From NCBI RefSeq assembly GCF_900177665.1, contig NZ_FXAW01000003.1, positions 212,655-276,654 of the forward strand: a stretch of 64,000 bases of DNA, read 5' to 3'. Under the pieces are notes generated by a model. It saw only the letters and a program-made list of their open reading frames with translations, did not search any database and was not told the DNA's origin. Made by a program: the position numbers and the translations under genes. This DNA comes from Marivirga sericea (lineage in GTDB: Bacteria > Bacteroidota > Bacteroidia > Cytophagales > Cyclobacteriaceae). Positions 1 through 64,000 of the stretch are shown here, piece by piece; within the stretch, counting starts at the first letter, position 1, and each line of letters starts with the position of its first letter.

Positions 1-16
1 CTTTGTAGCAATTTGA

Positions 17-118
17 AAGTTATTAACTTTATATTCAGCTAAGATTCATATATTTGGCGTTACCAAATATCAGAGCAAACAATTGAAATCCTTGAAAAAA
101 GTCAAGTTATATAAATGA
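17..118 (+). pseudogene. possible 3' remnant of an upstream gene
   Basis: An open frame without a start codon runs from just after a stop at 14-16 to a TGA at 116-118 that overlaps the ATG of the AraC gene (ATGA). Its end encodes QLKSLKKVKLYK. The paralogous AraC gene at 33549 is preceded by a similar frame encoding LYEKLKSLKK, and the two share 18 identical bases (83-100 and 33551-33568). This may be the decayed tail of a gene that once stood before both AraC copies, or simply a conserved leader. No function can be assigned. Confidence 0.25.
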
Positions 119-1161
119 ATTTTGAGCAACAGTTGCTATTTTTCTTTAGTGCCTTAGGTGCATTTAATGGTCTTATGTTGAGTATTTATTTTGCCTACTC
201 AACAAAATATAAAAAGTTTCCAAATTACTTTCTTTCACTGCTATTATTGGTTCTAAGTGTAAGAATTATCAAGTCTGTTTTTTTGTATTTTAATCCAGAT
301 CTATCAGGTGTATTTATACAAGTAGGGCTCTCTGCTTGTGTACTAATAGGTCCATTATTGTATTTATATGTCATCTCTTTTGTGAGAAAATCTAAAACAA
401 AATGGTGGCTGCACATTCTCCCATTCCTATTTTTAGTCACTATTTTAAGTGAAATTTACCCTTATTGGTCGTATAAACAATTGTGGTCAAAATTCATCGT
501 GAAAGGTATTTACCTACAATGGTTTGGGTATCTAATAATAACTGGTTTTCAGCTAAAAGAAATTCTAAAAAAAACATTCTCAAATGTTAACAAGCTCAAT
601 CAAATTGAAATTTGGTTACTGAGTATTTATTGTGGTATAGCAATTATTTGGTTAGCATATAATATTGGTTCTTACACTTCTTACATTGTCGGTGCCTTAT
701 CATTTTCTTTTGTTTTTTACCTTTTGGTTTTACTGTGGTTATTTAAAAGAAATAAAAACGGTCAGTTTTTTGAGGATAAAATAAAGTATGAAAACAAAAA
801 AATAAGTGCGGAAGAAATTGAATTAATCATAACAAAATTGGCTATCATCCCAGATAAAAAACTATTCAGAAACCCAAATTTAAAAGTATCAGATATTGCA
901 AAGAGTCTAAATATTTCGTCACATCAATTATCACAATTTTTAAATGATAATCTGGGAAAATCCTTCACTTTATTTATAAATGAGTACCGAATAGAAGAAG
1001 CAAAACAGTTATTACTTTCCAATAAGAATTATAGTATTGAAGCCATAGGTTATGATTGTGGTTTTAATTCTAAATCTACCTTCTTTACAACTTTTAAAAA
1101 GATCACCAGAACTACGCCAGCTAAGTATAAGAAAGAGAAGAGTCAAAAAGAAACAACATAA
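115..1161 (+). CDS. membrane-anchored AraC-family transcriptional regulator (cluster A)
   Basis: The N-terminal about 215 residues contain roughly seven hydrophobic segments (for example around 5-25, 35-55, 65-90, 195-212). The C-terminal about 100 residues form an AraC/XylS double helix-turn-helix, ending with the typical segment IEAIGYDCGFNSKSTFFTTF and a TTPAKYKK tail. This architecture is common in Bacteroidota and is inferred to bind DNA from the inner membrane in response to an unknown signal. It heads a plus-strand series of DJ-1, two NTF2-fold proteins and a serine hydrolase. A close paralog (about two thirds identical by eye) heads the mirror cluster at 32515-33549. The ATG overlaps an upstream stop codon. 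Confidence 0.88.
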   Translation: MNFEQQLLFFFSALGAFNGLMLSIYFAYSTKYKKFPNYFLSLLLLVLSVRIIKSVFLYFNPDLSGVFIQVGLSACVLIGPLLYLYVISFVRKSKTKWWLHILPFLFLVTILSEIYPYWSYKQLWSKFIVKGIYLQWFGYLIITGFQLKEILKKTFSNVNKLNQIEIWLLSIYCGIAIIWLAYNIGSYTSYIVGALSFSFVFYLLVLLWLFKRNKNGQFFEDKIKYENKKISAEEIELIITKLAIIPDKKLFRNPNLKVSDIAKSLNISSHQLSQFLNDNLGKSFTLFINEYRIEEAKQLLLSNKNYSIEAIGYDCGFNSKSTFFTTFKKITRTTPAKYKKEKSQKETT

Positions 1162-1170
1162 AAGTCCTAA

Positions 1171-1251
1171 TCTACAAAGTAGTAGTTCGATTTTATAATA
1201 CAAAACCTTTATTATCCACAGTAATTGCATATTGCGTGAAATTAAAACCGT
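1171..1251 (+). promoter_or_regulatory. conserved AraC/DJ-1 intergenic segment, copy A
   Basis: This gap between the AraC and DJ-1 genes aligns along nearly its whole length with the matching gap of the mirror cluster (32411-32491, other strand). Shared words include TAGTTCG, TTTTATAATA, AACCTTT, ATTGCATATTGCG and AAATTAAAAC just before the DJ-1 start. Non-coding conservation between diverged paralogous clusters suggests a promoter or regulator-binding site. Binding by the neighbouring AraC proteins is an inference. Confidence 0.5.
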
Positions 1252-1998
1252 ATGCACAAAATATTAATTCTTCTATTCCTGATTTCATTCTTAATTGGAT
1301 GTGAGAATATACCTAGAAAGCAAGAGAAAATACTCTTTGTAGTATCTAATCAAAATACCTACGGAGATACAAATCTAAATGCCTCTAATCATTTTTCAGA
1401 AATTGTTTTGCCTTATGATGTATTTAAAGAAAGAGGTTATCAAATAGATTTTGTAAGTCCAAACGGAGGTGCGATTCCTATTGGATATATCAAAACGTCA
1501 GACAGTATTCAAAAGAAGTATCTGTATGATGCTGATTTTATGAAATTATTAAAACACACACAACTGCCTAAACATATTGATCCATTAAATTATTCAGCAG
1601 TGTATTATGTCGGTGGTGGAGCGGCAATGTTTGGTGTACCTGAAAATAGAGAAATTCAACAAATTTCAAGAACTATATACGAAAATAAGGGAGTTGTATC
1701 TGCAGTTTGTCATGGCACAGCAGGAATCGTTAATTTACAATTATCTAATGGCAAGTTTTTATATGAAGGAAAGCAGGTAAATGGTTTTCCTGATGTCTTC
1801 GAAGATAAAACAGACGCTTATTATAAAACATTTCCTTTTTCTATAGAAGAAGCAATTAATAGCAATGGTGGGAAATTTACGTATTCAAAAAAAGGATGGG
1901 ACAACCACTTTGTTATTGATGGAAGACTAGTAACAGGTCAAGACCCTTCTGCATCAATATCTGTAGCACAAAAAGTTATTAAAATCCTAGAAGAATAA
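1252..1998 (+). CDS. DJ-1/PfpI-family lipoprotein (cluster A)
   Basis: A lipoprotein signal (hydrophobic stretch then lipobox LIGC at about residue 17) precedes a DJ-1/PfpI (class I glutamine-amidotransferase-like) domain. The nucleophile-elbow Cys lies near residue 153 in VSAVCHGTAG, and the C-terminal DGRLVTGQDPSAS segment is typical of Hsp31/PfpI-like members. Family members are glyoxalases, chaperones or hydrolases; the exact reaction cannot be read here. The lipid anchor places it in the periplasm, whereas most characterised DJ-1 proteins are cytosolic. It stands 90 bp after the AraC gene and 18 bp before the NTF2-fold gene. Its paralog at 31658-32410 also has a lipobox. Confidence 0.85.
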   Translation: MHKILILLFLISFLIGCENIPRKQEKILFVVSNQNTYGDTNLNASNHFSEIVLPYDVFKERGYQIDFVSPNGGAIPIGYIKTSDSIQKKYLYDADFMKLLKHTQLPKHIDPLNYSAVYYVGGGAAMFGVPENREIQQISRTIYENKGVVSAVCHGTAGIVNLQLSNGKFLYEGKQVNGFPDVFEDKTDAYYKTFPFSIEEAINSNGGKFTYSKKGWDNHFVIDGRLVTGQDPSASISVAQKVIKILEE

Positions 1999-2016
1999 AA
2001 TTAAAATAATTTAAGC

Positions 2017-2445
2017 ATGAAAATAACAATCACACCTTTGCTAATAATCTTAAGCCTTTCAACTAATTTGTTTGCTCAAGATTCAGACTATAGTCAAATT
2101 GAAAAAACAGTTTCCTACTACTTAGATGGTGGTACAAATAATGACTTTGAAACCCTGAAAAAGGCTTTTCATCCTGAGGCTAAGATGAAATACATCCGAG
2201 GAGAAAACTACACAGAGGTCAATGCTTTAGAGTTCTTTCAAAAGGCAATCAAGCCTGGTCCAAAGCAAAACCGTACTTCTATTGTAGAGCAAATCAATAT
2301 TGCTGGTAATGCGGCACATGCCCGACTTCGTATTGACTATCCCAGTTTCTACTTTATTGATTATATGAATTTGCTAAAGATTAATGGAGAATGGAAAGTT
2401 GTTAACAAGATATTTTATAGAAAATCAAAAACATCAAATAAATAA
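2017..2445 (+). CDS. exported NTF2-fold (Lumazine_bd_2-like) protein (cluster A)
   Basis: A signal peptide ending near NLFAQ is followed by a single alpha+beta cone-fold domain of the nuclear-transport-factor-2-like, putative lumazine-binding class (PF12893 type): VSYYLDGGTNNDFETLKKAF at the start and WKVVNKIF at the end. The fold serves as a small-ligand binder or enzyme; no catalytic residues can be assigned. The mature part is about 85% identical by eye to the protein encoded at 30090-30506, the strongest conservation among all cluster A/B pairs, which suggests purifying selection on this component. It is probably periplasmic and co-transcribed with the DJ-1 and SnoaL-like genes (5 bp to the next gene). 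Confidence 0.82.
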   Translation: MKITITPLLIILSLSTNLFAQDSDYSQIEKTVSYYLDGGTNNDFETLKKAFHPEAKMKYIRGENYTEVNALEFFQKAIKPGPKQNRTSIVEQINIAGNAAHARLRIDYPSFYFIDYMNLLKINGEWKVVNKIFYRKSKTSNK

Positions 2446-2450
2446 ACAGT

Positions 2451-2900
2451 ATGAGACTATTAGTATCAATCTTCCTAATCATCTTTTCTGTTAATCTTGC
2501 TAGCAGTCAAACTTATATTGGAAAAGAAAAACACATTAAAAAGATTGTAGAGAATACCAAAAAATTTTCTGAATATCTAAATACGAACAACTATAAAATG
2601 GTTGGAGCATCTTATACAGATGACGCAAAAATATTTCCTCAAGAAGGTGAAATATTAGAAGGGAAAGAGGCGATTTTAAAGTATTGGACACTTCTTCCAG
2701 GTATGAAAACGAAAAATCATAAAATAACACAACACGAAATAAGAATTGTTAAAAATACAGGCTATGATTATGGTGTTTATAGGGGAACTACTGTGAACAA
2801 AAATGGAGAACAGTCTAACTGGAGAGGTAAATATGTTATTGTTTGGAAAAAAGTGAATGGAGACTGGAAAATTTACTTGGACATTTGGAATAACTTATAA
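2451..2900 (+). CDS. exported SnoaL/DUF4440-like NTF2-fold protein (cluster A)
   Basis: A 20-residue signal peptide (ending ASSQ) precedes an NTF2-fold domain of the SnoaL/DUF4440 type: ASYTDDAKIFPQEGEILEGK is the hallmark segment in which the ketosteroid-isomerase-like superfamily places its first strand and helix, and it ends in WKIYLDIWN. Function is unknown; such proteins bind small molecules or catalyse isomerisation. It lies 5 bp after the other NTF2 gene, so the two are very likely one transcript. The mirror cluster has a paralog (28508-28957) with slightly over half the residues identical. Confidence 0.82.
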   Translation: MRLLVSIFLIIFSVNLASSQTYIGKEKHIKKIVENTKKFSEYLNTNNYKMVGASYTDDAKIFPQEGEILEGKEAILKYWTLLPGMKTKNHKITQHEIRIVKNTGYDYGVYRGTTVNKNGEQSNWRGKYVIVWKKVNGDWKIYLDIWNNL

Positions 2901-2966
2901 TCGTACATAATTGAAATAATAATTTAGATAAATAACATTTGCTAACAAAGAGCATAATTGAGATAA

Positions 2967-4412
2967 ATGAAAGCAATTCAATTAATAATTTTATTGGTAT
3001 TACAAATTACAATTTGTCAATCTCAAAATTTAATTTCGAATCAGCCCATTAAAAAAGAGATAGATGACTATGTATTTCAATTAATGGATGACTATGAAAT
3101 CACTGGGGCTGCTGTGGCAATAATTAAAGAGGACAAAGTTCTACACCAAAATTTTTATGGTTACGCAAATAAAGAATTCAATGTTCCAGTAAGCGAAAAC
3201 ACCTTATTTAAATTGCATTCTGTTACAAAGCCAATCGTATCAACCGCAATTTTCGAATTGATTGAAGAAGGAAAAATTTCATTAAGCAATTCTATTGCTG
3301 AATATTTTGATGTCGATGAAAAATATAGCTTTATTAAAGTATCACATTTATTGGCTCATTCATCTGGTTTAAGAGAAATTGAAAAAAACAGGAATACGAA
3401 AGAAGAAGACAATAAGAATTTAGTTTTTCAAACCGAGCTTCAATTCAAACCCGGTGAACAATTTCAGTATGCAGCTACCAATTATTGGCTTTTACAGAAG
3501 ATTGTTGAAAAAGTAACAAACCAAAAATTCCAAGACTATATAGTCAATCAATATTTTGGTGGCTTAAACGCAGAAGTTGTTTTTTCAGCAGATATTTTAG
3601 AAGTAGTTCCTAATAGAACATTCGAATATTATCCTAACAAATCCCAAAAGTTAGAAATTTTTGAATGGTATTTACCCGAATATTCTCACGCAGCAGGAGG
3701 GTTGAACTTGACGCTCAATAGTTTGATTTCATGGTGTCAAAAATTGAATGATAATAGATTAATTAATCAAAACACTAAGGCAAAAATGTGGGAACAGTAT
3801 CCCTATCGAAATGATAATACAGGAAGAAGTTATGGATGGGAAATTAATACTGTTAATGGTTTAAAATCCTATGGCCATGATGGTGGTGGGATCTCTTACT
3901 TGCAAGTTATTCCACAACAAGATTTAACGGTAATTTTTTTATCAAATGGCTACAAGCAAAAATATATATCTTTTAATGTAGCTACTACACTTGCGTGTAT
4001 GATAGATAAAGAGCTGAACGACCCATTTATTTTTGCTTATCAAAAATTAGATGCGGCATTTATCAAAAAAGGTGACAAAGACATCTTGAAATTAATTAGT
4101 CAACTGAAAACTAACGTGAAATACAGACATATAAATTATGAAGATTTAGTTAATAGATTAGGCTATCAGCGATTATATTATTATGAATTTCCTCGTTATC
4201 AAGACGCGATAAGAATTTTTAAGTTTAATACCCGCGAAAATCCAAAGAATTGGAATGGTTATGACTCATTGGGTGAAGCATATGAAAATTATGGAGATAT
4301 TGAGAATGCTATAAAGAACTATCAAATAGCTATCAATCTTAACAAATACAATGAACAATCGAATAATGACCGACTTGAGAAAATAATAAAAAATCTTAAA
4401 CAAAGGCAATAA
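2967..4412 (+). CDS. beta-lactamase-family serine hydrolase with C-terminal TPR (cluster A)
   Basis: A signal peptide (about 1-20) is followed by a PF00144 class C beta-lactamase/DD-peptidase-like domain to about residue 350. The catalytic SxxK is SVTK at about 85-88 and the HxG motif is HDG in SYGHDGG. The second motif, normally YxN, reads YAA in QYAATNYW, so the usual Asn is not in its expected place. Residues about 395-470 contain TPR-like helices (WNGYDSLGEAYENYGDIENA). Periplasmic esterase, peptidase or transpeptidase-like activity is expected; the substrate is unknown. It ends the plus-strand cluster A, 66 bp after the SnoaL-like gene. Confidence 0.85.
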   Translation: MKAIQLIILLVLQITICQSQNLISNQPIKKEIDDYVFQLMDDYEITGAAVAIIKEDKVLHQNFYGYANKEFNVPVSENTLFKLHSVTKPIVSTAIFELIEEGKISLSNSIAEYFDVDEKYSFIKVSHLLAHSSGLREIEKNRNTKEEDNKNLVFQTELQFKPGEQFQYAATNYWLLQKIVEKVTNQKFQDYIVNQYFGGLNAEVVFSADILEVVPNRTFEYYPNKSQKLEIFEWYLPEYSHAAGGLNLTLNSLISWCQKLNDNRLINQNTKAKMWEQYPYRNDNTGRSYGWEINTVNGLKSYGHDGGGISYLQVIPQQDLTVIFLSNGYKQKYISFNVATTLACMIDKELNDPFIFAYQKLDAAFIKKGDKDILKLISQLKTNVKYRHINYEDLVNRLGYQRLYYYEFPRYQDAIRIFKFNTRENPKNWNGYDSLGEAYENYGDIENAIKNYQIAINLNKYNEQSNNDRLEKIIKNLKQRQ

Positions 4413-4679
4413 CTATTGCTGATTTCAAACTCTTTAGTTCATTACAATAAAAAAAAACATAAAAAGTACGTAATCAATTGAACTATGGCTAAATAAATTA
4501 AAAGATATAATGAAAAAATAACAACGAATAACATCGTATTTAATTTATTACCACCTTCTTGGCTACTTGCAAAAGTCCTCGCGAACTTTGTTGGTGAGTA
4601 AATTATGTGATGGTTTTAGAGCAAATGCCATGAAACTAATCACAAACAATCACATTTTCACCAAAAAATTAAAAACTCA

Positions 4680-5498
4680 ATGAATAAATCTCAAAAATCA
4701 AGACGTAATTTTCTATGGAAAAGTGCATTAGTACTGCCGTCACTCCATTTTGGCTTACTTTCTTTCACGAGTTTCAGTGATACCAATTTAGAACTGGTGG
4801 CTGCTAATCGAATACAAAGAATCGAACTGCTAACGGCTGCAGACAAAATGGATTTGCAAAAAGATTTCTATGTTAATAGACTACACTTACCATTGATTAT
4901 CGAAAGTGGAAATAGCTTTGAAGTATTGGCAGGGAATACAATAATTAAATTTATTTTAACAAGTACCCATTCCCCATTCTATCACTTTGCATTCAACATT
5001 CCAGAAAACAAAATTCAAAAAGCGATTGATTGGTCTACTGAGCGCTTTCAATTAATAAAAAATGGAAAGGGCGAAAAAGTTATACATTTTAAAAATTGGG
5101 ATGCTCATGCAATCTATTTCTTTGACCCCGCAGGAAATATATTAGAGTTCATTGCTCATCATACTTTAAGTAATTCTGCTAAAAATGATTTCAAACCAGA
5201 GGACATTTTAAATATTTGTGAAATTGGATTGGTGTCTAACAACGTACTAGCATTGGCATCCGAAATTGAATTAAAAACTGGTTTAACGGATTACAAAAGT
5301 GGGTTTCAAAAATCTTCAGATTTCAGAGCAATTGGTGATCCTAATGGTATGCTTATTTTAAGCAGAGAGAATAGAAATTGGCTCATGACTGATAAACCAG
5401 CAGTTGAAAATATGGTTTCAGTAAATTTACTGGGCGAAAGAGAGGGTAGTATTAATCTGCAAAATACTACTTGCAACATAAACATGAAGAGACAATGA
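4680..5498 (+). CDS. Tat-exported VOC (glyoxalase/dioxygenase-fold) protein
   Basis: The N-terminus carries a twin-arginine signal (SRRNFLWKSA near residues 7-16), so the protein is inferred to be exported folded, as expected if it binds a metal in the cytoplasm. Residues about 45-165 match the vicinal-oxygen-chelate fold: HLPLIIE, then FYHFAFNIPE, then IYFFDPAGNILEFIAHH, where the last Glu is a usual metal ligand. A second, degenerate half follows (IGLVSNNV, FRAIGDPNG). Substrate is unknown. A 267-bp gap separates it from the serine hydrolase upstream, with no clear promoter or terminator in that gap. Confidence 0.75.
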   Translation: MNKSQKSRRNFLWKSALVLPSLHFGLLSFTSFSDTNLELVAANRIQRIELLTAADKMDLQKDFYVNRLHLPLIIESGNSFEVLAGNTIIKFILTSTHSPFYHFAFNIPENKIQKAIDWSTERFQLIKNGKGEKVIHFKNWDAHAIYFFDPAGNILEFIAHHTLSNSAKNDFKPEDILNICEIGLVSNNVLALASEIELKTGLTDYKSGFQKSSDFRAIGDPNGMLILSRENRNWLMTDKPAVENMVSVNLLGEREGSINLQNTTCNINMKRQ

Positions 5499-5664
5499 TA
5501 TCGTATTATCTTTATAGTTACCTTCATAAAACTTGGAACTGAGAAAGGTAGTATTTACGATAAGAAAAGAAGGTAAAGATTAAATGATTAGATTATCGAC
5601 CAATTGAAAAATTCTAAAAGAATTTTCTTAGGTCATCCACTGTAAACAATAACACTAGAAGCAG

Positions 5665-6141
5665 GTGCAAAAAACGAAACGGACAAAACTGATATTTAGA
5701 AAAGCTACAAAAAATGATCTCTCAAAGATTGTGGAAATGATTGCTGATGATGTACTTGGGAAAACTAGAGAAAAGTATCAAATACCATTATCGAATCAAT
5801 ATCTAAACGCTTTTGAAAATATAAATGCTGACCAAAATCAAGAATTGATTGTTGTAGAAAACGAAAACACTGACATTATTGGGACTTTACAATTATCATT
5901 TATTCAATATCTGACTTATTTTGGTGGGATTAGGGCGCAAATTGAAGCAGTGAGAATAAGGAAAGACAAAAGAGGACTAGGAATTGGAAAAAAAATGTTT
6001 CATTGGGCAATAAATAGAGTAAAAGAACGAAATGCTCATTTGTTACAATTAACGACTGACAAAAAAAGACCGGAAGCAATCAAATTTTACGAAGATTTGG
6101 GATTTGAGGCAACTCATGAAGGAATGAAACTATATTTTTAA
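5665..6141 (+). CDS. GNAT-family N-acetyltransferase
   Basis: A single GNAT domain covers the whole 158 residues: FRKATKNDL at the start, the acetyl-CoA pyrophosphate-binding motif A in VRIRKDKRGLGIGKKMF (R/Q-x-x-G-x-G/A form), and the motif B segment AIKFYEDLGFEATHEGMKLYF at the end. The start codon is GTG at 5665, because the first beta-strand of the fold (KLIFRKA) begins only a few residues later and the next in-frame ATG would remove it. Cytosolic; the acceptor is unknown. It stands alone, 166 bp after the VOC gene. Confidence 0.85.
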   Translation: MQKTKRTKLIFRKATKNDLSKIVEMIADDVLGKTREKYQIPLSNQYLNAFENINADQNQELIVVENENTDIIGTLQLSFIQYLTYFGGIRAQIEAVRIRKDKRGLGIGKKMFHWAINRVKERNAHLLQLTTDKKRPEAIKFYEDLGFEATHEGMKLYF

Positions 6142-6328
6142 TAAAAAATCAATTGTACACCATAATAACTTTTTTTGGTTCTCACTCATCTATGAAGATC
6201 CGTTCAGTTCTTTCTAAATTGGTTTGTATTGACTTACTTAAAAGCTTAGAAAAAAATCATAAAATTTAAATAAAAATAACCTAGAAATTAACTTTAAATA
6301 AATCTAATCACTCAATTTAAATTTATCA

Positions 6329-7423
6329 ATGTCTAAAAATAAATCATTACTGATTTGCCTCATCATCCTTTTTATTCTCGGGTGCAAAAATGAAAAAAAA
6401 CAAAATCTCATCGCGTTATCGAATGAAAAACAAAATGAAGTAAATGTCTATTTAAAAAAGCAAGTTCAAAACACACTGGGATTAGCAGTTGCGATAGTAA
6501 AAGAAGGACAAGTTATTTATGAAAACTATTTAGGAAAAGAAGATCTTAATGGTAAACCTGTTAGAAAAGAAACCATATTCCCGCTCTATTCTCTTTCCAA
6601 ACTTATCACCTCTACGGCAGTTTTTCAATTAGTAGAGCAAGGCAAAATTAATCTCGATGATAAACTATCTCTATACATTGATAAATTACCTGCAAAATGG
6701 GGGGATATTGAAGTTAAGAACTTGCTTACTCATTCTTCAGGCCTTCCCGATTACAATTTAATGCAAGGAGAGGTTTCGGACAGCAAAACCATGAAAGTTT
6801 TAATCCAAAATGAGTTGCGTTTTAAGACAGGAGAACGGTGGGAGTATAATCAAACAAACTATTGGTTTTTAACAAAAATCATCGAAAAGATTACAGGTAA
6901 AAGCTACGAAAGCTATGTAATTGAAAATCAGTTTTCAAACCACAATATTTTGTTTTCATCAAATTTCATTGACCCTATTCCAAACAGGAGCTTCAAATAT
7001 ACTTTTAATAATGATTCTAAAAAGTGGGAGAAAATAAGTCTCAACTTTGGGAAAAGAGCTAACTCTGCTGGTGGAATAAACTTAACGTTGAATGAATTTA
7101 TTGAATGGACCCAAAAGTTTGATAAAAACAAATTGATCAACCCTAATACAAAAATTAAACTATGGACCCCATTTGAGTACGAAAAACCGTTTTATTACGA
7201 GGATGAACAAGATAGGTTCTTATACGGTTGGCAACAATATTCGTCAAATAACGCAGTGTCTTATGGATATACAGGTGGCCTGGTGACAGGATATAGAAAA
7301 TTCATAGATCAAAACATGACGATTATTGTTCTATCAAATGGACTGAAAGACAATCCCATTCACAATAATATTATAAATAAAATTGCTGGAATTATAGATG
7401 AAAATTTAATAGAGAGTCGTTAA
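6329..7423 (+). CDS. beta-lactamase-family serine hydrolase lipoprotein with altered motifs
   Basis: The lipobox is FILGC near residue 19. The PF00144 domain has the nucleophile motif SLSK at about 88-91 and the usual LLTHSSGLPDY segment. Two other motifs deviate: the YxN position reads YNQ in WEYNQTNYWFL, and the HxG position reads YTG in SYGYTGGLVTG. It most resembles the cluster A hydrolase at 2967 (TNYW, the NRxFxYY/KYT region, AGGINLTLNE), so it is probably a local duplicate lacking the TPR tail. The loss of the C-terminal-motif histidine may change or reduce activity. Periplasmic side of a membrane inferred. Confidence 0.82.
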   Translation: MSKNKSLLICLIILFILGCKNEKKQNLIALSNEKQNEVNVYLKKQVQNTLGLAVAIVKEGQVIYENYLGKEDLNGKPVRKETIFPLYSLSKLITSTAVFQLVEQGKINLDDKLSLYIDKLPAKWGDIEVKNLLTHSSGLPDYNLMQGEVSDSKTMKVLIQNELRFKTGERWEYNQTNYWFLTKIIEKITGKSYESYVIENQFSNHNILFSSNFIDPIPNRSFKYTFNNDSKKWEKISLNFGKRANSAGGINLTLNEFIEWTQKFDKNKLINPNTKIKLWTPFEYEKPFYYEDEQDRFLYGWQQYSSNNAVSYGYTGGLVTGYRKFIDQNMTIIVLSNGLKDNPIHNNIINKIAGIIDENLIESR

Positions 7424-7547
7424 AGCCAACTCTTTCATAAAGGATAGTTCAAGCCTTTGCTAACATTGCACCCTATGCATTTTTATGGAATCATAAAACA
7501 TTATCAATCTAGCTAAATGAAAAAAACGAACTACATTCTAGAGCAAT

Positions 7548-8393
7548 ATGATGGAAATTAAAACCTTAGAAGACGTAGATAGAAAAGAAATTCTAAAAGT
7601 ATTTAATGAATCTTTTTCAGACTATCTCATACCTTTTCAATTATCACAGGAACAATTAGCATTAAAAATGTTAGCTGACAAAACCGATCTTATGCTATCA
7701 GTCGGAGTTTTTGAAAATTCACATCTCATAGGTTTTATTCTGCATGGATTTGACGAAATCAACAACGAAAAAGTCATTTATAATGGAGGAACAGGAGTTA
7801 TACCTAAAAAAAGAGGTTCAGAACTAACAAAACAAATGTATCGTTTCATTCTACCTATTTTAAAAGAAAACAAAATTGACAAACTTCAACTTGAAGTAAT
7901 CAGTGAAAATATTCCAGCTATTCATTCCTATAAAAAATGTGGTTATGAAACCAAAAGAGAACTAGTTTGCTATAAAGGTGAAATAATGATCTCTCAAACA
8001 AATGAAAAATTAAGCATCGAAAAATTACGATATTATGATTGGGATCTGATGCAATCATTCTGGAGTACGTATCCTTCCTGGCAAAGCTCAAAAAATGTTA
8101 TCAACGATTTAAACGATAGCTACATTTCATTAGGTGCCTATCTCGAAAACCTTTTGGTTGGCTATGTTATTTATAATTCAAATAATAATCGAATACAACA
8201 AATTGCTATAAGTTCAGATTTTAGGCGAAAACTGGTAGCTTCAACTTTAATTATGGAGATTATCGAAACATATGGTAATAAACTATCTTTTATCAATGTG
8301 GATAAACGTTTCAAACCTATAAATACATTTTTGCAAAAAATAGGATTTAGAAGTTATCTTGAACAGATAGAAATGGAATTACATTTAGCATAA
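7548..8393 (+). CDS. tandem GNAT-family acetyltransferase
   Basis: Two GNAT-like halves are visible. The first (about 1-145) contains YNGGTGVIPKKRGSELTKQM, a motif-A-like acetyl-CoA loop, and IPAIHSYKKCGYETKRELVCYKG. The second (about 150-281) has LLVGYVIYNSNNNRIQQIAI, then VASTLIMEII and FLQKIGFRSYLEQIEMEL. Duplicated-GNAT proteins of about 280 residues are a known arrangement. The acceptor is unknown. Either of two adjacent ATG codons (7548, 7551) can serve as start. It is the last gene before the GC-rich island. Confidence 0.82.
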   Translation: MMEIKTLEDVDRKEILKVFNESFSDYLIPFQLSQEQLALKMLADKTDLMLSVGVFENSHLIGFILHGFDEINNEKVIYNGGTGVIPKKRGSELTKQMYRFILPILKENKIDKLQLEVISENIPAIHSYKKCGYETKRELVCYKGEIMISQTNEKLSIEKLRYYDWDLMQSFWSTYPSWQSSKNVINDLNDSYISLGAYLENLLVGYVIYNSNNNRIQQIAISSDFRRKLVASTLIMEIIETYGNKLSFINVDKRFKPINTFLQKIGFRSYLEQIEMELHLA

Positions 8394-8399
8394 TTGATC

Positions 8400-9530
8400 C
8401 CCGCTAGCGTAAGCGTGTCGCTTGTATTCAAACTACCTACCTCTGATGAGGCCTCTTAGGTACACAGTTATCTTTACAGCAACAAATCCACCACCATGCG
8501 CATTGCCTAATTTCCCTACATCCCTTCCACAATCCAAAAAATTATCCAAAGCCCATAGCTCCCACAGCCGAAAGCCTTTAATTTCCCTAAAGGGTAAATC
8601 AAAGGCCCTCAGCTAACCAACTGCACCTACCCGCACAATCCTTCCCTCATAGCTTTTGCTTTTTTTTCTGTTAAGCAGATAAAGAGGTAAAAAAGCAAAA
8701 GGAAGCGGTCTTTTTGGCTCCCAAGCCAAAAAGTTGTTGTTTGATATACCAGCCGCACTGCCAGGCACTATGGTGTGCTGCCCTTGGGCTGCGGCAAAGG
8801 GTCTCGCCAGCATTGGCTTCAGGCTTTAAATAAGTATTAATCTCTAAGGTATTTAAAGACAAAAGCCAACCCCTTCGGGGCAAGTGCTGTCATGCCCCTT
8901 GCAGCTTAGCCCCAGTGCATCACGGCAACCTACCTGGTCTGTTCCTTTAAACCTCCGCTTCGCTACTGTTAAAAGCAACAGCCCCCGGTTGCCAGAGTTA
9001 GGCTCGCCTGCGGGCGCCCCCGGGCTGCGGCTTGTCATGGTTTTTGTAGCGCTCCTTAGCAAAGCCCCTTTGAAAAAAAGGCGCTTTACTATTCCCACAG
9101 CAAGTATAATTCACCCATGCTTTTCAGATCCCTTTCTTCAATGGCTGTATTAAACTTGCTTATTTCTTCCCAACAAAAAACCACGCCAAGCCTTGTTCGC
9201 TCCGTTACTCTCCGCTCGTGGCTAGCCCCCGTTTCCTTCGGTCACTCTCGGTCTACCACCCGGGGTCGCACTCGCAGACGGCTCGACACACAGCGGATTG
9301 CAAACCATTCCGTAAACTCCATTATTTGCAACCGCTCTTCCTGCGTTCCTCCATACCTCAGCTTCCCGACATCAATGCCTTGATCAAACTGTTGCACTAA
9401 GACGATATGACAGCATTCCACATCTTTTCCCAAATTCCCCACCACCCGTTTAAGGTGCAGCTTTTAGCTGCAATGAATTAACCCCAGGAATTTGGATTAT
9501 GGTTTATTTGATTCGAGCAGTTAAAGATAT
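8400..9530. other. GC-rich island without credible genes
   Basis: Base composition changes abruptly at about 8400 from strongly AT-rich to roughly balanced and returns near 9480. All open frames here are short, overlap on both strands and show no protein-like character. Structured pieces are visible: an inverted repeat TTTTTGGCT...AGCCAAAAA near 8713-8734, a perfect hairpin GCAGCT-TTT-AGCTGC at 9457-9471, and many short GC-rich words. It could be a decayed mobile-element segment or multicopy intergenic sequence. The minus-strand phrase NLGKDVE near 9430 recalls the start of single-stranded-DNA-binding proteins, but nothing after it fits. Confidence 0.55.
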
Positions 9531-9539
9531 CTTCAATAA

Positions 9540-9705
9540 ATAAAAAAAGAGGAAAGCAATATCGGGCTGCTTTCGCTTTTAGGCCGCAAGCCCAAGCCTT
9601 TGGGTTTTTTGAGAAATCTCCACCGCCAGCTGGCGGTAGTATTTCCCAAAAAAGGCTTGCCCCCTAGCGAGTCAGCCCGGAAAAAAAGGCTTTCTCTTTT
9701 CTTTT
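9540..9705. repeat. long imperfect palindrome (about 165 bp)
   Basis: Nested inverted segments share one centre. The centre is a perfect 16-bp palindrome ACCGCCAG/CTGGCGGT at 9622-9637. Moving outward are GAGAAAT opposite ATTTCCC, AAGCCTTT.../...AAAAGGCTT, CGGGCTG (from about 9564) opposite CAGCCCG (about 9674), and outer purine-rich AAGAGGAAAGC opposite GCTTTCTCTTTT. The arms differ by small insertions. It could form a cruciform or, if transcribed, one long hairpin RNA. A 285-bp AT-rich stretch without visible features follows up to the next gene. Confidence 0.7.
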
Positions 9706-9990
9706 TTTTTATTTTTTTCTTTTCTCTTTTGAAAATATTTCCCTGTGGTTTGTAGGTTTACTAGTCTGTATTTCTTCATAGCTTCATTTAGATAAATTAG
9801 CATTACTTAATAGATTTACATAATTCTCTAAGCTATTAATGATACAGGAATGTAAATAGGTAAGTCAATAAAGGAAAACAGTCAACGCATTGAAAACCTT
9901 TACGCGTACATGAACATTAATAAGCTACTTATTTCAATAGCTTCCTTCAACGATTTACTTTATTAATGATTCATAATTGTTATCATATTT

Positions 9991-10575
9991 TTAATTGGCA
10001 TCTCTGATTTTATATGACAATGAAACCTGAATAGACCTATTAAATATTTTCACCATCCTATCATCAAATTGCGCTAGATTAGGATAAGCAATGCTTGGAA
10101 TTACCCCCAATATATACCGTAAATTGACAGTTATTTTTTCATTTACAAAATATGAAGAACCTACTAAAATGGAAAGGTCAGCTCGTTTCGCGTATGGAGA
10201 TTTCGCAACATTGACATCGTAATCATTCCTACCAAATAGTAACAGTCCTGACTCAATTCCAGCCTCAACATTAAAATTGCCCAGTCGATAACCAATGAAA
10301 ATTGGGAGGTTTATATAGTACAAGTTTTCTGAGTCAGCCCCTTTCTCAACAAAAATAAATTCACTTGAGATGTTTACCTTTTCAGAAATATCACAAAGAC
10401 CTAATAAACCAATCTGGAAACCACCACCCCAATCGTAATTAGCGACTCTTTCTGCTGATTCATCATTAAATGAATAGCCTGAAAAATTTCCTCCAGCTTT
10501 CATAAAAACATTTAATTGAGCATTTGCCTTTTGAATTACAAATACTGCTAATATTAAAAGGATATTTCTTTTCAT
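9991..10575 (-). CDS. outer-membrane beta-barrel protein (PorT-like)
   Basis: A signal peptide (KANAQ at about residue 19) is followed by alternating beta-strands typical of the small eight-stranded PorT/OMP_b-brl_2 family: LNVFMKAGGNFSGY, FQIGLLGLCDISEKVNISSEF, LPIFIGYRLGNFNVEAGIESG and the closing strand IQVSLSYKI. The usual length is about 190-220 residues, matching 194. Such proteins are abundant in Bacteroidota and mostly of unknown role. It sits between the long palindrome and the structured intergenic region, transcribed on the minus strand. Confidence 0.78.
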   Translation of the reverse strand: MKRNILLILAVFVIQKANAQLNVFMKAGGNFSGYSFNDESAERVANYDWGGGFQIGLLGLCDISEKVNISSEFIFVEKGADSENLYYINLPIFIGYRLGNFNVEAGIESGLLLFGRNDYDVNVAKSPYAKRADLSILVGSSYFVNEKITVNLRYILGVIPSIAYPNLAQFDDRMVKIFNRSIQVSLSYKIRDAN

Positions 10576-11160
10576 TGAAATCGATTTTTCTAGTCTTCCA
10601 AAATTAATGAAGTTATGACAGCTAGCAAAAATAATTTGCGTGGTGGTCAGAATAAGAGGACGAGGATTTCCATAAATGACTCTATGCTAGATTGCGCACT
10701 TTTCCAAAAAGCTTTTTACTAGCTTTCCTGCGTCAGGACATTAAAAAAATCAATCCAAACATAGTGAAAGTTACAGGCATGCGGATGAGAAAGATGACAA
10801 GAGTTCGCGTTGCCGGCTACAAAAAAAATCTCCAGCATCCTTCCCAACTACCAGACCCTTCATGCTCGTATTTTTTGTTGTGCCGCTCTTGCATCTATCT
10901 CACCGTTCCTGTGTGGATGCGCACTATGTTTAAATTAATTTTTAGAGTGCGCATCGCCAGCCGGTGGTTGGTGGCGTACGTTCGTCTTCGTCCAGCGTTT
11001 AGTTTAACGCGGTTTCGTGTTCAGTCTGAAGGTTATTATTTCCTTCGGTTTTTGTGGTTTGAGATTAATTTCTCGCCATTGCCATTTTAGTTTTATTCCC
11101 TGATGGGTTTGGCCTGCCAGGTCTTTATTTTTTTGATCATTCCCCTGCAGACTGGACACA
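10576..11160. other. intergenic region with a series of stem-loops, possible structured RNA or attachment region
   Basis: No credible gene lies here; the 132-residue plus-strand frame reads like non-coding DNA. Between 10916 and 11046 four stem-loops follow one another: GATGCGCACT/AGTGCGCATC (10916-10925 with 10946-10955, perfect 10-bp arms), CGCCA/TGGCG (10955-10959 with 10972-10976), GCGTT/AACGC (10995-10999 with 11006-11010) and GAAGG/CCTTC (11028-11032 with 11042-11046). The first two are mutually adjacent. The stretch is GC-richer than its flanks and directly adjoins the phage-like cassette, so it may be a non-coding RNA, a recombination site or a multicopy repeat. Confidence 0.45.
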
Positions 11161-11185
11161 AAAAAACCGTAGCTATGAACTACGG
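11161..11185 (-). terminator. intrinsic terminator overlapping a stop codon
   Basis: On the minus strand the hairpin CCGTAG-TTCATAG-CTACGG (11185-11167) is followed by seven T. The stem includes the last codons of the 61-residue protein and the loop contains its TAG stop (11175-11173). It would end the minus-strand cassette transcript. Confidence 0.8.
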
Positions 11186-11358
11186 CCTTTCTTCTTGATT
11201 TTCTTGACCACCCATTTCATGGCCAATGACATACAAAAACTAACTAATGCTCCGACAGCTGCCAAAATGCAAGTCTTGATAATATCAGCACTTTGCAAAT
11301 TCACAAGGACTGTTAGGATTGTTCCTCCAGCTGTGCCAGCCTTACCGTGGACTTGCAT
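11173..11358 (-). CDS. small membrane protein, holin-like
   Basis: This 61-residue protein has one or two hydrophobic segments (about 11-45, including IIKTCILAAVGALVSFCMSLAM) and a strongly basic tail KWVVKKIKKKGRSS. Size, hydrophobicity and charged end resemble small phage holins, but no family can be named with certainty. Its ATG lies 17 bp inside the end of the preceding gene, which points to translational coupling, and its stop codon lies inside the terminator loop. It belongs to the minus-strand cassette 12771-11173. Confidence 0.6.
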   Translation of the reverse strand: MQVHGKAGTAGGTILTVLVNLQSADIIKTCILAAVGALVSFCMSLAMKWVVKKIKKKGRSS

Positions 11359-12004
11359 CTCCCTTGTTTTTTACCTCAGGTAGTGGAGGAATTTTTACCT
11401 GATCATCCACCGTCACCTGACTGACTGCAGTCAGGACACTGGCGCCAACAGTCAGATATCCTGCAACTGTAATCAAGCCAGCTGGTAATGTGATAGGCGC
11501 ACCTAAAATAGCACCGCCTGCAGCAGCCAATACCAAACCAATTGTCCGCAATTTTCTAAACAACTTTGGTGTGGGCTTTTTGACCCTTTCTAAAATATTC
11601 ATAGTTGATTTCTCTTTAATAGTGATATAAATATGATTCTGCTTCTCTTGGGCCTCTTCAAAGACTTTTAAAAGCTTATCCATTGCTTCATTCGATCGGA
11701 TTCCTTTTCCTGTTCCTGTCAGCTCCGAGACTGGTGCGATGCAGCCTTCCAGTTCTGTTCTCGCATCATTCGCAGGATGGATTAAAATCCAACTCCTTTC
11801 AGGAACGCTCTTCAATATCAGATGAAATCCCCTTTCATGGGTAATCCTCTTTTCCATTAGATATCTCCCTTCAGGAATACAACTGACAAAAGGCTGGTTC
11901 TCCTTCCAAGGAAGTTCAATGGTATGGCAGATTTTTTCACTGCCATACCTTAGAATTCCATTCGTTCCGCTCGTCCTATAATTTCGAATAAGTTCAAAAC
12001 TCAT
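11342..12004 (-). CDS. DUF5675 protein fused to a short membrane tail
   Basis: Residues about 1-130 match the DUF5675 family: GILRYGSEKICHTIELPWKE near the start, CIPEGRYLMEKR, then ILIHPANDARTELEGCIAP. The family is found in phages and in multicopy bacterial cassettes; a cell-wall or lysis-related role has been suggested only by context. From about residue 139 (MNILERVKKPTPKLFRKLR) a second, hydrophobic module begins (LVLAAAGGAILGAPITLP, then AGYLTVGASVL). In my recollection of Bacteroidota genomes this second module occurs as a separate small protein, so this looks like a gene fusion. It lies 11 bp after the upstream gene's stop and overlaps the holin-like gene. Confidence 0.75.
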   Translation of the reverse strand: MSFELIRNYRTSGTNGILRYGSEKICHTIELPWKENQPFVSCIPEGRYLMEKRITHERGFHLILKSVPERSWILIHPANDARTELEGCIAPVSELTGTGKGIRSNEAMDKLLKVFEEAQEKQNHIYITIKEKSTMNILERVKKPTPKLFRKLRTIGLVLAAAGGAILGAPITLPAGLITVAGYLTVGASVLTAVSQVTVDDQVKIPPLPEVKNKGDASPR

Positions 12005-12015
12005 TGCTAAAAAAA

Positions 12016-12771
12016 TCAGACGTTATCAACCTCCACCAATGCTAAAGCATTGAAAGCACCATTTTTAAGCGGATACATGGTTCCATTCACCTCTTGAAGG
12101 AATTCCACTCCAAAAAGCAAAAAGATGGGCTGATCACCAGCTGTAGGTACAGTGGCAGTCAAACTAATAGCCGCCTCGGTTTGTGGACCAATTGCTATCT
12201 CGCTACTTTCATCTGTCCCCAGACTGAATGTTTCCTCAGCAAAATCCACTTTACTTGCAGCTGCAACCAAGCGCATATGCGATGCGCCTGCAGGTGCTGC
12301 AAAGGTGTTCTGCGGAATAAAATCCGGAATGTTTACTGTTGCTTCACCCGTAGCCCTGTCAATATTGGCTACAAAGGGTGCATACATAGTCGCATTCAGT
12401 TTTCCGCTTTGATTGAACTCAAAGCCTTTCAGCAATTCAATATCACCTTCAATAGCCGTTCTTTCGCCTCTATCGTTGGATGTATCGCTTTTCACGACCT
12501 TGACCATTTCTCGGGTCATTCGGCTGGCCACTCGACCATCAGCTGCCTTCAAAAGCAAAGGTCGAACGGAAGTCCTTAAAAGCCTTCCAGCTTTTCCAGC
12601 TCGCCCGAATTCAGCACCATTTTCTCGAGTCCTTTGGAAAGCTGGATCATTCTTCATCCGCTCTTTGTCAATGCCTCCTTTTTCCCTGGCCAGATAGCCA
12701 TCTTTCGTTTTGTAAAAAGACAAATCTCCGATTTTGCCTTTCAGTTTGATAATACCCTTTTGTCTTGCCAT
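12016..12771 (-). CDS. conserved uncharacterised protein of the DUF5675 cassette
   Basis: A soluble 251-residue protein starting MARQKGIIKLKGKIGDLSFY; this start (12771) is preferred over an upstream ATG because the conserved sequence begins here. The N-terminal third is basic (KTKDGYLAREKGGIDKERM, then FQRTRENGAEFGRAGKAGRL); the rest is beta-rich (DFIPQNTFAAPAGASHMRL, then VEFLQEVNGTMYPLKNGAFN). I recognise it as a family that recurs, often in several copies per genome, beside DUF5675 in Bacteroidota, but no function has been established. A structural or nucleic-acid-binding role is possible from the basic, glycine-rich N-terminus; this is inference. Confidence 0.75.
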   Translation of the reverse strand: MARQKGIIKLKGKIGDLSFYKTKDGYLAREKGGIDKERMKNDPAFQRTRENGAEFGRAGKAGRLLRTSVRPLLLKAADGRVASRMTREMVKVVKSDTSNDRGERTAIEGDIELLKGFEFNQSGKLNATMYAPFVANIDRATGEATVNIPDFIPQNTFAAPAGASHMRLVAAASKVDFAEETFSLGTDESSEIAIGPQTEAAISLTATVPTAGDQPIFLLFGVEFLQEVNGTMYPLKNGAFNALALVEVDNV

Positions 12772-12925
12772 AATTGAAAAATATATTTGATGAGCCACCA
12801 AAGTATTCTCTCAAATAGCGTTTGTCAAAAACTGACTTCCGCTAAAGGTCGTGTTGTCTTAATTGGCAATTATTGTCGTTAAAGCTTTCAAGAAATTGGC
12901 TATATTAGTGTATAGCATCCTTATG

Positions 12926-12947
12926 GATAAAGTATAGATAAAGTATA
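12926..12947 (+). promoter_or_regulatory. tandem 11-bp repeat, candidate operator
   Basis: GATAAAGTATA occurs twice without spacer (12926-12936 and 12937-12947), ending 5 bp before the ATG of the small HTH-like gene, within the divergent promoter region between that gene and the minus-strand cassette. The 11-bp period puts both units on one helix face. Autoregulation by the HTH-like protein is inferred. Confidence 0.5.
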
Positions 12948-12952
12948 AGCTT

Positions 12953-13150
12953 ATGATATTGAAAAGAACCGTTATCTATCCAAAGGACATACAGCGCATC
13001 ACAGGAAAAAGCGAACGCACGGGAAGAAGAATATTAGAGAAGATTCGAGAAAAAAGAGGAAAAGAAAAACACCAAATGATCACCGTTTCCGAGTTCGCAG
13101 ATTACACTGGAATAGATGCTGAAACAGTCCAGGAATACCTCACAGATTAA
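12953..13150 (+). CDS. small helix-turn-helix-like regulator of the DUF5675 cassette
   Basis: A basic 65-residue protein: VIYPKDIQRITGKSERTGRR resembles a helix-turn-helix in which ERTGRRILEKIREKRGK is the recognition helix, followed by MITVSEFADYTGIDAETVQE, a second short helical hairpin. It is divergent from the minus-strand cassette with 181 bp between starts, the classic arrangement of a regulator and its target operon. In my recollection similar small proteins accompany DUF5675 cassettes in other Bacteroidota. No close family name is offered; a DNA-binding role is inferred from composition and placement. Confidence 0.68.
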   Translation: MILKRTVIYPKDIQRITGKSERTGRRILEKIREKRGKEKHQMITVSEFADYTGIDAETVQEYLTD

Positions 13151-13304
13151 GCCAAATTTTAAGGTTATAATCCAGAATTTTCACGCCTTTTGTACATAAA
13201 ATTTGCCCTTTTTTGCGTATATTTAGTATAACAAAGAAAAGTTCTTTGGCAGTATGTAGTGGAAATTAAGTCATTAAACGGCAACAATTGAAAATAATTC
13301 TTTG

Positions 13305-13321
13305 GTGTCCAATTAGTGTCC
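13305..13321 (+). promoter_or_regulatory. direct repeat GTGTCC at 11-bp spacing
   Basis: GTGTCC occurs at 13305-13310 and 13316-13321. It lies in the 270-bp AT-rich gap after the HTH-like gene, ahead of a GC-rich hairpin (about 13374-13396, GTGGTCC...GGGCCCAC) and a terminator. It could be a protein-binding site or an arm-type site of an element end. No recombinase gene is present. Confidence 0.3.
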
Positions 13322-13418
13322 ATAAACTTCAATAAATGGCTAAATTATTGAAATACAATATTTTAAAGGCTTCATGTGTGGTCCAGGTGGGCCCACTTTC
13401 AGAATTCATCTGAACACA

Positions 13419-13455
13419 AAAAGCCTTAAATCTTACGATTTAGGGCTTTTTTTTA
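13419..13455 (+). terminator. intrinsic terminator
   Basis: AAAAGCCTTAAATC-TTAC-GATTTAGGGCTTTT forms a stem of about 13 pairs with one mismatch, followed by more T residues. A-rich and T-rich flanks would let it work on both strands. It closes the cassette region on its right side. The 400 bp to its right (13456-13859) hold no credible gene. Confidence 0.75.
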
Positions 13456-13756
13456 TTTTATGTTGTCTAGTCCTGAAATAGCGTTACACAAAAATTAACA
13501 AATTCTTTCCAACTCATAATGCACCTATTTTCCCGAAATGTAGAGACACGAAATGAAAGGAAAAGTGCTAAGCGGGTAATAAATACTGATAACCTGAGTT
13601 CGAGTCGTCTTTGGAAATTCAGATTTTCATATAATTCAATAGACAAGGCGTCTTTTTGATGATATAGCGGGCTATGTCCAGGGAAGACAACGCAGTATAT
13701 AGGATTATATGGAAAAGTTTTTCGCATTCCCACCTCTAAACAGCGATTTTCTGCCT

Positions 13757-13785
13757 AAAAACCCCTTGCAATAGCCCGCTATTGC
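13757..13785 (-). terminator. possible intrinsic terminator of the minus-strand deoxyribosyltransferase operon
   Basis: A perfect hairpin GCAATAG-CGGG-CTATTGC (minus strand 13785-13768) is followed after AAGGGG by five T. It lies 75 bp beyond the end of the decayed deoxyribosyltransferase gene. The gap between stem and T-run makes it a weak example. Confidence 0.4.
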
Positions 13786-13859
13786 TTCAGAATTTTTAGT
13801 TGAAACTCATTGTTTATAGGCGTTCTGAATCCTAAATAAGAATCGAAGTCAGGTTGATT

Positions 13860-14297
13860 CTACTCCAATAGAAATATAAATAAATCTTTTGGAGAAGAAA
13901 AAATTGCATGAAAAGGCTCTTCAATCATTGCGTTTAATTTAGAATCTAAAAATGAAGCTCTTATATCTGTATGTAGTCCTAATATTTGTTTAGAGGATTC
14001 AGATAGAAATTTTTGAGTGTATGCAATTCCTAGTTCAAAACATGCTCCTTCATCTGGTACTCTTCCATCTAGTACAAAAAGAAAAATATCACATTTCAAT
14101 ACTTGTTGTATATCAGTAAAAAAGATAGTCTTATTTCTTTGGACAGTAGTCATATCCTGGGGCGCTTTATCTAGCTCAACACCATCTCTTTGAGGGAAAA
14201 ATATGTCAAAACCGAGTAATTACAATTGGTCAACTAAAGATTTATTGAAGTCTTGTTCCGCCATATTAAATAATAGTCCAGCAAAGTAAATTTTCAT
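13860..14297 (-). pseudogene. nucleoside 2-deoxyribosyltransferase-like gene with an in-frame stop
   Basis: Read through one TAA (14222-14220), the frame from ATG 14297 gives about 145 residues: MKIYFAGLLFNMAEQDFNKS, stop, then LGFDIFFPQRDG, and later CDIFLFVLDGRVPDEGACFE followed by LGIAY. This matches the Nuc_deoxyrib_tr family (PF05014): the N-terminal (Y)FAGPLF-like strand, and D-x-G-x-x-x-E-x-G carrying the nucleophilic Glu. These enzymes cleave or exchange nucleobases of deoxynucleosides, or hydrolyse related nucleotides. The start overlaps the stop of the upstream membrane-protein gene (ATGA). The nonsense codon sits before the active site, so the gene is probably dead, although a second start at 14153 leaves the catalytic half open. 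Confidence 0.75.
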
Positions 14298-15307
14298 TGT
14301 TGTAAAGCGTTTTCTATTTTTTCTTTAAATTCTTTTGGGTCGTCAACATGTAATCCAAGGAGAATAAACTTCTTTTTTCTACCATAAAGACCAATTAATT
14401 CATTCTCCGTGTTCAAGCTGATTATAATATTATGACTTTCAATTTCTCCTAATGGCGAAAGCGTTCTTGTCAATACGTTTTTTTCTAATGATTTACTTGA
14501 TAGTTCTACTTTGTCAATATCCAAAAAGGGAATTTCAACTTCATTTAAAATACCATATTTTAAAGTTAAACTGTCTTCATTGATGGAAATTGGTCTTTGG
14601 GTTAGCGATTTAGCAAAACCAAATATTTGAATAGCACTGTAGATACTCAAGGCTGTTAAACACCAAGCCGCAATTATACTCCATTGAGTTAGTAAAAAAT
14701 GAATAACTACTGTTTCAATACCTATAACTAAAATAAATGCATATAGAAGGGCAGGTGTTCCACTTGTCTTATGGTATGTATATTCATTGGCACCAACTTC
14801 TCGTGTTTTCCAATTAATGAAGCTATAGTAAAAAACCGCAACTTCTGTCACAAATGGTAGTACAAGTGCTCTAGGTAAAATTTCATAACAAGTACTTTTA
14901 AGGGCATTATAAAAATCTGGAATTGAACCTTTAATTCCTTTATATTTTCTAATAGCATTACGAACTTTAATTAGCACAAAAACAATTATTGACATTTCAA
15001 TTATTGGTAAAACCCAAGTTTTGAAAATTGACAAATATGATTGGCTCTCTTTGGGTAAAAAAAATGAACCAATTAAAAGCCCAATTATCATAAATGGTAC
15101 AACTGTAGTTTTTGCAATTTTTGATTTTCGAATGAGCAGAAAATAAACAAGTGGCACCGTCAGAAGTAGGTCCGTTGTTAATGCGAAGCTCAAAGTATCA
15201 TTTCCTTTAAGAAATGAAGACTTCATTAAAAACATCAGAATTCCAAATAGCCCAATAGGAATCCCAAAATTGATAAAATGTCGGTTTATAGGTGTTGTTT
15301 TGTTCAT
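14294..15307 (-). CDS. multi-pass membrane protein with C-terminal PH-like domain
   Basis: About six to seven hydrophobic segments fill residues 10-230 (FGILMFLM, LLLTVPLVYFLLI, PFMIIGLLIGSFFL, FVLIKV, YAFILVIGIETVVIHFLL, AAWCLTALSIYSAIQIFGF). The last about 100 residues are soluble and beta-rich (RPISINEDSLTLKYGILNEV, IPFLDIDKVELSS), resembling a bacterial pleckstrin-homology domain. Function is unknown. It overlaps by 4 bp the deoxyribosyltransferase-like gene, so the two formed a translationally coupled pair. A decayed duplicate of its C-terminal domain lies at 28205-28503. Confidence 0.7.
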   Translation of the reverse strand: MNKTTPINRHFINFGIPIGLFGILMFLMKSSFLKGNDTLSFALTTDLLLTVPLVYFLLIRKSKIAKTTVVPFMIIGLLIGSFFLPKESQSYLSIFKTWVLPIIEMSIIVFVLIKVRNAIRKYKGIKGSIPDFYNALKSTCYEILPRALVLPFVTEVAVFYYSFINWKTREVGANEYTYHKTSGTPALLYAFILVIGIETVVIHFLLTQWSIIAAWCLTALSIYSAIQIFGFAKSLTQRPISINEDSLTLKYGILNEVEIPFLDIDKVELSSKSLEKNVLTRTLSPLGEIESHNIIISLNTENELIGLYGRKKKFILLGLHVDDPKEFKEKIENALQQ

Positions 15308-15464
15308 TTCATTTGCTTTAATATCAAATTCTTATTATTGGTCTACAAGTTATAAATCTTGAAAGTTTTTTCAGTAAAACTCAATAATACTCCTACATAA
15401 TTGATTTTTAATCAAGTTCTGTTTTTTTATCAATGGACACACATTTCTTGTAGCTATTATAGAA

Positions 15465-17405
15465 TTAGTTACAAGTATTACCGTTTAGGTTAACTTCATT
15501 TGGCGTTGTTGAATTATTCTCAATACATGAATACCTTGTTCCTCCAGTAGGTACATAAATGGTATTATTTGTTATTACTGTATTTAAATGTGTTTCAAAT
15601 AATCTAATACCACTTCTGTCTTTTGGTTTAATCATGTTATTAGTAACTTCAATATATTTTGCATTCCCAATTTCAAGACCTCCATCTACTTCATTATTTA
15701 TGAAAATAACACCGTTTGTATTTGAAAAGGTAACAGCTCTAGAGCCATGAAAGGAATTATTATCAAAAACTACTTTTTGATTTTCATGTTCCTCGTTATT
15801 GTTCATTTGAGCAAAATATACAAGGAAACCACTTGATGAAGTTACGGAGTTGTCTTTTATCTCAATATCATCATTATTTGTATTGGTGGCTTGTATTCCA
15901 TTTTTTTCAACAGTCATAGTGTTTGTATGAATCCTTACGTTTGTTGCTTTACTTAATTGAATACCAGCTTCACAGTTGGTAATTGTATTATCGTGTACAA
16001 AAGCATCTTTAGTACCAATAATGATTCCGGCATTATACCCTTCTATTGTATTGTTTGCGATTTCGTTATTAAAAACGGTCTCTCCACTACCTGCTGCAAA
16101 AATAGCCCAACTGTCTGATGCAGTACCAATGGCTTTAAATCTATTGTTAATGATTTTTGCACCTGATATAAGTGAGTATACTACCCTTGAACCTATATCG
16201 TTATCTTCAACAGTAATATCTTGACCTATTGTAAGTGTAAGGAAGCCTCCACGGCTACCGCTCTCCGTATTACCTTTTATTAAAACATCGAATACTCTTT
16301 GGCGTTCTTTTAATATGCCGTTTTCATCTCTAAAGCGTTCTGGTTCTATATTTATAGCATAACCAACCTCACCACCATCCGTATTCGTAGACGGCTGTCC
16401 AGCGTCAATAAATGTATTGTTCTCAATAGTAATATCTCTACCATCTACTAATGCTATGGCCATTCTTCTAGAGTTTTTTATGATACAATTTTTAATAGTA
16501 ACGTTTTGCGTAGGGTTATAATCTGGATTATATGAAAAACCAAATGAAAATATGGCAAAAGTACCTGATGAACCATCTTGAAAACGAACTCCATCTACCA
16601 CAATGTTTCTTCCTGAGTGAATATAAAATAGATGACTACCTTCCAATCCATTATCATCAGCAGAAAAGACGCGTTGGTCTCTATCTCCATATAAATTACC
16701 TCCTGTTACAGTAATATTTTCGGCATCTCTAACCGCCAAAATTGCACCACCTTTTCTATTATGTTTATCGCCAGGATAAATTCGTAGATGGGTATTGTCT
16801 GTCATTTTTAAATTGAAGTTAGAAGGGAGATTTACAGCTTCTAGTGTAGGATACCAATTGGCATTGGTTGCAGTACTCGTTGTTTTAGTAACTTCAAAAA
16901 AAGCATCAAGCTTATCGATTAAAAAAGTAGAGGCTTCTAAATTTTTGGTTAAGAAAAATACTTTTTCTAAAATCGCGGTATTTGATAGTGCTACTTCAGA
17001 AGTGGTTTTCCCTTCAACTATACCCCATCTAACAGCATAAAACTTGAAAGTAGGGGATGCTAGACTTACTTCTCCTTCAATTTCTAATTTAGAGCTTAAG
17101 AGTCTTCCGTCAATGGTTCCATTGGAAAAAATAAGTTTGCCATTTATTATATCTCCACCACCAAACTCAAAATTCACATTATTAGGCAATGTAATTGTCT
17201 GTCCATTTAAGTCTAACAAGCAATCTATTTTTATAGTGGAATCTGCAGTTAGGTCAGATAAGTTAAAACTGCATGGTGTTGTAATTGTGTTTTCAGGTAC
17301 ATCGGATACAATATCATTTTCATTTCCAATACCTTCTATATTATCTTTACCGCAAGAGCTGTTGAGTATTATAAAAATGAGAATTAAGTAGGTTATATTT
17401 TTCAT
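15465..17405 (-). CDS. right-handed beta-helix repeat lipoprotein
   Basis: The lipobox is NSSC at about residue 18. A short N-terminal beta region (ITLPNNVNFEFGGGDIINGK) precedes a long series of parallel beta-helix coils (about 215-640) with the repeating pattern I-x-N-N-x-I/F: ITIENNTFIDAG, IEGYNAGIIIGTKDAFVHDN, IEIKDNSVTSS, VFDNNSFHGS, ITNNTIYVPTG. Such Beta_helix/NosD-like proteins are often polysaccharide lyases or hydrolases, but no catalytic site is assignable. No T9SS sorting tail is present; it ends in GNTCN. Located at the outer or inner membrane surface by its lipid anchor. It stands alone on the minus strand. Confidence 0.8.
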   Translation of the reverse strand: MKNITYLILIFIILNSSCGKDNIEGIGNENDIVSDVPENTITTPCSFNLSDLTADSTIKIDCLLDLNGQTITLPNNVNFEFGGGDIINGKLIFSNGTIDGRLLSSKLEIEGEVSLASPTFKFYAVRWGIVEGKTTSEVALSNTAILEKVFFLTKNLEASTFLIDKLDAFFEVTKTTSTATNANWYPTLEAVNLPSNFNLKMTDNTHLRIYPGDKHNRKGGAILAVRDAENITVTGGNLYGDRDQRVFSADDNGLEGSHLFYIHSGRNIVVDGVRFQDGSSGTFAIFSFGFSYNPDYNPTQNVTIKNCIIKNSRRMAIALVDGRDITIENNTFIDAGQPSTNTDGGEVGYAINIEPERFRDENGILKERQRVFDVLIKGNTESGSRGGFLTLTIGQDITVEDNDIGSRVVYSLISGAKIINNRFKAIGTASDSWAIFAAGSGETVFNNEIANNTIEGYNAGIIIGTKDAFVHDNTITNCEAGIQLSKATNVRIHTNTMTVEKNGIQATNTNNDDIEIKDNSVTSSSGFLVYFAQMNNNEEHENQKVVFDNNSFHGSRAVTFSNTNGVIFINNEVDGGLEIGNAKYIEVTNNMIKPKDRSGIRLFETHLNTVITNNTIYVPTGGTRYSCIENNSTTPNEVNLNGNTCN

Positions 17406-17588
17406 TTTGGGAGTGTTTTTATATTTTTAATTTTAGCAACATAGCTGATTTTATGTATAAAAAGTAGCCGATTTCAGAACGCCAAACTTGCTACTAAACA
17501 ATACGTTAGTTTCTAACCAATGCCCTGAAATCACTACTATGTTGTTTATTTTTTATACACATTGCTAGCTGTTCTTTTTTTTTGGTAG

Positions 17589-18305
17589 TTACATCTTAGC
17601 ATATATTTGTCTTGGTATTCTTTTTAAAATTATAGCAATTAGTTGCCAACGTTTTGTAATATAAACTACTTGCTTTTTCCGTTTTATAGCTTCGAAAATT
17701 TGTTGACTTGCTTTTTCAACTGTTGCAACCCAAAATTGTCATTCTCCTTTTGCCATTGCAGTATCAACATACCCTGGTCTGATATCTGTCACAAAAATTG
17801 ATGTATTTACTTTTTTCGCTTTTTGCCTTAATCCCTCCAAGTAATTTATCTGATATGCTTTTGTTGCGTTATACGCAGGTCCAATTCCACTTCCACGAAG
17901 TCCACCAACTGATGTTATAGCAGCTAAATGTCCTGATTTTTGATTCTCAAAATAATTAAAAGCCCAATTTGTAACACATGTAAAGCCAGTTACATTGGTT
18001 TCAATTGTCCTCTTTTCAATTTTAAAATCAAGTTTTTCATTTAAATCTCCATTCCCCGAACTAATAACGAGTAAGTCGAGCCCGCCAAGTTCTGTTGTTA
18101 ATGAATTTAAATTTTCATCAATTAATTTCGTATCGGTTATGTCAAAAGGTTTTGTAAAATAGGCTATCGGATTTTGAGATTTCAATTCTTCAAGTAATTC
18201 AGTCCGTCTACCCGTTATACCCACCTTATAATCATTGTCAGTTAAAACTTTTGCTATTCCTTGACCAATTCCTGAGGTTGCACCAATAATTATTGCTTTC
18301 TTCAT
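17589..18305 (-). pseudogene. short-chain dehydrogenase/reductase gene with a premature stop
   Basis: The first 188 residues are a classical SDR: TSGIGQGIA (the TGxxxGIG cofactor loop), DLLVISSG in the NNAG position, and the catalytic Ser...YxxxK as ITSVGGLRGSG...YNATKAY, then IRPGYVDTAMAKGE. A TGA (17741-17739) interrupts it, but the same frame continues to a natural end at 17589 with QFWVATVEKASQQIFEAIKR and VVYITKRWQLIAIILKRIPR, the usual SDR C-terminal helix. One base change therefore truncated the protein by about 50 residues. The catalytic core remains, so some activity cannot be excluded. Confidence 0.82.
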
Positions 18306-18494
18306 TATCTAATCTTTAATTTTCTAAGAAATTATTACAATGACAGTTGACGGTTTAGTTTAGAAATATTAGGTCTGAAATAGAAGTTAACCTTCAGTAT
18401 TATTACAAAATTGAAGTTTTAATTTTATGCTTTTTATCTCTAAATGTAGGTTAAATTTTGTTTTTTCGATTAGCGAAATTACTTTTTGAAATAT

Positions 18495-18517
18495 TATGAA
18501 AATTGTAAAAAATAGAC
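18495..18517 (-). promoter_or_regulatory. repeated upstream motif, copy 1
   Basis: The plus-strand word GAAAATTGTAAAAAATAGAC recurs, identical over 23 bp, at 27278-27300 and with three changes at 26453-26472. This copy lies about 190 bp upstream of the minus-strand SDR gene. The three copies share orientation relative to the minus-strand genes they precede, which suggests a shared regulator. Confidence 0.5.
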
Positions 18518-18553
18518 ATTTTTATAGTTTCAGACTGCTCAAGTTTGTCAACT

Positions 18554-20734
18554 CTAAAAATCGAATCTATAGTTAATTTTAACGGCTAATCCCCAGCTTT
18601 TACGAACAATATCTTGATTGTAATTATCTGAAGCCACAAGGTATATGTAGGATAATGGCTTGTATTCCCATTGTAAGCGGCTGTTTATATTAAAGTTGTC
18701 ACTTTGTGTGTTGTATTGGACGTAGGTAGTCCAGTTTAATCGATTGTTAAAGAATACTTCCCCAGTAAAACGGGTTAGGTGAAACGTTTTTTTACCCAAT
18801 GATTCTAAATCTATTTTATTAAAATCATAATTCAATTGAAGATTTGCAAAAGGTAATAGCTGATAATTTAAATATGCACCAGCTGCAATTCTACTTCCTC
18901 CATAATAGCTTCCTTTTTGTGCGTCTAACTGATATCTAAATTTTTGATTATTCGCTGAATTATATCCCACTTTGAAAATCCCAAAATTATATATATCAGG
19001 CACCAGGGCATTCCCATTCCCTAAAGGTGCGAAACCATATTTTAAGTTTATATATTCTTGGGTATACACATAATAGATAGATGACAAGTCTTTAAAAAAA
19101 ACTGCCCCATTAAAGAAGTGTGATGATTGATTTAAATCCCCACTTTCATCAAAATAATTATCATTGCTATAATTCAGATATCTTATTGAGTTTAGAGTTT
19201 TAGAGTTATCGTAAAACTTTTCATAACTAGTACCAATAGTAGTTTGTGTATAGCCCTCTCTAATAGTTACATCATTAATTGCATCATAGTTATTTAGGCG
19301 TGGCGTAAATCCAACATCTGTAATATAATTTTTACCCACATTTTTTATAGCTGCATTCCAGTTAAAACCTCTTTTATTAAACCAAATTCCTGCATTGTAA
19401 AAACTATTATCATCAGAGAGATTATCATTAAAACTTTTTCCTAAGTTGGCTAACCCAATCCATTTATTATTGTCTGATTTAAAATTTATGTTGATTCCTG
19501 TTACCCGATTGTAATCATTTTTAAAATTCAATTTATCCGTTTCTTGTCTGTTTATTAGAAACCCTGTTGTAGTAAAGTTTTTATTGATTTGTTGCTCTGC
19601 GACTAATGCTCCATAATTCTGTGAAGCATTTGTGTTTTCATTATCAGTTTGTACATTTACAATGCCAATTCTAGTTTCTGGCAATACATTCCCTGATAAT
19701 TTTAATCCAAACTGAATAGGGTTTTCAGCTCCAATTCTTCTTGAGTAAAAGGGATTTATACCCTCAACTCCCAAGCTTGAAAATAAATCGGCGTTTTCAA
19801 GAAAAAAGTTTCGCTGCTCTGGAAAAAATATTGAAAATCTGGTAAGATTTGTTACTTGTTGATCCACATCAATCTGAGAAAAATCTGGATTTATGGTTGC
19901 ATCTAATTTTAATGAAGATGTTACATTGTATTGTACATCTAAACTAGGTTTAATTGTTGTTTCATTGGTATTGTTCACTACATCGTTTTGATTATTTACA
20001 GTTAAAGACGGGGTAATCGCAAAACGTGAAGCGGATGAATTAGGTAAATCTTCTACCCTAAATTTTTCAGTAAAACGCAAATCAAACAAACTATAATTAC
20101 GTTTCACATTTTTTAAAATTGTCCAAGAGTTGGTTTTAATATCTCTTACATAAAATTGAACTCCAAAGATGGTATTGTTATTATCAAAATTTAGTGATTT
20201 TAACGGTATAGCTATTTCATATTGCTTTAAGTTGTCATTTGAAAAAGCTTTTGCTTTCCAAATCGTGTTCCAACTTGTAGTAAAATCATAACCTTCATTA
20301 GTACGCTCTACTATACCATCTATTTGAGTGCTATAACTATTTACTGAAAAATAATACGCGTTTTGTTCTTGATTTTGAGTATCTAAAATAATTACAAATC
20401 CATCGCTTATACCAATAGGAACATCTCGTTTTAAAGAACTTACTTGTGTATCGCTTGTAGTGTCATAATATGTTAAACTAACATACAAATATTCTCCATT
20501 ATGAAACATTTTTACTGATGATTGATTTTTTGCCAAGCCAACATCTGTTGGTGCATAATTATAAAAACCAGAATGAGAATTTAAAGTATTCCATACGTCT
20601 TCATTGAATTTACCATCTACTTCAATTTGCGCCTCTACATAAGTAATTGTGGGTGTTTGAGCAGATGTGCTTATTGCTATAAATTGTAACATTAGCAAGA
20701 TTGCTATTCTAATTTTACTTGCCTTCTGTTTCAT
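18554..20734 (-). CDS. DUF5916 protein with CBM9-like N-terminal domain
   Basis: Signal peptide (AISTSAQ), then a CBM9-like sugar- or ligand-binding domain at about 30-200 (ITYVEAQIEVDGKFNEDVWN, with VSLTYYDT and YEIAIPLKSLNF), then the long DUF5916 region: INPDFSQIDVDQQVTNLTRF, then FPEQRNFFLENADLF, IGAENPIQFGLKLSG, with many amphipathic strands ending in KINYRFDF, as in an outer-membrane barrel. The family is widespread in Bacteroidota; the function is unknown. The ATG at 20734 is chosen because the longer frame begins with TTG. It overlaps the upstream NTF2-fold gene by 20 bp, so the two are co-translated. Confidence 0.85.
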   Translation of the reverse strand: MKQKASKIRIAILLMLQFIAISTSAQTPTITYVEAQIEVDGKFNEDVWNTLNSHSGFYNYAPTDVGLAKNQSSVKMFHNGEYLYVSLTYYDTTSDTQVSSLKRDVPIGISDGFVIILDTQNQEQNAYYFSVNSYSTQIDGIVERTNEGYDFTTSWNTIWKAKAFSNDNLKQYEIAIPLKSLNFDNNNTIFGVQFYVRDIKTNSWTILKNVKRNYSLFDLRFTEKFRVEDLPNSSASRFAITPSLTVNNQNDVVNNTNETTIKPSLDVQYNVTSSLKLDATINPDFSQIDVDQQVTNLTRFSIFFPEQRNFFLENADLFSSLGVEGINPFYSRRIGAENPIQFGLKLSGNVLPETRIGIVNVQTDNENTNASQNYGALVAEQQINKNFTTTGFLINRQETDKLNFKNDYNRVTGININFKSDNNKWIGLANLGKSFNDNLSDDNSFYNAGIWFNKRGFNWNAAIKNVGKNYITDVGFTPRLNNYDAINDVTIREGYTQTTIGTSYEKFYDNSKTLNSIRYLNYSNDNYFDESGDLNQSSHFFNGAVFFKDLSSIYYVYTQEYINLKYGFAPLGNGNALVPDIYNFGIFKVGYNSANNQKFRYQLDAQKGSYYGGSRIAAGAYLNYQLLPFANLQLNYDFNKIDLESLGKKTFHLTRFTGEVFFNNRLNWTTYVQYNTQSDNFNINSRLQWEYKPLSYIYLVASDNYNQDIVRKSWGLAVKINYRFDF

Positions 20735-21302
20735 CAATTCTAGTTGCTGTTTTACTGATTATTTTCCAATTATCCCCAATTTTTTTCAATAGAAATAAAT
20801 CGATATAAATCATTTTCTTTTCTGGTATTGTTATTTCAACTTTAGCAGTTGCAATATCTTTTACTACTTCAATTGATAATACTTTTCCATACCGACCATT
20901 AAATTTTCCTTTTTCAGCATTCTTAAAAAAAGCAACATATTCTTTAGGTGTTAACGATTTAAATATTTCACCAACTGTTAAGTATAACTTGGCATTTTCA
21001 GCAAATACACTTTCTAACTGTTCAAGATTGTTATAGGAACTCCCTTCGATATAATTTTTAAGCGTAAATGCAATTTTACTTTTATCAGATAATTGTCTGG
21101 GACTCTTTTTTTCTAAACTTTCATAAAAAAGTTTAGACTCACTCACAAAGCTTTTATCGTAATTAATAACTTTTCTAGAATTTTGATTTCCATAAATATT
21201 AATAAGCAATTGCTTTTCATCTAGCTTGTCATCACTTTTACTGGCTTGTGAAAAGACTAAGAAAAATGACAAGAAAGACATCATATAGAGTAAGTAGTTC
21301 AT
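20715..21302 (-). CDS. exported NTF2-fold (Lumazine_bd_2-like) protein
   Basis: The ATG at 21302 is chosen because it gives a proper signal peptide (MNYLLYMMSFLSFFLVFSQA); the longer frame would add 19 residues overlapping the preceding gene. The C-terminal domain (about 75-190) is a Lumazine_bd_2/NTF2 fold: IAFTLKNYIEGSSYNNLEQL, VFAENAKLYLTVGEIFKSLT, KVEITIPEKKMIYIDLFLLK, NWKIISKTATR. It lies in a three-gene minus-strand operon with another NTF2-fold gene (11 bp upstream) and the DUF5916 gene (overlapping). The role is unknown, probably periplasmic. Confidence 0.78.
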   Translation of the reverse strand: MNYLLYMMSFLSFFLVFSQASKSDDKLDEKQLLINIYGNQNSRKVINYDKSFVSESKLFYESLEKKSPRQLSDKSKIAFTLKNYIEGSSYNNLEQLESVFAENAKLYLTVGEIFKSLTPKEYVAFFKNAEKGKFNGRYGKVLSIEVVKDIATAKVEITIPEKKMIYIDLFLLKKIGDNWKIISKTATRIDETEGK

Positions 21303-21313
21303 GATAATATTTT

Positions 21314-21766
21314 TTATTGTTTTATTCCGTAACCCCAATAGATACTGGTAATTTTCCATTGGTTATCAACCTTATGAAGTATCATTAATTTATATTCAGG
21401 AATTTTGGAGTGAAATTGATCTAGTCGAAGTCTAGCAAAAGAAATCTTATCATAAATTTCAATACTCAATAGCTCTTCTTTATAATTTGGATCTGCATTG
21501 CCTGAATCTAATCGAAATTCGCTTTCTTTATATTTCCCTTCTTTATTTACATATCTGTAAGCCCCTTTTTCATGCATGGAAAGTCTTTTGTTTTTAATGC
21601 TTCCTGTATGATCACCTAAATAAAAATTTTTAATTGTCGTGATTATAGCTTTACGATCTGAAAAATCTGTCTCAATAATTTGGTTCTCGAAAATTAAATC
21701 AGATTTCTGTGCAGATGCAGCTATTGAAATAAAACCTAGTAGTAAAGTGAAAATTAAATTCTTCAT
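21314..21766 (-). CDS. exported NTF2-fold (Lumazine_bd_2-like) protein
   Basis: A signal peptide (ending IAASAQ) is followed by an NTF2-like domain beginning RKAIITTIKNFYLGDHTGSI and ending WKITSIYWGYG. The middle reads MHEKGAYRYVNKEGKYKESE, typical of the putative lumazine-binding subfamily. It is the first gene of the minus-strand operon with the next NTF2-fold gene and the DUF5916 gene, and diverges from the LytS-like kinase gene across a 207-bp gap that must hold both promoters. Confidence 0.78.
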   Translation of the reverse strand: MKNLIFTLLLGFISIAASAQKSDLIFENQIIETDFSDRKAIITTIKNFYLGDHTGSIKNKRLSMHEKGAYRYVNKEGKYKESEFRLDSGNADPNYKEELLSIEIYDKISFARLRLDQFHSKIPEYKLMILHKVDNQWKITSIYWGYGIKQ

Positions 21767-21973
21767 GTTTTAAAAGTATTTTGATTCAAAAATACAAGTG
21801 AAGTATATACCGTTTTTGATAAATAGACCAGTGGATGCTTTATGCCTACAGAAAGTATGTTTTAGGTAAATTACCTGCTTGTCGTCATAGACGTTCCGTT
21901 TAACATCTTAAATAACTGTTTTAGCAACTAATAAATAATAATTACCAGAATGATTGTATTTTAGCCATTCCAA

Positions 21974-23047
21974 ATGAGGCATTTTTTAGGAAAATACAAC
22001 CCATATAAGTCCCCACTTTCTAAACATATTTTGTTTTGGATATGCGTTTTTCTATACTTTATGTTTTCTTCAAATGTTAGTAATTTTGAAGCAGGTTATA
22101 TACAGTTATTTCACTCTACATGTAAAATCATAATCCCACAAATAATAACTGCATATGCAAGTTTGTATCTGTTAGTTCCAAAATTTTTAAATGAAAAAAA
22201 AATCTATATTTTTATTTTTTGGCTTATTGTTTTATTAATCACAATGTTTGTTTTATATGTTGCACTTCATATGTACTTATACGAACCAAAATATATAGAG
22301 TACTACGATGACCTAGCTAAAAAATATGCGAAAGATTCGTTTTGGGAAAGACTAAGCTATTTCTCCGTTTTTTTAAGTAAATCTATTTTGTTTTTAACAC
22401 CGGTCGTATTACTTCTAATGGCTCGGTTTTATAAGAACCAGCAAAGGCTTTTAAAATTAAATGAACAGAAGAAAACAGCAGAATTAGTTGCCTTAAAGCA
22501 TCAATTAAACCCGCATTTTTTATTCAATACCTTAAATAATTTGTACTCGTTAGCTATAAAAAAATCTGACGAAACCCCAGATGTAATAGATAAATTAGCA
22601 GACATATTAGATTATATGCTTTATAGATGTAATGATACCTTCGTTTCGCTTCAAAAAGAGATCGAGTTAATTGATAACTATCTTTCTTTAGAAAAAGTAA
22701 GGTATGGTAACCGTGTTCAAATTTTATTTAAAAATAATATACAAAAAGATATAAAAATTGCACCACTATTATTGTTAACTTTTATAGAAAACGCTTTTAA
22801 ACACGGTGTTACACAAGAACTAAAAGAAGCTTCTATAGTAATAAATATTAACCTTGAAAATAATCAGATTATTTTTTATATAAAAAACTCTAAGCCTAAT
22901 GCTAGTCTTGATATAAAGGAAGAGAATCGTATTGGTTTAAAAAATGTAAAAAATCAACTAGAGTTGTTATATCCAAATAATTATACGTTAGATATTGAAA
23001 ATAGTAAAGAAACCTATGAAGTAACTTTAAAATTACTTGCCAAATAA
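21974..23047 (+). CDS. LytS/YehU-type sensor histidine kinase
   Basis: Four transmembrane segments in the first about 155 residues (ILFWICVFLYFMF, IIPQIITAYASLYLLV, IFWLIVLLITMFVLYVAL, SILFLTPVVLLLMARFY) are followed by a PF06580 histidine-kinase domain. The phosphoacceptor His is in LKHQLNPHFLFNTLNNL. The ATP-binding N-box is LLLTFIENAFKHGV, and the G-box region is NRIGLKNVKNQLELLY. It senses an unknown signal and passes phosphate to the LytTR regulator encoded immediately downstream, whose start codon shares its last base with this gene's stop (TAATG). Confidence 0.92.
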   Translation: MRHFLGKYNPYKSPLSKHILFWICVFLYFMFSSNVSNFEAGYIQLFHSTCKIIIPQIITAYASLYLLVPKFLNEKKIYIFIFWLIVLLITMFVLYVALHMYLYEPKYIEYYDDLAKKYAKDSFWERLSYFSVFLSKSILFLTPVVLLLMARFYKNQQRLLKLNEQKKTAELVALKHQLNPHFLFNTLNNLYSLAIKKSDETPDVIDKLADILDYMLYRCNDTFVSLQKEIELIDNYLSLEKVRYGNRVQILFKNNIQKDIKIAPLLLLTFIENAFKHGVTQELKEASIVININLENNQIIFYIKNSKPNASLDIKEENRIGLKNVKNQLELLYPNNYTLDIENSKETYEVTLKLLAK

Positions 23048-23751
23048 TGACTTACAAATGTTTAATTATTGACGATGAGAAATTAGCTAGAGAGTTAATA
23101 GAAGCACACTTAGTGCAATTATCAGGTTTTGAACTTATAGCTTCTTGTACTAGTGCAATTGAGGCAAGTGTCATTTTACAACACCAGGCTATTGATTTAT
23201 TATTTTTAGATATAGAAATGCCTGTTTTAAAGGGTACAGATTTTTTTAAAAACTTGCTTCACAAACCTAAAGTGATATTTACAACAGCTTTCAGAGATTA
23301 TGCAGTGGATGGGTTTGAGTTAAATGCGGTAGATTATTTATTAAAACCTATAAGTTTTTCACGTTTTTTTAAAGCAATAGATAAGTTTAAACAACAGCAG
23401 AATAGTTTTAATCAAGAGTCTAAAACTACCCTAACTATGGAAAAGGATGATTTTATTTTTGTAACAAAAAACAGAAAAAGAATAAGAATAGATTTTGCTG
23501 AAATTTTATATGTGGAAAGTTTAAAAGATTATATAAAGATTCATTTAATAGATGAATCACATGCTGTGAAATTTAGTATTTCTGCTTTTGAAAAAGAGCT
23601 AGACAGTCGCTTTATACGCATTCACCGCTCATATATTGTTAATTATGACCAAATTACAGCTTTTACAAAGAACGATGTTGAAATTGGCAAAAAAGAAATT
23701 CCTATTGGCGAAAGTTACAAGACTATAGTTGATCGAAGGTTTAAAAGTTGA
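23047..23751 (+). CDS. LytTR-family response regulator
   Basis: A receiver domain (about 1-115) carries acidic residues in IIDDEKLARE, the phospho-acceptor Asp in LLFLDIEMPVLKG, and the conserved Thr/Lys in FTTAFRDYAVDGF and YLLKPI. The C-terminal half is a LytTR DNA-binding domain: ILYVESLKDYIKIH, RFIRIHRSYIVNYDQI. It is the cognate partner of the upstream kinase gene (one shared base). Its targets are unknown; the divergent NTF2/DUF5916 operon is a plausible candidate by position. Confidence 0.92.
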   Translation: MTYKCLIIDDEKLARELIEAHLVQLSGFELIASCTSAIEASVILQHQAIDLLFLDIEMPVLKGTDFFKNLLHKPKVIFTTAFRDYAVDGFELNAVDYLLKPISFSRFFKAIDKFKQQQNSFNQESKTTLTMEKDDFIFVTKNRKRIRIDFAEILYVESLKDYIKIHLIDESHAVKFSISAFEKELDSRFIRIHRSYIVNYDQITAFTKNDVEIGKKEIPIGESYKTIVDRRFKS

Positions 23752-24328
23752 GAATAAAATCTTAGAATGAATTCAGATTTGTCAATTGACATCAAATTGC
23801 ACATTTAACAACTAACACTCCAAATCAACTGATTTAACAAGATTTAAAAAAAGGAATGGAAAGGTGCAAACTAATCTTTAGGAATATATAATTTTAAGTC
23901 TAAATCTTAGAATTGATTTTTAGGATTTTGAACATAAATATTCGATTTTTTCCGGTTTTCATATATCTTTTTATCAGGAATCTCTTGAATTATATGCTCC
24001 GGATAGTTTTTGTCCAACAATAAATCTGATGAAGAATAATGTAAGGAGTAGAAAACATTTTCAGAAGAAGGTTCTATTTTCCATTTCATTGGAGACTGCA
24101 ATCTCATCTCCGGGTTAATTGCTTACACATTCTTTCCTAAAAAGCCCGCTATCAAATACGATTCCATCAATCCTAACCAAATGGCTATCTTTTAGAATCG
24201 AACTCAGGTAAATAATAAGATAATAATTGTGCAATTTTTAAAACGTTGGTTCAAAGGCACAACGCTTTATTTTTATAGCTTTATATAGGCGAGACTAACA
24301 ATATGCTTTAATGGTTTATTCAATTAGA
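23752..24328. other. 577-bp gap, no credible gene
   Basis: A 66-residue minus-strand frame (23907-24107) exists but has no recognisable domain, no evident ribosome-binding site, and the same frame upstream is broken by stops (for example before AINPEMRLQSP), so it is at most a fragment of a lost gene. No hairpin with a T-run was found. Confidence 0.4.
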
Positions 24329-24973
24329 CTAATATATCTTTTTAGCAACAATATAATATTGGTTTGATGTTTTTTGTAGTTTAATTATTTCTAAAATATC
24401 GAATCGACCTTCTAATAATAAAAATTTTAAACCTGATGGTTTAAAAGACTTGAAAGGAGGAATAAGCCCTAATTTGCTAGTTGCATATAATATATAACTT
24501 AATAATTTTCTCTCTGACATACAGGGTGTAACAGATATAAAAAGCCCACTTGGTTTTAAAAGACTATTTATCTTTAGTAAAGAGTCTTTTGGGTTATTTA
24601 ATAAGTGAAGCATGTGAAACCCTAAAATCGCATCATAAGAACTCTCTTTTAAATGATTATCAAAAATAGTAGAATGAGTGTATTCAATATTTACTATATC
24701 TTGTTTTTCAGCTTTTCTTTCAGCAATTTCAAGCATCTTCGATGATATATCAATTGCGTGAACCCTTTTTACCAATTTAGCAATTTCAATAGAAATATTT
24801 CCTGTTGCACAACCAAAATCTAATACTACATCTGATGTTTTTAAATATCGCTTAACTTTAGATATAATTTGTTGATTAATTTCACTGGCTTTATACTCTT
24901 CTTTATCATAGCTCGGAGCGGTTCTGTCCCAGAATTTTTCTATTTTATTCCACCTCTTTATCGAATAAATCAT
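24329..24973 (-). CDS. class I SAM-dependent methyltransferase
   Basis: A Methyltransf_11/25-type Rossmann domain: motif I is VVLDFGCATGNISIEIAK, the acidic end of strand 2 is VHAIDISSKMLEIAERKA, motif IV is YDAILGFHMLHLLNNP, and the post-motif strand is GLFISVTPCMSERK. It starts FWDRTAPSYDKEEY, common in small-molecule or quinone-type methyltransferases, but the substrate cannot be told. The ATG is 10 bp after the stop of the serine hydrolase gene, so both are co-transcribed. A cytosolic enzyme. Confidence 0.88.
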   Translation of the reverse strand: MIYSIKRWNKIEKFWDRTAPSYDKEEYKASEINQQIISKVKRYLKTSDVVLDFGCATGNISIEIAKLVKRVHAIDISSKMLEIAERKAEKQDIVNIEYTHSTIFDNHLKESSYDAILGFHMLHLLNNPKDSLLKINSLLKPSGLFISVTPCMSERKLLSYILYATSKLGLIPPFKSFKPSGLKFLLLEGRFDILEIIKLQKTSNQYYIVAKKIY

Positions 24974-24983
24974 AGGTTTTAAG

Positions 24984-26105
24984 CTATTTCAAATCTTTAA
25001 TTAAGCCTTTAACTACTTTCAATAATTTATCAGCTGTGTCCAAGTCACTCTGGTTTGTGATTACCGAGATTCCTAAATTGTATTTAGGAAGCAAAAAAAA
25101 CCAATTTTGACTACCAAAACCACCTCCGTGCATACTGTAATAAGTCCCATATTCTTCATTATTCCTTATAGGGAAGTAGTACCCTATTTCTCTATTTCCA
25201 TTCTCTAGGAGATTTCTGTGAGATTCTGAGATTACATTATTATTAGAATCTAAATGTAATTGCATATAGTTTACCAAATCTGGCATAGTGGTTTTTACAC
25301 CACCATCTGCACCATATATAACTACTTCATGAGGAACGAGTTTGCCAGTCATTCCATATCCATTAGCCAAATATTGCTCTTTATCTTTTGGAAGATTTAT
25401 GTAGGTGTTTTGCATATTAGCATTAGTTTGAAAATATTCCTTTAAAAGGGTATCAAATGACTTTTTATATACATTTTCCAGTATTTCTGCCATTAGCTCT
25501 GTATCAACATTTGAATATGTATATCTTTCTCCAGGAATAGTATCTAGTTCTATTGAATGCAAGTCACGAAAGAATTCCTTTTTACCATAATCCTTTTGAA
25601 TTTCATATACTTTAAAAGGTAAATCTTCATTAAAGTCATTAAACAGTTCATTGATACTTTCAGGCAAGAATTTTGACATTCTACTGGTGTGTGTCAGCAA
25701 ATGTTTAACTCTTATAGGTTCTCCGTTATATTCAAAGTTTTTGAAGTCTTCCTTTAGATACTCTCTAATATCATCATCTAGGGCAAGTTTGCCTTCTAAT
25801 ACTGCATTTGCTACTAACACTCCTGTAAAAGTTTTACTGACTGATGCGATTTCATAGATTGTTTTATCGGTTGGCTTATTATTTTTCCCTTTATCTAGTT
25901 CTCCATAATGAGCTATATACTTTTCTCCGTCTTTATACACTCCGATTGAAACGGCATTTATTTTAGAGTCTAAAAGAAGGGAATCTACATTTTTGTCCAT
26001 AGCTATATGGATCTTATTCATGGGTGTATTTAACTCCTTTTTTGAAGAATCTTTGCAACTTGCAAACACTGCTATTGATAAGAAGAGTAATAACTCTATT
26101 TTCAT
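24984..26105 (-). CDS. beta-lactamase-family serine hydrolase lipoprotein
   Basis: The open frame extends to 26249, but the start at 26105 is preferred because it gives a lipoprotein signal (MKIELLLFLSIAVFASC). The PF00144 domain has all motifs: SVSK at about 88-91, YSN in YTYSNVDTELM, and HGG in MHGGGFGSQNWF. It is closest in the window to the hydrolase at 30522 (YGELDKGK, KTIYEIASVSKT, GSQNW are shared forms). It precedes the methyltransferase by 10 bp. A copy of the repeated upstream motif lies about 350 bp before its start. Periplasmic peptidase or esterase activity is inferred. Confidence 0.85.
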   Translation of the reverse strand: MKIELLLFLSIAVFASCKDSSKKELNTPMNKIHIAMDKNVDSLLLDSKINAVSIGVYKDGEKYIAHYGELDKGKNNKPTDKTIYEIASVSKTFTGVLVANAVLEGKLALDDDIREYLKEDFKNFEYNGEPIRVKHLLTHTSRMSKFLPESINELFNDFNEDLPFKVYEIQKDYGKKEFFRDLHSIELDTIPGERYTYSNVDTELMAEILENVYKKSFDTLLKEYFQTNANMQNTYINLPKDKEQYLANGYGMTGKLVPHEVVIYGADGGVKTTMPDLVNYMQLHLDSNNNVISESHRNLLENGNREIGYYFPIRNNEEYGTYYSMHGGGFGSQNWFFLLPKYNLGISVITNQSDLDTADKLLKVVKGLIKDLK

Positions 26106-26545
26106 AATTGTTTTGTTACTGTTTAGAGATGACTTAAGGTATTTTATAATAATTTTGCCAATATTAAGTTTTATTAATGGATCGATTCTAATTTGATAAT
26201 ATTCAGAAACAGATTCTTGTAATTTATTAATTGTTCTTTTAAGTCTCATTTCTCATGAAACTTGAATAAAAAAATCTTCTTCAAGTTTATTATCATAAAG
26301 CACAACTATCGAAATTGCAATAACTACATATAGAACTTTCAAAACTATTCTTTTGCACAAAATTTCTTTCTTTTCTTTCTTGAATATTTTTCAAGCAATT
26401 TCTAATTCATTTTGTAAACTAAAGAGTACAAAGTTATGCTGCACAAATTTTCAGAAATTGTAAAAAATGGACATTTTAGATTTAATAAAAGTACCTTCTT
26501 AAGTCTGATTCTTATACCAAAATCATAAATGTTTTTTTTGGTTAG
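26106..26545. other. 440-bp gap with inverted repeat and motif copy
   Basis: No gene is credible beyond the in-frame extension of the hydrolase frame. It contains a perfect 9-bp inverted repeat AAACTTGAA...TTCAAGTTT (26258-26266 with 26280-26288, 13-bp spacer) and motif copy 2 at 26453-26472. The inverted repeat has no T-run and so looks more like an operator than a terminator. Confidence 0.4.
26453..26472 (-). promoter_or_regulatory. repeated upstream motif, copy 2
   Basis: AGAAATTGTAAAAAATGGAC on the plus strand, three changes from the other two copies, also followed by ATTTT as at copy 1. It lies upstream of the minus-strand hydrolase/methyltransferase operon. Confidence 0.45.
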
Positions 26546-27223
26546 CTAGAGGCTTGCTCTTTTGTTAAACCCTTTAAAAATAAGCCAAGCACTGAGAATT
26601 AAATCAAGAATCGCTGTTGGTGTATTTAATAGAATGTAATCAAATGTAATAATACCCAAAATATCAAATAGAACTAATCCACTAGCAATTATAGATAAGA
26701 TAGCTCCAATTATCCCCCAATAAGAAACCCAATTAGGAATTAGTTTGGATTTAATAAACAGGATATACAACATAATATTACCTGAACATAATATTAAGAT
26801 CATGAATATATGATTCACTACATCACGGGATGACTTTAATACATCTGCTAATGTTTGAATCATTAAAATGTATTCAGTGTTACTCCCAACGTAATCTTTA
26901 CTTAAAGAGAGAACCGTCAGCATCAGAATAGTTCCAGCAATGGAAAGTGTAACAGCAATAATTCTAAAGCTTAAAAAGCCTAAGGACAAGGTTTTACTGT
27001 ACGGTTTTACAATTGGGTAAAGTAAAACTGCAATTCCTAAATAAATTAAGGACATTGCAAATTGAAAAATAGCAGCTATTATTACTTGGTTGGAATTTAA
27101 TGCAGCTTCTTTCAAATAATCTATCGAATCTATTGCAGGAGCTATACTGAAAATCCCAGTGACAATCCCAACAAATAAAAAGAGTCCAACTATTCTTTCT
27201 TTTTTTTTAATACTGTAATTCAT
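26546..27223 (-). CDS. DUF4386-type integral membrane protein
   Basis: Six to seven hydrophobic segments cover 225 residues, with the family's recognisable phrases: RIVGLFLFVGIVTGIFSIAP at the start, then LIYLGIAVLLYPIVKPYSKT, LSLGFLSFRIIAVTLSIAGT, and WVSYWGIIGAILSIIASGLV near the end. DUF4386 proteins are widespread and uncharacterised. It follows the AraC gene on the same strand (79-bp gap holding motif copy 3), an arrangement consistent with control by that regulator. Confidence 0.85.
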   Translation of the reverse strand: MNYSIKKKERIVGLFLFVGIVTGIFSIAPAIDSIDYLKEAALNSNQVIIAAIFQFAMSLIYLGIAVLLYPIVKPYSKTLSLGFLSFRIIAVTLSIAGTILMLTVLSLSKDYVGSNTEYILMIQTLADVLKSSRDVVNHIFMILILCSGNIMLYILFIKSKLIPNWVSYWGIIGAILSIIASGLVLFDILGIITFDYILLNTPTAILDLILSAWLIFKGFNKRASL

Positions 27224-27277
27224 CGTTAGTTTAAATATTTTAGGTTTTTACACCACAAAAATATTTCGCTAAAGACT

Positions 27278-27300
27278 ATGAAAATTGTAAAAAATAGACC
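27278..27300 (-). promoter_or_regulatory. repeated upstream motif, copy 3
   Basis: Identical over 23 bp to copy 1 (18495-18517). It lies 55 bp before the DUF4386 start and directly after the AraC stop codon. Confidence 0.5.
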
Positions 27301-27302
27301 TA

Positions 27303-28076
27303 TTAAATATCCTCTTCACTTAGATTCCAAAATTCTTTTGGGTTAAATCCAGTAAATAATTTAAATTCATTATTAAAATGAGCTTGGTCAAAATAACCAT
27401 TTTCATAGGCAATTTCAGTAAGACTAGAGGTAGTTGGATGCTGTTTTATAACAGATTCAAAGCGTATTACCCTAGAATAGGTTTTGGGGTTAAACCCTGA
27501 AAACCTCTTAAAACGTCTGTTGAATTGTTTTTGAGAAATACCAAATTCATTAGCAAGTGCTTCAATCCTTAAATTACCATTACCACTTTTTATAGCTTTA
27601 ATTGCTTTTGTAATTAAAGGATCTGCCATTTTGGGTTGCTGTAATAGTAATTTGAAATATTCTGATATTATATCAATTCGTTCTTCGGTTGATGGAGCGA
27701 TAGCAATCTTTTCATTTAACACGTTTCCTTCATTACCAAGAAATGTATTTAATGGTATAAACTTATCATTGAGTTCAGTTGACGGAATATTAAAAAAACC
27801 AGGTATTGTATAAGAGTAAAATGCAACACCTATAAGGTGATGAAATTCATCTACAGGATACTGATTTGCCAAATGTGTATGACCTTGAATGGCTGAGAAC
27901 AAGAAACTAGAGTCCTTGTCTCTTCCATTAAAGGCAAAAACAATCTCTGATAAACTACTTCCTACAACAAAGTATGTAGTGTTTGGCTTTTCTAAAGATG
28001 AATTCCAAGTACAAACCCAAAAATGACTTATGTGATTTTCGAGTTCTTTACAAGGTGGTATTAAATTGTATTCCAT
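27303..28076 (-). CDS. soluble AraC-family transcriptional regulator
   Basis: The N-terminal about 140 residues are a cupin-like sensory domain of the kind found in many Bacteroidota AraC proteins (PPCKELENHISHFWVCTW, GVAFYSYTIPGFFNIP). The C-terminal AraC double helix-turn-helix is clear: IEALANEFGISQKQFNRRFK, FSGFNPKTYSRVIRF, then SLTEIAYENGYFDQAHFNNE and GFNPKEFW. It is cytosolic and precedes the DUF4386 gene. It is the best candidate regulator for the three-copy motif found in this neighbourhood, by proximity only. Confidence 0.9.
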   Translation of the reverse strand: MEYNLIPPCKELENHISHFWVCTWNSSLEKPNTTYFVVGSSLSEIVFAFNGRDKDSSFLFSAIQGHTHLANQYPVDEFHHLIGVAFYSYTIPGFFNIPSTELNDKFIPLNTFLGNEGNVLNEKIAIAPSTEERIDIISEYFKLLLQQPKMADPLITKAIKAIKSGNGNLRIEALANEFGISQKQFNRRFKRFSGFNPKTYSRVIRFESVIKQHPTTSSLTEIAYENGYFDQAHFNNEFKLFTGFNPKEFWNLSEEDI

Positions 28077-28204
28077 TTTCTGATAACTTTGTCAATTGTA
28101 TATTATATTTATATTAATGTAGGTTTTATTCAGGAAAGGTCAAAATGTTTTGTATCGGTCCATGTATAGCTCGTATCTCAAAGAGTATGCTCTATATATC
28201 TTGT

Positions 28205-28503
28205 CCAAAGGCATTTTTCATTCTTTCGATTAATTCTTTTGGTTAGTCAATATTTAATCCAAGTCGGTTATTTTTTTTCATTCCATACAGACCACCTAAT
28301 TCGTTCTTCTTTTTCAAGTGAAATATGATATTATGATTTTCAAGCTCTCCAAGTGGCGAAAGTGTTTTTGTTAATTCGCTTTTTTCTAATGATTTTTTTT
28401 GATAATTCTACTTTATCAATAGCTAAAAAGGGAATCTCAACTGCATTTAGAATGCCATATTTTAAAGTTAAACTATCTTGATTTATAGATATAGGTCTTT
28501 GAA
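28205..28503 (-). pseudogene. decayed C-terminal duplicate of the PH-like membrane protein
   Basis: On the minus strand this segment reads QRPISINQDSLTLKYGILNA, VEIPFLAIDKVELS, a frameshift in an A-run, then SLEKSELTKTLSPLGELENH and GLYGMKKNNRLGLNID, followed by a stop and PKELIERMKNAFG. It aligns along its length with the last about 100 residues of the protein encoded at 14294-15307. Only the PH-like domain remains; the membrane part is missing. It lies next to the SnoaL gene of cluster B, whose start may have replaced the rest. Confidence 0.88.
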
Positions 28504-28507
28504 TTCA

Positions 28508-28957
28508 TTATTTGGTATTATTCCAAATATCCAAGTACATCTTCCAATTTTCATCTACTTTTTTCCAGACGATTACGTATTTGCCTTTCCAGGATGATAT
28601 ATGTCCGTCCTTGTGCTTGGTTTTGCCCTCATAATACCCATAATCATAAGCAGTATTATTAATAATGCTTATTTCGGTTTGGGTTATTTTATGGTAAGTG
28701 GTACTTATTCCTTCGGGAAGTGTCCAATAGGTAATAATATCCTCACCTTCTAATATGTTAGTGTTATTCGGAAAAATTTTCGCGTCCTCGGTATAAGAAT
28801 CGGCAATCTTCTTATAATCTGAAGCCATAATGTATTTTGAAAAGTCTTCTGTGTTTTTCAGTATGGTTTGAATGTCTTCTTTGTTTCCATTTAAAGTCTG
28901 ACTTTGTAAATGGCTTATGCTTCCGAGGGTTAATATTATTATAATTAAATTTTTCAT
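28508..28957 (-). CDS. exported SnoaL/DUF4440-like NTF2-fold protein (cluster B)
   Basis: A signal peptide (ending HLQSQ) precedes an NTF2-like domain: DSYTEDAKIFPNNTNILEGE, then KYVIVWKKVDENWKMYLDIW. It is the counterpart of 2451-2900. In cluster B it has moved to the end of the operon, 3 bp after the serine hydrolase at 28961, so they are co-translated. The role is unknown; ligand binding or isomerase-like chemistry is possible from the fold. Confidence 0.82.
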   Translation of the reverse strand: MKNLIIIILTLGSISHLQSQTLNGNKEDIQTILKNTEDFSKYIMASDYKKIADSYTEDAKIFPNNTNILEGEDIITYWTLPEGISTTYHKITQTEISIINNTAYDYGYYEGKTKHKDGHISSWKGKYVIVWKKVDENWKMYLDIWNNTK

Positions 28958-28960
28958 ATT

Positions 28961-29983
28961 TTAATTTTTAGTGTTGGTTACAATATCATGTATATCATCT
29001 GCCATATCCATAACATTAAAGTACTTTTGGTTCTTTAAAATCACAATGTACAAATCATCTTTAGGGTAGTATCTAATGACGCTTTCATAGTTTCCTTGTT
29101 CACCATGATGATGGTGCATTTCAAGTTGGTCTCCGTCCCATTCTAAAATTCCTAAAGGTGATTGTGAGCCTTCTCTTTCTGAAAGGAACTTTATAGATGC
29201 TTTTGATAGCAATTGATAACTATGTAAATGATAGAGCCATTGGTAAAGATCTTTTGTAGTAAACAACATTAAAAACTTTGCCTCTCTATTTCTAAAGGGG
29301 TCAAAATTGTAATCTTTATCAAATGCTATAGCGGGTAGTACTTCGTTTTTGTAAGGCATTGCCTTGCCAAAATAACTATCGGTCATCTTTGCAGGTTTAA
29401 AGATATGTTGTTGAACATAATCTTCGAAGGATTGCCCAGACACCTTTTCAACGATAAGCGTTAATAATAAGGGGTTATAGTTTGAATACAGATAATCCGT
29501 ACCAGGTTTAAAAACGAGTTCCTCTACCTTTCTTAAATCTTTCAAAAGTAATTGTTCTGTAATTGGTATTTTGTTATCCACATAATGTTCCCATGACACC
29601 TTAGGTAAACCACTGGTGTACTTGAATAGTTGTTGTATGCTTATTGACGATGCCCAATCGGGTAAATCATCTAAGTAATCACTAATCTTATCATCAGGTT
29701 TGAGGCTTCCTTTTTCAATGAGTTGCATTACAGCAACTGCTGGAAATTCCTTATAGATTGAACCGATATTGAAACGATGTGCAGCTGTCAACTGTTCTTT
29801 TGTTTCAGGATGGGCAATACCAAAAGATTTTTCATAAAGTACGGAATCGCCTTTTACTACCAATATATTGCCATTGAGTTCTCCCTTTTCGTATTGTTGT
29901 TGTACGTAGTCCGCAACGTTACTTTGCTGACAACTTGCAGTTGAAAAAGCCATTAGAATGTAAAGGCTTAGAAGTTTTTTCAT
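28961..29983 (-). CDS. beta-lactamase-family serine hydrolase (cluster B, second)
   Basis: The lipobox-like STASC at about residue 18 suggests a lipoprotein. The PF00144 domain has SIYK at about 75-78 as the nucleophile motif, YSN in YLYSNYNPLLL, and HHG in MHHHHGEQGNY for the third motif. The His run in the third motif is distinctive. At 340 residues it has no extra domain. It lies 3 bp before the SnoaL-like gene and 106 bp after the NTF2 gene of cluster B. The substrate is unknown. Confidence 0.84.
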   Translation of the reverse strand: MKKLLSLYILMAFSTASCQQSNVADYVQQQYEKGELNGNILVVKGDSVLYEKSFGIAHPETKEQLTAAHRFNIGSIYKEFPAVAVMQLIEKGSLKPDDKISDYLDDLPDWASSISIQQLFKYTSGLPKVSWEHYVDNKIPITEQLLLKDLRKVEELVFKPGTDYLYSNYNPLLLTLIVEKVSGQSFEDYVQQHIFKPAKMTDSYFGKAMPYKNEVLPAIAFDKDYNFDPFRNREAKFLMLFTTKDLYQWLYHLHSYQLLSKASIKFLSEREGSQSPLGILEWDGDQLEMHHHHGEQGNYESVIRYYPKDDLYIVILKNQKYFNVMDMADDIHDIVTNTKN

Positions 29984-30089
29984 GTTTAAATTAGTTTTTG
30001 TAATAGTTTGTATTGAAGCTTATTATATGATTTTTATCATTTGTATTTTTATACTACTATAACCCTTTAGAGTAGATTTATATTAATTA

Positions 30090-30506
30090 TTATTTGTTTT
30101 GTCTGTGGAATATCTTGTTTACGATTTTCCATTCCCCATCAATTTTTAACAAATTCATATAATCGATAAAGTAAAAGTTAGGATAGTCAATACGAAGTCG
30201 TGCATTTGCCGCATTACCAGCAATATTGATTTGCTCTACTATAGAAGTACGGTTTTGTTTTAGTCCTGGCTTGATGGCTTTTTCAAAGAAATCAAGAGCG
30301 TTTACCTCCGTGTAGTTTTCTCCCCTAATAAATTTCATCCTAGCGTCTTTGTGAAAAGCTTTTTTAAGCGTTTCAAAGTCGTTATTTGTACCGCCGTCTA
30401 AATAATATGAAACTGTTTTTTCTACGAGGCTATAATCAGACTCTTGAGCAAGAGTATTTAGTGAAACACTAATACAAAGAAATAATGCGATGAATATTTT
30501 TTTCAT
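30090..30506 (-). CDS. exported NTF2-fold (Lumazine_bd_2-like) protein (cluster B)
   Basis: A signal peptide (ending NTLAQ) precedes a domain about 85% identical by eye to the protein at 2017-2445: EKTVSYYLDGGTNNDFETLK, then QNRTSIVEQINIAGNAANAR, and IDYPNFYFIDYMNLLKI. The signal peptides, by contrast, differ almost completely. In cluster B the gene follows the serine hydrolase at 30522 by 15 bp. It is the most conserved component of the duplicated cluster, which suggests a specific binding or enzymatic role. Confidence 0.82.
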   Translation of the reverse strand: MKKIFIALFLCISVSLNTLAQESDYSLVEKTVSYYLDGGTNNDFETLKKAFHKDARMKFIRGENYTEVNALDFFEKAIKPGLKQNRTSIVEQINIAGNAANARLRIDYPNFYFIDYMNLLKIDGEWKIVNKIFHRQNK

Positions 30507-30521
30507 TGTTTTAATTTTAAG

Positions 30522-31649
30522 TTATTTAAGATCTTTAAAGATATTTAGAGTTATTTTTTTAATAAGTTGATTAACTTCAGGGAAACTAGAATTTACGATA
30601 AATGAAATTCCAAAATCATACTTCGGATAAATGATCAACCAGTTTTGACTGCCATAAATACCACCGTGATGTTCTATATGTAAGCCATCTTCATCATCCA
30701 TTATTTCCCAGAAGTAGCCAATCCATATAGAATTTGTGTCTTTATATAATTTACGGTGTGATTCTTTTACTACTGGGTTTTTAGTATTCAATTGAAATTT
30801 TATATAATTGAGTAAATCAATACTGTTCGATTTTATTCTACCTGCTGCACCCCAAAGCTGAATTGGTTGTTTAAAGTTGGGCATCAATTCTTCACTATCA
30901 TTATATCCATTGGCTAATAACGCCCGCTTTTCCTGAGGTAGATTAATAAAAGTATTTTTCATCTTAGCTGGCTCAAAGAGATGTTTCTCTAACAATATGT
31001 TAAATGGAACATCATAAACAACTTCTAAAATGTATGCTAGCAGGTTGGGAGCTACATTAGAATAGGTGTATTCTCTACCTGGTAATCGATCTATTTTTAG
31101 TCTTTTTAAATCACTTAATAAAGAATCTTTTCGATAACTTGTTAATAAATATTGTGCTTTCCCATAACTATTTTTAGTGGCATCAGTGTATAGCTCAGGA
31201 ATTCCTTTTACGTTTGAGGGCAAACCACTAGTATGTGTCAGTAAGTGTTTTATAGTTATTGGAATGCCGTCAAAAGTAAGGTTATTATATTCATCACCTA
31301 AGTGTTTTGTTATTGGGTCAGATAATTTAATTTTACCTCTTTTAACTGCTTTTGCTACTAAGTAGCCAGTCATAGTTTTGGTTACAGAAGCAATTTCATA
31401 TAATGTTTCATTGGTTGGTGTATTTCCTTTTCCTTTATCCAATTCTCCAAAATGATTAATGTGACTTGCTCCTTTAGAATAAACTGCTATTGATACCGCA
31501 TTGAATCTTTTATCTTTTAAAAATGATTGAACATGTTTTTTAACTGTCTCATATATTATTCTTTCTCTAGTTTGAGACTTGCAACTCAAGACTTGTGTAA
31601 CTATTAGAAGTAACACTATCGAACTAATATTTCTTTGTGAAAATATCAT
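30522..31649 (-). CDS. beta-lactamase-family serine hydrolase lipoprotein (cluster B, first)
   Basis: The lipobox is VLSC near residue 23. The PF00144 domain carries SVTK at about 88-91, YSN in YTYSNVAPNLL, and HGG in HHGGIYGSQNWL. It aligns well with the hydrolase at 24984 rather than with the TPR-tailed hydrolase of cluster A, so clusters A and B recruited different hydrolases. It stands 8 bp after the DJ-1 gene and 15 bp before the NTF2-fold gene, clearly in one transcript. Confidence 0.86.
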   Translation of the reverse strand: MIFSQRNISSIVLLLIVTQVLSCKSQTRERIIYETVKKHVQSFLKDKRFNAVSIAVYSKGASHINHFGELDKGKGNTPTNETLYEIASVTKTMTGYLVAKAVKRGKIKLSDPITKHLGDEYNNLTFDGIPITIKHLLTHTSGLPSNVKGIPELYTDATKNSYGKAQYLLTSYRKDSLLSDLKRLKIDRLPGREYTYSNVAPNLLAYILEVVYDVPFNILLEKHLFEPAKMKNTFINLPQEKRALLANGYNDSEELMPNFKQPIQLWGAAGRIKSNSIDLLNYIKFQLNTKNPVVKESHRKLYKDTNSIWIGYFWEIMDDEDGLHIEHHGGIYGSQNWLIIYPKYDFGISFIVNSSFPEVNQLIKKITLNIFKDLK

Positions 31650-31657
31650 ATTATTAG

Positions 31658-32410
31658 CTATTTTTGGTTTTGAAGCATTTCAACAACTTTTTTGGCAACC
31701 GAAATTGAAGAAGAAGGATCTTGACCTGTCACTAATCTTCCATCTTCCTTAAAATAATTTGCATTTCTTTCTTTTGAATATGAAAACTCTCCTCCTCGTT
31801 TATTGATTGTTTTTTCGATAGAAAAAGGAAAGGTTTTATATTTTTTCGAATCCATATTTTCAAAAAAATCAGGATAGCCACTTATTTGTTTTTCTTCATA
31901 TATATATCTTCCGTTTGATAATTTTAAATTTACAATACCTGCTGTACCGTGGCAAACCGTGGATATTATACCATTGTTCTCATAAATAGATCTTGAAATA
32001 GTTTGAATTTCTTTGTTTTCTGGTACTCCAAACATTGCAGAACCTCCACCACTGTAATAGGTTGCTTTATAACTTAATGGATTAATCTCGTTTGGACGAA
32101 GTGTGTTTTTAAACAAATACATAAAATCAGTATCGTTTAGATACTTTTTCTGAATTCTATCATTTTTACTTATGTACCCAATAGGAATAGCTCCGCCTTT
32201 TGGACTTACAAAATCTACTTTGTAGCCTGATTTTATAAAAATATCATAAGCCAAGACAATTTCAGAAAAATGATTAGAGGCAATTAAATTTGTACTCCCG
32301 TAAGTATGTTGATTAGATACTACAAAGAGTATTCTATCTTCCTTTTTTTGTGAGGTTTTACATCCTACAATAAACGAAATGATTAATAGAATAAATATTA
32401 TTTTTTGCAT
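31658..32410 (-). CDS. DJ-1/PfpI-family lipoprotein (cluster B)
   Basis: The lipobox is IVGC near residue 17. The DJ-1/PfpI domain has the nucleophile Cys in IISTVCHGTAGIVNLKLSNG and the closing DGRLVTGQDPSSS. About two thirds of residues match the cluster A protein (1252-1998), including both ends. It lies 104 bp after the AraC gene and 8 bp before the serine hydrolase. A periplasmic DJ-1 protein conserved next to the same regulator twice implies a functional link. Confidence 0.85.
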   Translation of the reverse strand: MQKIIFILLIISFIVGCKTSQKKEDRILFVVSNQHTYGSTNLIASNHFSEIVLAYDIFIKSGYKVDFVSPKGGAIPIGYISKNDRIQKKYLNDTDFMYLFKNTLRPNEINPLSYKATYYSGGGSAMFGVPENKEIQTISRSIYENNGIISTVCHGTAGIVNLKLSNGRYIYEEKQISGYPDFFENMDSKKYKTFPFSIEKTINKRGGEFSYSKERNANYFKEDGRLVTGQDPSSSISVAKKVVEMLQNQK

Positions 32411-32491
32411 ACTGTTTTAATTTACCGCAATATGCAATCATTCTAATTTACAAAGGTTCTCTATTATAAAACCGAACTACCAATTTGTAAA
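32411..32491 (-). promoter_or_regulatory. conserved AraC/DJ-1 intergenic segment, copy B
   Basis: The minus-strand counterpart of 1171-1251: TTTACAAATTGGTAGTTCGG, TTTTATAATA, AACCTTT, ATTGCATATTGCG and AAATTAAAACAGTATGCA appear in the same order and spacing. Conservation outside coding sequence suggests a promoter or operator of the DJ-1-led operon. Confidence 0.5.
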
Positions 32492-32514
32492 TATATACTC
32501 TTAATTCATCCTTT

Positions 32515-33549
32515 TTACCGTCTTCGTTTTTTGTATTGAGCTGGAGTAGTTCCCGTAATCTTTTTAAAAGTTGTAAAAAAAGTAGATTTCGAGTTAAAAC
32601 CACAATCATAACCAATGGTTTCAATTGTATAAATATCATTTAAATTTATTAACTGCTTTGCCTCTTCAACTCTAAGTTCGTTTATAAATACTGAAAATGA
32701 TTTACCTAAATTATCATTGAGAACTTGTGATAATTGATGAGAAGAAATATTTAGTTGTTTAGCAATATCTAGTATTTTTAAATTAGGGTTTTTGAAGAGC
32801 TTCTTATCCTTGATGACAGTTAATTTTTCTGTAATTAATTTTACTTCCTCTTTATCAATTTTTCTATTCTCGTATTTTTCTTTTTCATCAAAAAATAAGG
32901 AGTTTTTATCCCTTCTAAACAACCAGAGTAAAACTAAAAGGTAAAAAACAAATGAGAATGATAATGCTCCAACAATGTAAGATGTATAAGAACCTATATT
33001 ATATGAAAACCAAATAATTGATACTCCTGCAAAAATATTCAATAACCAAACTTCATTCACATTAAGCTTTATATTTTTTGAGACTACTTTTTTTAGAATA
33101 TGCTTTAGTTGAAACGCTGTTAAAAGAATATAAATAAACCATTGAAAATAAATTCCCTTAACTAAGAATTTGGTCCACAATTCTCTATTGTCTAAATATG
33201 GATATACAATTCCTAATATAATCACTATACCGAAAGAAGGAATTATGTGAATCCACCATTGTTTAGCTTTTTGTGGTTTTGTTTGAGATAAGGTATACAG
33301 GTAAAGTATAGGCCCAATTAATACACATGCAGTAAGCCCTATTTGTATAAAAGCACTAAATATATTTGGATTAAAAAATAAGAATACAGATTTGGCAATT
33401 CTTATACTCACGACCAGCATTAATAGCGCTAAAAAGTAATTTGAAAACTTTTTCCTTTTTGCCACAATAGCAAAGTAGAGGGTTAATAAAAACCCATTAA
33501 ATGCCCCTAAAGCACTAAAAAAAAAGATGAGTTGGTTTTCAAAATTCAT
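32515..33549 (-). CDS. membrane-anchored AraC-family transcriptional regulator (cluster B)
   Basis: Same architecture as 115-1161: about seven hydrophobic segments (for example FFFSALGAFNGFLLTLYFAI, then IGSYTSYIVGALSFSFVFYL) followed by an AraC helix-turn-helix pair (LKILDIAKQLNISSHQLSQV, IETIGYDCGFNSKSTFFTTF). The pair is about two thirds identical by eye, highest in the last membrane segments and the DNA-binding domain. It heads cluster B; 18 bp just before its start are identical to bases 83-100 upstream of the cluster A copy. Confidence 0.88.
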   Translation of the reverse strand: MNFENQLIFFFSALGAFNGFLLTLYFAIVAKRKKFSNYFLALLMLVVSIRIAKSVFLFFNPNIFSAFIQIGLTACVLIGPILYLYTLSQTKPQKAKQWWIHIIPSFGIVIILGIVYPYLDNRELWTKFLVKGIYFQWFIYILLTAFQLKHILKKVVSKNIKLNVNEVWLLNIFAGVSIIWFSYNIGSYTSYIVGALSFSFVFYLLVLLWLFRRDKNSLFFDEKEKYENRKIDKEEVKLITEKLTVIKDKKLFKNPNLKILDIAKQLNISSHQLSQVLNDNLGKSFSVFINELRVEEAKQLINLNDIYTIETIGYDCGFNSKSTFFTTFKKITGTTPAQYKKRRR

Positions 33550-33652
33550 GTTTTTTCAAGGATTTCAACTTTTCGTAAAGCCATTCTTTTGCAGATTCTC
33601 CAGATTTTGATTATGTTGAACCTAACGACTATTTACTTTCAAAAAAGTAGAG

Positions 33653-35137
33653 TCAATTGTTTTCTTTTTTAATTAAAGGTATAGTTACTGCAAGAGTATC
33701 AAGGGAATCCCTATATATGATAAAGTTTATAGCCTGCCCAGTTTCATCCATTTCCAATTTTAAAAAATTTGGGTAGTCTATGATTTTAAAAACATTGTCA
33801 CCAAGATATACCATTTCACTTTCTTTAGTGCCTTTAAAATGCTCAAAGAAAGGAGACTGAACATACAAGCGATTGTTTTTGGTAATAATGGTAGTTTCAA
33901 AACTCTGCTGATATAAGAAATCATCATATGTACCAACTAATGCATTCTGTAAATTTGTAGGTAAGGGTTTAATATTATCGCGAGGAATTACTTTTCTCCA
34001 CTTCATAATTCTTAGTAGTGTATTCCTTGTATAATCAATTACAGGAAATCTATTTGCTTTTTCACCATTAGCAAAAATTACAAACCCATTCCCGTCTTCT
34101 ATTGTTGCAAATACATCACCACCAACGCCAGTATTTGAACCATTACATTGAAACCAATTGTAATTATCATATCCAAAAGAAAGTTGCCAGCCCAAGCTCC
34201 AACCACCAACAGCGTCTTTTAAAGCTGCAATTTCAGTCGTTTTTTTGGCAACTTCATGGCTGATTAAAGTATTTCCTTTATTTCTCAGCGCATTTTGAAT
34301 CTCAATAGTCAATTTCGCTAAATCGGTAGGTGTTGACCACATACCAGACGGAGCTACCTGAGGAGTAATAGGCAAACCTGTTTTTATTACATTTCCATGT
34401 TCGTCATGCACCTTGGCAACATTACTCAAAAATCCTTTCTCATTAGGTTGAATCATGCTAGAATTTACCAAGTTTAATGGATCAAAAATATACTCTTTAG
34501 CCAATTCAGATATAGTTTTTTTAAAATGATCTTCTAAAGCCATTTGAACAATTACATAACCACCGCCACTATATTTCCAACTTGTTCCTGGTACAAATAG
34601 AAACTCAATTTCTTTATCATTATATCGTGGAAGCTGTCCCTTTAAACTTTGAACTATCGATGGGATGGTATCTCCTTCATAATAATCGGCAAAACCGTGT
34701 TGACTTGTGCCAGCTGTATGGGAAAGTAAGTGTTTCCAAGTTATTTCAATATCAGAAGTAAACTTGCTTTCAGGTAACTGCCATCTCTTCAAGTATTTTT
34801 CTATGGGTTCATCTAAGTTGATAAGTCCTTTTTCTTCTAAAATCAAACATAGTAACGCAGTAACAGGTTTTGATATAGAGGCTGTAGAGAAGGCAGTATT
34901 TTCGTCTATTTCTTCTTCATTGTTTGCTGCTTTTACTCCCCACTGTTGCTTATGTACTATTCTATAATTCTCAAACACAGCAATACTGAAACCTCGTAAT
35001 TTATGCTCACTTAGTTTTGTTTGTATATTTAAACTATCGCTAATAAAACTAAAATCTTTAGCTATAGAAGGTCTGTCCTTGTAATTATTACAACTTGTAT
35101 TTATAACAATTATTACTATAAAGTAAATTTTATTCAT
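33653..35137 (-). CDS. beta-lactamase-family serine hydrolase with altered motifs
   Basis: The ATG at 35137 gives a lipoprotein signal (MNKIYFIVIIVINTSC); the longer frame adds 15 residues without purpose. The PF00144 domain has SISK at about 87-90. The second motif reads YSG in WKYSGGGYVIV rather than YSN. In the third, the HxG position appears as CNG in WFQCNGSNTGVGG, lacking the His. A C-terminal about 120-residue beta-rich extension follows (LVGTYDDFLYQQSFETTIIT), as in many longer class C relatives. It is the gene just upstream of cluster B on the same strand, 103 bp before the AraC gene. Confidence 0.83.
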   Translation of the reverse strand: MNKIYFIVIIVINTSCNNYKDRPSIAKDFSFISDSLNIQTKLSEHKLRGFSIAVFENYRIVHKQQWGVKAANNEEEIDENTAFSTASISKPVTALLCLILEEKGLINLDEPIEKYLKRWQLPESKFTSDIEITWKHLLSHTAGTSQHGFADYYEGDTIPSIVQSLKGQLPRYNDKEIEFLFVPGTSWKYSGGGYVIVQMALEDHFKKTISELAKEYIFDPLNLVNSSMIQPNEKGFLSNVAKVHDEHGNVIKTGLPITPQVAPSGMWSTPTDLAKLTIEIQNALRNKGNTLISHEVAKKTTEIAALKDAVGGWSLGWQLSFGYDNYNWFQCNGSNTGVGGDVFATIEDGNGFVIFANGEKANRFPVIDYTRNTLLRIMKWRKVIPRDNIKPLPTNLQNALVGTYDDFLYQQSFETTIITKNNRLYVQSPFFEHFKGTKESEMVYLGDNVFKIIDYPNFLKLEMDETGQAINFIIYRDSLDTLAVTIPLIKKENN

Positions 35138-35365
35138 GGTTTTGATTATACTATTAGAACGATCTACTATCACTTTTGTCACATGCTTTCCTTGCTTTCA
35201 ATTTAATATCGAGCACTACACAACACTAATAATAGTGGATATCAAGATTGCATTATATTAAAAACTTATATTGTTTGTTAGTTATTAGTGTTTTATTATT
35301 CTGTTTTACAAATTTAATTAGTTTTTGCTCGTCATAGAATAAAAAAAATAGATCTAGCTGGTTAA

Positions 35366-35557
35366 TATGTAAGCTCCAGCTTTTATATAAATGATGACAT
35401 CCTAATTGCAGGCACAAATTTATTTACAAAAAATCTCTCTAGTTTTAAAACTACCGATTTCTATGCAACTGAGAATAAGAAAGAACAAATAGAAGTTGAG
35501 ATAGAAATCGATGTTGTAGATGAAGGGATTTCGATTAATTCTTTAAATAAAAACTAA
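35366..35557 (+). pseudogene. 3' remnant of an unidentified gene
   Basis: After a stop codon the frame reads SSSFYINDDILIAGTNLFTK, then DFYATENKKEQIEVEIEIDV and ends VVDEGISINSLNKN at a TAA. Composition is protein-like but no start codon stands in a sensible place and no family is recognised. The whole gap 35138-36037 otherwise holds no gene. Confidence 0.35.
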
Positions 35558-35904
35558 CTAAAGCTACAGCCATTACAAGCTGACCTCGATCTGTGGGGCA
35601 GACACTAGTGTTTTTTAATTGACTTTTTCTTTCTAGGCTGCTTTTGTTGATTGGTGGAGTAGCCTAAACGAAGGTTAGCATGAATTAATAATATCTCAAG
35701 AATTAACTGATAGCCATCAGATATTGAACTATCCTACCTCTTTCTAAAGCCAAATTATAATCTTCGTTGGTGAATTCAAGAAGGTAGATGAAAGGCTCTT
35801 TTTCGGCTTTAATCAATTCTTAATTACTGATAACCTGAGTTCACTTCTTAAAAATTGATAAGAAATACCAATCAAATATTCGCTTCAATATTTAAAATAC
35901 CCAT

Positions 35905-35942
35905 TCAATAAAAAACACTTGCCCCACATTTCGAGACAAGTG
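35905..35942 (-). terminator. intrinsic terminator of the first giant surface-protein gene
   Basis: On the minus strand CACTTG-loop-CAAGTG (35942-35916) is followed by GTTTTTTATT. It lies about 95 bp beyond the stop codon at 36038. Confidence 0.6.
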
Positions 35943-36037
35943 CTTCTTAGACCTGTGACTATCGGGAGATCAGATCAACCCTAAATTTGAAAACTCTACA
36001 GAAAGTACTTCATCTTGCCATTATAAAGCTTCTCAGA

Positions 36038-39000
36038 TTAATTTTTAATAATCTTAACCATGCTCTGTTTTCCACTGTCAAATCTCAAGTAGTAAACCCC
36101 TTCTTTCAAGTCGGTCAAATCTATTTTTTGTCTTCTAGCTGTTGACAGCTTTAAGGTCTTCACTACCGCTCCATTTGCAGAGATAACGGAAACTTCTTGC
36201 TCAGTCCCAGTGTAGCCATTCAAATTCAGTTCTCCATTGGTTGGATTTGGATATAAGTTGAAGTCAATTTCAGCATCATCATTTCCTAAGACGGTGTTGA
36301 TATCAAAATTCACAACACCACTTTCATTTAAATAAATGACAAGGCTGATTTCTGAATTCTGCTTATCATATGGAAGTTCAAAAGAGGTGGCCTCTTGTTC
36401 TAGCCCTGGAATATCAAGTAGTAAGTTATAGTCTCCTTCAGGAATCTCAGCCATATTGAAATCACCCAATTCGTCAGTTACGGCAACTCCACTTACTCCA
36501 CCTGTAGACTCATTCAATAAATACACAATCAATTCGCCTATTCCCTCGCCACCTGTCGCCTTACCTAAAGTTATACGTTCATTAGATGAATCCTCTGATT
36601 TTACTACTCTACCATTAATCCGGCCATTTCCATTATCATTTGATGCTGAAGTCTTTTCTTTCATATATACCTTCAGGCTCATGTCATTATCAACCCTTAA
36701 CACTGAAGCATCCTTATGAAAATGCGTATTGGCATAGTAGGTTGGGAAAACATCAGAAGTAGCACTTCCTAACGGTATAATTTGTAAAATATACTCACCT
36801 GCTCGAACATTAGTAAATTCCAAATCTCCATTAGAGAATTTCTTTCTTTGAAACATGCCTCCATTTTTTAGAAATAGCTTAGCTAGTCCTTCCTCCAGAG
36901 CACTATCATCTGGTCTTAATATATCAACTGAAATATCATAAGATCCTAGCACGGTGACTGTCCTTTCAACTTCAGCATAATTCAAAGTGTCATTCCCAGC
37001 CTGATATGCTTTTATAGTTACTTCTGATTCCCTTGTTAATACCAACTGACCATTAAGTATACTTGCAGATCCACTTTCTACAGAAAAGCGAACTGGGAGC
37101 CCGCTGGAAGAGCTTGCTTCTAAAGGATATGGAGACTGATCTTGGTTTAGCGTATCTGGAAGATTAAAGGTAATCGTCTGATCTTCTTTTAAAATAGGCG
37201 CTTTAGTCACAGTCACTTCCCAGTTTTGAAGGGTTGTACTATCTCCAGCAGTTACAGTATAAACAACAATCTCTGTAAAATCTCTAGCCTCTTCCATGTT
37301 AGGACTAATAGATGCTTCTTCGGAAATTTCAATTTCTGGAACTACACTTGTTATATCTGTCAATCCTTCCACTTCAATTTCAACTGTATGCTTTGTCGTA
37401 TCAATAACAGCCGCAGAAGTACTATTAGGTAAACTAAAACTCAAAATATCAGTGGAGGTATTGGGGTTAGTAAAGATCTCAATACTTAAATTGACACTAC
37501 ATGCTGATGTGGTATCTATTACCTTAATTTCGTAAACGCCCGCAGTAAGATTAGTTATCTCTAATTCACTTAAGCCAGTGTTAAAAATTTTATAGGCCTG
37601 CTGATTTAAGAAAACCTCATAAGTGCGGTCAGCTTTATCAACTCCTATGCTTATGCTTCCATTAGCTACCGAGCCATAATCCTCATTTACTGTAGTTAAG
37701 ATACTTGCAGAAAATGTAGCTTCATTAACTACTTCAATCGTAACTGGATCTGTTAAGCAATTGTGTGTATTATGAAATGCTTGTACGGTATAAAAACCAG
37801 CTTCCAGTTCGGCCAAAACATTACCGGCCTCGGAGAAATCGGTTGAATCTTTAACGGTTGTCCCTTCATACCAATAGAATGTATAATCACTTTCTGAATC
37901 TAAATCGACATTAGCTGCAATTCTACCATTAAAAGGTGAACAATAATTTACAGGACTAGCACTTGCCGTCAAATTAGGCTGCACTATATTATTAATAACC
38001 GTTACTCGATCTGTAATAAAACAGCCGGTATCATCATAAGTAACTTTTACCGTGTATTCTCCTGCCCCTAAACTACTCAACGCAAGCGAATCGCTAATAA
38101 CTGGACCCGTGGCACCGACCCCTGCAAACCATTCTACTGTGTGTTCTGAGGCCTCCCCTACTATCGAAACTGTCACTGTTCCATTAGGCTGGCTGGGGTC
38201 ACATGAATTATTTTCCGTGCTCGTTGTAGCAGCAATTTCCGGAGAAAGCGTTTGTTCAACAACCACAGTAACAAGCGCTGATTCGCAACCACTGACATCA
38301 TTGGTAGCCTTTACGGTATAACTTCCAGGTGGCAAATTATTAACCGTACTTGTGGTATAATCAGCTGTTGGCTTCTCACTGTTTCCGATATACCATTCAA
38401 ACGTATAGCCTGTGGTTTCACCACCTACCGAAGCTGAAACGATTCCAGTACCGGTATCAGAACAAGCAATATCAGTTGCTGTAGCTGTGACTACAGGAGT
38501 AGCAGTCTCTTCTGGCACTTGCGCAGATTCAATCGTTTGACAGCCAGTTGCTTTCTCTGTTACTAAGACAGTGTAAGTAGCTGACTCTAAATTATTTGCA
38601 ATGTGACTATTACTGATTTGCAAGCCTCCACCCACTGTATTTCCTTCATACCATTCGTAGTCAAAATTTCCAACAGGTTCGCCCCCATTAATACTTATTG
38701 TTAATTGTCCGTTTGGATTTAAACAATTTGAATTTCCGTTATCAACAGTAATAGCCGCCTCGAGATTTTCAGCAGTATCGTCAATAACAACTTGAATAGT
38801 GTCAGAACTACATCCGGCTAATTTATCTTTTGCAAAAACAGTATAAGTTCCTGCACTCAAACCTGTGTAAACAGCACCTGTATAGTCCGGTGGGCCATCA
38901 ACGGTTGTGCCATTGAACCAAAAGAAATCATAATCGGCCGTTACCTCAGCACCGCTCACTAATCTAAACACCCTTGCAGAACCATTGGGAGCTAGGCTAC

Positions 39001-42000
39001 TGCCATCGGAAGAGCAAGTTATATTATTAGTTTTCTCCGTTGAAAGTGCAAATGGAATGGGGTATATACCTACGGAAGAAATATTATTAGTATAATCACA
39101 TTCTAAAAAATTTGAATTAGGGAAGCTAATAGGAGTTGGAGTTGTTGAGCCATTATCATTTAAAACAACATATAAGGTGAAATTCCCTCCCGATCCATTT
39201 ACTGAGAGATCAACAGCAGAAGCAACCTGATCAACATCTAAATTACTTATTGTAACTAGTTCGGTATTTAATTTATTGGTTCCAGCAATTAAAGGATCGC
39301 CATCATAAAATGTGATCGGGACATCTCCTGAAAATGGAGCGCCTCCTATATTTTTAAAATCGAAGCTCACTGCAAACTGTTCATCCGGGCAATTTGGAGG
39401 AGTCAGAAAGAAACCCCTTGATAATTTCAAATCAGGTGGAGTATTATCTTCTACGCCTACAAAAGAATAGACTGAACAACTATCTAAGGATTCATCTCCA
39501 ATAGTCTCAATTGTGTAATCTCCTTCGCTTAATCCAGAAAAGGTATAACTTGATTGACTTGCAATGCCATTCTTCGCTGCAATTGGGTATGAGCTTACAT
39601 CACTCCCTTCATAAAGCCGAATTATATAATTTGATTCATCTACATCTGGTAAAGACACTGGGTTTAATTCCATCGTAATTTCACCATCTGTTTGCCCATC
39701 ACAAGAGGTGATATTAGTAATTGAGGTAATATCTATCTCCTGTGAATCAGCAAAAGGAAGATTAAATACCGCTTCATTTACACAACCATTGTCAATATCA
39801 GTTGCAACAACTGTATAAAGGCCAGACGTTAAATTAATGGCTTGAGAGATATTTACTCCCGACTCTGTAAAAAATGGAGTTCCAGTAGCTGCCGATCCTT
39901 GAAACCATTTAAAATTAAAACCAGATGTATTATCAGATGAAACAGCCTCAACTTCTAGTTGACCATTACTTTCGGAGCAAGATGTTGGTAAAGATATTAT
40001 AGTTTCACTTTGAGTGATAGATGTAATAGTTTGACCACTTACTTCCAATAATGCGATATTATTACTGTAATCGCATTCTAGAAAATTGGTAGTTGGGAAA
40101 CTAATTGGTGAAGGAGTAGTAGAACCATTATCATTTAAAGCAGCATAAAGTGTGAAATTTTCAGCTTGTCCATTGACTGAAATATTCTCTGCAGTAAAAG
40201 TTTCTCCAACTGAAAAATTACTTAGCGTAATCAATTCAGTATTGAGTTTATTAGCATCTGCCACCAATGGATCACCATCATAAAATGTGACTGGTATTTG
40301 TCCGGAAATAGCTACATCTCCATTATTTTCAAACTCAAAGCTTACCGTAAAATCTTGTGATGAACAGCTAGATGAATTAATTGCCAAGCTTGGTTCAATA
40401 AGATTCAACTCTGGTGCTGAATAAGCATAACAACCATCAGAAGTAAGCAATGGCGCTTGATTTAGAAAGTTATTTAATGGTCGATTGGGGCCTGATGTGC
40501 AAACTCCATCTGAAAACACTAATTGATGCTTTTGCTGATTTTGAGGTACAGTCAAATCATCATTGATATTCACGTTAAAATAGCCATGTTGATTCCATAC
40601 CTTTCGGGACGGTACCCATGGTTCGCCTCCTGATTTATAAACTCTAACCTCAGCTGGAGTGCTCAAATCTAAATTTCTTCCTGGTGTCCCTGGTAAGTGA
40701 TTTTCACTAGCACAAGTCACACAGATTTCTGTTGAGCCATCGGCATCCACATCTGCGACTATTGGATATTCCACTGAAGTTCTTGACCGACAATGAATTT
40801 GGGTGTTCACACTACCATCATTTCCATTCATAATATATAAGTAATCTTCATCACGATAAACAATTTCTGATTTGCCATCCCCATTAAAATCAAAAAGAGT
40901 AGCACCTGTTATTCCTGAAGTTTCTTCATTTACAACTACGGGTGCTGGATCTCCAAATGCATCAACCCATAATGGTTCCCAATTTTCGTCTAAGGCATAA
41001 AGGAATTGTCCGGAAACAAAAGCAGCATTTAACTGACCATCGCCATCTAAATCGGCTATATTAACTCTACCCATTCCTCTTTGCCAGCCAAATTGATAAG
41101 TACCAGTACCTATAGGGTCATTAAAAACCTTTGCCGTATTGTTGATTACATCCCAAAAGAACACACTGGATACGTTTCCTCCATTAGCACCCGTGATGAT
41201 AACATCAAGATTTCCATCTAAGTTATAATCAGCTATTGAAGTGGTTGAACTTTGTGCAGAAGCAAAACTATTATTCTTTGTTTGATATGCGGAAGGCATA
41301 GTAGCCAGCAGCGTTAAGGTACCCACATCCTGCGTTCTTCCATTAAGTTCTACAGCATAAATTCTATTACCCAATACTAATTCCAAATCAGCATCACCCA
41401 CTATGTCAACAGCTACTCCGCCACTAGGGATATTATTCCAGTTTCCTGTAGTGGAAGCTACTATTCTGGTTCCCGTAACTGGGTCTCTAATTTCATCTTT
41501 ATAATACATTTCTGCTTGACCATCTCGATCAAAATCTGCGAAACTTACAAATACAGGATCTTGATTAAATCTCTCAGAAACCCATAATTCATTTAATTCG
41601 CAGTCGAAAGATCTAATCCTATAATCACTACCGCTATTTTCGTTTATAATAAACACTTCTCCACAATTGTCATCTTGCAAATTTGCCATTGCCGCTGATC
41701 TGAAGGAAGGGTTATTGGTAGTCGCCTGATGCTTGATAGTGGCATCGTCACCATTCAGAAGGAAAATTCTATCATCATTTCGATTAGTAGATAGAATATC
41801 AGGAATACCATCTCTGTCTAAATCTCCAATTGCTATTCTACTTAAATTTAAACTAGCATTATTATTAGATTGGTAGCCTAGGGAAAGCGTAAATTGTGGA
41901 AAAATGCTTGGCTCAGCTACACAAGAGGCATCATTTCCCATATAAAAGCCATCACAAGCAGCATCGGATATACAATCTCCATCAAAACAATCGATAAAAC

Positions 42001-42100
42001 CATCTCCATCATTATCAATGCCATCATTGCAAATTTCTTGGGCGTTGCTAAAGCTGATAAAAAATAAGGGCAGAATCACTAAAAATAAAGTCTTCTTCAA
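36038..42100 (-). CDS. giant T9SS type A surface protein with FG-GAP and SprB-like repeats
   Basis: 2,020 residues. Signal peptide (SFSNAQ), then a short Asp-rich metal-binding motif (ICNDGIDNDGDGFIDC). Residues about 60-480 are FG-GAP/VCBS blades (IAIGDLDRDGIPDILSTN, FDFNGDGKSEIVYRDEDYLY). Two CARDB-like domains (about 565-690 and 905-1030) and eight SprB-like repeats with a GxYTVxxTDxxxxC signature follow. Then come a DUF5018-like segment, an Ig-like segment, a carboxypeptidase-regulatory-like domain (GRINGRVVKSED) and the sorting tail FNLYPNPTNGELNLNGYTGT ending GVYYLRFDSGKQSMVKIIKN, a type A (Por_Secre_tail) signal. It is inferred to be exported by T9SS and anchored at the surface, with an adhesin-like role. 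Its N-terminal third is nearly identical to the type B protein at 50451. Confidence 0.9.
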   Translation of the reverse strand: MKKTLFLVILPLFFISFSNAQEICNDGIDNDGDGFIDCFDGDCISDAACDGFYMGNDASCVAEPSIFPQFTLSLGYQSNNNASLNLSRIAIGDLDRDGIPDILSTNRNDDRIFLLNGDDATIKHQATTNNPSFRSAAMANLQDDNCGEVFIINENSGSDYRIRSFDCELNELWVSERFNQDPVFVSFADFDRDGQAEMYYKDEIRDPVTGTRIVASTTGNWNNIPSGGVAVDIVGDADLELVLGNRIYAVELNGRTQDVGTLTLLATMPSAYQTKNNSFASAQSSTTSIADYNLDGNLDVIITGANGGNVSSVFFWDVINNTAKVFNDPIGTGTYQFGWQRGMGRVNIADLDGDGQLNAAFVSGQFLYALDENWEPLWVDAFGDPAPVVVNEETSGITGATLFDFNGDGKSEIVYRDEDYLYIMNGNDGSVNTQIHCRSRTSVEYPIVADVDADGSTEICVTCASENHLPGTPGRNLDLSTPAEVRVYKSGGEPWVPSRKVWNQHGYFNVNINDDLTVPQNQQKHQLVFSDGVCTSGPNRPLNNFLNQAPLLTSDGCYAYSAPELNLIEPSLAINSSSCSSQDFTVSFEFENNGDVAISGQIPVTFYDGDPLVADANKLNTELITLSNFSVGETFTAENISVNGQAENFTLYAALNDNGSTTPSPISFPTTNFLECDYSNNIALLEVSGQTITSITQSETIISLPTSCSESNGQLEVEAVSSDNTSGFNFKWFQGSAATGTPFFTESGVNISQAINLTSGLYTVVATDIDNGCVNEAVFNLPFADSQEIDITSITNITSCDGQTDGEITMELNPVSLPDVDESNYIIRLYEGSDVSSYPIAAKNGIASQSSYTFSGLSEGDYTIETIGDESLDSCSVYSFVGVEDNTPPDLKLSRGFFLTPPNCPDEQFAVSFDFKNIGGAPFSGDVPITFYDGDPLIAGTNKLNTELVTISNLDVDQVASAVDLSVNGSGGNFTLYVVLNDNGSTTPTPISFPNSNFLECDYTNNISSVGIYPIPFALSTEKTNNITCSSDGSSLAPNGSARVFRLVSGAEVTADYDFFWFNGTTVDGPPDYTGAVYTGLSAGTYTVFAKDKLAGCSSDTIQVVIDDTAENLEAAITVDNGNSNCLNPNGQLTISINGGEPVGNFDYEWYEGNTVGGGLQISNSHIANNLESATYTVLVTEKATGCQTIESAQVPEETATPVVTATATDIACSDTGTGIVSASVGGETTGYTFEWYIGNSEKPTADYTTSTVNNLPPGSYTVKATNDVSGCESALVTVVVEQTLSPEIAATTSTENNSCDPSQPNGTVTVSIVGEASEHTVEWFAGVGATGPVISDSLALSSLGAGEYTVKVTYDDTGCFITDRVTVINNIVQPNLTASASPVNYCSPFNGRIAANVDLDSESDYTFYWYEGTTVKDSTDFSEAGNVLAELEAGFYTVQAFHNTHNCLTDPVTIEVVNEATFSASILTTVNEDYGSVANGSISIGVDKADRTYEVFLNQQAYKIFNTGLSELEITNLTAGVYEIKVIDTTSACSVNLSIEIFTNPNTSTDILSFSLPNSTSAAVIDTTKHTVEIEVEGLTDITSVVPEIEISEEASISPNMEEARDFTEIVVYTVTAGDSTTLQNWEVTVTKAPILKEDQTITFNLPDTLNQDQSPYPLEASSSSGLPVRFSVESGSASILNGQLVLTRESEVTIKAYQAGNDTLNYAEVERTVTVLGSYDISVDILRPDDSALEEGLAKLFLKNGGMFQRKKFSNGDLEFTNVRAGEYILQIIPLGSATSDVFPTYYANTHFHKDASVLRVDNDMSLKVYMKEKTSASNDNGNGRINGRVVKSEDSSNERITLGKATGGEGIGELIVYLLNESTGGVSGVAVTDELGDFNMAEIPEGDYNLLLDIPGLEQEATSFELPYDKQNSEISLVIYLNESGVVNFDINTVLGNDDAEIDFNLYPNPTNGELNLNGYTGTEQEVSVISANGAVVKTLKLSTARRQKIDLTDLKEGVYYLRFDSGKQSMVKIIKN
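40410..42100 (-). repeat. inverted repeat arm 1 (shared N-terminal coding region of the two giant genes)
   Basis: The 5' 1.7 kb of this gene corresponds, in opposite orientation, to 50451-52140. At least 194 bp (40947-41140) are identical to 51411-51604 as I read them, and long flanking stretches differ only by scattered synonymous changes. The ends are more diverged. The arms are separated by 8.35 kb. Confidence 0.85.
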
Positions 42101-42452
42101 GGCTGTGGTATTTTATGAATAATAGGAATTTAAAATAAGTCGCAAAGTACTAAAAACTTAGGATAACGGCTTCACTATTTGAAACTAATATGAAAGAAAT
42201 GAGAAAAAATTGATTCTATAAAGTACATCAGTACCTTTTCTCAAATTTATTCGCAAATTAAACTGCACTCTTTGTCTTCTTGACTATTCCTGTTGATGCA
42301 ATTTATTTCTGGGAATCAAGGAATAGAAATTCTGGATAAACTAAAATATAGTAGTCTGCTTTCATCGAATTTACATAGACCAAAAAAAATCAGTCCAACA
42401 GTAGCATTTCAAGCAAAGATTGTTTTGGTTGCTTATTCTAAAACCAAACTAA
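42101..42452. other. 352-bp divergent intergenic region
   Basis: This region holds the promoters for the minus-strand giant gene and the plus-strand gene at 42453. No inverted repeat or clear consensus was recognised, and the overlapping plus-strand frame from 42293 is a shadow. Confidence 0.4.
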
Positions 42453-42929
42453 ATGAAAGCAGCTACATTAGCAGAAATCAAAAAGGAATTAAAGCATCGA
42501 TCAGAGGAAGAACTGCTCAATTTATGTTTAAACTTAGGCCGATTTAAAAAGGAGAATAAGGAACTGCTGACCTACTTGCTATTTGAAGCTTCCAATGAAG
42601 AGGATTACATACGGTCTGTTAAAAGCGAAATTGACCTACAATTCCTGGATATAAACAATCAGAATTACTATTGGATGAAGAAAACAGTCCGAAAAGTATT
42701 GCGGAGCACGAGGAAACATATCCGATACTCCAAAAAGAAGACGACAGAGGTTGAATTGCTACTATATTTCTGCCAGAAAATGCTTGAATTAAAGCCCTCT
42801 ATTAAAGAAAATATTGTTTTAGATAATTTGTATGAAAGATTGCTTATCTCTATTCGTAAAACTATAGCTAAAATGGAGGAAGATTTGCAGTACGATTATA
42901 ATCTTCAGCTTGATGAATTGCTGGATTAA
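42453..42929 (+). CDS. conserved hypothetical protein
   Basis: A 158-residue soluble, highly helical and charged protein: MKAATLAEIKKELKHRSEEE, then LLTYLLFEASNEEDYIRSVK, IRYSKKKTTEVELLLYFCQK, and an acidic end. No signal peptide or membrane segment is present, so it is cytosolic. I do not recognise a named family; the alternation of Leu with charged residues suggests a helical-repeat or coiled-coil fold. It is monocistronic, followed by a 96-bp gap. Confidence 0.68.
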   Translation: MKAATLAEIKKELKHRSEEELLNLCLNLGRFKKENKELLTYLLFEASNEEDYIRSVKSEIDLQFLDINNQNYYWMKKTVRKVLRSTRKHIRYSKKKTTEVELLLYFCQKMLELKPSIKENIVLDNLYERLLISIRKTIAKMEEDLQYDYNLQLDELLD

Positions 42930-43025
42930 ATAAATGTATACTTCAAAGTAAACATTCTTCTTTTCTTATATAATCTTTATACATTTAGTTCATGATTATT
43001 AATGTAATTTATAGAAGCAGATGCC

Positions 43026-43649
43026 ATGCGTAGAATTATGCCACTTTTACTCCTAATTCTTTTCAGTTGCAATACAGAAAAATCACTTAATACCGAGAAG
43101 CTAGCAATTGAGCTAGATAGCATTCTGGTGGTTGATCAAAAATACCGTCTGCAAATGCAAGAGGTTCAAGAGGAATACGGATGGAACTCGCCTGAAATGG
43201 GGGAACTTTGGAAGAAACAAATGCAAATAGATCGTTCCAATTTGGAGCGAGTAATTGAAATAATAGATCAAGTGGGAGGATATCCAGGTAAGAGTTTAGT
43301 GGGGAATTCGGCTAGTAAATCGACTTTCTACGTGTTACAACATGCTCCTGATATTATACAAGAAAAGTATTACAATCTTATTGTCGCTGCAGCTAAAGAA
43401 AATGAGCTCGATAAAAGGTTAGCCGGTATGTACCAAGACCGATATCTAATGCATCGGGGTGAAGATCAACTATTTGGAACCCAAATAAGATCAGAATATG
43501 AAACAGATTCAATTAGCGGGGAACGCTTTGAAAAAACATTTGTGTGGCCCATTGCTGATACTACTCGTATTGATTCTGTTCGGATGGTAAATGGGTTAGG
43601 TCCTTTAGAAGACTACTTGAGCAGTTTTGGATTGAGTCGCTGGGATTAA
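43026..43649 (+). CDS. DUF6624-like lipoprotein
   Basis: The lipobox is LFSC near residue 14. The 207-residue protein matches the pattern of DUF6624: DQKYRLQMQEVQEEYGWNSP, then NLERVIEIIDQVGGYPGKSL, AFxVLQHA-type FYVLQHAPDIIQEKYYNLIV, and DRYLMHRGEDQLFGTQI. Members are bacterial, often lipoproteins, of unknown function. The conserved His, Gln and acidic residues in the last segment could form an active site, but this is not established. It is monocistronic. Confidence 0.75.
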   Translation: MRRIMPLLLLILFSCNTEKSLNTEKLAIELDSILVVDQKYRLQMQEVQEEYGWNSPEMGELWKKQMQIDRSNLERVIEIIDQVGGYPGKSLVGNSASKSTFYVLQHAPDIIQEKYYNLIVAAAKENELDKRLAGMYQDRYLMHRGEDQLFGTQIRSEYETDSISGERFEKTFVWPIADTTRIDSVRMVNGLGPLEDYLSSFGLSRWD

Positions 43650-43827
43650 TATAACAGGATACGATAGCCCTTTAAAAGAGTCAAAAAATACTAACAGAAA
43701 CGATTATAATGGAAATCTGAGTGAATTTAGTAGGATAAAGGCAAACAATATCACAAACAACTATGATAATAGACACAAAATTTGTTCTACTCTAGCAAAA
43801 AACTATCAACACTAAATATTATCAAGT

Positions 43828-44352
43828 ATGAAAAAAGCGCTCACTATTTCGATTTCAGTCCTATTACTTATTAGTACCAGCTGTGCGACACTTTTTACAG
43901 GTACTAAGCAAAAAGTAGCTATAGATTCCAATCCACAAGGCGCTGAAATAATAATTAACGGCCAGCAGATGGGTGTAACACCCGCAACAATAAAAGTGGA
44001 TAGAGAATTAGACGCCTTACTCTACGGTGGCAAAGAAATACAATTTAAACTCGCAGGCTATAAAAACTTTGGCTATATATTGGATGCAAGGTTGAATACG
44101 GTCTCCATTATTAATTTCTTCAACCCTATATTTTGGGGAATAGACATAGCCTCGGGCGCAGTTACCAAATATGATGATTACTATAATTTTAGGTTAATGC
44201 CTTTGGAAGGCAAAAAGGCCAGTCCCTACACCACGAATAACATGGGTAAGTACGAAAAACTCGTCAAACTGAAAAAATTACTTGAAGATGGTGTAATTAC
44301 TCAAAAAGAATTTGAAAAGGAAAAAGCAAAAATTCTTGAAGAAGAAGAGTAA
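43828..44352 (+). CDS. PEGA-domain lipoprotein with SHOCT-like tail
   Basis: The lipobox is STSC near residue 19. A PEGA domain follows (AIDSNPQGAEIIINGQQMGV, then TPATIKV), then a hydrophobic patch (VSIINFFNPIFWGIDIASGA). The C-terminal helical hairpin is of SHOCT type (KLKKLLEDGVITQKEFEKEK). PEGA domains are surface beta-modules; SHOCT is thought to mediate oligomerisation. It converges with the T9SS gene at 44370 with only 17 bp between stops and no strong terminator. Confidence 0.8.
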   Translation: MKKALTISISVLLLISTSCATLFTGTKQKVAIDSNPQGAEIIINGQQMGVTPATIKVDRELDALLYGGKEIQFKLAGYKNFGYILDARLNTVSIINFFNPIFWGIDIASGAVTKYDDYYNFRLMPLEGKKASPYTTNNMGKYEKLVKLKKLLEDGVITQKEFEKEKAKILEEEE

Positions 44353-44369
44353 CTAAACAATTGAAAATG

Positions 44370-47300
44370 CTACCTCAGCAAGGTAATGCTACCAGATTTT
44401 GCTATTCCAGTCCCTTCGCATTTGATAACGTAATAATATACCCCATCTGGGATAGGGCTACCATTGGCGGTTCCTTCCCAGTCATTGTTGTAGGGTTTTG
44501 CTTCATAAATTTTATTCCCCTGTTGATCGTAAATTTCGACTCCGCACTGCGAAAAATTTTCAATATTATCTATTTCCCAGAATTGTGCTATAGCATCGTT
44601 ATTTGGGGAAAAGAATCTCATAGGAGTAAGCCGATCCCCAATATTACCTTCTTCATTTACCTGAATAACAATTTCCGCACTTCCAAAACACCCATTTTCA
44701 TCTTGACCTTCTACTCTAATGGTAGTAGTAGCCGATAAAGCAATTTCTATCTCCCCCTCTGTAAAGCTTAATTGCGTAGAATCTGCAGTCCACTGAAAAT
44801 CAGACAGTCCTGAAGCGGATATAGTGACCGTATCGCCTTGAGTTATAGCCATACTCGATGCCGTCAATGTCACATCAGGCAAAGGGAATTCTTGAACTGA
44901 GATTTCAGTAATACCCTCGCAACCGTTCGCATCTGCTACGGTTACAGAATAAGTGCCTCCTTGATCTACTGTGATGGTAGGACTCGTCTCTCCAGTATCC
45001 CACCGGTAGGATTCAAATGTCCCATCGACCGAGAGAACCACATTATCTCCTTCACAAATAGACGGTGCAGAAGCAGTAATTTCTACACTGAGCCCTCCAT
45101 TGACCACAATCTGCTTTGTTGATTGCGATGCACAAGAAGAAAAACCATCATAAGAGATTTCCAAAACTACATCGTAAGTTCCGGCGGTGTTGTATACATG
45201 CGTTGGATCTTGATCTGATGAAGTACCTCCATCTCCAAAATCCCAACTAAATTGAGCAGTTGCTTCATCGGCTATTACTGATTCATTTGCAAAAGCTACT
45301 GGCGTTGAGATGCATGCAGTAGAAGGCAATGTAAAGTCTACTTGAGGCTCTTCTAAAAATGCTACTGCAAGCGTATCAGAATAAATCTTCGGGCAGAAGG
45401 TATTGACTTGATCAGTAATTTCTACAAAATAATTGCCCGGATCAGTAGGATTGAAAGTCTGGGAAGTTGCTCCTGAAATCACTTCACTGCCTCTAAACCA
45501 TTGAAAAGTATAATCACTATCAGCGGGTGTCACTGTGAGACTAGCCGTTTCACCAACACAGTAAGTCCCCTCTCCTGCTTGATCAATAGAAAAGTTAGGG
45601 CTGGAAATTACATCAACTGTAATGCTTTTGGTTTCAATAACGCAAGATCCTGAATAAACATCAAGATAAAAACGACCCGCTGTGTTCGAGTTAAAATTTT
45701 CAACATCTATACTAATACCTGTCGCACTGAAATCTTCAGGGCCACGCCATTCATAGGTGGTTGCTCCAACATCAGTAGATGTTAAAGTAAGGGTTCCTCC
45801 GGTACATACCGGTGCATTTGAAGTGATATCGGCACTGGGAAGAGCTGCAGCAGAGGTAATTGAAACTTCCACAGCTTCTGATGTTTCGATGCAATTTCCC
45901 TCTTCTGAAAATAATGAAACTGTATAACTTCCTGATTCAGCAGCATCATTCAGCTCAAGGAAATTATCAGCCCCTGATTTTACTGTGGTTCCATCTTGCT
46001 TCCATTCAAAAGTGACTCCATCTAAATCTTGGGCTTCTAATCGTACCGGATTTCCAATACATGCATTGATGGGGCTCTCTGGAGTAATTACAGGTACTAT
46101 ACATCTTTTATTTCTAAGAATGGAGATTTTTGATGCTGGAATATTGTTACTTTCATCGTCCACACTAGAAAAAACAATATCAGGCTTACTATCACCGTCC
46201 AAATCTGCCACTTTAATATTTCTATTAATGAATTCAACAGGTAATGAAACTTTGGAGAAAGGCAAACCACCTGACCCATCGTTATTCAACACATTTACGG
46301 TTTTATCAGGTCCAGTGTTAGCAACAATTATATCTACGTTTCCATCACCATCTATATCACCAAAATCTAATCCCCATGGTCTAAGGTCTGTCGCCAAATT
46401 TTGAGCAGAAGAAAATTGCGGAACTTCACCAGTGCCAGTAGTTTCATTTACAAAAACTGCTACGGAAGAACTTAAAAATAAAGTGGCGACAATATCGGGC
46501 CTGTTATCCTGATTGAGATCCCCTACCTTAAGATTGACAAGAGTTCCACCCGTACTAAATTCATTAAAGCTACTAAAAGAGAAGTTACCAGGACTACTTT
46601 GATTACTCGCTATAAAAAATCCACCACCGTCTGTGAGGAACTGATTAGTAATAATATCTGGTTTACCATCTCCATTTAAATCCTCTACATCTAAACCTGC
46701 AGTTCTTTGAGCATTCTCAACTATGAGCTCTATTATGTCCCCACTAAAGGAAAGAGTTCCTGCTGCAGAGGTATTTTTAACGATATAAATTCTATTACTT
46801 TTTTGATCAGAAACCACTAAGTCAGGCTTTCCATCAAGGTCCATATCCTTAATAACTACTCGCTTTGTGGAAGAGCTATTAATGGGGATAAATTGTCGTG
46901 TGAATGATAGGTTACCTTCTGTACTAAAATTCACTAAAATGATAAGCCGATTGCCATCATCCCCCTCTGAAAATACCACTTCCGGCTTACCATCTCCATT
47001 CAAATCTCCTGTAGTACTATTTAAGCTTGGAGTACCCAAGTTCAAAGGGGTTTCTACAAAACTAAGGTTATTTGGTGTGCTAATATTTCTTAAAATAGTA
47101 GCGGAATTGGAATTGGAATTTGCTCCAATTATATCGTTTTTCCCATCACCATCCAAATCACTAACGCTGACATCATATAACCCACTTTCTGCAGAAAAAT
47201 CAATTTGAGGACTGAAATTGGAAGCTTCGACCCCCTGTTCTCCCCCATAGCTAAGCATAAAGTGTTCACTACTGTAAATAAGACCTGTTGTAGAATTTAA

Positions 47301-47558
47301 AATGGTTATATTATCGTAAGTGGCACCATTTGGCACCGTAGCTTCAATTAATTGGTCGCTAACATTAATAATCTCTCCTTCTACACTTCCGAAAAACACT
47401 TGATCAGCACCTGTTAACCCCACACCTTTGATATCCACTATTTGACCTGAATACCCCTCTTTTGGAGTTACAGACTCTATGACAACATCTTGTGCAAGTG
47501 CTTGATTTGCGGCCACTATCAGATAAAAAAGGAAGAGATATTTTAATAAAAGTTTCAT
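44370..47558 (-). CDS. T9SS type B surface protein with IPT, FG-GAP, Ig-like and PKD domains
   Basis: 1,062 residues. A signal peptide (NQALAQ) is followed by an IPT/TIG domain (VIESVTPKEGYSGQIVDIKG, about 25-105), seven or so FG-GAP/VCBS units (about 115-480; DLDGDGKNDIIGANS, DLNGDGKPEVVFSE), and Ig-like domains (about 490-740). A PKD domain comes next (FSWDFGDGGTSSDQDPTHVY), then two more Ig-like domains and a CHU_C gliding-motility C-terminal domain ending GVYYYVIKCEGTGIAKSGSI. That tail is the T9SS type B signal. The PorP/SprF-family gene lies just upstream, 31 bp away on the same strand, as expected for a type B substrate and its partner. Confidence 0.9.
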   Translation of the reverse strand: MKLLLKYLFLFYLIVAANQALAQDVVIESVTPKEGYSGQIVDIKGVGLTGADQVFFGSVEGEIINVSDQLIEATVPNGATYDNITILNSTTGLIYSSEHFMLSYGGEQGVEASNFSPQIDFSAESGLYDVSVSDLDGDGKNDIIGANSNSNSATILRNISTPNNLSFVETPLNLGTPSLNSTTGDLNGDGKPEVVFSEGDDGNRLIILVNFSTEGNLSFTRQFIPINSSSTKRVVIKDMDLDGKPDLVVSDQKSNRIYIVKNTSAAGTLSFSGDIIELIVENAQRTAGLDVEDLNGDGKPDIITNQFLTDGGGFFIASNQSSPGNFSFSSFNEFSTGGTLVNLKVGDLNQDNRPDIVATLFLSSSVAVFVNETTGTGEVPQFSSAQNLATDLRPWGLDFGDIDGDGNVDIIVANTGPDKTVNVLNNDGSGGLPFSKVSLPVEFINRNIKVADLDGDSKPDIVFSSVDDESNNIPASKISILRNKRCIVPVITPESPINACIGNPVRLEAQDLDGVTFEWKQDGTTVKSGADNFLELNDAAESGSYTVSLFSEEGNCIETSEAVEVSITSAAALPSADITSNAPVCTGGTLTLTSTDVGATTYEWRGPEDFSATGISIDVENFNSNTAGRFYLDVYSGSCVIETKSITVDVISSPNFSIDQAGEGTYCVGETASLTVTPADSDYTFQWFRGSEVISGATSQTFNPTDPGNYFVEITDQVNTFCPKIYSDTLAVAFLEEPQVDFTLPSTACISTPVAFANESVIADEATAQFSWDFGDGGTSSDQDPTHVYNTAGTYDVVLEISYDGFSSCASQSTKQIVVNGGLSVEITASAPSICEGDNVVLSVDGTFESYRWDTGETSPTITVDQGGTYSVTVADANGCEGITEISVQEFPLPDVTLTASSMAITQGDTVTISASGLSDFQWTADSTQLSFTEGEIEIALSATTTIRVEGQDENGCFGSAEIVIQVNEEGNIGDRLTPMRFFSPNNDAIAQFWEIDNIENFSQCGVEIYDQQGNKIYEAKPYNNDWEGTANGSPIPDGVYYYVIKCEGTGIAKSGSITLLR

Positions 47559-47589
47559 GATTTAGATTCTTGAATGGATCTCGCTTTTG

Positions 47590-48891
47590 CTATTCCATAT
47601 CTACAATAATAACCTTAATATTTTTAAATTTCGTTAACTCCTCTGCTGCCTTTTTATCTTTGTAGGCATCTCTTCTAGAGAAGGTTTCATAAATATAAAC
47701 GTAATATACTCCATTTTGCTTATTGAAAAAGATATCGGATGTTATGTCTTCATCCTTTTTCAAACTCTTCACTAGGCGGTCAGCTGAATTGAAATCCTTA
47801 AATTCCTTTACAACTACGTAGAATTTCTTCTTTTGATAACCGTCCTCATTTCCACCGTGCTGTACATCTTTACTGGAAAAGCGCGGTGCACGTTCTTCAG
47901 TTCTTTCAAGCGTTTTTAATTTAGGCCTTTCTACCAGCTTCTTTAGCTTATCACCTATAGTTAAATTAAGTTGGATTTCGTGAGAACCACTAGTAAAACC
48001 ATTCACCAGTTTACTGGACGGCTCATAGGCGTAACTGAACGCTAGCTTTTGCATTTTAAATCCCACCATTCCTGACATACCGTAATTAAGTCTATAAGAG
48101 CCGCCAATCCAGAAAATCTCGTTAAAATTCAAGGTGCTAAGCAATTCTATTCTTTGACCAACAAATTGCGAGTATTGATAAAGCGCATAAATTTGCAAAG
48201 GGGCATAGGCATCTTCTAGTTTAACGGTTCTTTTAAACCGACCATTTCTCCTTGTCACAAGCTTATTCTCCATGGGTTTTTTAAAATAAGCCATCACCGT
48301 AATTTCATCAAATGGGGATACTTGAAAAGCTTCAAAATTCTGGCTGTTGGCATATTGTGGCTTGAATAATCGCGGTAAAGATGCTCCAAAGTTAATTCCG
48401 CTTGAAGTTTCTAATTTAAATCCGACATTGGAGATAGGCTGAATATTATTATTAAGGAAATTATTAATTGCTGGGTCATTTAAATCTTGAATTTGAGTGA
48501 TGTCAATGCTGTTGGCTGTAAGTCCTCCAGATATACCAAAATGAAAAGAAGAATTTTTGGTTAAATTTATTCTGTATGAATAAGTAGCTAAAAAATCAGT
48601 AGTAGTTAAAAGTCCACGATCAAAATTCCGAAGTGTGGCTCCAAGTCCATATTTCTTATAGTCAAACGGAGATTCAAAAGTTAAGGTAGTAACTACTGGA
48701 GCTCCCTCTACTCCTCTCCATTGCTGACGATGATTCAAAGAAACAGTTCTAAAAGGATAAGCAGCTGCTTCGGCTGGATTATATAAATATGGAGTTAGAT
48801 AAAAATGATTATAAACAGGTAGCTGCTGCGCTATAGAGGGAAGCTCAAAAACAAAAATAGAAATTAATAACGCAAAGATAAACTTGAACAT
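47590..48891 (-). CDS. PorP/SprF-family T9SS membrane protein with SPOR-like extension
   Basis: Residues about 1-315 are a PorP/SprF outer-membrane barrel: LPVYNHFYLTPYLYNPAEAA at the N-terminus, LNHRQQWRGVEGAPVVTTLT, and SFAYSYAYEPSSKLVNGFTS-type end (FSYAYEPSSKLVN followed by SHEIQLNL). The family helps export or attach type B T9SS substrates. Unlike the standard about 300-residue form, a linker and an about 80-residue SPOR-like domain follow (KKFYVVVKEFKDFNSADRLV, then VYYVYIYETFSRRDAYKDKK), which could bind peptidoglycan on the periplasmic side. It is paired with the type B protein gene 31 bp downstream. Confidence 0.88.
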   Translation of the reverse strand: MFKFIFALLISIFVFELPSIAQQLPVYNHFYLTPYLYNPAEAAAYPFRTVSLNHRQQWRGVEGAPVVTTLTFESPFDYKKYGLGATLRNFDRGLLTTTDFLATYSYRINLTKNSSFHFGISGGLTANSIDITQIQDLNDPAINNFLNNNIQPISNVGFKLETSSGINFGASLPRLFKPQYANSQNFEAFQVSPFDEITVMAYFKKPMENKLVTRRNGRFKRTVKLEDAYAPLQIYALYQYSQFVGQRIELLSTLNFNEIFWIGGSYRLNYGMSGMVGFKMQKLAFSYAYEPSSKLVNGFTSGSHEIQLNLTIGDKLKKLVERPKLKTLERTEERAPRFSSKDVQHGGNEDGYQKKKFYVVVKEFKDFNSADRLVKSLKKDEDITSDIFFNKQNGVYYVYIYETFSRRDAYKDKKAAEELTKFKNIKVIIVDME

Positions 48892-49084
48892 AGAAAGGGG
48901 ATCACTTTTATTCTTTCCTTCTGTAAATGATTAAAGAACTACTACCAGCACAATAAAAGGCAATATATTAAATACATATTCAATTAACAGCATATGAATT
49001 AACAAATATAAAAATATTTTTAAGCAATTATTAAAGGATAGTGTACACATTTAATTACTTTTAACGTTGGAAGCATGCGTATTT

Positions 49085-49918
49085 ATGTATAGACGACTTA
49101 ATATTAACAACAATCAAAATATAATATTCTTGAAACCCATCGCTATCTTTCTATTAATTGCCATTTTATCAGCATTTAATGCAAAGTCTTTAAGAGCGCA
49201 AGTTCTGATTGGGGCTAAAACAGCCGCAAATATATCGTGGATGCGATACGAGGACTTTGATACTGAACAATTTGAAAAAAAACCTGCATTTGGATACAGT
49301 GCTGGAATAACGGCCGCTTACAAGGTACAAAAAAGGTTTTTAGTTCAGCTTGATATCATGTATACCCAAACAGGAAAAAAAATAGATGGAATTAGTGGCC
49401 CTTCATTTAAGAATTATGCTAAGTACCATCATTTGAATACTCCAATCGTATACAAATTAGATTTCAAAAATGCTTTATTTAACAGAACGTTCAAATGGTA
49501 TGTGGGGGCAGGTCCAGATGTGAACTTTTGGCTGGGTGGAAATGGAATCTTGCAGTCTGAAGAATTAAGAGAGGAAGCTATTGAGGAACTTGATTATAAA
49601 ATTATTTTTAAAGACGTGCCAGCAAATCCTGAATATGGAGGCTTATATTATCCTGAAGTAAATAAAGTACAGGTGGGTTTAATTCTTTCAACAGGTATAG
49701 TGCTGGAGCCCATGCCAGGTTACTCACTGATGATTGATATTAGATATAAATGGGGTCATAGCTACATGGCAAGAGAGGACGCACAATTCAGTAATGTTAT
49801 AAGCTACGAGGACAATCTAAGAGCAAGAAATCAAGCTTTAGAGATTTCAGTTGCTTATGTTTTCGACATTAAAAACAAAGGTAAAAAGGAAAAGAAGATT
49901 TATTATAAAAATCAATAG
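49085..49918 (+). CDS. outer-membrane beta-barrel protein (PorT-like)
   Basis: The ATG at 49085 is preferred; the longer frame begins with TTG at 49067. A signal segment (PIAIFLLIAILSAFNAKSLR, cut near AQ) precedes a barrel with the usual pattern: VLIGAKTAANISWMRYEDFD, AGITAAYKVQKRFLVQLDIM, YHHLNTPIVYKLDFKN, FKWYVGAGPDVNFWLGG, ending QALEISVAYVFDI and a basic tail. It fits the PorT/OMP_b-brl_2 class. It lies between the two giant T9SS genes, so it would be carried along if the inverted arms recombine. The role is unknown. Confidence 0.8.
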   Translation: MYRRLNINNNQNIIFLKPIAIFLLIAILSAFNAKSLRAQVLIGAKTAANISWMRYEDFDTEQFEKKPAFGYSAGITAAYKVQKRFLVQLDIMYTQTGKKIDGISGPSFKNYAKYHHLNTPIVYKLDFKNALFNRTFKWYVGAGPDVNFWLGGNGILQSEELREEAIEELDYKIIFKDVPANPEYGGLYYPEVNKVQVGLILSTGIVLEPMPGYSLMIDIRYKWGHSYMAREDAQFSNVISYEDNLRARNQALEISVAYVFDIKNKGKKEKKIYYKNQ

Positions 49919-50450
49919 CTTTGGCCTAATATTTAGCACATTGTTAGACTGAAACACTATCTTTGAAGATTCTGCCGAATGAATTTTACCTTCGATCAAG
50001 TTCGTGTAGTTAGAAGGTGCTTGGTAAAACTTAGCAATATAAAAATATAATTGACCGGTGATTTGCACCAATATTTCTGATCTAATTTTTGAGATGTAAG
50101 TAGAACACCAAAAGACTTGGCATCAATTAAAAAAGTAGAATCTGACCAAATGAAATTTTAGAATTATAATTAAAGTCTCGTAATAGGAGCTACCATTTTC
50201 TTTCGTTGAAATGCAAAGAATCACCCTATCGATAAAAGACATGAATTCAAAAAACTTCTATATTTGATCTAATATTTTACTGCATTGCTTAGTAAAAATC
50301 GGCTTTTCATCGATTTTTTTATTAATAATATCGAATTTATTACATATGTGGTTATTATTTAGATTGAGCTAATAGTTATATCCTTATTATTATTAATATG
50401 CATATTAATTCAAATCCATATAGTATATTGATTCGTAAATTCACACTGCT
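49919..50450. other. 532-bp upstream region of the second giant gene
   Basis: No gene is credible here. The stretch is very AT-rich and presumably contains the promoter of the gene at 50451. It shares no obvious similarity with the region upstream of the paralogous gene at 42101, so the two genes are probably regulated differently. Confidence 0.4.
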
Positions 50451-52140
50451 ATGAGAAAATTTTTACTACTATCCCTTTTTGCGTCTTTTTCGATTACTCT
50501 TGCTAATGCCCAAGAGATCTGCAATGACGGCATTGATAATGATGGAGATGGTTTTACAGATTGTTTTGATTCGGATTGCTCCGACAATAGTGCCTGTGAC
50601 GGTTTCTACCTAGGGAATGATGCTTCTTGCCAGGCTGAACCCTCTGAATTTCCTCAATTTACGCTTTCTTTGGGTTACCAATCTAATAATGATGCAAGTT
50701 TAAATCTTAGTCGGATAGCTATAGGTGATTTGGATAGAGACGGAATCCCTGAAATTCTTTCTACTAATCAAGGTGATGATAGGATTTATATTCTTAATGG
50801 TGATGACGCCACTATAAAGCATCAGGCTACAACCAACAATCCTTCTTTTAGATCGGCTGCAATAGCAAATCTGCAAGATGACAATTGTGGAGAAGTGTTT
50901 ATTATAAACGAAAATAACGGTAGTGATTATAGGATTAGATCTTTCGACTGCGAACTAAATGAATTATGGGTTTCTGAGAGATTTAATCAAGATCCTGTGT
51001 TTGTAAGTTTCGCAGATTTTGATCGAGATGGTCAAGCAGAAATGTATTATAAAGATGAAATTAGAGATCCAGTAACGGGAACCAGAATAGTAGCTTCTAC
51101 TACTGGAAACTGGAATAATATCCCTAGTGGTGGAGTTGCTGTTGACATAGTGGGTGATGCTGATTTGGAATTAGTTTTGGGTAATAGAATTTATGCAGTT
51201 GAACTCAATGGAAGAACGCAGGATGTGGGCACCTTAACGCTATTAGCTACTATGCCTACCGCATATCAAACAAAAAATAATAGTTTTGCTTCTGCACAAA
51301 GTTCAACTACTTCAATAGCTGATTATAACTTAGATGGAAATCTTGATGTCATCATCACGGGTGCTAATGGAGGAAACGTATCCAGTGTTTTTTTCTGGGA
51401 TGTAATCAATAATACGGCAAAGGTTTTTAATGACCCTATAGGTACTGGTACTTATCAATTTGGCTGGCAAAGAGGAATGGGTAGAGTTAATATAGCCGAT
51501 TTAGATGGCGATGGTCAGTTAAATGCTGCTTTTGTTTCCGGACAATTCCTTTATGCCTTAGACGAAAATTGGGAACCATTATGGGTTGATGCATTTGGAG
51601 ATCCTGCCCCAACAGTTGTTAATGAAGAAACCTCAGGCATTACGGGCTGTACCCTTTTTGATTTTAATGGTGATGGCCAGTCAGAGGTAGTGTACCGAGA
51701 TGAAGATTATTTGTATATCATCAATGGAAATGATGGTAGTGTGAACACCCAAATTCATTGTCGCTCAAGAACTTCTGTTGAATATCCCATTGTCGCAGAT
51801 GTGGATGCCGATGGCTCCACTGAAATTTGCGTAGTTTGTACGACCGAAACTCATAATGCCGCAACCCCAGGAAGAAATTTAGGTATAAATGATCCTGCAG
51901 AAGTGAGAATTTATAAATCGGGAGGAGAACCTTGGGTACCAGCCAGAAGAGTCTGGAATCAGCATGCTTATTTCAATGTTAATATAAATGATGACTTAAC
52001 CGTCCCTCAAAATCAACAAAAGCATCAATTGGTATTTTCTAATGGAACTTGTGCTGCAGGTGCTGTTCGTCCTTTGAATAGCTTTCTAAATCAATCCCCC
52101 TTCCTAAGTTCAGATGGTTGTCCAACATATGCTTCTCCAG
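50451..52140 (+). repeat. inverted repeat arm 2 (shared N-terminal coding region)
   Basis: Counterpart of 40410-42100 in opposite orientation. The identical core is 51411-51604. Identity falls near both ends: the signal peptides differ, and after about residue 480 the sequences drift. Confidence 0.85.
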
Positions 52141-55100
52141 ATTTGAATATACTAGAAAGCACGCTCTCAGTTACTCCTCCAAATTGCCCGGATGAACAGT
52201 TTACAGTGAGTTTTGATTTTGAAAATATTGGAGATGTTCCATTATCGGGTGATGTTCCCATCACTTTCTATGACGGTGATCCTTTAATTGCAGGTACAAA
52301 TAAGTTAAATACTGTATTTATAACCCTTAATAATTTTGCAGTAGGAAATGTTGGCTCAGCTGTTGACCTCTTAATAGATGGGACTGGTGGACCTTTTACA
52401 CTTTATGCGTCTTTGAATGATAATGGATCTACTACACCAACCCCCATAAGTTTTCCTGCCTCAAATTTTTTAGAATGTAGTTACGCTAATAATATTGTTT
52501 CTGCAGCAGTGAACCCGATTCCATTTACACTTTCAACGGAAACGACAAATAATATTGTATGTGCGTCAGGAGGTGTTCCTCCAAACGGATCTGCCAGAGT
52601 ATTCAGATTAGTTGGAGGTACTGAAGTAACATCCGATTACGATTTCTTTTGGTTCAATGGCACAACCGTTGATGGCACGCCTGACTATACAGGCGCTATC
52701 TACACTGATCTGAGTGCAGGAACTTACACTGTTTTTGCTTCAGATAAAATAGCAGGATGTAGTTCAGATACCGTACAGGTTGTCATCAGTGAAAGCGCAA
52801 GAGATGTTACTGCTAACATTACCGTGGATAGAGGAAATGATAATTGTAGAAACCCTAACGGACAATTAACAGTGAGTATTAATGGCGGTGAGCCAGTAGG
52901 GAATTTTGATTATGAATGGTACGAAGGAAACACAGTGGGAGGGGGCTTACAAATCAGTAATAGTCACGTTGCAAATAATCTAGAATCAGCTACTTACACT
53001 GTCTTAATAACAGAGAAAGCAACGGGCTGTCAAACGATTGAATCCGCACAAGTGCCAGATGAGACCGTTACTCCTGTAGTCACAGCTACAGCAACTGACA
53101 TTGCTTGTTCTGACACAGATACTGGAGTCATTTCGGCCAACGTTGGAGGTTCAACTACCGGATATACTTTCGAGTGGTATATCGGAACCAGTGAAAAACC
53201 AACTGCTGATTTTACCAGTAGCACAGTTAATAATTTACCGCAAGGAAGTTATACCGTGAAAGTCACTGATAACATCACCAATTGCGAGTCAGCTCTAGTA
53301 ACAGTAGTTATCGATCAAACATTATCTCCTGAAATTGATTCGATAACAAGTACAGAAAACAATTCATGTGATCCTAACGATCCAAACGGAACAGTTACAG
53401 TTTCAATAGTAGGTAATCCATCAGAACACACCATTGAATGGTTTGCTGGAGCAAGTGCTACGGGTACTGCTATTGGAAGCGGGCTGTCCTTAGAGGGTTT
53501 AGGCGGTGGTGAATATACGGTAAAAGTGACAAATAATGATACAGGATGCTTCACAACCGATAGAGTTACCATCAACAACAATATCGTAATTCCAAATCTA
53601 AGCGCTACAACAAGTCCTGTAACTACCTGTAATCCATTTAACGGAAGAGTAGAAGCATCCGTTGATTTAGATAATGTAAGCGATTATACATTCTTTTGGT
53701 ACGAAGGTGATCAGGTTGATAACTCTTTAGAGATAGAAGGAGAATCAAGTAATGTATTAGATAATCAAGAGCCTGGTTTTTATACCGTACAAGCACTCAA
53801 TAACAATAGAAACTGTTTGGCTGATCCTATAACTGTTGAGGTAATCGATCAAGCTATAATTGCCATCACTCAAAATGATAATGTGCTCGCTTTGCCTAGT
53901 GATTGTTCAACTGATAATGGTGTTTTAGAAGTAGAAGCAAGTTCTCCAAATAACACTTCGGGCTTTTTATATGAATGGTATGCCGGAAATACAACTATTG
54001 GAACCCCCTTTCTATCTGAAACCGTAATTTCAGGTCCGTCTCGAGCAAGCAATTTATTTTCTGGTTTATATACAGTGGTAGCAACTGACTTAGATAATGG
54101 ATGTTCCAATTCAAGAATATTTAATTTACCTTTTGTAGATGCTCCGAATTTAGAAACAATAACAGTAACCAATACTACAACATGTGATCCTAATGATGAA
54201 GGTAGTATAACAGTGGAATTAACTCCTACGACTGCAGCGATTGATGCGTTTGATTATACCATCAACCTTTATGAGGAAGATGACATCACTAACACCATTG
54301 ATAGTCAACCAGGAGTTACCGGAGTTGCGACCTATACTTTTACTGGTTTAAGCGAGGGAAATTATACGGTTGAGGCATTATCAACGCCGGCCCTAGGAAG
54401 TTGTTCAGTTTATTCTTTTGCCGAAATTGAGTTAGATGCAACTGACCCAATTGTAAATATCATTAGCCGCGTACCTAATACGCATTGTACAAATTCATTA
54501 GCTAACGGCTCCTTAGAAGTCAGCATTGACAATGGAGCTTCTCCATCCTTGTACAGAATAAATTGGTATGAAGGAACTGATACATCCACACCTCTGGGAA
54601 CCAATGTTGGAACAGCAGCGGGAGTCAATGGTGAAATTGCCAATGGTGTATTTGGCGGGAGTTATACAGTAGAGGTTTTTAATGAAGCTACAGAATGCTC
54701 CACCATCCGTACATTTAGTATTGTTGACAATCCTATCATTGTTTCAATCCCTTCAAGTGAACTAGATATTTCACCGATAACAAGATGTGATTTCAATGAT
54801 AGCGAGGTGACCGTAAACAATGTTTACGAAAACGGTATTGTAGCAGACAAAAACGATTATATATTCGAATGGTATGATGCAGATGGTAATCAACTACCTA
54901 ACGAATCCTCACCAAATAATACAGATACAATAGCAAGTATTCCAGAAGGTTCCTACTTTGTGAAGGCAATAAGTAACGTTTCGGGTTGTGAAACATCATT
55001 AACTGAATTCTCAATAGAGAATGAGATTGTCATACCTACTATTACGGTAGATTTCGAGCATCCACAAAGATGTGTGACTCCTGGATTAGGCGAATTACGT

Positions 55101-56585
55101 GTAACCGCATCTGCTCCTGCAACCTCTTTTTCCTATAACTGGTATAACGGAGAAATAGCTTCTGGCCCCGTAGTACAGACCGGTCCGGACTATGTAGATT
55201 TACCCGAAGGATTTTATACAGTAGAAATTACTGACAGTGTCTCAAATTGTATCTACACAGAAACTTACGAATTAGTAACTGAACTGAATTCAGTTAATAT
55301 CTCAACTTCTGCAACCGCAGTTACCAATTGCGATGCACCTAATGGATCCGTCTTTGCTACGGTTACTTCTATAGGTGGTTATACCTATAATTGGACCGAT
55401 GCTAGCGGTAATTCTATAGGAAATACTAAAGAAATAAATGGCCTTCCAGCTGGAGAATATACTATCGTTGTAACCGATACTACTGATACTTTCTGCGAGA
55501 ATACCGCAACACTGGTAGTACCCAACGATCAAATAATACCTGCACTTGTATTAGAGCAAACCGCACCATTAACAGTTTGTGATGTGACCATAGCAAACGG
55601 AGCTGCAAAAGCATCAGTCGATGGTGGCTTTATAGGCTACACTTTCGAGTGGTTTGAAGGGAATTCTGCAAGTGGTACCGTTATTCATATTGGGCCCGAA
55701 TACTCTGAGATGGAAGACAGAACGTATACGGTTCTAGCTACTAACAATCTAACGCAGTGTTCCAATGAAGTAAGTATCACGATTTCTTCTGACATCCCTA
55801 CAGTTGAAGATCCTAGTATCGAAATATTAGCTAATGACACCCATTGTCAAATTGATAATGGAGCAATGAGAGTAGATGTTGGCGGAAATACCGGTAATTA
55901 TACTTTTGATTGGTACAGAGGAGAAAACTCAAGCGGAACAGGATTTGCTACTGGTGATAGAATAACTGATTTGGCAGCTGGAACCTACACAGTAGTAGCC
56001 ACTGATATAAGAACTGGATGTATTTCTGCAGCAGTAAGCGCTGAAATAATTGAAGAGTTGAGCTTCCCTGAGTTAAATATTGAAACACGGGAAGCAAATT
56101 GCAATCAAGACAATGGTGAAGCGACTGTATTTATAAGCGGAGGAGTAGAGGTGGAAAGAATCGAATGGTACAATAGTTTTGGTTCGCTTATTACCACAGG
56201 GCCTAACTTATCAGGAGTTCCTGCCGGTGATTACAGAGTAAGAGTAAGCACTGCAAAGGGATGTAGTGTTGAAGAAGATATTCAGATTCTATCAGAGATC
56301 AGTGCATTTAATGGTATCTCAAGAAATGGAGATGGTGCTAATAGTTTTTTCAAAATCGATTGTATAACGCTATACCCAGACAATGTTGTAAAAATCTACA
56401 ACAGAGCAGGAACGCTGGTGTATCAAGGAAATGGCTATGATAACAACAATATCAAATTTGATGGTGTATCTAATAGAGGTATTAATATATTAGGGGAAAA
56501 TTTACCAGATGGCACCTATTTTTACGTGATTGATAAGAAAGATGGTTCCAAAATTGTAAATGGTTATTTAGAAATAGTAAATTAG
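50451..56585 (+). CDS. giant T9SS type B surface protein with FG-GAP and SprB-like repeats
   Basis: 2,044 residues. Signal peptide (LANAQ), metal-binding motif ICNDGIDNDGDGFTDC, FG-GAP/VCBS region to about 480, and one CARDB-like domain (about 565-690). Then come about fourteen SprB-like repeats with GxYTVxxTDxxxxC cores, for example ATYTVLITEKATGCQTIESA, GSYTVKVTDNITNCESALVT and GTYTVVATDIRTGCISAAVS. It ends in a CHU_C domain (VVKIYNRAGTLVYQGNGYDN, then LPDGTYFYVIDKKDGSKIVN), a T9SS type B signal. A PorP/SprF gene follows after 5 bp. An adhesin-like surface filament is inferred from the SprB likeness. Confidence 0.9.
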   Translation: MRKFLLLSLFASFSITLANAQEICNDGIDNDGDGFTDCFDSDCSDNSACDGFYLGNDASCQAEPSEFPQFTLSLGYQSNNDASLNLSRIAIGDLDRDGIPEILSTNQGDDRIYILNGDDATIKHQATTNNPSFRSAAIANLQDDNCGEVFIINENNGSDYRIRSFDCELNELWVSERFNQDPVFVSFADFDRDGQAEMYYKDEIRDPVTGTRIVASTTGNWNNIPSGGVAVDIVGDADLELVLGNRIYAVELNGRTQDVGTLTLLATMPTAYQTKNNSFASAQSSTTSIADYNLDGNLDVIITGANGGNVSSVFFWDVINNTAKVFNDPIGTGTYQFGWQRGMGRVNIADLDGDGQLNAAFVSGQFLYALDENWEPLWVDAFGDPAPTVVNEETSGITGCTLFDFNGDGQSEVVYRDEDYLYIINGNDGSVNTQIHCRSRTSVEYPIVADVDADGSTEICVVCTTETHNAATPGRNLGINDPAEVRIYKSGGEPWVPARRVWNQHAYFNVNINDDLTVPQNQQKHQLVFSNGTCAAGAVRPLNSFLNQSPFLSSDGCPTYASPDLNILESTLSVTPPNCPDEQFTVSFDFENIGDVPLSGDVPITFYDGDPLIAGTNKLNTVFITLNNFAVGNVGSAVDLLIDGTGGPFTLYASLNDNGSTTPTPISFPASNFLECSYANNIVSAAVNPIPFTLSTETTNNIVCASGGVPPNGSARVFRLVGGTEVTSDYDFFWFNGTTVDGTPDYTGAIYTDLSAGTYTVFASDKIAGCSSDTVQVVISESARDVTANITVDRGNDNCRNPNGQLTVSINGGEPVGNFDYEWYEGNTVGGGLQISNSHVANNLESATYTVLITEKATGCQTIESAQVPDETVTPVVTATATDIACSDTDTGVISANVGGSTTGYTFEWYIGTSEKPTADFTSSTVNNLPQGSYTVKVTDNITNCESALVTVVIDQTLSPEIDSITSTENNSCDPNDPNGTVTVSIVGNPSEHTIEWFAGASATGTAIGSGLSLEGLGGGEYTVKVTNNDTGCFTTDRVTINNNIVIPNLSATTSPVTTCNPFNGRVEASVDLDNVSDYTFFWYEGDQVDNSLEIEGESSNVLDNQEPGFYTVQALNNNRNCLADPITVEVIDQAIIAITQNDNVLALPSDCSTDNGVLEVEASSPNNTSGFLYEWYAGNTTIGTPFLSETVISGPSRASNLFSGLYTVVATDLDNGCSNSRIFNLPFVDAPNLETITVTNTTTCDPNDEGSITVELTPTTAAIDAFDYTINLYEEDDITNTIDSQPGVTGVATYTFTGLSEGNYTVEALSTPALGSCSVYSFAEIELDATDPIVNIISRVPNTHCTNSLANGSLEVSIDNGASPSLYRINWYEGTDTSTPLGTNVGTAAGVNGEIANGVFGGSYTVEVFNEATECSTIRTFSIVDNPIIVSIPSSELDISPITRCDFNDSEVTVNNVYENGIVADKNDYIFEWYDADGNQLPNESSPNNTDTIASIPEGSYFVKAISNVSGCETSLTEFSIENEIVIPTITVDFEHPQRCVTPGLGELRVTASAPATSFSYNWYNGEIASGPVVQTGPDYVDLPEGFYTVEITDSVSNCIYTETYELVTELNSVNISTSATAVTNCDAPNGSVFATVTSIGGYTYNWTDASGNSIGNTKEINGLPAGEYTIVVTDTTDTFCENTATLVVPNDQIIPALVLEQTAPLTVCDVTIANGAAKASVDGGFIGYTFEWFEGNSASGTVIHIGPEYSEMEDRTYTVLATNNLTQCSNEVSITISSDIPTVEDPSIEILANDTHCQIDNGAMRVDVGGNTGNYTFDWYRGENSSGTGFATGDRITDLAAGTYTVVATDIRTGCISAAVSAEIIEELSFPELNIETREANCNQDNGEATVFISGGVEVERIEWYNSFGSLITTGPNLSGVPAGDYRVRVSTAKGCSVEEDIQILSEISAFNGISRNGDGANSFFKIDCITLYPDNVVKIYNRAGTLVYQGNGYDNNNIKFDGVSNRGINILGENLPDGTYFYVIDKKDGSKIVNGYLEIVN

Positions 56586-56590
56586 AAATA

Positions 56591-57550
56591 ATGTCTACTA
56601 GTTATATTAAAAATAAGTCTTTATTTATCCTGATTTCCTTCTTATTGTTGGCAGGATCTATAAAGGCCCAGCAATATCCTATTTATTCACAATACATATT
56701 CAATGGGCTGATTTTAAACCCTGCCTATGCTGGAAGTCATGTACAGTTAAGTGCATCTGCCATGTATAGAAATCAATGGGTGAATTTTGACGGAGCACCT
56801 AAAACGTTGTTTTTTAGTGCACACACCTCTCTGATGGACGAAAGAATGGGGCTAGGTCTACTTATTAATGATGATCGTATCGGTAGTTACTCGAATCAAA
56901 ATATTTACGGTAGCTATTCTTTCATCATTAAGACTCCTAAAGGAAAATTGGCCATGGGTGTGCAAGCGGGCCTCAATATTCTTTCAGCAGATTATAGCAA
57001 ACTTAATTTAGATGACCCTGGTGATAATTCCTTTGCTAATGTAAGTGGAAATCTAAAGCCAAATTTTGGAACTGGGGTTTATTTTTACAATAAAACCCTA
57101 TTCGCAGGTTTTTCTGTTCCTTTTCTGTTAAATAACGGATTTGCAAATATTGATATTGAAAATGCTTTTAATGAAATAAGATCAGCTCGTTATTACTATA
57201 TGCATGGAGGCTTAATGCTTCCATTAAATCTAGATAAAACTGTAAAAATACAGCCGTCTGTTCTTATTAGAGGCCAAGAAGGCGCTCCACTTAACTTTGA
57301 TATAAACACTAGTGTGATCTTTTATGATCTTCTTAATGTAGGTGTATCCTATAGGAATATTGATGCGGTTGTTTCCTACATCGATTTTAAATTAAGCGAG
57401 TCTTTTCATTTTAGCTATTCTTATGACTGGACTACTTCAGATATACTGAAAGCTTCTAATGGTACGCATGAATTTATGATTAATTACAGAGTGCGATTAA
57501 GAAACATCCATGATAATGTTATATGTCCTAAATTTAATGATTTTATGTAA
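56591..57550 (+). CDS. PorP/SprF-family T9SS membrane protein
   Basis: A full-length standard family member of 319 residues: signal peptide (SIKAQ), then QYPIYSQYIFNGLILNPAYA, AGSHVQLSASAMYRNQWVNF, LGLLINDDRIGSYSNQNIYG, and the closing EFMINYRVRL. It begins 5 bp after the giant type B gene, so translation is probably coupled. By analogy to SprF with SprB, it should assist surface delivery of that giant protein. It lacks the SPOR-like extension seen in the paralog at 47590. Confidence 0.92.
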   Translation: MSTSYIKNKSLFILISFLLLAGSIKAQQYPIYSQYIFNGLILNPAYAGSHVQLSASAMYRNQWVNFDGAPKTLFFSAHTSLMDERMGLGLLINDDRIGSYSNQNIYGSYSFIIKTPKGKLAMGVQAGLNILSADYSKLNLDDPGDNSFANVSGNLKPNFGTGVYFYNKTLFAGFSVPFLLNNGFANIDIENAFNEIRSARYYYMHGGLMLPLNLDKTVKIQPSVLIRGQEGAPLNFDINTSVIFYDLLNVGVSYRNIDAVVSYIDFKLSESFHFSYSYDWTTSDILKASNGTHEFMINYRVRLRNIHDNVICPKFNDFM

Positions 57551-57933
57551 TGCTATGCATTAGACTTTTTGGGTAAGTACTTTATTGAAAAACATAAATA
57601 CATTAAACATTAAAATTAACGCTTTCCTATTTTGTGGGATTTTTCTTCTGGAAGTATTTTATTAAATACTCATGAAGCTTCTACTGATTAATAGTGAAAA
57701 AAAACATCTAAGTGACTTTAATTGAATAATAAGCATCTCCATCAGTGTCGTTTGAAGTAGACCCTAATTAGTGGCTAAAAGATCTCTATTATTACTTACT
57801 TGCAACTAAATTCCAGCCAAAAACTCTTTTACCGTGTCTATTTCATGTGAATAAGCTTTAATTCAAATAGCTTATCTGTGATAATAAAACCTAATCACCA
57901 CTTTTTACAGTTATCGTAATAAATAGAACCGAC
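57551..57933. other. 383-bp gap without a gene
   Basis: AT-rich; no open frame, hairpin with T-run or repeat was recognised. It must hold the promoter for the PD40 lipoprotein gene. Confidence 0.4.
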
Positions 57934-58929
57934 ATGAAAAAGACTTTTGCATTCCTGCTCTTTCTACCTATTCTTTATTCCTGCAATGAAATTTGGGGCT
58001 ACAAATTTAATACCGCCACAATTCCTACTACTCCCGTTAATCTCGACTTTATCAATTCTGAGTACGATGATTACAATTCGACATCTCCAGTATTAGGAGA
58101 AACATTCCCTATATGTTTTTCTTCCAATAGACGATCCGCAGGCGGAGAATATGACATCATTTACAAGCTTATAAGGTTTAATTTCTCCAAGTCATCTGGC
58201 GAATTTCAAATAGAGGAAGAAACAAATGGGAATATGGATGTCTTTACTGAAAATGCAGATTTAAAAAATGCTTTAAGAAAAATCAATAGCCCTTTTACTG
58301 AATTTGGACCCTACCTAACGACTAGATTTCCTTTTGGCAATGGCGGGGAAAGAATACTATTATATGCCAGTGATGAATTCGGAGACTTTGATATCAGATT
58401 CACTCATAATTTAAATAATATGAATTATGACTCCATTGCTCCTATTTCCTATTTAAATTCTGAATTCAACGACTACTATCCTGCATTTAATAAAGACAGC
58501 AGCCAAATTTACTGGTGCAGTGATCGAAATGGGCAGTTTGATATATTTAATGTTGAACTAGATAATTCTCTAAACTTGCTCGATAGATTGTATGACAATT
58601 CGGAAAAAACCCCTAGAACTATTGATGCATTAAATTCCTCATCGGATGACAAATGTCCATTTATCCTGGAGGATTTCATGGTGTTTTCTTCCAACAGACC
58701 TGGAGGGTTTGGAGGATTTGACCTTTACTATTCTCAAAAAACAAATGGAGAATGGACTAAACCAGAAAATTTTGGAGCCGAAATTAATTCTGAGCATGAT
58801 GAATACCGCCCAATAATTAGGCCTCAAAGCGGAGAATTCACTAATGATTTGATGATCTTTTCATCCAACAGACCGGCAGGCTTAGGAGGTTTTGATCTGT
58901 ACTATGTAGGAATTGACAGGGTAAATTGA
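57934..58929 (+). CDS. PD40/WD40-like beta-propeller lipoprotein
   Basis: The lipobox is LYSC near residue 17. Five blades carry the PD40 signature: CFSSNRRSAGGEYDIIYKLI, LYASDEFGDFDIRFT, YWCSDRNGQFDIFNVEL, VFSSNRPGGFGGFDLYYSQK and IFSSNRPAGLGGFDLYYVG. Such propellers are common in the Bacteroidota envelope, for example in PorE-like proteins, but there is no OmpA domain or TPR here, so it is not a canonical PorE. Inferred to act as a protein- or glycan-interaction module. It is monocistronic. Confidence 0.82.
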   Translation: MKKTFAFLLFLPILYSCNEIWGYKFNTATIPTTPVNLDFINSEYDDYNSTSPVLGETFPICFSSNRRSAGGEYDIIYKLIRFNFSKSSGEFQIEEETNGNMDVFTENADLKNALRKINSPFTEFGPYLTTRFPFGNGGERILLYASDEFGDFDIRFTHNLNNMNYDSIAPISYLNSEFNDYYPAFNKDSSQIYWCSDRNGQFDIFNVELDNSLNLLDRLYDNSEKTPRTIDALNSSSDDKCPFILEDFMVFSSNRPGGFGGFDLYYSQKTNGEWTKPENFGAEINSEHDEYRPIIRPQSGEFTNDLMIFSSNRPAGLGGFDLYYVGIDRVN

Positions 58930-59122
58930 AAAAATCTATTCCTAGAGCTATTAAGACTAAAAAAATGCACTTTCTGTTATTTTTATACTTCCAGTAAAAC
59001 TTATCTATAAGCTCACAGTTTATAATTAAAAGGTCTTTAAGACTACATTTTACTGCCTTTAACAAAAGGAATTTAATATTTTCCTCCCTTTTTGAAGGAG
59101 AAATTATTAGTTTAAAGTTTCT

Positions 59123-60280
59123 ATGGAAAACTATCTTAATCGCTATAACGAAATCAGAAAAACCACTGAAGGCATTTGCGAGCCACTACAAACTGAAGAT
59201 TATGTTGCGCAACCAACTTCCGATGTAAGTCCTCCCAAATGGCATTTAGCACACACTACTTGGTTTTTCGAAACCTTCTTACTCAAGGAATTCGCTAAAG
59301 GCTATAAAGAATTTCATCCTCAATTCGCTTTTCTTTTTAACAGCTATTATGTGAGCGCTGGTGAAAGAATGTTGCGCCCTAACAGAGGAAATATGACCCG
59401 CCCAACTGTTGAGGAGATCTATCAGTATAGAAGATATGTGGACATAGCTGTTGGGAAATTATTGTCTCAAATCATTACTGATGAGATGAAAAACATTCTA
59501 GAAATTGGCTTTAATCATGAGCAGCAACACCAAGAGTTGCTGTTTTATGACATCAAATATATTTTAGGACACAATCCATTATTCCCAGTTTATGACAAAG
59601 GTTTTGAAGAATACTTTACTGAAGATTGGGAACATGATTGGGTACAAATCAATAAGGGGAATTATAAAATCGGCTTTGACGGTAAAGGCTTTTCTTTCGA
59701 TAACGAGCATAATTACCATGAAGTCCATTTGGAAGGCGCCAAAATCGCTAACCAACTCGTAACGAATGGAGAATATGCTGAATTTATAGAAGCAAAAGGC
59801 TATGAAAACCATGCCTATTGGCATTCAGATGCTCGAGCTTGGTTAGAAGAAAGTGGGATTTCAACTCCACTGTATTGGCATAAGATAGACGGAAAATGGC
59901 ATTATTACACTTTGGCCGGCTTAAAGCCCATCGATGAATCAGCTCCATTAATGCATATTAGTTTTTATGAAGCTTATGCATTCGCAGAATGGAAAGGATT
60001 GCGCTTACCAACAGAATTTGAATGGGAAACCGCTTCCAACTTATTTGATTGGGGAAAACGATGGGAGCATACCGGCAGTGCATATCTCCCCTATCCTGGA
60101 TACAAAAAACCTTCAGGGGCCATCGGAGAATACAATGGAAAATTCATGGTAAACCAAATGGTGATGCGCGGTGCTTCTCGAGCTACATCAATTAATCATT
60201 CAAGAAAAACATACAGAAATTTCTTTCATCCGCATTTACAATGGCATTTCAGCGGAATAAGATTAGCAAAAGATTTATGA
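59123..60280 (+). CDS. egtB: EgtB-like sulfoxide synthase (ergothioneine biosynthesis)
   Basis: An N-terminal DinB-like iron-binding domain has His in KWHLAHTTWFFETF and the HxxxH-type cluster in GFNHEQQHQELLFYDIKYIL. The C-terminal FGE-sulfatase domain (about 170-385) includes IGFDGKGFSFDNEHNYHEV, EAYAFAEWKGLRLPTEFEWE and MVMRGASRATSINHSRKTYR, closing in HFSGIRLAKDL. EgtB joins a thiol donor to trimethyl-histidine (hercynine) using iron and oxygen; whether the donor is cysteine or gamma-glutamyl-cysteine cannot be read. The stop overlaps the egtD start (ATGA). The length of 385 is slightly short for the family. Confidence 0.9.
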   Translation: MENYLNRYNEIRKTTEGICEPLQTEDYVAQPTSDVSPPKWHLAHTTWFFETFLLKEFAKGYKEFHPQFAFLFNSYYVSAGERMLRPNRGNMTRPTVEEIYQYRRYVDIAVGKLLSQIITDEMKNILEIGFNHEQQHQELLFYDIKYILGHNPLFPVYDKGFEEYFTEDWEHDWVQINKGNYKIGFDGKGFSFDNEHNYHEVHLEGAKIANQLVTNGEYAEFIEAKGYENHAYWHSDARAWLEESGISTPLYWHKIDGKWHYYTLAGLKPIDESAPLMHISFYEAYAFAEWKGLRLPTEFEWETASNLFDWGKRWEHTGSAYLPYPGYKKPSGAIGEYNGKFMVNQMVMRGASRATSINHSRKTYRNFFHPHLQWHFSGIRLAKDL

Positions 60281-61239
60281 CAACAACTGATAAAATCAAC
60301 TTCTCCGTGGCAGATGCTGTAAAAGAAGGACTCACACAAAAAGAAAAATCACTCCCTAGTTGGCTTTTTTATGATGCTGAAGGAGACCGTCTCTTTCAAG
60401 AAATTATGAACATGCCGGAATATTATCTCACCAATTGTGAGTTTGATATATTTCAAAAATATAAAGATGAGATTCTTTCCATTATTTCAGCAGATGCTGA
60501 TGGATTCAACCTGATTGAATTTGGTGCAGGAGATGGTTTAAAAACTGAAATTCTTTTAAAACATTTCGTAATAAAGAAAGCAAATTTCAATTATAAGCCT
60601 GTTGATATTTCAGAGAATGTTTTGAACTTATTGCAAGAAAGAATGCAAAAGTCAATTCCTGAACTAGATATTAAACCCATTAACAAAGAGTATTTTTCTG
60701 CCTTAGATGCTTTAAATGCAGAAAGGAAAAACCCAATGGTAGTCCTTTTCATGGGTGGAAATATTGGAAATTTTGCACTTCCTGATGCACAAACTTTTAT
60801 CAATCATATAGCCGAAAAACTAAGAGTAGGAGACCAGATCATTATGGGCTTTGATATGAAAAAAGATCCCGATATGATCAGAAGCGCTTATAATGATCAA
60901 CAAGGCATTACCCGCCAGTTTAATATGAATCTCTTGAAAAGGCTTAACAGTGAATTAGAGGCTAATTTTGATTTAGCAGAATTTAAACATTATCCGTCTT
61001 ATGACCCTCAAAGTGGTACCACAAAAAGCTTCTTAATTTCTCAAAAAGAACAAACGGTCTATTTAAAAGGCATTGATACCACCATTCATTTTAGGGCTTG
61101 GGAACATATTCACGTGGAAGTATCTCAAAAATTTGATGAGGATATGATTGAAGATATCGCAAAAGAAGCAGGTTTAAATGTGGAAAAGTATTTTTATGAT
61201 GATAAAAAGTATTTTGCGGATGTGGTGATGAGGAAATAG
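60277..61239 (+). CDS. egtD: L-histidine N-alpha-methyltransferase EgtD
   Basis: The ATG at 60277 overlaps the egtB stop; a frame 12 codons longer exists but runs inside egtB. The EgtD family (PF10017) is clear: LPSWLFYDAEGDRLFQEIMN, MPEYYLTNCEFDIFQ, the SAM-binding NLIEFGAGDGLKTEILLKHF, VVLFMGGNIGNFA, and IHFRAWEHIHVEVSQKF near the end. It trimethylates histidine to hercynine, the substrate of EgtB, so the pair forms the two core steps of ergothioneine synthesis. The final C-S lyase (EgtE) is not in this window. Confidence 0.93.
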   Translation: MTTTDKINFSVADAVKEGLTQKEKSLPSWLFYDAEGDRLFQEIMNMPEYYLTNCEFDIFQKYKDEILSIISADADGFNLIEFGAGDGLKTEILLKHFVIKKANFNYKPVDISENVLNLLQERMQKSIPELDIKPINKEYFSALDALNAERKNPMVVLFMGGNIGNFALPDAQTFINHIAEKLRVGDQIIMGFDMKKDPDMIRSAYNDQQGITRQFNMNLLKRLNSELEANFDLAEFKHYPSYDPQSGTTKSFLISQKEQTVYLKGIDTTIHFRAWEHIHVEVSQKFDEDMIEDIAKEAGLNVEKYFYDDKKYFADVVMRK

Positions 61240-61264
61240 TTAAACTCGTCAAAGCTTCACGGAT

Positions 61265-61321
61265 CTTGGCGTCTCGCTAAGATCTTGTCCCTGTTCCTTA
61301 CAATCTTAGCGAGACGCTAAG
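61265..61321. repeat. inverted repeat with 19-bp arms, probably a dispersed element
   Basis: CTTGGCGTCTCGCTAAGAT (61265-61283) faces ATCTTAGCGAGACGCTAAG (61303-61321), with one mismatch and a 19-bp loop. It is followed within 200 bp by TTTGCG-rich words (CTTTGCGAATTGG, CCTTTGCGGTTAA) that I associate with dispersed intergenic repeats in Bacteroidota. The gap 61240-61519 has no credible gene. Confidence 0.6.
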
Positions 61322-61519
61322 ACTAGGAGGTAAAACAGGGCATATTTTTCGCTTTATCGAAAATCCTTTTGTTTTTTTTTGACTCTTTTGCGTTTAAATT
61401 CCTGCTTTTAGCTGGCCTTATATTTTTCTTATTTTCTTTGCGAATTGGCACCTTTGCGGTTAATCACAGCCTTATCCTGTCATTGTTGATGTCCGACATT
61501 TCCAGTGAAGGTTTAATCA

Positions 61520-62437
61520 TCATCGATGACTATCCTCATCCTCCAAAATACTTAAATAGCTCTCATATCGGCTAGGGGCAATCTTCCCTTCTTCCATGGC
61601 TTCCCGAAAAGCACAGCCTGGTTCATGCGTATGAGTGCAATTATGAAATTTACATTCTCCAATATATTCTCGCATTTCGGGGAAATAATGGCTTAATTCC
61701 TCGTTACCAATATCCCACAATCCTAATTCTTTAATTCCCGGAGTGTCAATCACAAAAGTCCCCTTGCTGGCTTCAAACATTTCTGCAAAAGTAGTGGTAT
61801 GCACACCTTTTCCAACTGATTCAGACACCTCTCCAATTCTTTGATCAATATGAGGAGCAATTAAATTCAGTAGGGTTGACTTCCCTACTCCTGAATGACC
61901 AGCAAAAAGCGAGGTTTTTCCTTCTAAAACTTCTTTCAATTCTTCCATACCTACATTTTCTTCGGCAGACACTAACAAAACCTTATAGCCTAATTCCTGA
62001 TAATCAAATTTTAGTGCTTCGTAATATTCTAAGCCCTCTTCATCTAATAAATCGGCTTTGTTAAATAGCAATACAGTGGGAATTCTAAAGGATTCGCAAC
62101 TTACTAAGAACCTATCAATAAAACCCAAACTAGTTCTAGGGAAAGCCAAAGTCACTACCAAAACGGCTTGGTCGAGGTTAGCAGCCAAACGATGGCTATG
62201 TTTCTTTTTACGAGTGGATTTCCTGATGATATAATTTTCTCTAGGCAAAACATCCTTAATAATCGCTTCCTTTTCATTTTCAGGCGCAATGCTCACCCAA
62301 TCTCCTACCGCCACAGGATTGGTTACTTTCTCATCATCCAAACGGAGCTTACCCCTCAATCTGCATTCGTAGAATTGCTCTTCTGCAAAAACAGTGTACC
62401 AACTTCCAGTCGATTTGAAAACTCTTCCTTTTATCAT
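61520..62437 (-). CDS. rsgA: ribosome small-subunit-dependent GTPase A
   Basis: An OB-fold (about 1-70; GRVFKSTGSWYTVFAEEQFY) precedes a circularly permuted GTPase: G4 (LLFNKADLLD) comes first, then G1 (FAGHSGVGKSTLLN) and G3 (VIDTPGIKELGLWD). The C-terminal zinc knuckle has Cys-x5-Cys-x-His...Cys in CKFHNCTHTHEPGC. RsgA is a late 30S assembly factor acting in the cytosol. The standard length is about 300 residues. Its start overlaps the waaA stop by 4 bp, so it is co-translated downstream of waaA. Confidence 0.95.
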   Translation of the reverse strand: MIKGRVFKSTGSWYTVFAEEQFYECRLRGKLRLDDEKVTNPVAVGDWVSIAPENEKEAIIKDVLPRENYIIRKSTRKKKHSHRLAANLDQAVLVVTLAFPRTSLGFIDRFLVSCESFRIPTVLLFNKADLLDEEGLEYYEALKFDYQELGYKVLLVSAEENVGMEELKEVLEGKTSLFAGHSGVGKSTLLNLIAPHIDQRIGEVSESVGKGVHTTTFAEMFEASKGTFVIDTPGIKELGLWDIGNEELSHYFPEMREYIGECKFHNCTHTHEPGCAFREAMEEGKIAPSRYESYLSILEDEDSHR

Positions 62438-63684
62438 GATACTTTCATTTTTTGAACGATTGGCGCAATATATCTCATAATCTTTTCAGTGGCTCCTATG
62501 TTTTCCTTGACGTATTCCGAAGCATTTTTAGAGGCTTCTTCTATGTTAAATTGGCCTGAATTCATAATAAATAGAAAATCTTTAGCATTCGCCACTTGGA
62601 AAGCGCCTCCATTTTCCAATAAATCTAAAGCTTCTTGAAACTTTTTATAGTTTTTATTGCCAAAAACAACAGGCAATCCAAAACACGCAGCTTCCAGAGT
62701 GTTATGCAATCCATCTCCAAATGCACCGCCTATAAATGCTATTTTACCATATTGATATAGAGACGAAAGCATTCCGATATTATCAATCAAAATGACTCTT
62801 GTATTTGCAGCAGCAACAGCCTCGATCTTGCTAAAGCGTTCGGTTGGAATTTTCAAAATCTCTTCATGCAATTTCAAATTGGTTTCGCTTATATCATGAG
62901 GTGCTATAATGGCTTTCCAATTACTATTTTGTTGTAAAAAAGGTGCTATTACTTTAATATCTGGATCCCAAGTACTGCCTCCAATTACTACTGATTGTCC
63001 ATTTGAAAATTCAGTAAATAAATCTTGAGGCTTTATACTATCTGTTATGGATTTAACCCTATCGAATCGAGTATCACCACTTACACTAACATTGTGAATG
63101 TGAATTCCCTTGAGCAAAGCAGCTACCTTCTTATTTTGCACGAAAATATGGTCGAAATGCTTTAATATTTTGCGATAAAAGTCTCCATGGAATTTAAAAA
63201 AACGCTGATTCGAACGAAATATGGCAGAAATAGAATATACCCAGCAATCTGCCTTTGCTAAGGCTTTTAAGTGATAATGCCAAAATTCATACTTCACAAA
63301 AAATCCTATCTTCGGATTAGTTATCTCCACAAATCGCTTGGCATTTTCTGCAGTATCTAATGGCATGTAACAGATGTAATCAGCCAATTCATAATTTTTT
63401 CGTACCTCATAACCAGAGGGTGAAAAGAAAGTCAGCAAAATAAAGAAATCTGGATGCTCATTTTTAAATGCTTCCATCACAGGTCTTCCTTGCTCAAATT
63501 CGCCCAATGACGCGCAGTGAAACCAGACTACAGGCTGGTCAACATCTTTAAATCTTTCTTCTAAATGAGGAAAAAGATCCCTTCTACCTTCTACGAACTT
63601 TTTGGACTTCGCATTGAATAAGGCAGAAATCTTAACACCAAGACTTAAAAATGATATGCCCAAACGATAAAAGAATTCTCCCAT
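62434..63684 (-). CDS. waaA: 3-deoxy-D-manno-octulosonic acid transferase (Kdo transferase)
   Basis: A short N-terminal hydrophobic anchor (FYRLGISFLSLGVKISALF) is followed by the Kdo-transferase N domain (VWFHCASLGEFEQGRPVMEA with the catalytic Glu; TFFSPSGYEVRKNY; PKIGFFVKYEFWHYHLKALA) and a glycosyltransferase-1-like C domain (VIGGSTWDPDIKVIAPFLQ, GGAFGDGLHNTLEAACFGLP, VFGNKNYKKFQEAL). It adds Kdo to lipid A precursors at the cytosolic face of the inner membrane, so this is a Gram-negative organism with LPS or LOS. It overlaps rsgA by 4 bp. Confidence 0.95.
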   Translation of the reverse strand: MGEFFYRLGISFLSLGVKISALFNAKSKKFVEGRRDLFPHLEERFKDVDQPVVWFHCASLGEFEQGRPVMEAFKNEHPDFFILLTFFSPSGYEVRKNYELADYICYMPLDTAENAKRFVEITNPKIGFFVKYEFWHYHLKALAKADCWVYSISAIFRSNQRFFKFHGDFYRKILKHFDHIFVQNKKVAALLKGIHIHNVSVSGDTRFDRVKSITDSIKPQDLFTEFSNGQSVVIGGSTWDPDIKVIAPFLQQNSNWKAIIAPHDISETNLKLHEEILKIPTERFSKIEAVAAANTRVILIDNIGMLSSLYQYGKIAFIGGAFGDGLHNTLEAACFGLPVVFGNKNYKKFQEALDLLENGGAFQVANAKDFLFIMNSGQFNIEEASKNASEYVKENIGATEKIMRYIAPIVQKMKVS

Positions 63685-63806
63685 GCGGTAAAATTAAGGG
63701 GAAAAATTGGAAGTATAGAGAAAAGTGACTTTAGATTATGAATACCGTATATTTAAAAGTTCATAATCAAACGCATCTCAACTTTTTATGTGTTAGAATC
63801 AAGAAA

Positions 63807-64000
63807 TCAAGCCTTCCTTCTAACAAACAAGGCCACAATAGCAGAAGTCAAAGTGCCAACAATAAGTGCAAAAACTGCACTTTGCCACAAGTAACTGGTC
63901 AAGTTAAAGTAATTACTGGCCTCTTCTTGGGTCATTTGGCCTTGATTTACAGCATAGGCAGAAACATTCTCAAAATAATCAGGCGTAATTAATTCATGCG
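63807..64000 (-). CDS. 3' end of a membrane-protein gene (DUF4199-like), partial
   Basis: The window ends inside this minus-strand gene. The last 63 residues read HELITPDYFENVSAYAVNQG, QMTQEEASNYFNLTSYL, then a transmembrane segment VFALIVGTLTSAIVALFV and the basic end RRKA. The acidic helix followed by one last membrane segment and an RRK tail resembles the C-terminus of DUF4199 proteins common in Bacteroidota. The gene starts beyond the window. The plus-strand frame over it is a shadow. Confidence 0.65.
   Translation of the reverse strand, partial: HELITPDYFENVSAYAVNQGQMTQEEASNYFNLTSYLWQSAVFALIVGTLTSAIVALFVRRKA

Follow-up and report, generated by a model that had tools for sequence, protein, structure and literature searches.

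A conserved DUF5675 operon as the probable attR-side end module of satellite-like, tRNA-integrated islands in Marivirga

Results

A three-gene operon and its divergent neighbour

Analyzing a 64,000-nucleotide stretch of the Marivirga sericea genome (the window), we found that a small gene cassette within it probably forms the attR-side end module conserved in a widespread Bacteroidota family of large tRNA-integrated islands, which carry a tyrosine integrase, are satellite-like and would use the cassette for lysis or release. An earlier note had described the cassette as compact. This description had to be revised, as the cassette is not self-contained and the islands that it terminates, where intact, carry an integrase, an initiator and a DnaC-like loader at their far end. 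Among the functions considered by the note, a lysis or release module of a satellite-like element is the best reading, in keeping with viral contigs in which DUF5675 sometimes lies beside a holin.

The cassette lies in a conserved block of 2.56 kb (10690-13253) that is present in three copies in the genome, with ~89-91% DNA identity and in unrelated flanks. Its operon occupies the minus strand and runs inward from the att end, beginning with A251 (12016-12771), the 251-residue hallmark protein without known family, followed by a DUF5675 protein with a hydrophobic tail (11342-12004) and by M61, a small membrane protein of 61 residues (11173-11358). All open reading frames lie where the note had placed them. 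The 11-bp gap between A251 and DUF5675 (12005-12015) and the 17-bp overlap between DUF5675 and M61 (11342-11358) are exact, and a terminator-like hairpin, read from the sequence, ends the operon (11160-11187). H65, a protein of 65 residues, is encoded divergently on the plus strand (12953-13150). As to the protein labels, the DUF5675 assignment is firm (Pfam, 9.2e-28; domain at residues 5-116), whereas the terms holin-like for M61 and HTH-like for H65 correspond to weak matches (PHROG holin, E 0.0099; HTH_17, 0.012, and a Cox-like excisionase PHROG, 0.011). Rfam gave no match at gathering score over positions 8300-14300.

The att end and the decayed island of the window

The adjoining DNA (13375-13455) had been taken for a GC hairpin plus terminator. 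The terminator is real (13414-13455, plus strand), and the hairpin turned out to be the 3' end of tRNA-Met; together they identify this segment as an attachment site. The attR core (13381-13398, plus strand) matches a whole tRNA-Met gene 27.6 kb away, and the sequence TCCAGGTGGGCCCAC occurs just twice in the genome, in direct orientation and at this spacing, its left copy lying within the whole tRNA-Met gene (contig C16, 198411-198485). From the tRNA-Met repeat and the gene order, we propose a 27.6-kb island whose right part spans positions 1-13398 and whose left end lies ~14.2 kb ahead of the window start. The terminator stands behind the tRNA fragment, on the chromosomal side of attR, and several other copies in Marivirga have a near-identical one after their tRNA-Met core. 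Inside the island, a paired direct repeat, GTGTCC-ATTA-GTGTCC (13305-13323, plus strand), may provide integrase arm sites; in a repeat scan, arm-like pairs near att were present in only part of the 45 loci listed.

The claim that integrase and replication genes are absent holds for the window copy and fails for its sister islands, which keep both. A tblastn search of the window island with four core proteins and two integrases gave no match. The integrase/replication end has been lost here, and the island of the window is a decayed one. The seven of its window genes that were scanned with Pfam resemble ordinary host genes or lack a family, so that some stretches of the proposed 27.6 kb may have been added later. 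Capsid, portal, terminase and tail genes were absent from the eight window-island genes scanned.

Sister islands and an excised circle

The other two copies in M. sericea follow a common plan, reading tRNA-Arg or tRNA-Pro, integrase, a 403-residue protein, an initiator (REP) and DnaC, with the cassette further along (contigs C17 and C11, respectively). An intact Marivirga island begins with a tRNA gene, a tyrosine integrase, a protein of ~401 residues, a replication initiator-like gene and a DnaC-like helicase loader, continues with variable, often anti-phage cargo, and ends with a hairpin/S54 unit, M61/DUF5675/A251, the divergent H65, arm repeats and the tRNA 3' end. Family matches (phrog_15768/1032 for the initiator) predict the replication functions, and the measured islands are 17-34 kb long. 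Within the genus, 11 of 12 near-full-length DnaC-like genes lie at most 28.4 kb from A251 on the same contig, and 5 of 17 A251 loci, including the window locus, lack a DnaC-like gene out to a distance of 31 kb. A tRNA-Met island ending in the cassette is present in six of ten Marivirga genomes, three of these six retaining the integrase at the tRNA. The tRNA-Arg site is empty in Marivirga BKB1-2 and filled in M. arenosa ABR2-2.

Marivirga BKB1-2 also provides a view of the excised state. Its deposited "plasmid p1" (NZ_CP129969.1, 25 kb) matches the strain's own chromosomal island end to end, in circularly permuted form and with attP rejoined, and we conclude that one member of the family excises. 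GTGTCC-type repeats flank the attP core on both sides. Circle and chromosomal copy differ by ~2%, which we read as probable nanopore error. BKB1-2 is the one island that was scanned throughout, others being covered in part; its 15 ORFs of at least 200 residues outside the cassette comprise neither a virion gene (Pfam or PHROGs, the integrase being scanned by PHROGs) nor a relaxase family, and the 401-, 317- and 448-residue proteins are without family.

These data bear on the view of the earlier note that the cassette could be a compact element or satellite that stands alone. The 2.56-kb block does recur in unrelated flanks, and M. arenosa ABR2-2 carries a second, partial cassette in tandem (locus L148). 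However, tRNA ends are found on one side of the cassette, the DnaC-like gene of the two M. sericea sister islands is 17.8 and 28.3 kb away from it with integrase and tRNA still beyond, and the excised circle measures 25 kb. A stand-alone element is therefore largely refuted and very improbable; in view of the tRNA ends, the sister islands and the circle, we also dropped a reading of the cassette as a 2.5-kb transposon.

Spread across Bacteroidota

The recurrence of the gene set in several copies per genome in Bacteroidota, which the note had stated, was borne out. Starting from 80 named loci and setting aside 3 without a usable A251 ORF and 20 without full flanks, we evaluated 57, of which 54 had a divergent H65, 52 DUF5675 and 50 a small membrane gene on the same strand; at only 11 did the 2.6 kb next to H65 on its side include an integrase. 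An exact tRNA 3' end, searched with a set of 16 tRNA ends, was present in 54 of 92 distinct flanks, related flanks not being independent, and 39 of these ends lay 229-244 bp past the H65 gene. The same small probe set found no tRNA end in 38 of the 92 flanks, in 92 control stretches inside the cassette (0/92) or after simple shuffling of the bases, repeated five times. A251 itself has at least 578 relatives, those kept belonging, by the titles of their records, to Flavobacterium and its relatives, Cyclobacteriaceae, Chitinophagaceae and further groups. Many reside outside such islands, as solo genes or adjoining DUF6266-type genes, and the role of A251 may for this reason not be tied to lysis.

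Protein resemblances and the phage connection

A251 consists of a helical N-terminal part and a beta-sandwich. Searches of PDB and BFVD for a known capsid fold returned loose beta-sandwich matches only. Although DUF6266-type genes often lie directly upstream of solo A251 relatives (1 of 10 cluster members tested in Pfam), A251 was rejected as a DUF6266 member, having no Pfam match and an hhalign probability of 1.1 against seven DUF6266-type proteins. For DUF5675, residues H76, N79, G87 and C88 are invariant, and the invariant His and Cys stand in an order similar to that of the YkuD motif. PDB held no sequence match, and the top fold match, DpaA (8ikr), is weak (prob 0.80, E 0.26, TM 0.34). 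On this resemblance, the DUF5675 protein is a candidate YkuD-type peptidoglycan enzyme.

DUF5675 is a phage protein family, encoded in 435 IMG/VR stretches, some of which adjoin a holin; in viral contigs L299 and L302 the neighbour is Phage_holin_4_1. A small transmembrane ORF accompanied DUF5675 at 40 of 65 viral loci as compared to 20 of 65 control anchors. Such neighbourhoods would suit an ordinary prophage fragment, that is, lysis genes left behind by a decayed tailed phage, a counter-reading that the earlier note had itself raised. Against it, none of the best 80 of the 435 stretches contained A251, H65 or M61 within the up to 10.5 kb covered, pattern scans of IMG/VR turned up nothing related to A251, H65 or the 401-residue protein, and A251 matched none of 50,697 phage records. 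Because these scans gave no viral relative of A251 or H65 and the BKB1-2 island has no virion gene in the ORFs scanned, a prophage fragment is very improbable and close to refuted. Packaged satellites could be expected to turn up in IMG/VR, and it counts against our preferred reading that the scans brought up no sequence of the element.

The hairpin/S54 unit and the question of transfer

The stem-loop-rich DNA noted on one side of the operon (10690-11135) is genuine, its two strands having fold z-scores of -4.0 and -5.5. A long imperfect hairpin (10757-10931, plus strand) base pairs over the ATG of S54, a conserved 54-residue ORF (10926-11090, plus strand), and a terminator-like sequence (11100-11135, plus strand), identified in sequence and alignment, closes the unit convergently with the operon. 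Across 13 sequences, 10 of 39 predicted hairpin pairs displayed compensatory change. The S54 frame is kept, with a weak codon-position signal (differences 2226/1462/2451), leaving it a candidate rather than a clear coding gene.

A hairpin conserved by compensatory change could be an oriT. The islands would then be integrative mobilizable elements that conjugate via helper ICEs, with A251/DUF5675/M61 helping DNA through the envelope. An integrase at the tRNA, replication genes and an excised circle fit this model, and peptidoglycan enzymes also serve secretion systems. In opposition, MOB-suite classed the BKB1-2 circle as non-mobilizable, no relaxase was recognized among the 15 ORFs scanned in that island, although three of their products have no family, and DUF5675 occupies phage lysis positions. 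We therefore consider mobilization unlikely, though the most serious of the alternatives.

Several islands contain defence-like cargo, namely type IIG RM, TmtA-like proteins, Schlafen helicases and a reverse transcriptase. With lysis-like genes placed under a divergent regulator, the operon might itself be a defence or altruistic-lysis unit that senses phage and kills the host. This option is rather improbable, given that the module keeps its place at the att end whereas the defence genes vary mid-island.

Discussion

The reading that we prefer, an end module of satellite-like islands, suggests the following course of events. H65, encoded ~230 bp from the core and proposed here as excision factor or regulator, would help excision or control the operon. 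Once excised, the island would replicate via its own initiator and loader. A251/DUF5675/M61 would act at a late step, in which DUF5675 may cut peptidoglycan while the inner membrane may be opened by M61 together with the DUF5675 tail. Lysis might then set the island free. As we recognized neither capsid nor terminase nor relaxase, it would probably travel as the satellite of a helper phage. Nor did the genes scanned include one recognizable as targeting the capsid, the packaging or the late transcription of a helper, A251 and the 401-residue protein being without family.

More speculatively, the islands could form a Bacteroidota-wide satellite-like class that excises, replicates by means of its own initiator and helicase loader, and carries a lysis operon whose first gene, A251, would encode a new protein for particles or packaging. 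Such elements, for which we see a limited chance, may exit by their own lysis and spread defence genes, and would have been missed so far because they have no known viral hallmark. In the portions available, the literature on DUF5675, DUF6266, Bacteroidota satellites and Flavobacterium or Marivirga islands holds no apparent account of an A251 island family. The combination of A251, H65 and a tRNA end can be used to search for these integrative elements, which are a common family in Bacteroidota. The islands suggest a route for the movement of anti-phage genes within the phylum, and they allow the deposited plasmid p1 to be re-read as an excised island. How islands without capsid or recognized relaxase exit, and why they keep lysis-like genes, can now be tested.

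Among known systems, tycheposons are tRNA-seated integrative elements with a tyrosine recombinase and exchangeable cargo, features that they have in common with the A251 islands; compared by description alone, they differ in host phylum. PICI and P4-like phage satellites have a fixed integration site, an integrase and their own replication genes. PICMI satellites, as far as the available text describes them, carry int, alpA and prim together with defence genes (PMC10803314). The A251 islands share with these phage satellites the fixed site, integrase, replication genes, defence cargo and the lack of a full virion set, and differ in their Bacteroidota hosts, in the A251/DUF5675 operon at the att end and in having no recognized capsid-remodelling or packaging gene and no known helper. 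The phage lysis cassettes of L299 and L302 likewise place a small membrane protein, there Phage_holin_4_1, after DUF5675, unlike the islands in that the best 80 of 435 viral loci go without A251, H65 and M61. At the protein level, the YkuD-type L,D-transpeptidase family, with DpaA, stands nearest to DUF5675 in fold, at the weak scores given above (E 0.26, TM 0.34). Finally, Charybdis elements, judged by the part of their published description available, are smaller (~4.6 kb), have archaeal hosts and differ in gene content, and resemble the A251 islands in being virus-like, without hallmark genes and sometimes adjoining tRNA genes (PMC12324425).

A cassette at the attachment-site end of an integrative-element family

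The window carries, on the minus strand, an operon (11173-12771) encoding a 251-aa hallmark protein (A251), a DUF5675 protein and a 61-aa membrane protein (M61), and, divergent from it on the plus strand, the gene of a 65-aa protein (H65, 12953-13150). Reading the ORFs bears out the gene set and layout described in an earlier note, including the 11-bp gap and 17-bp overlap within the operon. The DUF5675 protein matches its Pfam family at 9.2e-28, A251 is without a match in Pfam, PHROGs and NCBIfam, and the labels 'holin-like' for M61 and 'HTH-like' for H65 are weakly supported. The note had taken these genes for a compact system. Given the tRNA ends, whole islands and circle described here, we replace this interpretation: the cassette is the attachment-site (att) end module of an integrative-element family.

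In Marivirga copies, a tRNA 3' end lies about 230 bp beyond the H65 stop codon, mostly with a terminator behind it. We examined this boundary in 111 cassettes with a divergent H65, representing 92 distinct flanks, using the 3' ends of only 16 tRNAs as probes. An exact 14-15 nt match was present in 54 of the 92 flanks, in the same orientation in 50 of these 54, and 39 were located 229-244 bp from H65; in some cases the match is to an entire tRNA gene, and related species contribute flanks that are not independent. The controls gave no tRNA-end match, neither in 92 stretches inside the cassette nor in five rounds of base-shuffled flanks. In the window, the tRNA-Met end is found at 13382-13396. 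Its 15-mer has only one further occurrence in the genome, in direct orientation at a distance of 27.6 kb, where it closes a complete tRNA-Met. From this pair, the window's first 13.4 kb would, on this reading, be the right part of a proposed tRNA-Met island. A tblastn search of that island found no trace of the core genes of its sister islands, and the seven genes scanned left of the cassette (AraC-type, DJ-1/PfpI, two with a beta-lactamase fold, two acetyltransferases, one without a family) would, judged by these matches, be ordinary cargo or host genes.

Whole islands and an apparently excised circle

The tRNA-Met end pattern recurs in seven of ten genomes of the genus, and the island was read between tRNA-Met and cassette in six, with island sizes of 17 to 33 kb. 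The integrase is kept at tRNA-Met in G148 (Marivirga sp. BKB1-2), G149 (M. arenosa ABR2-2) and G151, and is absent there in G154, G055 and the window's genome. The tRNA-Arg island of G149 is bounded by the integrase on one side and the cassette on the other, and its cassette-side end (attR) plus flank match uninterrupted sequence behind tRNA-Arg in G148. Both sister islands of the window's genome begin with a tRNA followed by a tyrosine integrase, a core protein of 403 aa, a replication initiator-like protein and a DnaC-like helicase loader, and extend to the cassette end over about 24 kb (contig C17, tRNA-Arg) and about 34 kb (contig C11, tRNA-Pro). The island integrase matches Phage_integrase, Phage_int_SAM_5 and Arm-DNA-bind_5; for the replication proteins, the matching families are those of phage replication initiation and DnaC-like loaders. 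Across the ten genomes, A251 is found on the same contig, at most 28.4 kb away, for 11 of the 12 near-full-length DnaC-like genes; 12 of 17 A251 loci, counting a 25,320-bp circle, have a DnaC-like gene within 31 kb.

This circle was recovered as a second contig of one genome, and its DnaC gene spans the contig ends. Its sequence aligns with the chromosomal tRNA-Met island over the full att-to-att length, in circular permutation (98.0-98.8% identity, about 1% gaps), and carries a single core, the rejoined attP, between the H65-side and integrase-side repeats. The contig corresponds to NZ_CP129969.1 (1-25320; 'plasmid p1' of Marivirga sp. BKB1-2, circular), being identical over the 14 kb compared, and was typed as non-mobilizable. 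The describing paper terms the molecule a plasmid and reports sequencing by nanopore (PMC11225308). Judged by sequence, plasmid p1 seems to be BKB1-2's own chromosomal tRNA-Met island in excised, circular form, the ~2% difference between circle and chromosome most likely reflecting sequencing error.

The cargo between core and cassette varies among the islands and includes, in one or another of them, type IIG restriction, PLD and PD-(D/E)XK nucleases, a TmtA-like protein, helicases of Schlafen type, a reverse transcriptase, and MazG-like as well as ordinary proteins; a second cargo slot lies between operon and hairpin. Among the 15 ORFs of at least 200 aa outside the cassette of the BKB1-2 island, searches of Pfam or PHROGs assigned none to a capsid, portal, terminase, tail or relaxase family; for three of the ORFs they gave no family at all.

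Copies, relatives and the hairpin unit

Three genes each for A251 and H65 are present in the window's genome, an assembly of 26 contigs and 4.74 Mb; those for A251 lie on C16 (the contig of the window), C17 and C11. The copies share a 2.56 kb block at about 89-91% DNA identity, interrupted in C17, where about 0.5 kb including a 143-aa ORF separates the operon from the hairpin-bearing end block. Their flanks are unrelated apart from a different DNA repeat immediately beyond the hairpin end of C16 and C17 (window 8769-9045 and 9172-9748 versus L004 4012-4898; 85-94% identity). The hairpin lies in block 10690-11135; 39 pairs are predicted from a 13-sequence alignment, 10 with compensatory changes, and it base pairs across the start of a 54-aa ORF (S54) found in 12 of 146 genomes and 10 of 84 genera. 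For two hairpin/S54 copies (L142 8186-8365, L143 7563-7850), the 16 kb examined contain no A251 gene. Possible roles for the unit are a small gene under regulation, a site for replication or packaging, or a combination of the two.

A251 relatives at E 0.001 occur in 56 of 148 genomes of the family, with up to 15 per genome, including solo genes without DUF5675. A scan of named genomes gave at least 578 relatives, and 80 among the matches listed were kept; three lack a usable A251 ORF, and 57 of the remaining 77 have at least 2.6 kb on either side. In these 57 full-flank loci among the matches listed, a divergent H65 lies within 700 bp in 54, DUF5675 is present in 52 and M61 in 50; an integrase occurs on the H65 side, no more than 2.6 kb away, in 11. 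G072, from another genus, has the integrase adjoining H65 itself, beside tRNA-Ser or tRNA-Pro.

L148 (1248-8651, M. arenosa ABR2-2) has a tandem partial second cassette of DUF5675, M61 and S54, in which a PKD/fasciclin protein is encoded between the operon and the hairpin. Solo relatives, several per genome (L064-L067, L072, L073, L085), have no adjoining lysis genes and, directly upstream, a gene of a cluster whose DUF6266-type assignment comes from a Pfam test of a single member, that of L061. Longer A251 loci encode a ~515-aa protein (cluster of 15 ORFs; e.g. L045:6849-8399(-), L084:6820-8394(-)), which we assume to combine a regulator-like N-terminal part with degenerate metal motifs; the sole member tested, from L045, matches the terpene-synthase C-terminal domain PF19086 (3.8e-6). 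A distant relative (~267 aa; L086-L089, L093, L094) lies, in several genera, near conserved genes that presumably resemble gamma-glutamyltransferase and SulP transporter.

Proposed mechanism and relation to known elements

DUF5675 is common in IMG/VR, where 435 stretches encode it. A Phage_holin_4_1 gene follows it in two checked viral contigs, and an adjoining small TM ORF is present at 40 of 65 viral loci as compared to 20 of 65 control anchors. The structure model of the DUF5675 protein (domain pLDDT mostly >90) has DpaA as its nearest, weak match; His76, Asn79, Gly87 and Cys88 are invariant among 32 sequences, a set that we liken to the YkuD motif. For A251, the model comprises a helical part and a beta-sandwich (pLDDT 77, pTM 0.72), and structure searches with it gave no convincing match. 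On these grounds, we propose that the island core genes would excise and replicate the element and, we infer, that the terminal operon (A251, DUF5675, M61) would serve its release. The literature searched held no description of an integrative-element family with the A251 cassette. Satellite behaviour is the leading, though unproven, reading of this family.
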